Origin: a virus | Direction: 5' to 3' (one strand) | Virus record (IMG/VR): IMGVR_UViG_3300020396_000034 | Coordinates: 1 to 24,365 of that record | Length of the DNA: 24,365 bases | Program-made: the position numbers and the translations under genes | Part shown: positions 1 to 24,365 of the stretch, in pieces | How the letters are laid out: the number at the start of each line of letters is the position of its first letter | How positions within the stretch are numbered: the stretch's first letter is position 1 | The notes under the pieces: model-generated | What the model was told of the DNA's origin: nothing | What the model saw: only the letters and a program-made list of their open reading frames with translations | Databases searched by the model: none

Positions 1-3000
1 TCTATTTCTTCTTCCTCTTCTTCTTCGCTAAACCCTGGTATCAATGCGAATATAGCAGCCGATAAACCATTAAATATAAGATTTTGTATTGCTCCGTAAT
101 ACATTATTTTACTAAAGTTAGAAAAATCACTTTGCAGCATAGAAGTTGTTCCAGGCACTTGACGTCTTTTAACAATGTCCAATGCACTTCTTTTCATTAT
201 TCTTGAATACTGTTGAGTTGTATTTTGGAAAGCTAATACTAATCTTCCTAGTATACTCGCTTGTTCCATAGATACTAATGAAGGATCACTGGATTGCTGA
301 GACTGATCGGATACTTCTATAAAATCTAAAAACGCTTTATCTTCAGCTTGCTTTTCTGTATACAAGTTATCACCATCTGCATTTTTTTGACCTAAATAAG
401 TGTTAATTCTATTTCTATAAAAAGTAGCTCCACCTGATGCAATTGCAAAACTATCTGCTATTTGTGTAGGTGTAAAACCTTTTTTAAGTAACCAACTCAA
501 TGCTGCAACAGCTTTGTTTTTTGAATTTGCTGCTGCACTAGCTATTTCTGCTTCATTAACATCTGCTCTTAATCCACCTCTACGTTGCTTTAATTTATCA
601 GAATTAAATAATGTAGAAAAATCTTTCCAATATTGTTTTTGATTTGCAAACGCTGCACCTGCTTTGATAGGGTTGTTATCACTCCAATTTAAAAAGTTAC
701 TAGTTGAAAGCAATTGTAACAATGCTGATCTACGGTTAAAGAACATTATAGATCCGATTGAATTGTTTAACCAGTTATTCCATTTATTAACCTGAGCATT
801 TGAACCAGACGGTCTGTTGGTACCGTTTTTCATTCTATATAAAGAATCTTTCAAAGCGGTTACATGCCTTTTACCATATAAAGCTTCTATTTTATTTAGG
901 TTTACATCGCTAAATATTTCATCTACATTTTCAATCCACTGTGCTAAGTATGCTTTTCTACCGCCTTTTTCAGTTAAGTTATTTATATCTGAAAGTATTG
1001 TACCCACATCCCAGTGTTCACTTGGTTTTAACCACTCGTTACTTTTTGATATAGTAACTAAGCTGTCAGCATAAAGAGCTAACTCAGGATTACCTGCTAC
1101 ATAAGCAACTAAAGCACCAACCTCTTTTTCATTTAAACCAGGAACTGAATAACCAGCTTTACTCCATAAGTAAACCCTAACAGCTTGATCATTTGTATAA
1201 TCTTTAGTAGGTATTAAATCACCTATAGTTTTAGCTATATTAGGCATTGCTTTATTTAAAGCTTTAAAATCATTTTTAGTTGTTTGCTTAGCAACGTCAA
1301 TAGCAGCCATAGCCACAGTATAAGGTCTTATTAAGTTTTTATCAAACCAAGCCATATCTTTAGTACCTTGCTTTCCTTTACCAGAAAAAGTATAACTTGT
1401 CAGCAATCTAAAGTCTTCAGCAGAAGAAGGTAAGTAAAATTGATATTTACCTATATTAGCGCCCATTCTTTTAGCTACTATTTTAGAGTAAGTAATATCA
1501 GTAGAAACACCTTTGTTACGTTCAATTATACTGTTAAATTCTTTAGTTAAGCTTAGATTGTCTCTGGTTGAAGGCGCTTTTAAAGAACTTTCTTTTTTAT
1601 TGTTTTCAGCAGATAATTTATTAGCTTTAGCTATATCTTTTATAATATTTGCTGCAATATCTTTTTTAAGCTTTGTAACAGCTGGATCCAACAAAGGTTT
1701 GCCTGTTGTTACATCTAGAATGTTTTTAGTTTGTTTTATAGGAGCAGCTATAAGCCTTGCAGTGTCTAGCTCACTTGTTTGACCTAGTGCATCATTTTGT
1801 ATTTCAGAAATAAACGAAGAGTTAAAAACCAGTCCAAAGTCAGAATGTATTTGTCCAACCTTTTGTTCAAACTCTTGCATTATCCTACTTTTGTCTTCTG
1901 CAGTTTTTTCGCTGTTTATCCATTTTTGAGTTGCCTCTGCCGCGACTACTTGCAGCTGTTTAGCGACTTTGCCCATAGATTTCTGATGCTCTAATGTTGT
2001 TTTTAAAGCTTGAGCGATTGTCCATTGTTTTATAAACTCTAGCCTTTCCCCTTCAGGTATATTCTTAAAATCTTCATTTTCAAAAAACTTCTTAAGGTTT
2101 TTAAAAGCTCCTTTTTTCTCTAGGTAAGTTTCAGCCTCTTTCCAATTGGTATGCTTAGTATTGATAACAAGACCTGCTTTTGTGCTGGATTGTTGAGCAG
2201 CGGTAACGATTTTTAATCCTCCTTTAGAGTAGTATTTTTTACCATCTACAGCTGTGTATACCGCTTGGTTTGGAACAACTTCAATACCTTGCAAAAACCC
2301 AAGAGCTTTTAACCCAGTACTATTGTTATTGTTTGTTTCTAACCATCTTAAAAACCCTGCATATGCTTTATTTATATTGCTCGAGTCTAGCACGGATTCA
2401 AGAGCTGCTACATTAACAAACTTAAATAAAACAGTGTTGGCAATTTTGGCTTTTGTCATTTGTTTACCTATAGCGCTGTTGCTAAAATTAGTAAGCATTT
2501 GAGCACCTCCCTTTGCTAAATTATTTGTAATAAAATCTAATAAACTATTAACTGTTTTTCTTCCCATGTTGAATATAACAACATCCGGTAAAACACTTTT
2601 TAGTTCCGTTAATTTGTTTTTACTATATGCTCCTAATTTTGGCTCTTGTTTTAGGCTACTAACTGTTTCTTGATTTAGCTCACCCGCTCTACTGCTACTA
2701 CCTAGAAAGTTAAACCCCCTTACAGGGTTAAATAGATTACCTATAGCTTTTGAAAAATTAGTTTGAAAAGCTTGAAGATCAGCTGTAGCTTTTGCATTAT
2801 TTTTAAGATTGGTAGCGTCTAAAACATTTTTAGCAAACCTCTTGTAAGCTGTTTCTAATTCTGGGAATTTATCAATATATTTCGGCAAATTCTTTTTAAT
2901 TTCACTTTTCACCGCAGTGCTTAGCTTTGCGAACAACGGAACCGCGTTTTCATTCCAGTATTTTTTAACTTCATTGCTTTGGTCTACTAACCAAGCTTGC

Positions 3001-6000
3001 ACAGCAAAAGAACTAGTGTCACCTTTATTAGCAGTAAGTATATTTAAACCGGCTGAAATATTTTTACTAACAGAGAGCTTGATATTACCTCTTTCAATTT
3101 GACGAGAAAGCTCTTCTTCGAAGTTTTCTGTAATAACAACGCCTAGAGCTTCTTGGTTGTTTTTTAACGCTTCAGAAATAGGTCCATCCGTTTTTAAATC
3201 CTGATTAATAATATCAAAAGCAATTTCTTCACCCATAGCTTTAGCTAAGGATTCTTTTCTACCCCTAATAGGTTTACCGTCAGCACCTATAATAGAACTT
3301 AAAAATAATTCGTCCGATATAGCTTGGCTTACATTAGGTAATCTTCTTATTATTTCATTACCTGAGGTCTTGCCTTTTGCTTCTGTCGATGTTTTTTCTC
3401 TATCTATTTTAGCACCTTTCCACACATCGCTATTAACAAAGTTAGGAACAAAAGTAGCGTCTCCAAAAGCATTTATAACTCTATTACCATCTTTATCTAA
3501 TAAATATTTTCCACCAACAGACTTTTGTATCGCTTCTGGAAATGCTTTAGTCAAATAAAAGGTTGTCATATTCTCCAGGATAGCCTTTTTATTGGTTTTA
3601 AGGTAGTTTTGCAACTCGTTGTTCTTAATACCACCCATTTCTTTTTTAAGTACAATATCGGCTTGTTTTCCAATGTCCTTTTTTATCTCAGCAATGATTG
3701 GAGGTACACTTACGTTTTTAGTTACAGCTGCATCGAATTTAGATTTTAATACTCTAACAGATGAAATAACTTTGTCTCTAACGGTTTTTAATCCTTCGTT
3801 GCTTAAAACTCTTTGTTGTACTAAGTTTTTATATTTAGTTTTTTCAGGAGCAGCTGGTGCGGTTGGTTCGCTAGCTGTAATTCCTTTAGCCTTTGATAGT
3901 TCAACACCGAAAGAAGGATCTGCTACTTTTCCTGTTCTTAAAGCTCCACTCATCCTTTTGCCTAAAAAAGCCATTGAGTAGCCAAACAAAGAATTGTTTT
4001 GTTTTGGGTTAAATTTAGCAAGATAAGGCAACATACTAAGCATGGTTTCACTTACCATGTTTTCCATGTTAAACCCCGGCAAGGCAGTAAGATTTGATAT
4101 ACCTCCATCTTTTGTTTTAAAAGCTAATGATTTTGATCTTATCATTCCTTCTAATATATCATATATTTTAGAGTTGTTAGGGTTGTACCCGTTAGGGTCA
4201 TTACCTATTTCGTCAAGCTCTTTTTTAGATTTAGCTGTTAACTCTTTTAATGATTGACTATCTGCTTTAACAGGTTTTGGCTTAGCTACTGTTTTAGCTT
4301 TTTGACTTACTGCGGATTTATCAAATACTACAATGTTTTTAGTATCTTTTCCGGTTATTAAATTTGTATCTGTAAATCTAGTTGCTTTAATACCTTTTTC
4401 AGCAAGAGCTTCGTTTAGTTTGTTTAAATCTTCTTTAGTAAAAGCGTTTTCAAATCTAGCGTCTATTAATTCGTATAAACGAGAATCGTCTACTGTCCAA
4501 CCTTCAACTCTTGGCTGTATGTTTAGGTCTCTTATTATTTCAAATACTTGAGCTTCAGTAGCAATTTCAGCTTCATTTATTTTAAAGCTTTGCACTTTAC
4601 CGTTGCTGCCTTTAGCATACTCTTCTGCTTGCTTTTTACTTTCTGAAAAGTAAATGTTGCCATCTATATCGTTTACGGTTTTAACTGCTCCCCCGTGAAA
4701 TACTTCAATATCTTTTTTGGGGTCTTTAGTTACTACTGCTAATTCCGCTTTTTCAGCTCTTTCAATCTTACTTTCTAAGTTGGCTTTTTGCTGTTCGTAA
4801 ACATCAAAATCAATTTCACCATCACCGAATTCTGTTTCAAGCTGTTCTAATTGTTGATTAAACTTAGTAACACTTAACTTATCTTCTGTTAATTTTTCAT
4901 CTTCTTTACTGACAGCGGTTTTAACTATAGGATCTTGTACTGTTTTGCCTCCAAAATGACTAGCTTTATTATAATCTTTTACAAAGTAATATGCACTTTC
5001 ACCGTCTTTTAACTGGATTGTGCTTGGCAGAAATTTATTTGCAAAAAACCTAATTCTATCGATTGTGCTTTCTGTTACTTTTTGACCGTCAGCTAGCACA
5101 TCAGACATAGCATTCATTGCTTCTTCGTAGTAGTTTTTATCTTTTACAAGATCTCCTTCAATGTTTTTATCAGCGTAGCTTTCGTCAATTCTAAATTTAA
5201 CTTTAGCGTACAAATCAGGTTGATTTTTTTGTAAATATAATAACAGGCTTTCACCCGCGGCATCTATATTGTCTTGATTTTTACCAAAGTTTTCTTCAGC
5301 GTATTTATGTAAAACTTCATGTGCAAAAACGCCTATTCTCCTATTTTTAATAGAAGACTCCATATTAATTACAATTTGATTGCTCCCTTTTATTGCTCCT
5401 CCTTCGTATTGTCCTTTTTGAATAACTTCTCTAAGCGTTGTTTTACTGCCACTTTGCGCAGGTTTGTCTAATTTTCCTGGGTCATTTTTTTCAAAAAAAG
5501 CAATAATATCTTCTTTAGTTTCTGCAACAACAAACGCAACATCTAAACCTACGTCTTCTGCAAACTTTTGAGCATTTGCTTGACCCTTCTTTATTTTTGC
5601 TTTATAGGTTTTATTGACATAATTGCTTAAAGCTTTTTGATTTATTTCTTCTGCAGTAGGTTCTTTTGCACCTTCTTTTTTCTCGGCTTTTAATAACTCA
5701 ATAGCTTCATCCACCTCAGCCTGTTTTGCTTCAGGTGATAAGTTAGCGAAATCGTTTATCACATATTGAGTACTTTCCGCAAGCATTTTTGCTTTGTAAA
5801 ACTTATAGCCTTGCGAGTTATCAAAAGAAACACCTTGCGCTGCTGCATTTTTTCTAGCGGCTTTTATATCTGTTTCGTTAGTTAAGATCTGCTCTCTTTC
5901 CCCTGCTAATTCATTGAACTCTCCTCTTAGTACTTTTTCTATGTTTGATAAATCGTTGGCTTTTATATTAGGATTAGCGTAAGCGTCAATTAATCTTTTA

Positions 6001-8366
6001 TTTAGTCTACGTATTTTTCTATTTACTTCACCTACTTTCTCTAAAGCTTCTGGGGATAAGTCTGTACCTATTTTAAATAAAACACCGTCTTCTAAAGCTT
6101 TACCTTTTTTTACTAAATCATCTACAGTTTGTTGTGTTTCTGTAGGTAATTTTAAGCCTTTTAAAGCTGGATCAGAAGGCCCTTCAATTTTTACCTTAGT
6201 TAACTCTTGTAATTTAGATGTTATACTAAATAACTCGTCAACTTCTGCTTTATTAGCTAATTCACTTATTACAGCCTGCTTGACGCCTTTGAACGCCGTA
6301 ACGGCTCCAATTCCACCACCCATTAAAGCTCCTTGAGCAAAACTCTCAAGACCTCCTTCAAAAACATTTTTATCTTCATTTAAGAAATATACATCTCCTA
6401 TGTTTTGAAATAATGTAGTTCCAAATTCAGAACCTCCTTCAACCCTAAGGCCTTTTTCTAATTGCTTACCAACAAATTCAAATCCTTCTTTTATTGTTTG
6501 AGGAGGCAGCATTTTAACACCGTCCTTTAAACCTTTCAGAAGCCTCATTGTACCTATTCTTTCAAAAGCTACTTCAGCAATACCTGCAAGCGCTTGATTA
6601 CTTAGTACTTTCCATTCCGGGATATTAAGGAATTCAGCATCTTTATTCATTTGAGTTTCAATAGAAGCTCGCTCTAATCGGTCCATGCTAGGATTTTCCT
6701 CTAGTAGCTTACTATTATTAAGCATTCTTTCAGAAGCATCTTTTTGCTTAATAGCCGTTTCCATTCCCTTTCCACCAGCGCCTGACATAAAAAATAAAGG
6801 CATAGCAGCAGGACCGGTCATAGCCATTCCTAAAGAGGGTAATAAATTAGGCATAGACCCAGCAACCCATCTACCAGCATCTTTAATGCTACCTATTTTA
6901 TCTACAGTTATTGCTCTTTGAAAGTTTTCCATTTCTTTTTGCATATCACCGCCTAAAGAAACTAAACCAGTTTGTTCTTCTACTAAAGTAGACATTTTAA
7001 CTCCACTCGCTAATTTCATTAAAGAACCCGGGTCTCTAAGGATGCTTAACTGAGCCATGCTATACATAACATCTGTACCCATTGATTTAGTAGCTGAAAC
7101 AAGCTGCTCTAGCCTATCGTAGTTCCTATTAAAATCATCAATAGCATAAGGAATAGCTTTTTCTCTATCTGCAGCACCAGAGTCTTCTAATGTCTTTTGA
7201 GCTTTTTGCAAATCATTTTGCTGCTTTAAGAAAGATGATTGTAATTCAAATGCTTGTAAGTAGTTTTCTTTAGTTTTATTTTTATTGTAATTTTCTAAAG
7301 CTACTTCTAGTTGGTCTTTAGTATTAAATAAAGTACTAGCATTCTCTTTAAAGTTTGATATTTTTTCCTCGTCTTCAGAAGCAAGCGCTAGTATGGATGT
7401 TCTTTGAGCAGGTGTTAAATCACTAACATATTCGGATGACTTGTCTAAAGCGTAGTTCTTCTTACGTTCGCTATCATAGAAAGATATTTCATTATCAGTA
7501 AGATCTTTTACAAAACCATTCTTTTGCCAATCCTTATATGCTTTAAACTCTTCTGCACTATTAAAGTCTTCTCTTGTAGATTGTTTTTTTACTTTTTTAT
7601 TTCCACTTCCTTTGTAAAACCTTGCTTCTTCTGGTTTCATTAATCCAGATTCACGGTATTCCTTAAAAGTCATTGTCGATGTACTAGTATCCTCTTCTTG
7701 AAACTTTTTTAGCCTTTCACTTTTCGCGTTAGCGTTTATCTCATTTTTAGTTAAAGAAGGTGCTTGTATTTGTTCAACATAATTTCCATACGTTGTAGAT
7801 TCTTTTCCAGCAGAAGTAGCTAAATAATCTAAATTACCATTTTCTTTTATATAATTGTTAATTAGCTCTGCAGAAGCTTCTAAATCTTCTTTACTTTGGT
7901 TTCCACCAACTTTAATAGCTTTAAGTAGATCAGCTAAAACACCTAAGTTTGGATCAGCTTTATCTACATTCGACAACGATACCGCATCAAAGCCTCCTAA
8001 AGCAGTAGCTTGCTCGACTGTTATACCTAGCCTAGAAAGTTTTTTATTTAAAAAAGGAGCTATATCTTCTTCGCTACCTTTACCTAATTCCTTTGAGGTA
8101 ACATAGTATTTAGATTTTGGATCAGGATCTTGTGATTCCGATAAACCATTTTCCAATGTTAAATCCGTATCTGCTATTTGATTTGTCGGCACTACATTTG
8201 CAGTTGTTGTTGCAGCGCCTGTTGTATTTCCCGAGTCTTCGGTTATTAACTTTAAATTATTGCCTTGTACTATTTCTTCTACAGAAAGCCCACTTTCAGC
8301 AGCAAGTCTTAATAGTTGTTGTTCAGTTATTACTTTCCCTGTTCCTTCTTGACGGTAATCGCTCAT
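1..8366 (-). CDS. Giant multidomain polyvalent/ejection-type virion protein, C-terminus cut by window edge
   Basis: An uninterrupted frame of at least 2788 codons starts at the ATG at 8364-8366, 14 bases after the previous gene, and is still open at base 1. Seen: two Gly/Ala-rich hydrophobic stretches (about residues 495-530 and 665-695); HEVLH at residues 1016-1020, with a candidate third zinc ligand at E1081/E1082; an ADP-ribosyltransferase-like domain at about 1218-1352 (H1224 in VFHGG, Y1239 in IYFS, then AEEYAKG, closing NIVVFDKSAV); a sigma-region-2-like helix pair ending FNPKQNNSLFGY at about 1452; a long helical part at about 2330-2750; a hydrophobic helix at about 2753-2778; then a Glu run. 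Metallopeptidase and ART domains are known parts of phage polyvalent proteins delivered into hosts. The position after 277-aa and 435-aa proteins matches T7 gp16. I infer a packaged protein injected with the DNA that modifies host targets. No lysozyme or transglycosylase motif and no RNA polymerase DxDGD motif was seen. Confidence 0.9.
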   Translation of the reverse strand, partial: MSDYRQEGTGKVITEQQLLRLAAESGLSVEEIVQGNNLKLITEDSGNTTGAATTTANVVPTNQIADTDLTLENGLSESQDPDPKSKYYVTSKELGKGSEEDIAPFLNKKLSRLGITVEQATALGGFDAVSLSNVDKADPNLGVLADLLKAIKVGGNQSKEDLEASAELINNYIKENGNLDYLATSAGKESTTYGNYVEQIQAPSLTKNEINANAKSERLKKFQEEDTSTSTMTFKEYRESGLMKPEEARFYKGSGNKKVKKQSTREDFNSAEEFKAYKDWQKNGFVKDLTDNEISFYDSERKKNYALDKSSEYVSDLTPAQRTSILALASEDEEKISNFKENASTLFNTKDQLEVALENYNKNKTKENYLQAFELQSSFLKQQNDLQKAQKTLEDSGAADREKAIPYAIDDFNRNYDRLEQLVSATKSMGTDVMYSMAQLSILRDPGSLMKLASGVKMSTLVEEQTGLVSLGGDMQKEMENFQRAITVDKIGSIKDAGRWVAGSMPNLLPSLGMAMTGPAAMPLFFMSGAGGKGMETAIKQKDASERMLNNSKLLEENPSMDRLERASIETQMNKDAEFLNIPEWKVLSNQALAGIAEVAFERIGTMRLLKGLKDGVKMLPPQTIKEGFEFVGKQLEKGLRVEGGSEFGTTLFQNIGDVYFLNEDKNVFEGGLESFAQGALMGGGIGAVTAFKGVKQAVISELANKAEVDELFSITSKLQELTKVKIEGPSDPALKGLKLPTETQQTVDDLVKKGKALEDGVLFKIGTDLSPEALEKVGEVNRKIRRLNKRLIDAYANPNIKANDLSNIEKVLRGEFNELAGEREQILTNETDIKAARKNAAAQGVSFDNSQGYKFYKAKMLAESTQYVINDFANLSPEAKQAEVDEAIELLKAEKKEGAKEPTAEEINQKALSNYVNKTYKAKIKKGQANAQKFAEDVGLDVAFVVAETKEDIIAFFEKNDPGKLDKPAQSGSKTTLREVIQKGQYEGGAIKGSNQIVINMESSIKNRRIGVFAHEVLHKYAEENFGKNQDNIDAAGESLLLYLQKNQPDLYAKVKFRIDESYADKNIEGDLVKDKNYYEEAMNAMSDVLADGQKVTESTIDRIRFFANKFLPSTIQLKDGESAYYFVKDYNKASHFGGKTVQDPIVKTAVSKEDEKLTEDKLSVTKFNQQLEQLETEFGDGEIDFDVYEQQKANLESKIERAEKAELAVVTKDPKKDIEVFHGGAVKTVNDIDGNIYFSESKKQAEEYAKGSNGKVQSFKINEAEIATEAQVFEIIRDLNIQPRVEGWTVDDSRLYELIDARFENAFTKEDLNKLNEALAEKGIKATRFTDTNLITGKDTKNIVVFDKSAVSQKAKTVAKPKPVKADSQSLKELTAKSKKELDEIGNDPNGYNPNNSKIYDILEGMIRSKSLAFKTKDGGISNLTALPGFNMENMVSETMLSMLPYLAKFNPKQNNSLFGYSMAFLGKRMSGALRTGKVADPSFGVELSKAKGITASEPTAPAAPEKTKYKNLVQQRVLSNEGLKTVRDKVISSVRVLKSKFDAAVTKNVSVPPIIAEIKKDIGKQADIVLKKEMGGIKNNELQNYLKTNKKAILENMTTFYLTKAFPEAIQKSVGGKYLLDKDGNRVINAFGDATFVPNFVNSDVWKGAKIDREKTSTEAKGKTSGNEIIRRLPNVSQAISDELFLSSIIGADGKPIRGRKESLAKAMGEEIAFDIINQDLKTDGPISEALKNNQEALGVVITENFEEELSRQIERGNIKLSVSKNISAGLNILTANKGDTSSFAVQAWLVDQSNEVKKYWNENAVPLFAKLSTAVKSEIKKNLPKYIDKFPELETAYKRFAKNVLDATNLKNNAKATADLQAFQTNFSKAIGNLFNPVRGFNFLGSSSRAGELNQETVSSLKQEPKLGAYSKNKLTELKSVLPDVVIFNMGRKTVNSLLDFITNNLAKGGAQMLTNFSNSAIGKQMTKAKIANTVLFKFVNVAALESVLDSSNINKAYAGFLRWLETNNNNSTGLKALGFLQGIEVVPNQAVYTAVDGKKYYSKGGLKIVTAAQQSSTKAGLVINTKHTNWKEAETYLEKKGAFKNLKKFFENEDFKNIPEGERLEFIKQWTIAQALKTTLEHQKSMGKVAKQLQVVAAEATQKWINSEKTAEDKSRIMQEFEQKVGQIHSDFGLVFNSSFISEIQNDALGQTSELDTARLIAAPIKQTKNILDVTTGKPLLDPAVTKLKKDIAANIIKDIAKANKLSAENNKKESSLKAPSTRDNLSLTKEFNSIIERNKGVSTDITYSKIVAKRMGANIGKYQFYLPSSAEDFRLLTSYTFSGKGKQGTKDMAWFDKNLIRPYTVAMAAIDVAKQTTKNDFKALNKAMPNIAKTIGDLIPTKDYTNDQAVRVYLWSKAGYSVPGLNEKEVGALVAYVAGNPELALYADSLVTISKSNEWLKPSEHWDVGTILSDINNLTEKGGRKAYLAQWIENVDEIFSDVNLNKIEALYGKRHVTALKDSLYRMKNGTNRPSGSNAQVNKWNNWLNNSIGSIMFFNRRSALLQLLSTSNFLNWSDNNPIKAGAAFANQKQYWKDFSTLFNSDKLKQRRGGLRADVNEAEIASAAANSKNKAVAALSWLLKKGFTPTQIADSFAIASGGATFYRNRINTYLGQKNADGDNLYTEKQAEDKAFLDFIEVSDQSQQSSDPSLVSMEQASILGRLVLAFQNTTQQYSRIMKRSALDIVKRRQVPGTTSMLQSDFSNFSKIMYYGAIQNLIFNGLSAAIFALIPGFSEEEEEEEI

Positions 8367-8380
8367 AATTGTTGTTTAAT

Positions 8381-9688
8381 TTAGTTTTTTATTCTTATTG
8401 TATCTCCTGTTAGCGCTCTAAAATCGCTATAATTTAAAGTTTTATTTCCTTTTTTATCTACATTATATAATGGAAACTTGTTGTTTTTATCATCTACAAA
8501 ACCAGGAGTGTCTAAATCTAAATCTAGTTTTTGTGGTATTATAAATCCTTTTTCTATTTTGTAATTTTTACCATTTGCAGAAATTGTTTTTCCTTCAGGA
8601 TTTTTTGCTAATGCTCGAAGTTGTATATCGGTTTTATAGTAGGAACCTTTTTCAGGCTTAGGTAATTGTACAGAAATACCATTTGCAATACTAGCACCTA
8701 TAGCTTCTTCTACGTAATATTCTCTTATTTGTTCTAAAACTTTTTCTTCACCTTCAGAAGCTAAAGCTTGCTTTAAAGTAATTGAATTACCTAACTTATC
8801 TTGCCATATACTATTTGTATAAGTGTAATTACTAGGAGTTCTTACTAAGTCTTGACTTAATCCCGCAACAGCTGCATAAGCCTTTTGTCTATCTACAGTA
8901 TATATTTCATTTGATTTTCCAGCAACAGGAACCAATCTTGATTCTTTTTTAAGTATACCATCTTTTACTAAAGCAGGTATGTCTAAATTTTTACCGCTTA
9001 ATCCCATTTGTGATAAATAAGTATTTGTTATACTTGAATCATCTGATACGGTATTAAATATTATTTGATTAGGGTTGGTTTTTAACCCATTTGTAATATT
9101 TGAAACATTAAGCTTATAAGTTTTACCGTCTACATTTGTTACTAAAGTTCTTGCTCCAGCTTCATTGGTTTCAATTTTAGTATTTTTTCCGCCGCTTTGC
9201 ATGTCTTTAACAACTTCTAGCGTATTCAAATCATTTGTTGCACTGATTGATCCTGTTTTACCAGGTGCTATTGATAAACCTTTGCGGAATTGATCAACAA
9301 GGTATTTACCTGTAGCAAGGTCTGCTGTAAGACCCTCTGGATACTTGTTTAATTTATTTATTTCCGCTTTAGCTTTAGCTCTTTGTTCAGGACTTGAAAA
9401 CGTTTTACTCATTATATCGTACTGAGCAGCTATTTTTTGTTTAGCAGCTTGAGCTTCTGCAAATATTTGATTTTCAAAGTTATTTTCACCTTCTTCAAGG
9501 GTTAGTCCCATTTTATTAATGTCGTCATCGATGGCTTGCTGAGCAGCAATGCTTTCACCTATTAGTTGACCTTTACGAACTCTTTCTTCGGTAGCAAATG
9601 TGTAAACATCTCCAGCGAGTTTTTGTATGCCTTGATATACTGCAGCCCCTGTGTTTATTGGTGCTGCTTTTGGATTTCTATAACTCAT
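8381..9688 (-). CDS. Putative internal virion/ejection protein (435 aa)
   Basis: Not recognised as a named family. The N-terminal third (about residues 10-125) is Ala/Gln/Lys-rich and strongly helical, likely coiled coil. The rest is mixed and polar, with Asn/Lys-rich strand-forming stretches and no signal peptide or clear membrane helix. It lies between a 277-aa Ala-rich amphipathic protein and the giant polyvalent protein, 14 bases from each. That is the map position of T7 gp15, although T7 gp15 is longer (about 750 aa). I infer a structural protein carried in the capsid that either forms part of the DNA-ejection conduit or holds the giant protein. The start is preceded by an A/T leader made of TAAA units with no Shine-Dalgarno. 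A minor tail-tip protein is the main alternative. Confidence 0.75.
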   Translation of the reverse strand: MSYRNPKAAPINTGAAVYQGIQKLAGDVYTFATEERVRKGQLIGESIAAQQAIDDDINKMGLTLEEGENNFENQIFAEAQAAKQKIAAQYDIMSKTFSSPEQRAKAKAEINKLNKYPEGLTADLATGKYLVDQFRKGLSIAPGKTGSISATNDLNTLEVVKDMQSGGKNTKIETNEAGARTLVTNVDGKTYKLNVSNITNGLKTNPNQIIFNTVSDDSSITNTYLSQMGLSGKNLDIPALVKDGILKKESRLVPVAGKSNEIYTVDRQKAYAAVAGLSQDLVRTPSNYTYTNSIWQDKLGNSITLKQALASEGEEKVLEQIREYYVEEAIGASIANGISVQLPKPEKGSYYKTDIQLRALAKNPEGKTISANGKNYKIEKGFIIPQKLDLDLDTPGFVDDKNNKFPLYNVDKKGNKTLNYSDFRALTGDTIRIKN

Positions 9689-9702
9689 ATTTTATTTATT
9701 TA
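9689..9702 (-). promoter_or_regulatory. A/T-only leader replacing a Shine-Dalgarno sequence
   Basis: The 14-base spacer reads, on the coding strand, as repeated TAAA/AAAT units directly before the ATG at 9688, with no purine-rich GGAG element. It also places TAA in more than one frame after the upstream gene. I infer an unstructured ribosome entry site as used in Bacteroidota. Confidence 0.4.
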
Positions 9703-10536
9703 TTATTTACCGCCAACTCCCATTGAACTTCTCATTTCTCCTCTAGTGGTGGTTTTATTTGAGTTTTTGGCTTTTTCGTTTACAACTTCCCCTGCAGCTC
9801 TTTTAGCTCTATTTTCTTCAACTAATCCACCTACAGATGAAGCTACTGCACCTAAACCACTAATAGCGCTACCCACAGCACCATCTCTAGCTTGTTGATA
9901 ACTAGCTACGGCAGCTTGAGCATTTTCAACTTCCGCTTGCGCTCTATCTAGTTGTTCACCTTCTCTCACTTCAGTTGCTTTAAATACGTAGTCTTTACCC
10001 GATGCTTCCGCTTGTTGTATACGTTTAGCTTCAGACATAGATACACCTTGCAATCTTAATTGCTCAGACATTTTAGCTTGATCTAATCGCATTTCTGCTT
10101 GAGCGGCATTTTGCTGATTAGCAACTTCTTGTTTTTCTATACTAGCAGATACACCTTTTTTGCTTTGCATAGCAGCCTGAGCTAACGCGGTCGCTCCACC
10201 AGCACTTGCTCCGGTAGCAGCTAAAGTATCTAATGTATTTGCTAAAGCAATGTCAGCTTGTTCTATTTCTATTTCAGCCGCTTGCGTTGCAACACCTATA
10301 TTAGCCATACGATTTTTTAACATACCAGAAGCGTCTGTTGCCATACCAGCTACGCTCTCCATGCCTGCATATGGATTTATAATTTCTTGCCTTGAAGCTT
10401 CTAGCTCTGCAAGATTATTTTTAGCTCTGTGAGCATCTCCTTTTGCGCTTTGTGCTTTTTGATTTGCGCTGATAGCTTGTACACCTGAGCTTACTACTGC
10501 TGCTCCTGCGGCTATTAAGCCTGTTACTACTCCCAT
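9703..10536 (-). CDS. Putative internal virion protein, T7 gp14-like in layout (277 aa)
   Basis: Seen: a Gly/Ala/Val hydrophobic N-terminus (residues 1-25, beginning MGVVTGLIAAGAAVV), a long Ala/Gln/Glu helical middle with heptad-like spacing (about 35-210), a second small-residue hydrophobic stretch (about 217-240, including GSAISGLGAVASSVGGL) and a basic, polar tail ending GVGGK. There is no signal-peptidase-type cleavage site. This layout of two membrane-active ends around a coiled coil is typical of podovirus ejection proteins such as T7 gp14, which insert into the host envelope. The gene ends 14 bases before the 435-aa gene and begins 2 bases after the GNAT-like gene, which implies co-translation in one operon. 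The role is inferred from composition and synteny rather than a recognised family motif. Confidence 0.75.
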   Translation of the reverse strand: MGVVTGLIAAGAAVVSSGVQAISANQKAQSAKGDAHRAKNNLAELEASRQEIINPYAGMESVAGMATDASGMLKNRMANIGVATQAAEIEIEQADIALANTLDTLAATGASAGGATALAQAAMQSKKGVSASIEKQEVANQQNAAQAEMRLDQAKMSEQLRLQGVSMSEAKRIQQAEASGKDYVFKATEVREGEQLDRAQAEVENAQAAVASYQQARDGAVGSAISGLGAVASSVGGLVEENRAKRAAGEVVNEKAKNSNKTTTRGEMRSSMGVGGK

Positions 10537-10538
10537 AT

Positions 10539-10940
10539 TTATATATTTTTTACTATTTCATAACTAGAATTATCATCTACTGTATAACCTAATTTTTTAT
10601 GTTCGTTTATAAGATTTTTACTTCTTCCTATGCTAAATACAACTTTAAAGCCAGCGTCTTTACCCCATTTTTCTAAAGAAGATATTAACAAGGATATAGC
10701 TTCTGATTTATTTTTTTGTTTAGGATCTGAAACAATCCATTCCATCCAACATATATCAGAGTTGGTTACATATAAAAAACCAGCTATTAAAGGTTTACCT
10801 TCTCTTTCAATCATTACACCACCTGTTCCGTTTTCAGGCAGTAAGTTTCTACCTAATGGTTCCCACTTTGGCCAAGATTTCCACCATTCAACTATGGTAT
10901 CATAATCTTCGTGTATTAATTTTCTTGCTTTTAATTTCAT
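10539..10940 (-). CDS. GNAT-like N-acetyltransferase, in the T7 gp13 map position (133 aa)
   Basis: The length and strand/helix order fit a compact GNAT fold. The N-terminal segment ARKLIHEDYDTIVEWWKSW is followed by LPENGTGGVMIE, a strand IAGFLYVTNSDICWMEWIV leading to the SDPKQKNKSEA turn (the usual acyl-CoA pyrophosphate loop region), a helix ISLLISSLEKWGKDAGFKVV, and a C-terminal HKKLGYT motif of the kind common in GNATs. The canonical Q/RxxGxG/A loop is degenerate here (QKNKSEA), so activity is uncertain. The gene lies between the tail-hub genes and the ejection proteins, 5 bases from one and 2 from the other, where T7 carries the similar-sized gene 13. It may acetylate a virion or host protein or an amino-glycan; the substrate is unknown. 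A non-catalytic structural GNAT fold is also possible. Confidence 0.75.
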   Translation of the reverse strand: MKLKARKLIHEDYDTIVEWWKSWPKWEPLGRNLLPENGTGGVMIEREGKPLIAGFLYVTNSDICWMEWIVSDPKQKNKSEAISLLISSLEKWGKDAGFKVVFSIGRSKNLINEHKKLGYTVDDNSSYEIVKNI

Positions 10941-10945
10941 TTAAT

Positions 10946-12397
10946 TTAATATGATGATTCTACATAGTTGGTTGACACTGCAAACAATTCTTTTTTACCT
11001 GTTGGGTCTGTAGTGCTATCGACTGAAAAAGTAGCTGTAGCAAACATACCCTTTATTCCTGACATTGATTGACCATAAATAATTTCGCTAGGTCTAGATA
11101 AACTATTGTTTTTAAGATTAGAAACATATTTATTTTCTTTTCTATCAAAACCAGCCCTTAACCTTGTGTAAGGAGGGTTAGTAGTTTCAAAAGCAGACTG
11201 ATAGTTAGCCGGCAATATAGGCTGCCCATCTGTAGGGCTTGGTATAAATTCTCCTTCACTATAACTTTTTATAGGAAAAGATTTATCAGTATAATTAACT
11301 CCACTATCAGCACCTGTAGCATCTGAAATAAAAGAAGTCAATTGCCATCCATTACTACCTTCATAACCTACTGTTGAAAAGTTTTTAGATAAAGATACTT
11401 TGGAGTTAAAAACAGTTGTTACCGTTGAGTTAACGGTTTGACCGTATAGTTTATTATAATCGCTTCCAAAATGATGCTTCCAAAGACCGTTATTGGTTAA
11501 GTTTCCAGCTTCACCGCTAAATGTTGAATAAAAACAATTTTTTAAACTAAAAATATTATCAGGCTTATAACTATATCTACTAACCCATCCTTTAGATTGT
11601 TCGTCAAAAGCCAAAGTGTCATAGTCTATGCCGTTGATATTTTGTAAAGAAACAACATATGTTTTAGTATGTACATCAAAACCACCTATAATTTTACCTT
11701 CATTAAAAGAGTTAAGGTCTATTTCTGTAAACCTATCTCTAAAAAAGTCTTTCATACCGTATCCAGATATTTCAGTAATACCATCCGATGATAATCTTAA
11801 TACTGCATTTCTGTTTTTATCTGTAAAATATTTTCTATAACCATAAACAGCAAAACTCTCTGGATTTTTTGATATACCATATTCCCCAGCATAAGGAACT
11901 ACTTGTCCAATAACTTGAGAGCCAGAAGTTGTTATTGCTCCACCCTCAGCGGAATAAATAGCATCCTTATCAATCAATGCTCTACTTACTTTGTTTTCCT
12001 GTAATATTGTAAGGTTAGTGTTTTCAGCGTGTAGTTTTTGAATACTACCGTTTGAAGGGTCTAAGCTTCTAGTTATTTCTTCTCCTACCGGAAATTGGTT
12101 TGTATTATTAACACCTGTTCTTGAATTAAATATACCAGAATATATTAAACTGTTAGGCCTTATAGATCCTTTGTTAGTATTTGCTACTAAATAAGCTTTA
12201 GCTCCAAAATCTACAGAAGTATTGTTATACCCGCCTCTAATTCTAGATTCTTCAATAATCCAGTTTCTAGCATCATTACTTGCCAACCCTGGTGTTTTAT
12301 ACCACACAGGTTGGTTAGCCGGGGTAGCGTCACTTGGAGTAGCTGTCTTACGTAGTAGAAAAGAATTGAAATATTTTACTTCTATAATAGCGGCCAT
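10946..12397 (-). CDS. Tail-hub/stabilisation partner protein (483 aa)
   Basis: A beta-rich, Asn/Ser/Tyr/Gly-rich protein without signal or membrane segments. Recognisable blocks are RIRGGYNNTSVDFGAKAYLV (about 49-68), a stretch with NTNLTILQENKVSRALIDKD followed by AIYSAEG (about 125-155), and a repeated Tyr/Phe-rich part with SFAVYGYRKYFTDK then LRLSSDGITEISGYG (about 178-215). As I remember it, these blocks occur in the C-terminal half of long tail/stabilisation proteins of marine podoviruses, whose N-terminal half begins like the gene just upstream. I infer a propeller-like tail-hub component that works with the 1254-aa protein, comparable in place to T7 gp12 or P22 gp10. It begins 37 bases after that gene, with its own ATG and A/T leader, so it is a separate polypeptide. 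The exact function is inferred. Confidence 0.78.
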   Translation of the reverse strand: MAAIIEVKYFNSFLLRKTATPSDATPANQPVWYKTPGLASNDARNWIIEESRIRGGYNNTSVDFGAKAYLVANTNKGSIRPNSLIYSGIFNSRTGVNNTNQFPVGEEITRSLDPSNGSIQKLHAENTNLTILQENKVSRALIDKDAIYSAEGGAITTSGSQVIGQVVPYAGEYGISKNPESFAVYGYRKYFTDKNRNAVLRLSSDGITEISGYGMKDFFRDRFTEIDLNSFNEGKIIGGFDVHTKTYVVSLQNINGIDYDTLAFDEQSKGWVSRYSYKPDNIFSLKNCFYSTFSGEAGNLTNNGLWKHHFGSDYNKLYGQTVNSTVTTVFNSKVSLSKNFSTVGYEGSNGWQLTSFISDATGADSGVNYTDKSFPIKSYSEGEFIPSPTDGQPILPANYQSAFETTNPPYTRLRAGFDRKENKYVSNLKNNSLSRPSEIIYGQSMSGIKGMFATATFSVDSTTDPTGKKELFAVSTNYVESSY

Positions 12398-12434
12398 ATA
12401 TTTATAATTACTTGTTTATTTATTTATTTATGTA
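12398..12434 (-). promoter_or_regulatory. TAAA-repeat leader before the 483-aa gene
   Basis: The 37-base spacer contains, on the coding strand, about four tandem TAAA units (ATAAATAAATAAATAAAC), then an A/T stretch up to the ATG at 12397. No Shine-Dalgarno or promoter consensus is visible. I read it as an unstructured ribosome entry leader. Confidence 0.4.
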
Positions 12435-15400
12435 TTAAGGAACAACGTCACATAAAATACCTATTAGTGATTCTTCCTGAAGAACACCATTAACGTTAAC
12501 CTCTAAAGCGACAGCGTCAGAAGCGTTATCTTCATAGTATAAATATTGAGCTCCACCAGGAGGAACGTAGTTTGAAGTTCTATTTATATCTTCATATAAT
12601 TGTATATCTGCTTCTATAGCACCACCTGAAACCATAAAGTTATTGTCAAAATCAGATTTAAGCATGTATGCTTGGTCTACAGTTCCGCTAGTACTTCCGC
12701 TGCAGGCTGCGTTTTTAGTTGTATATTTTGGACTTCCTCTGTAAAAAGAAATTACCACACCTGGCTCAACATATGTAAAATTAACAGGTACAGATACAGA
12801 AGCTCCCCCTGCATCAGTAGCTGTAAAATTAAGAACAAAGTTTTCAGTAATATCAATAGATAAAGGCGGAATTAATTGAACTTTACCAGTGTTACTTAAA
12901 GATAACTGAAATGCTTGACCAGTACTGCTTTGCAATTCCATAACCCGACTGCTTCCTGATGTATAAAAAGAAACTGATCCATTCCCATTTAAAAAACCTG
13001 GTTGTAAAGTATCCCATTCATATGAAATATCTTGTAATTTTTTATTAGCATCAAAAGCTCCATTAAACACGGTAGCTTGAAAATAATTACTACTAATTTG
13101 CCAATAATTAGGAAAAGTATGAGGTGGAGTTGTAGCAGGATTGTAAACGCTAGCGCTTAAAATAGGTGTTACATTTTGCAAAACACCGCTTTTTTCTATA
13201 ATAGTAACAGGGGCGGTAAAAAACATATTGGTACCACTCCCGAGAGTAACCGGATTGCTAATTGTTATATTGTTACCACTTATACCTGTCACTGTAGTAC
13301 CTGCGGGTACATTAGACCCTTGGTCCGTAACGGATTGCGTAATAAATACACCTGTAGTATCGTTTAGAGGTAGTGTTACAGAATTATTTACAGCCACTGT
13401 TACGTTTATTCCTGAAGTAACAGAGTCCGCACTATTAACTAACCCTATTGAAAAAATGTAAGATTCTTCAATAGCACCGGTTGCTCCGTAATAAAAGTCT
13501 GTATTTATTTTTATTCTATACTTTTTAATATTGTTTACTGTATTTGCCTCAACAGAAAAATCGTTAGTTCTATTATTTCCTAACCCGTCTTGTACTGAAA
13601 AACTAAATAACGCACTATTGTTAATATCACCTACGCCTTGATTTGTTGGTAAAAATTCATCAGTTACGTACCTAGAATTATTATCACCGGTTGTATTACC
13701 TGTACCTGAAGGGTCTTGCCATTCTCTATGTACATATGTAAAAGTATCAAAATCTTGAACGGGTGATCCTTGATTAGCTCTTACCGCTTCGTTTAATTCA
13801 GATATTAATCCTGTTGTTGATGTTTCATAGTAAATATCTAGGTTAGACTCAAAAGGTTTTGTTTCTGCTACAGATAAAAAAGGGTTCATATGTGTATGCG
13901 TAACCCCTAAAGCACTTGGCGTACTTATTCTTGCTATTAAAGGATTATTATCACTGTTGTATATTGCATCATCAGCGCCTCCTGCTCCTAAGTTGTTTAG
14001 CTCGTCGTAAGCTCCTATAGTAGGTATTTGATATATTTTTTCCCCGGGATAAAACTGCTCATTGCTATTTAAGTTTCCTGATAAAAGAAGATTTTCAACT
14101 ATAGGAAATAAAGTTTCATCACTTCTATATAGTTTTTGATCAGGGCCTACTTCTATTAAAGATCTTGGAACCTTGTTTATATTATCGCTAAATAAAGCTA
14201 TGTGAGAAATTTCTCCTTGCTCTGTGGTATTTGTTAAAAATCCATTTAAAAACCCAGGTAAATAAACGTTATAGTATTCTTGCTGTGTTTGCTTTACAAC
14301 CACCTTGTAAGAGTACCAACCTGTTGGGTTTGTTGTAGCGTTGTATAAACCAGGTTCGCCTGTAGAGGCTGCATTATCAACACTTAAAGGGCTTTTATTG
14401 CTAATAATTTCTTCATTTAATCTTATTTTAATAGAGTTACCAATACTAGCAAGTGCCGTGGTAGCGTCGCCTGACTTCCTATAAGGAAAGTAAAAGGTAG
14501 AAGCTCCAAACAGGGAGTTGGAAGCATTGTTACTGCTTACGTTTGATAGTATAACATCAGACTGTCTTCCATATCTGTCACTTAAAATAAAACCCACTTG
14601 GTAGTTTCTATTTCTTTTTAAAGTATGTTCAGGGTATTCTATATATGAGTAGTTACTATCTGATCCAGAAGAAAACTTTTGAGTAGCAGCAACTTGATAT
14701 TTTAAATGAGCAGGAGCGGTATGTTTGTTAACATAGTTTCCGTAAATAATCCTGTTACCGCTAACTTCTTGAGCAAGTGCTTTTACTGGTGTTTTATCAT
14801 AAACCCTAGTTGTTTGGTTTTGCGGAAGAGTTTTAATAGGTTTTCTAGACTGATAACTATATTCATAAACACTAGAAGCTCCTGCTAAATCTTGTATTTC
14901 TTCAACTTCAACAGTATCTAAAACACTAATAGAAACTCCGTCAGATTCTTTATATAATATATCTATTTCTTTTATTTTGTAGTTTTCTTCTAAAGAGTTC
15001 CCGGCACTTGGCAAGTTAATAACTAAAGATATTTGATTAACTTTGTTTTCCATAAAAGAAACAACGGTACTTTGATAAGTCTTGTTTTCGTCTGATGAAA
15101 TAAGGTTATTACCGGCGTCATATCTATCTATAAAACTTCCGTCTTGTTTAGGTATAAAAGCTATTTGAGTAAAAGGGGCTATAATAGAATACTCCCCGTC
15201 GTCGTACTTAAATCTGTAGCTAAATCTAACAAATTTATCCTGCAAGTATGTAGGATCTCCTGCGTAGTCAGAATTATAATCAGGATTAGCTGTGGTGTCA
15301 TTGGGTAGTTTTTCGCTAACCACATCTTTCATGGTCGTTTTATAAGTTCCTGAATAATCTTTATACAGATCTATAGGCTTATAGGGAGCATATTTTGCAA

Positions 15401-16199
15401 CTGAAACGTGATCTTCATTTAGGTAGTAATTTTCAAGACTTGTTATAGCTATTTGTCCTTGAATGCCTGGGCCTGGTCCTGACACATTTACTACATCTCC
15501 AACAGCGTAGCCGCTACCAGGAGTAACTATTGCCACACCGCTAATACCTCCGTTTGTTGCAGTTATTGAAACAGTTAAACCGGTACCAACTCCTCCTGGA
15601 ATCGGATTGGTTGTATTGTAAATTCCGGTTGAATAATTGTTACCTACCGCATACAAACCAGTTGTTTTAACTGATCCAGCCGATCTAGCTGAAGCTATTT
15701 CTAAGTTTATTTTTCTAGGTTGATTTCTATTGTCTGTCCAAAAAAGCAAATTTTCAACTATGTTTGCACCTAGTATTAAGTGTTCTGTAGAAAAATTTAA
15801 AAACCTACCAGCCACCAACGTTTTAGTAAGAGTGTTGTTTTTGGTATTATATTGTATTATAACTGAATTTGTATTTTCGTTTCCACTGGCAGCCTGATGA
15901 TCTTCCCTTCCAGAAGTTGGGTCGAAAGTATAATTAGTCCAAAATAAATATACACTATCTTTAGAATTATCTATTGCGTAGCCTATTACTTTACCGTTGT
16001 TATATCCTAAGTTGGAAGTTGTAGAAATGGGGAATACACTTGTGTTTTGTAAAATATTTTCTAAAGCTCCAACGTCACTATCTTCAGAGTTAGATACAGA
16101 TACATTTAAAGCATCCTTGTACTCATTACTAGGTATAAGCCTATCGTCTAAATCTTTGTTCATTTTAGACGCTAAAAAACTATTCTTTGCTTCTGCCAT
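12435..16199 (-). CDS. Large tail-hub/DNA-stabilisation protein with receptor-type inserts (1254 aa)
   Basis: The N-terminus carries the block MNKDLDDRLIPSNEYKDALN (residues 13-32), then VGALENILQN. I know this as the hallmark of long tail 'stabilisation' proteins of crAss-like and other marine podoviruses, related in role to P22 gp10/T7 gp12. The next 900 residues are beta-rich and Asn/Ser/Thr/Tyr-rich, as expected for a propeller-type hub. Extra modules are visible. At about 200-250 there is a Gly-rich GTGLTVSITATNGG ... GSGYAVGDVV unit, as in phage fibre knobs. At about 950-990 there is VPAGTTVTGISGNNITISN, a common adhesin-like motif. At about 1055-1150 there is a cadherin/Ig-like domain. 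The last 100 residues contain two Cys. It probably seals the neck and may contact the host surface. It starts 4 bases after the connector gene. Confidence 0.85.
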   Translation of the reverse strand: MAEAKNSFLASKMNKDLDDRLIPSNEYKDALNVSVSNSEDSDVGALENILQNTSVFPISTTSNLGYNNGKVIGYAIDNSKDSVYLFWTNYTFDPTSGREDHQAASGNENTNSVIIQYNTKNNTLTKTLVAGRFLNFSTEHLILGANIVENLLFWTDNRNQPRKINLEIASARSAGSVKTTGLYAVGNNYSTGIYNTTNPIPGGVGTGLTVSITATNGGISGVAIVTPGSGYAVGDVVNVSGPGPGIQGQIAITSLENYYLNEDHVSVAKYAPYKPIDLYKDYSGTYKTTMKDVVSEKLPNDTTANPDYNSDYAGDPTYLQDKFVRFSYRFKYDDGEYSIIAPFTQIAFIPKQDGSFIDRYDAGNNLISSDENKTYQSTVVSFMENKVNQISLVINLPSAGNSLEENYKIKEIDILYKESDGVSISVLDTVEVEEIQDLAGASSVYEYSYQSRKPIKTLPQNQTTRVYDKTPVKALAQEVSGNRIIYGNYVNKHTAPAHLKYQVAATQKFSSGSDSNYSYIEYPEHTLKRNRNYQVGFILSDRYGRQSDVILSNVSSNNASNSLFGASTFYFPYRKSGDATTALASIGNSIKIRLNEEIISNKSPLSVDNAASTGEPGLYNATTNPTGWYSYKVVVKQTQQEYYNVYLPGFLNGFLTNTTEQGEISHIALFSDNINKVPRSLIEVGPDQKLYRSDETLFPIVENLLLSGNLNSNEQFYPGEKIYQIPTIGAYDELNNLGAGGADDAIYNSDNNPLIARISTPSALGVTHTHMNPFLSVAETKPFESNLDIYYETSTTGLISELNEAVRANQGSPVQDFDTFTYVHREWQDPSGTGNTTGDNNSRYVTDEFLPTNQGVGDINNSALFSFSVQDGLGNNRTNDFSVEANTVNNIKKYRIKINTDFYYGATGAIEESYIFSIGLVNSADSVTSGINVTVAVNNSVTLPLNDTTGVFITQSVTDQGSNVPAGTTVTGISGNNITISNPVTLGSGTNMFFTAPVTIIEKSGVLQNVTPILSASVYNPATTPPHTFPNYWQISSNYFQATVFNGAFDANKKLQDISYEWDTLQPGFLNGNGSVSFYTSGSSRVMELQSSTGQAFQLSLSNTGKVQLIPPLSIDITENFVLNFTATDAGGASVSVPVNFTYVEPGVVISFYRGSPKYTTKNAACSGSTSGTVDQAYMLKSDFDNNFMVSGGAIEADIQLYEDINRTSNYVPPGGAQYLYYEDNASDAVALEVNVNGVLQEESLIGILCDVVP

Positions 16200-16203
16200 T
16201 TAA

Positions 16204-17295
16204 TTAGTGTTTAATTAGCTTAGATTGATTTCTCATTATATTAACGATTTCACTTAGCTTTATATTTGATAGTCTTATTTTAGCATTTCTCAACTTAGCG
16301 CTTCTTTCTCTTTTTAATCTGTTAACAACGTACTCTGGTTGATTTGATCTTCCTGAAACAATAGCGTGAGCTATATGAGCATACATTGCTTCTTCTGCCA
16401 TTTTAGGTAATTCAGTGTCAGCATCGTAAGCTAACCCATCTGACAAGTATTCTAGTATTATTATTTTATCAGCTAAATCACTGCTGAAAGAAAACTTACC
16501 TTCCCGTTTGTTTATTATAAACATACCGTTAGTATTTGATGTAGATGGATTTAATCCATATCTTTGACCTACACCACTATTCGGTCCGTTTACTTTAGTC
16601 ATATCTAATTCTCCAAACCTAGTTTCAGTTAAAGAGTTTGTGGCTTGTGAATTATTTCCAAAACTATCTTGTATAGGAATTCCTTCGTTGTCCTGTAATG
16701 GTAAAGCAGTAGGTGACTTACTAACTGAGTTAGGGTATATAGGTCTTACTAAACCATTTTCGTCTACGGATGACATGCTAACATAATTAACATAATCTTG
16801 AGGAATTGGAATACTTAAGTTTAAAGGAACTGTTAGTTCTTGAGATTTAATACTATTTATAGTATCGTAAGAAAATTCTTGTAATCCTCTTTTTGCGTGA
16901 AATATAACATCTGTTCTTTTTACTCTAGGTATAAGTTTGTCTTCTCCTACATACGCAACAATAAAGTTATTTATAACTTCATCTAAAGTAATATAAGCAT
17001 ATCCTCCATAATTTTTTTCCCTAGCCCTTTGTTTAAGTTGTATAATAATTACATCTCCTGCAGATAAAGAACCTATAATTGTTACCACCCCATTCAATAA
17101 AGTGTAATTTGTAGTTTCTGTAAGTAAAATATTATTTTTAAAAACTTCGTAATTAGAGTTTTGTTTTCCAGCTATAGTAGGCTCTAAAACTACATCTCCT
17201 ATCCAAGTTATCTCATTAGATCCATCTGCTACAGGGTATGCATAGCTCTGTTGACCAGCGTAGTAATGCGTATTATTTTCTGTTATTAAACCCAT
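16204..17295 (-). CDS. Head-tail connector/tail-tube-like structural protein (363 aa)
   Basis: The N-terminal 100 residues are beta-rich with a YEVFKNNILL strand and a GDVIIIQLKQRAREKN end, resembling a small Ig-like or fibre-binding domain. From about residue 105 comes a helical/strand part with VKRTDVIFHAKRGLQEFSYD (about 124-143) and a C-terminal helical region rich in Arg/Lys (RLKRERSAKLRNAKIRLSNIK). I recognise this second block from neck/tail proteins of marine podoviruses, where it follows a 200-250-aa connector as it does here. The order connector, this protein, tail hub parallels T7 gp8-gp11-gp12 and P22 gp1-gp4-gp10. I infer a ring or tube protein between portal and hub. It starts 3 bases after the previous gene, so translation is probably coupled. 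Confidence 0.8.
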   Translation of the reverse strand: MGLITENNTHYYAGQQSYAYPVADGSNEITWIGDVVLEPTIAGKQNSNYEVFKNNILLTETTNYTLLNGVVTIIGSLSAGDVIIIQLKQRAREKNYGGYAYITLDEVINNFIVAYVGEDKLIPRVKRTDVIFHAKRGLQEFSYDTINSIKSQELTVPLNLSIPIPQDYVNYVSMSSVDENGLVRPIYPNSVSKSPTALPLQDNEGIPIQDSFGNNSQATNSLTETRFGELDMTKVNGPNSGVGQRYGLNPSTSNTNGMFIINKREGKFSFSSDLADKIIILEYLSDGLAYDADTELPKMAEEAMYAHIAHAIVSGRSNQPEYVVNRLKRERSAKLRNAKIRLSNIKLSEIVNIMRNQSKLIKH

Positions 17296-17298
17296 TTA

Positions 17299-17982
17299 TT
17301 ATCTTTTTTCGTTTATGTTTTGCTGCTGAACTTTAGCCGTAGCTGTTTGTACAATTTGAGGGTCTCTTATTATTATTCCTGCATAAGCTAGTATTCGTAA
17401 TATAACCTCCGTTTGTTCTGATGAATGCAGTTCAAAATTAGTAGAACCTATAATTGTAAATACGTATATGTTTAAATTATCGTTAAAGGTAAAATTCCAT
17501 TTAATAGGTAAAGGATTTTTTATAAAAGAAGTATTAATAGTCCCTATGGTTGTAGGTTCTATTTTTAAAGAATTACCCTCCTGCAGATATATAGGGTGTG
17601 ATTCTGTTGGTTTTGTTAAAGGCGATTTTATTATGTTATAGTATTCTTTTCTACCTACTTTTTGCAATTCTATATTGTTGTAAGTAACTGTGTTTAACCG
17701 ATGTACTCCTGAAAGTGTCGCTGCTCCATTTGACACATTAAATGTAGCAGTGCTTTCAAACACAGATAGTTTTTCTTCTAAATATGGTAAGCGATCAGCA
17801 TAGTCTGCATCCGTTTGAGGTGCTCTAACTATTTGATTTAAGTCTTCAAAATACTTTTCAAATATTTCAAGTTGTACTTGCTGTCCAATTTTATTAAACT
17901 CATCCGGCGTCATATAACCACGCTGTTCTTTGTTAAGTATTAATAAAACTGTTTTATATACAGTATCTACGCTTATTGCCAT
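17299..17982 (-). CDS. Head-tail connector/adaptor (ring) protein (227 aa)
   Basis: The N-terminus has VDTVYKTVLLILNKEQRGYM followed by TPDEFNKIGQQVQLEIFEKY (residues 5-44), a helical opening that I recognise from short connector proteins of marine podoviruses. A beta-rich middle part follows (about 75-185), then a C-terminal helix (ILRILAYAGIIIRDPQIVQ, about 191-209) and a polar Gln/Asn tail, an architecture common in portal-binding adaptors. It lies after the capsid genes and just before the tube/ring gene, which fits the first ring below the portal. There is no membrane segment or signal peptide; the hydrophobic GIII patch is too short. Family assignment is by motif memory and position, so the exact ring number is unknown. 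Confidence 0.8.
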   Translation of the reverse strand: MAISVDTVYKTVLLILNKEQRGYMTPDEFNKIGQQVQLEIFEKYFEDLNQIVRAPQTDADYADRLPYLEEKLSVFESTATFNVSNGAATLSGVHRLNTVTYNNIELQKVGRKEYYNIIKSPLTKPTESHPIYLQEGNSLKIEPTTIGTINTSFIKNPLPIKWNFTFNDNLNIYVFTIIGSTNFELHSSEQTEVILRILAYAGIIIRDPQIVQTATAKVQQQNINEKR

Positions 17983-17995
17983 TTATTTATTTTTT

Positions 17996-18050
17996 TATGT
18001 AATATAAGGGGACAGAGTTAACTATCCCCTCTATATATTTATATTACGTA
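17996..18050 (-). terminator. GC-rich hairpin between the 276-aa gene and the connector gene
   Basis: The core stem is 18007-18015 pairing with 18022-18030. On the minus-strand RNA it reads AGGGGAUAG / CUGUCCCCU, nine pairs including one G-U, with a 6-base loop. The G-U pair exists only on the minus-strand transcript, since the plus strand would have C-A, which supports action as RNA in the direction of the genes. Flanks 17996-18006 and 18040-18050 are also complementary at 10 of 11 positions, giving a possible outer stem. There is no U-run after the stem, so it may be a processing or stability element rather than a classical terminator. Confidence 0.55.
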
Positions 18051-18881
18051 TTAATTGATTTTTTTCTCTATTGACTTGAGAACTTCAATACCTTCGTCTG
18101 TTTTAAAGAAAGCTGCCATAGCTGAGTATGGGTTTTCATCAAAAGGTACAGTCATTAATTTTCTATTATTACTAGTCCAGTTAAAAGTTCTATTGTCTCC
18201 GCTTAAGCTTATGATTCCAGACTCTGTTGCTTTAATAGCTACGTTACGTAAGTGAACGTTTTCGTCGTTAGCTAGCTCTATAAATAAGCTTGGATTGCTT
18301 TTAGCAAAGATATATAAATCTCTTTTTATTTCTTTAGAACTCATAGAAGATACTTCAGAGCCTTTTTCAACCCTTAGTATTGCTTCCGCTTGATCAACAT
18401 CCATTGTTCTTGCAGCTGAAATTGCTTCAAACTCAAGTTCTAAATCTTCTAAATCATCTTTAGCTTCCTCTTGAGCATCAAACTCGTAATACCTGTTGTT
18501 TAAGTCAGGGTGGAATAATGATAGTAATTTTTGTAAATTCTGCTTTTGTTTAGGTACAGATAATATACCGTTTTCAAAAACAATTTGTCCTAATGTAGCT
18601 TCTCCGCTTTGATCTTGTACAAATGGAGATTGCTGATTAGTCGCATATCTAATTTCTTTTTGAATACCTTGCTTTTCGTCAAAGTAAAGCAAAGGTTTTA
18701 ACCTTGAATGTCTAGCTTTAAGTCTAAATGTTAAAGGCTCTTCATTTCCAGCTAAATAATAGCTTCTGTCTTTTATTTCCCACTTTGGTTCTGCGGGTTG
18801 TACTGGTGTAGATGCTTTTTTAGTTTCTACTATTGGTTGAGGTGCAACCTCTACTTTTTTTGCTGTAGCTTGTTTAGCCAT
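18051..18881 (-). CDS. Unrecognised virion-module protein (276 aa)
   Basis: I do not recognise this family firmly. The N-terminal 30 residues are Lys/Ala/Pro/Gln-rich and probably disordered. Residues 35-115 look strand-rich (a block around YYLAGNEEPLTFRLKARHSR). An acidic helix follows at about 130-160 (EAKDDLEDLELEFEAISAAR). The last 100 residues are helical, then carry LSGDNRTFNWTSNNRKL and a final helix, resembling a small winged-helix or DNA-associated domain. The gene is placed directly after the major capsid gene and before the connector, where decoration or head-completion proteins are often encoded. It is the only gene in the window with a substantial spacer on both sides (87 and 68 bases), each containing a strong hairpin, so its expression level may be set separately. 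An auxiliary capsid or head-completion role is an inference. Confidence 0.72.
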   Translation of the reverse strand: MAKQATAKKVEVAPQPIVETKKASTPVQPAEPKWEIKDRSYYLAGNEEPLTFRLKARHSRLKPLLYFDEKQGIQKEIRYATNQQSPFVQDQSGEATLGQIVFENGILSVPKQKQNLQKLLSLFHPDLNNRYYEFDAQEEAKDDLEDLELEFEAISAARTMDVDQAEAILRVEKGSEVSSMSSKEIKRDLYIFAKSNPSLFIELANDENVHLRNVAIKATESGIISLSGDNRTFNWTSNNRKLMTVPFDENPYSAMAAFFKTDEGIEVLKSIEKKIN

Positions 18882-18918
18882 AATATAATAAAATTTAATA
18901 GTTTAATAAAGGTAATAG

Positions 18919-18945
18919 TTACCCCCGTAAATTATACGAGGGTAA
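18919..18945 (-). terminator. 11-bp hairpin downstream of the major capsid gene
   Basis: Arms 18919-18929 and 18935-18945 pair over 11 positions around a 5-base loop. On the minus-strand RNA the single C-A mismatch of the plus strand becomes G-U, so the stem is complete only in the direction of transcription. The stem contains a GGGGG/CCCUC core in very AT-rich surroundings. It lies 23 bases after the major capsid stop codon. No long U-run follows (UUUAUU comes about 10 bases later), so partial termination or mRNA stabilisation are both possible. Confidence 0.6.
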
Positions 18946-18968
18946 AAATTACAATAATATACTCTTGA

Positions 18969-20342
18969 CTATGTGAATAATACAAAGTTGTTAGCTCCTT
19001 GTACACATAAACATCTTTCAGATAAGAAGTGAACTTCCATAGCATCTAAAGAAGATGTAGCAGCTCCGCCAACTGATCCAGTTAACCAAGACTTCATCTT
19101 TCTATCGTCAGCCTCTGAAGCTCTATAACGTACGTGCAAGAATGGTCTACGGATATTTTGTCCAAGTGATTGGTCATATACAGTAGAAGTTCCAGCAGGT
19201 ATAAGAATACCATTGATACTTGCGTCAGCAGCGATACCTCTAGTAGAAGCGTCGTTTAAGTATTTCCAGTCAGTTTTGTAAAAATCATAAGATCCACGTC
19301 TGAAACCAGAAAAACCTAAGTTTAAAGCCATTTCTTGAGAATTATCAAATACTCCAAAAGAAGTACCTCCGTCATAGTTAGCATTTATAGCTCCAAGCAT
19401 ATCGTCAAAAGCTAAAGCAGTTGTTCTGTTTAAGAATAACATGTTTTCTTCAATAGCTCCTTCTTTATCCAACCCTTTAAGAATGTTGTCAAAGTCAGTT
19501 AATGATCCAGCAAACGCGTTGTCAACTTGTCCTCTACCTGATACAGCAGAAAATAAACCTTCAGTACCTTCAATTCCAGTTGGAACATCTCCGTTACCTG
19601 ATTTCTTTTCTCCCTCAATAACAGCCATTTCTAAATAGTCTTCAAAACGTAAACGAGTTTCTCCTTCACCTTTTAAGTACCATAAGTATCCAGAGTCTCC
19701 TCCTTCAGTAGTTACTTCTACCCATCCAATTTGAGATGCGTCAGATCCACTTACTTCATACTTATCTTTAATAATGATTGGCTTGTTAGAAAACTGAGTG
19801 AAAGAAGGCTCTACAGATACAGCAGTAGTATCAGTTCCTTTTTTGTATTCAGATCCATAAACAAATACCTTTACACCAGTTCCTCCAACTAAAGCGTGAA
19901 TTTCAGATACACTTTTAGAGTAACCTTTAATAGCTACAGTAGTTCCATTCGTGATTGCAGATACATAAGCTTTTGCAGATGCACTTCCGTCAGCCTTAAT
20001 AACTAAAATAGTTTGACCTACAGCCAAAACGTTAGTAGTAGGCAACGCGGCTAAAGCTCCAGCGTTAGTAAGAGTTAATGCCTCGTAAGAAACGTGTAAT
20101 CTGTTTTGTTCAGACCAAACTACTTGATCAGAAGTCATAGGAATTTCAGCTCCTACCATTTTTAAAAATCCTCCAATAGTACGATTTCCGTATCTTTCAA
20201 CTTCTGCTTCGTATACTTCTGGAATGTATTGCTGAGCCCAGTTTGCACTGTTTGCGTCAGCACTTGTAAAGTCGATATAGTTTGTTGATAATACCGATTT
20301 TTTTGCGAAAGGCGTTAAGCCTGATCCACCTGTTAATGCCAT
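18969..20342 (-). CDS. Major capsid protein (457 aa)
   Basis: The position directly after a scaffold-like gene and two genes after the portal, the length, and the composition (Ala/Gly/Ser/Thr-rich, mixed strand and helix) fit an HK97-fold major capsid protein of podovirus type. The N-terminus MALTGGSGLTPFAKKS leads into a helix-rich arm with NWAQQYIPEVYEAEVERYGN (about residues 33-52), a block typical of capsid proteins in this phage group as I remember them. The central region carries an extra beta-rich insertion (about 90-185, including a YLWYLKGEGE strand by about 225). The protein ends FVLFT with the stop codon TAG. The coding strand shows fewer rare runs than its neighbours, as expected for a highly expressed gene. 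The start is preceded by an 18-base A/T spacer with no Shine-Dalgarno. I cannot verify the fold without structure prediction. Confidence 0.85.
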   Translation of the reverse strand: MALTGGSGLTPFAKKSVLSTNYIDFTSADANSANWAQQYIPEVYEAEVERYGNRTIGGFLKMVGAEIPMTSDQVVWSEQNRLHVSYEALTLTNAGALAALPTTNVLAVGQTILVIKADGSASAKAYVSAITNGTTVAIKGYSKSVSEIHALVGGTGVKVFVYGSEYKKGTDTTAVSVEPSFTQFSNKPIIIKDKYEVSGSDASQIGWVEVTTEGGDSGYLWYLKGEGETRLRFEDYLEMAVIEGEKKSGNGDVPTGIEGTEGLFSAVSGRGQVDNAFAGSLTDFDNILKGLDKEGAIEENMLFLNRTTALAFDDMLGAINANYDGGTSFGVFDNSQEMALNLGFSGFRRGSYDFYKTDWKYLNDASTRGIAADASINGILIPAGTSTVYDQSLGQNIRRPFLHVRYRASEADDRKMKSWLTGSVGGAATSSLDAMEVHFLSERCLCVQGANNFVLFT

Positions 20343-20360
20343 AATAAAATGTTTTAATGT

Positions 20361-21458
20361 TTAATTGTTAAATGTTTTTTTAATCTTTAATTTTGAAGAA
20401 TCAACACCGCTTATTGCTCGCACTTTAAATCCACCAACACTAACTTCAGAAGGCGCCGTCGACCTCGCTTCTGCACTAGTGTTTTTAGAACTAGCAACAA
20501 CATCCTTTACCGCATCGGCCTTGCCTTGCTCATAAAAGTGTTTTGCAATAGTGTCTACGTTTTCAGCAGCATAAATAGCTTTGTGATAACCTTTCGTATC
20601 CGTTACTTCACCTTTGTCATTTAGGAACTTCCCAATAAGGTTATTAATGTTTGATTGGTTTTCTGCAACTTTGTTTACATTTTGAATACCGTATCTAAAT
20701 GTTTTTTCACCTACTTTGAAATCAAAACCTTTGAAATCTTGGTTAAACATTTGTTTAGTGTTTTCTTTAAATGAAGAATGCTGTTGCTCAGCTATTTTCT
20801 GATTCTCATTATATCGATCGAAAAACTCAGAAGCTTTTTGCTGCTCAGGAGATAATCCAGGTCTCAACTTGATGTCTGAATAATATTTGTCCTTTAAGCC
20901 TTCTAAAAACTTTTTTGCTTTTGCAACCTCTTCTTTTTTTGCGAGTTTCTTTTTGCGGATTTCTCGCTCCTCATCTACATCCTCGTCAAAATCAAATTTG
21001 TCTTCCATTAAAAAATCAATTTCAGCGGCGTCTAAATGTGACTTTGTTTGTTTGTAGTATTCTGTTAATAATGTATCTGAATTTACATCACTGTAATCAG
21101 CGTTTAACCTAACATAATCTTGTAAAGTTCCACCGGTTTCTTTCATAAAATCAACCAGCTTTTCTACATTTTCAGGTAAATCAGCTTTAGGCGCAGACTC
21201 AATAAATTGTTCTTTAGTTACTTCTTCTGCGGTTTCACCTATTGTAATTACTTCTTCAGATTCTTCTTGTTTGTTTTCTTCAACCACTTCTTGCAATCCC
21301 ACTTCGGGTTTTTCATCTTGAAGCACAGTTTCATCTGTTGTTTGCTCTTGAACGGCATCTGTTTCTGTTTTTTCTGTTTTAGATAAGTCTACTTTAGTAA
21401 CGTTATCTTCAACTGTTTTAGGACCTTCTCTAAGATCCACTTTAATTGTGTCTGACAT
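20361..21458 (-). CDS. Scaffold-like capsid assembly protein (365 aa)
   Basis: The N-terminal 95 residues are extremely acidic and low-complexity (Glu/Asp/Val/Thr with EEVITIGETAEEV). The middle (about 95-230) is charged and helical with a Lys/Glu coiled-coil stretch (EEREIRKKKLAKKEEVAKAK). The C-terminus is basic, ending SSKLKIKKTFNN. An acidic, helical, low-complexity protein with a basic C-terminal capsid-binding end between portal and major capsid genes is the standard appearance of a phage scaffolding protein. There is no recognised sequence motif beyond this. It probably organises procapsid assembly and then leaves. I see no protease motif of its own. It is separated from portal and capsid genes by 31 and 18 AT-rich bases. 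Confidence 0.78.
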   Translation of the reverse strand: MSDTIKVDLREGPKTVEDNVTKVDLSKTEKTETDAVQEQTTDETVLQDEKPEVGLQEVVEENKQEESEEVITIGETAEEVTKEQFIESAPKADLPENVEKLVDFMKETGGTLQDYVRLNADYSDVNSDTLLTEYYKQTKSHLDAAEIDFLMEDKFDFDEDVDEEREIRKKKLAKKEEVAKAKKFLEGLKDKYYSDIKLRPGLSPEQQKASEFFDRYNENQKIAEQQHSSFKENTKQMFNQDFKGFDFKVGEKTFRYGIQNVNKVAENQSNINNLIGKFLNDKGEVTDTKGYHKAIYAAENVDTIAKHFYEQGKADAVKDVVASSKNTSAEARSTAPSEVSVGGFKVRAISGVDSSKLKIKKTFNN

Positions 21459-21489
21459 GATATAATATTATAAAATTAGTAAATAGTTA

Positions 21490-23895
21490 TCACCTAGGTT
21501 CGAATTGTTCTAGGCCAAATCCACCGAGGTTGTCAAACCCGGCTGATTCAAAATTCTTTGGTAAAGAATCATTTTTTCTTTGATCAATTAACTCGCTTTG
21601 TTGAGTTGCTTGTATTTTTGTTCTATCGTCTTTACGATCTTCTTTATATTTTTCTTCATCTCTTTTTACTCCAGAATTAGCTTGGGCTAATTGCATATTG
21701 TATTGGAACTCTACTTCCATCAATTGCTTTTTAATCTCTGCTTCTTGTTGTAACTTTTGAATATCAAATTGAGATTTTGATTGTTCTATTTGTATTTTAG
21801 TCTGCGCTAAAGCTTGTTGCTTTTGTACTTCCGCCATAGCAGCCGCTTCTGACGCTTGTGCATTTGCTTGCGCTTGCGCTTGTATGTTTGCTTGCTGAGC
21901 CGCTCTATCAGCTTCTTCTTTTTTCTTTCTTCTAAATTTAATAGATTCGTTTGCTAGCTTTATGTTTTTAATTTGTCTAATATCAATAGCGTCCTCTAAA
22001 TTAATACCGCCCGATTGTAATGCAACTTGAATGTTTTGTTCTAGCTGTTGCTTTTCTTCTTCGTCAGGTTCTAGTTCTAAAAATATTCCAAAGTCATGCA
22101 GGTTTAAATCTACGATTTCTTTAAGGATTTCAGCATTATATATTGATATACTGGATTCTATTGATTGTCTAGTTAAAGGAAACTCTATTAAATCAGCAAC
22201 TTTTAAAGATATGTTTTCACACGTTTTAAGAGTTAAATATAAACTTCCTTGTAATATATGTCTTGTAGCTACATTTGATTGATTAGCAGCCATTTTTTGC
22301 AACCCTACTAAAGCGTTTTTATCCGGAGTACTTCCGTCTCTTGCTTCGTTTAATCCGGTTACGTCTCTAATCATTTGCAAGTAATACTGATACGTATTAA
22401 TTAAAGAAGCTATTTTACCTTGACCCGATGACGAAGTTAACTGTTGAACAGGTATTTTACCTCTATTCATATCACCGTCTTGCGTAAGTGATCTACCTAC
22501 AACGCTACCAGTTTGGAAATACATATTCAATGCTTCCGCTGGACTGTATGAAGTACCATTACCTAAATCAACTTCAGCTAAACCGTCCATATCTAAAAAT
22601 ACTCCATCTGGAACTATTTTAGCCATCACTTGTTGTAACTTCAAATGTGTTAGTTGAATCATATCAGCAAACCCTGTAATACGCCCAACTAAAGATTCTA
22701 TTTTACCTTTGTACATTCTAGGCGCACAAATAGAGTAGTTCATAGAAACTTTTGTAGTATCAGCAAATGGTCTAGTCATATTTTCAGCTAATTCCCATTT
22801 AAGTATTTTGTTATAACCTAAAACTTTTACACCAGAGTATATGACATCTATGGCTCTAGATACTTTTTTAAACGTATCGTTTTCAGGTGGATTAAACTCA
22901 TCCGTTTTTTCAATAGCTTTTTCTAAACCTTGATCTGTTTTCTTTATTTTAAATACCTGATTTCTGTATGTTTTATATTCAAAATAAACTAAAGAAACTT
23001 TACTATCATCATAGTTGCTGTAGCCATTGAGATAATTATCGGATCCCGCCATTTTTTCAATCTCCTTCATTTCCTCATTACTAAGGCTAGGAAATTCTTT
23101 TTTAATTTCAGCTAATGTAACTTCTTTAGCTTCACCTACATAATAAAGATCTCCAAAGTTTGGATCTTCTGTATAAGAATAAACTAAGTTAGCAGGGTCT
23201 ACGTAGTCAACAGTAATGCCTTCTGCTTTATTAAAGTTTGTTTTAGTTGCAGCAATACCTATAGTTGTTAAATCGTAGTTTAGCCTACGTTTTGTCAATG
23301 TGTATTTATTAGTATCTAATACTGTATTAATTACTTCTTCTTGAGCTATTTCTATATTTTGCTTGTAATCAAGCTGCATATATAATGAAAGTTGATTTTC
23401 ATTTTCAGGTAACATAGAAGGATCTTCTACATTATAAGTATCCATACCTAACTGAGACATCATTTTTTCATTGAACTCTCTAGTATTCATATCTGCAACA
23501 ATAGCGGATACGTGCTCTGTTCTTTGTCTGTTTGATTCAGGGTCTTGAGCAAATGCTTTTATATCGTAATTTTTTTGTGATATACCGTTAACTACTATAT
23601 CTACAAACTTAGGTATCACAGGAACTGGTTTCCAATCTAAATTCAAATAAGATAAATCGCCATTTATTGACAACTCATCTTTATATTTTTGAATAGACTG
23701 CTCACCTCTAGCATACAATCTAAGCTGATGAAATCTACTATAGTTTGACGAAAACCTATTGTTTGATGATCTGGAACCTCCAAACCATTCGTGCTCTATT
23801 GCTCTAGCTACTTTTAATCCATACTCTAGACTAGCTTTTTCTTCATCGCTAACAGTTTGTGTAGGAAACGAGCTATTGTAATTAGTTTCTATCAT
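21490..23895 (-). CDS. Portal protein (801 aa)
   Basis: The large portal type of crAss-like and marine podoviruses. The N-terminal block contains FHQLRLYARGEQSIQKYKDE (about residues 54-73), then LNLDWKPVPVIPKFVDIVVN (about 85-104). The central block contains VTGLNEARDGSTPDKNALVG (about 508-527), then LQKMAANQSNVATRHILQ, which I recognise from this portal group. The last 170 residues are a long Gln/Ala/Lys coiled coil (about 655-760) followed by a short Gly/Phe-rich end (GFDNLGGFGLEQFEPR). The portal forms the dodecameric ring at the head vertex through which terminase pumps DNA; the C-terminal helices would form the barrel inside the head. The start codon directly follows the terminase stop (TAAATG), so translation is probably coupled. 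Confidence 0.9.
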   Translation of the reverse strand: MIETNYNSSFPTQTVSDEEKASLEYGLKVARAIEHEWFGGSRSSNNRFSSNYSRFHQLRLYARGEQSIQKYKDELSINGDLSYLNLDWKPVPVIPKFVDIVVNGISQKNYDIKAFAQDPESNRQRTEHVSAIVADMNTREFNEKMMSQLGMDTYNVEDPSMLPENENQLSLYMQLDYKQNIEIAQEEVINTVLDTNKYTLTKRRLNYDLTTIGIAATKTNFNKAEGITVDYVDPANLVYSYTEDPNFGDLYYVGEAKEVTLAEIKKEFPSLSNEEMKEIEKMAGSDNYLNGYSNYDDSKVSLVYFEYKTYRNQVFKIKKTDQGLEKAIEKTDEFNPPENDTFKKVSRAIDVIYSGVKVLGYNKILKWELAENMTRPFADTTKVSMNYSICAPRMYKGKIESLVGRITGFADMIQLTHLKLQQVMAKIVPDGVFLDMDGLAEVDLGNGTSYSPAEALNMYFQTGSVVGRSLTQDGDMNRGKIPVQQLTSSSGQGKIASLINTYQYYLQMIRDVTGLNEARDGSTPDKNALVGLQKMAANQSNVATRHILQGSLYLTLKTCENISLKVADLIEFPLTRQSIESSISIYNAEILKEIVDLNLHDFGIFLELEPDEEEKQQLEQNIQVALQSGGINLEDAIDIRQIKNIKLANESIKFRRKKKEEADRAAQQANIQAQAQANAQASEAAAMAEVQKQQALAQTKIQIEQSKSQFDIQKLQQEAEIKKQLMEVEFQYNMQLAQANSGVKRDEEKYKEDRKDDRTKIQATQQSELIDQRKNDSLPKNFESAGFDNLGGFGLEQFEPR

Positions 23896-24365
23896 TTATT
23901 TTATTATTTTCGAAATGGATCCGTTATTATCGTATCTTTTAAAAGGTAAAGATATTTTGCTTTTTTGTCTAGCAGCTACAGGCGTATATCTATTTTTATT
24001 GCAAGCCATAATAGCTAAACCAGAACTTATAGAAGCATCATGCTTTGTCCTGTTGTTTATGTTAAACTTCGCCCAGTCTTCTAAGGTTCGTTGCATGTAC
24101 ATATTACCATACCCTTCTCCTGTGTAACCAACGTGGGTTTCTATATAAGATTCAATTGCAGCGGCGTGAGCCTGTTTTATATCTTCACTTGAATTCGGTA
24201 TGCCCCCTATTTCTTTTTCCGTCACCGACAGCTTGTTCCAAACTTTGTCTGGTCTATTCATGCTATACCCTCTGTAGCCTCTTCTTTTAAAATGATAAAG
24301 TAATCTAGGTTTATTATTTTCCGCTAATAATGGCATACCATAAAATACACAAGCCATTAATACAT
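23896..24365 (-). CDS. terL: Large terminase subunit, C-terminal end only (window edge)
   Basis: The frame is open to the right edge. The ATG at 24357 is internal, because the codons upstream (Leu, Val) continue the frame and the fragment lacks any terminase ATPase part. The 156 residues visible match the end of the RNase H-like nuclease domain of crAss-like/marine podovirus terminases: CVFYGMPLLAENNKPRLLYH, then KRRGYRGYSMNRPDK, and near the end NINNRTKHDASISSGLAIMA, whose Asp is a good candidate for the last metal-binding acidic residue (compare the DDxxDA helix of other TerL nucleases). The enzyme cuts and pumps concatemeric DNA into the procapsid through the portal encoded next. Its stop codon abuts the portal start codon. 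The N-terminal ATPase half lies outside the window. Confidence 0.85.
   Translation of the reverse strand, partial: VLMACVFYGMPLLAENNKPRLLYHFKRRGYRGYSMNRPDKVWNKLSVTEKEIGGIPNSSEDIKQAHAAAIESYIETHVGYTGEGYGNMYMQRTLEDWAKFNINNRTKHDASISSGLAIMACNKNRYTPVAARQKSKISLPFKRYDNNGSISKIIK

Follow-up and report, generated by a model that had tools for sequence, protein, structure and literature searches.

A giant gene at the end of the virion-gene cassette of an uncultured podovirus: a probable polyvalent virion protein with a constant C-terminal core and an interchangeable front

What kind of protein is encoded by a reading frame that fills a third of a viral contig and does not end within it? This question is raised by one end of a 24,365-base virus contig, an entire IMG/VR record, which is referred to here as the window. 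The original prediction was that a single uninterrupted minus-strand frame, open at the window edge, encodes a giant polyvalent protein at the end of an ejection cassette. The frame itself proved sound. It starts with an ATG, takes up 34% of the window and reaches the edge without encountering a stop codon; the probability that a stop-free run of 2,788 codons occurs by chance is ~10^-76 given the window composition. The G+C content at codon positions 1, 2 and 3 (0.45, 0.35 and 0.21, respectively) is of the coding type. Comparison of the C-terminal 443 codons with those of relative L096 identified 20, 9 and 105 differences at the three codon positions, indicating that the end of the giant is under purifying selection.

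An intact homologue of 2,545 codons in another relative (L004, IMG/VR 3300025704_000065) reaches ~246 residues beyond the last codon of the window and is followed by genes on the opposite strand; the full-length giant would therefore contain ~3,030 residues. The orientation of the downstream genes varies among other relatives. An automatic scan for a terminator after the stop codon of the giant was positive in 4 of 111 relatives, and inspection of L004 by eye identified a hairpin and T run after the stop codon that the scan had overlooked. In L003 (IMG/VR 3300046167_000556), a close relative over much of the part preceding the C-terminal core (the front), the giant is split into several frames. 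These breaks are probably sequencing or assembly errors; possibly the gene is decayed.

The terminase, portal, ring, hub and muzzle proteins of the window matched head and tail PHROG families. The best matches of the portal protein, with 42–52% identity over 98–99% of its length, were to Manatee Spring podovirus, Maribacter phage Panino, Flavobacterium elemo phages and Cellulophaga phages. The ring protein and a 133-aa protein also aligned with relatives, the gene order was collinear, and a giant was the last gene in the Manatee Spring phage, Panino, elemo and Cellulophaga phages (3,859, 1,829, 3,694 and 1,691 codons, respectively). From these sequence comparisons we conclude that the virus is an uncultured podovirus and kin of Cellulophaga phage phi38:1 and the Flavobacterium elemo phages, which are phages of marine flavobacteria. 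A shared gene order with homologues of the portal, terminase, ring and tail proteins places it near the Pervagoviridae and Pachyviridae, a statement of relatedness and not of family assignment. Gene order and synteny, both in the window and in the relatives looked at, bear out the predicted terminal place of the giant gene, which is the last of the virion cassette. Homologues of the 277-aa protein were present upstream of giants in 34 relatives. In the phi40:1 record the syntenic giant, gp101, is annotated as a structural protein by experimental MS/MS.

The 133-aa protein (10539–10940) keeps its place from the elemo phages to phi38:1; gp098, the protein at this place in phi40:1, has an MS/MS-based annotation as structural, and one relative is labelled an acetyltransferase complex subunit. 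The adjoining genes at 10946–12397 and 12435–16199 match separate parts of phrog_14478 (924–1205 and 2–157 of 1474, respectively), and the collinear place in phi38:1 is occupied by a single 1,324-aa gene, gp097, so the hub/muzzle gene may be split in the window.

Table 1. Location of the giant frame, its parts and the neighbouring virion genes in the window
Feature	Residues	Coordinates	Strand	Basis or remark
Giant frame, 2,788 codons, C-terminus incomplete		3..8366	minus	ORF, comparison with L004
N-terminal tip	1–85	8112..8366	minus	89% identical in L004
Glycine-rich hydrophobic stretch region	~500–916	5619..6869	minus	Homologous to elemoA giant, 2e-8
Zincin-like metallopeptidase domain (predicted)	~960–1166	4869..5489	minus	HExxH at 1016–1020, Glu at 1082
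ADP-ribosyltransferase-like motif set	~1219–1351	4314..4712	minus	H1224 (VFHGG), Y1239 (IYFSES), D1349 (VFDKS)
Sigma-70 region-2-like segment, NMENMVSETMLSMLPYLAKFNPKQNNSLFGYSMAFLGKRMSGALR	1433–1477	3936..4070	minus	Profile comparison, suggestive
Conserved module	~1500–1790	2997..3869	minus	Common to about a dozen of 61 first-collected giants
Poorly shared middle	~1800–2260	1587..2969	minus	HAD domain of relatives absent here
Constant all-alpha C-terminal core, cut by window edge	~2280–2788	3..1529	minus	
435-aa protein, ejection/cargo position, directly upstream of giant		8381..9688	minus	Inference from synteny
277-aa protein, ejection/cargo position		9703..10536	minus	Inference from position
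Muzzle/tail protein		10946..12397	minus	crAss_MUZ_C 4e-5, slightly short of the curated cut-off; phrog_14478 5e-49
Portal protein		21490..23895	minus	phrog_6547, 2e-151
Terminase large subunit, C-terminal part		23896..24357	minus	phrog_6681

Searches with the giant frame yielded no credible match in Pfam or PHROGs, and the protein had no match by sequence in the PDB. A tblastn search of 50,697 phage records returned nothing for the frame at E ≤ 0.01 and nothing for the core at E ≤ 1. The profile search for Pfam LPD and PolyVal families that had been proposed as a check was also negative; the LPD, MPTase-PolyVal and ART-PolyVal families were absent from the window protein at E ≤ 1 and from the fronts of 67 relatives at E ≤ 0.01. 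The finding named in advance as contradicting a polyvalent protein, one ordinary family such as a virion RNA polymerase from end to end, was not obtained: the giant has no Pfam or PHROG match, no DxDxD motif and no similarity to crAss001 gp47, gp49 or gp50.

The last 476 residues of the giant within the window were used as the query for related loci and identified 159 in IMG/VR, and a profile of the core identified at least 591 IMG/VR contigs. As these loci were picked by the core, its presence among them is by construction. The core was also sought independently in 13 virus records chosen via an unrelated ring/tail gene; 12 of them encoded it, and the remaining record is a 28-kb fragment. Labels on metagenome-assembled (MAG) contigs with the core were mostly Bacteroidota, and a few Aliivibrio, Woesearchaeota and Alphaproteobacteria labels are probably binning noise. 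Among 114 unique complete giants of 2,000–3,532 aa, the core measured 708 ± 33 aa and the front 2,122 ± 278 aa.

An AlphaFold2 model of the core, for which the L096 sequence was used (93% identical to the window), was all-alpha with a pLDDT of 81. The core was common to all giants, and the long, conserved, helical C-terminal part of the original prediction is thus upheld. The first BFVD matches to this model were four sequence relatives from uncultured viruses (38–45% identity), followed by C-terminal pieces of many giant phage proteins (10–16% identity, best TM ~0.55–0.59), several of which are annotated as polyvalent-associated. Comparison of the model with PDB structures produced nothing significant and no fibre-like match. 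Homology of the core to the C-terminal parts of the phi38:1, elemoA, Panino and Manatee Spring giants was considered and was undetectable by HMM. LPD38 (PF18857) was set aside as the identity of the core; the Bacteroidota matches available for that comparison were nearly all low-complexity proteins.

The most conserved enzyme of the giants lies in the front. A single HExxH motif was present per front in 111 of 114 giants (shuffling expects 0.8); the window motif is HEVLH (H1016, E1017 and H1020), with E1082 downstream. An alignment of 44 diverse fronts, in which columns averaged 18% identity, was invariant only at the His, Glu and His of this motif and at a Glu 66 residues past the first His. 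The near-universal single motif together with the invariant downstream Glu argues for a zincin peptidase, which strongly confirms the metallopeptidase motif noticed at the outset; we predict a zincin metallopeptidase, and its catalytic residues are intact. This domain is also present in the elemoA giant (4e-9). PDB profile matches at the zincin site included HtpX and IrrE and were weak (E ~2). MPTase-PolyVal (PF18818) was rejected as the identity of the domain, as the profile comparison aligned the HExxH helix only.

Profile comparison of the region behind the zincin with the PDB returned two chains at E ≤ 5, both of them sigma factors aligned in region 2 (E 0.3 and 1). Apart from the window giant, 113 of 114 giants had this sigma-like region according to an iterated HMM, at a median of 96 aa after HExxH. 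In one pre-chosen comparison, hhalign aligned 68 columns of the sigma-like profile with a set of 30 bacterial sigma region-2 sequences (P = 2.6e-4). A rebuilt profile found sigma factors only at E 1.3–1.7 in a PDB profile search, and giants were not found when a sigma HMM was the query. The model of residues 940–1800 was of low confidence (pLDDT 67) and had no significant fold match; sigma chains were enriched among its Foldseek matches, every one of which had E > 0.5. In searches of whole databases the similarity to sigma factors did not reach significance, and the presence of a sigma-region-2-like segment after the zincin, in the window as in nearly all giants, is suggestive.

An ADP-ribosyltransferase (ART)-like domain had also been predicted. 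The order of H1224, Y1239 and D1349 fits the H-Y-D order of polyvalent ARTs, in which these residues lie in strands 1, 2 and 5 (Iyer 2017, PMC5512222). A Bacteroidota ART-PolyVal sequence has a similar EV[FW]HG pattern, and the low-confidence model has strands at the His and Tyr. The motif set was found in L002, which belongs to the window lineage, and was not found by motif in the 114 complete relatives. The window protein had no ART match in Pfam, and profile comparison with a reference of two sequences, one of them with an internal stop, was negative. The predicted domain is thus ART-like at the level of motifs only, and the motif set is lineage-specific.

Along the window protein, only the core was common to all 61 first-collected giants. 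Coverage of the front was low, with humps at the zincin (17 giants) and at the module around residues 1,500–1,790 (12 giants). Comparison with L004 shows the conserved N-terminal tip followed by ~750 replaced residues, 37% identity in the zincin region, no ART-like segment in L004 and 71% identity over the remainder. Pairs with 80–90% identical cores shared 65% of the front on average and 12% at minimum, and relatives with 87–93% identical cores can have little front in common. L166 and L167 are 93% identical over the last 922 residues, 91% over 3.4 kb of DNA downstream and 88% over the upstream DNA that aligns, yet all that their fronts of 2,157 and 1,703 aa (~450 aa apart in length) share is a short tip and one stretch of 25% identity. 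This pattern looks like replacement and not drift. Genes upstream of the giant differ too in some pairs, and rapid divergence in place of recombination could account for part of the front variability.

Several modules of the front were recognized. The predicted hydrophobic segments are present, although few and moderate; phi38:1 gp101 has, in the region that corresponds to residues ~500–916, homology to elemoA and to other giants of the window's family. A HAD-like phosphatase domain lies directly before the core, at a near-fixed distance, in 73 of 114 relatives (e.g. L139:9329-9958) and is absent from the window subclade. Its DFD.T, LTAR, K and DD motif residues were invariant in 27 aligned examples, and a PDB profile search gave no match. 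Zeta-toxin/AAA_33 kinase models matched 5 of 67 fronts scanned, indicating a P-loop, zeta-like kinase in a few giants. The domain mix expected of a polyvalent protein is firm for the zincin, at motif level for the ART and suggestive for the sigma-like segment in the window, with HAD and zeta/AAA_33 kinase domains in relatives.

Giants of this kind have precedents in DEV (gp71; PMC10925440), crAss001 (PMC10172136), N4 (PMC12633501) and the polyvalent proteins (Iyer 2017, PMC5512222). N4 gp50 consists of a membrane N-part, the polymerase, an HExxH domain (C1) and a helical C2 part with no known structural relatives (PMC12633501). Like the window giant, this Schitoviridae protein closes the virion cassette after two smaller ejection genes (gp52-gp51-gp50), is ~3,000–3,500 aa long and combines a membrane-type N-part, an HExxH domain and a large all-helical C-terminal part. 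In contrast to gp50, the window giant lacks a polymerase domain, and its front is swapped among relatives. Homology was limited to the HExxH surroundings (i-E 0.007), with no alignment of the core. Since nothing else aligns, the window giant may work like an N4-type ejection giant minus the polymerase, but we do not identify it as one.

crAss001 has the same order of muzzle, two medium genes and a giant gene, and its gp45–gp50 cargo is carried in the virion (PMC10172136); no sequence similarity to gp45–gp50 was detected, and the crAss001 giants are RNA polymerase-related. The gp101 proteins of phi38:1 and phi40:1 (Pervagoviridae) share the position and the hydrophobic-region family, and phi40:1 gp101 is found in virions; they differ in lacking HExxH and in a C-terminal part that does not match the core profile. 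elemoA gp90 shares the position, hydrophobic region and zincin, and its C-terminal part likewise does not match the core profile. Polyvalent proteins (PMC5512222) resemble the window giant as giant multi-domain phage proteins with a zincin hub and effector-like modules, and proteins annotated as polyvalent have C-terminal pieces similar in fold to the core (TM ~0.55, 11–14% identity). A zincin hub and the corresponding Pfam domains are frequent in polyvalent proteins but not required; the window giant carries none of these Pfam domains, and its zincin was not matched to MPTase-PolyVal. In the literature consulted, we found no description of a constant C-terminal core with a variable front, nor of the sigma-like segment.

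T7 gp16 is a large ejection protein encoded at the end of the ejection operon. The original prediction placed the giant at the position of gp16, and as a positional analogue at the end of the cassette this holds; the family does not match, as the giant has no Pfam or PHROG match to the transglycosylase N-domain and gp16 is less than half its size. N4 gp50 and crAss001 gp47 are closer counterparts with respect to position and layout.

The most likely explanation for these results is that the giant is a polyvalent virion protein with a constant packaging/ejection end and interchangeable host-takeover cargo in front. The place in the virion cassette, the MS/MS detection of phi40:1 gp101, the zincin, the mosaic modules and the core fold favour this explanation; the ART is at motif level and the sigma segment suggestive. 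The original interpretation is partly supported, and its polyvalent element mostly holds. By analogy with phi40:1 gp101, the giant would be packed inside the particle, where its constant end would dock to the portal, the tail or the DNA. When infection begins, it would exit ahead of or together with the DNA, and its hydrophobic region may assist at the inner membrane. The zincin might cut the chain to free the modules, or clip a host or virion protein. Before phage gene expression begins, the exchangeable modules could disarm the host or redirect its RNA polymerase. The layout corresponds to that of the N4 virion RNA polymerase (membrane N-part, HExxH domain and large helical C-terminal part) minus the polymerase.

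It is conceivable, if rather doubtful, that the particle delivers a sigma factor. The region-2-like segment of nearly all giants would bind host RNA polymerase at entry and direct it to phage promoters, freed from the chain by the adjacent metallopeptidase, and the anti-host modules around it would be cartridges exchanged on the constant C-terminal loading domain.

We consider it improbable that the giant is a head or tail maturation protease or scaffold whose work is confined to assembly, without delivery to the host. The zincin is its most conserved enzyme, and processing of P1 DdrB precedes packaging (Iyer 2017, PMC5512222); however, ~2,000 residues of exchangeable ART-like or kinase modules would be needless for an assembly factor, and the phi40:1 counterpart remains in the virion. 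A tail fibre or adhesin-like structural protein, with a front made variable by receptor recognition, is quite improbable as well. Receptor-binding proteins typically vary in this swap-like way beside an unchanging end, and in some pairs the genes directly upstream vary too. Against it are the near-universal zincin with all catalytic residues retained, a helical core whose fold is shared with polyvalent giants and had no fibre-like match, the fronts of some relatives that include a zeta-like kinase or HAD phosphatase module, and a post-muzzle position that is that of the crAss001 cargo proteins.

There is little chance that the giant is an ordinary late anti-host protein, made after entry and merely adjoining the virion genes. 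The virion MS/MS does come from phi40:1 and not from the giant's own clade, but the syntenic giant was detected there, and the relatives looked at have a giant as the final gene of the virion cassette. The idea that the giant is a diverged N4-type or crAss-type virion RNA polymerase was rejected as most unlikely: genome place, size and layout are similar to N4 gp50 and crAss001 gp47, and in gp50, too, an HExxH domain precedes a helical C-terminal part, but DxDxD is missing from the window frame, the alignment with gp50 does not extend to the polymerase part, the core, zincin and sigma-like profiles have no similarity to crAss001 gp45–50 or phi14:2 gp76, and the front is less conserved than expected of a polymerase.

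What is new about the polyvalent virion protein that we favour is its architecture of constant core and interchangeable front, the presence of a zincin in nearly all members and how abundant the family is outside culture. With at least 591 IMG/VR contigs and yet none among 50,697 phage records, a large virion-protein platform of environmental phages appears to have been overlooked. If the explanation is correct, a constant loading end with a swappable front would constitute a natural protein-delivery chassis, and the family would provide a catalogue of anti-host modules in which each exchanged front marks candidate counter-defence enzymes. The N4 virion RNA polymerase layout of membrane part, zincin and helical end may then be a general ejection chassis that is independent of the polymerase.

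One IMG/VR relative, the 129,537-base record L023, contains two core-bearing giants ~62 kb apart, as a result either of two genomes having been joined or of a cassette duplication.
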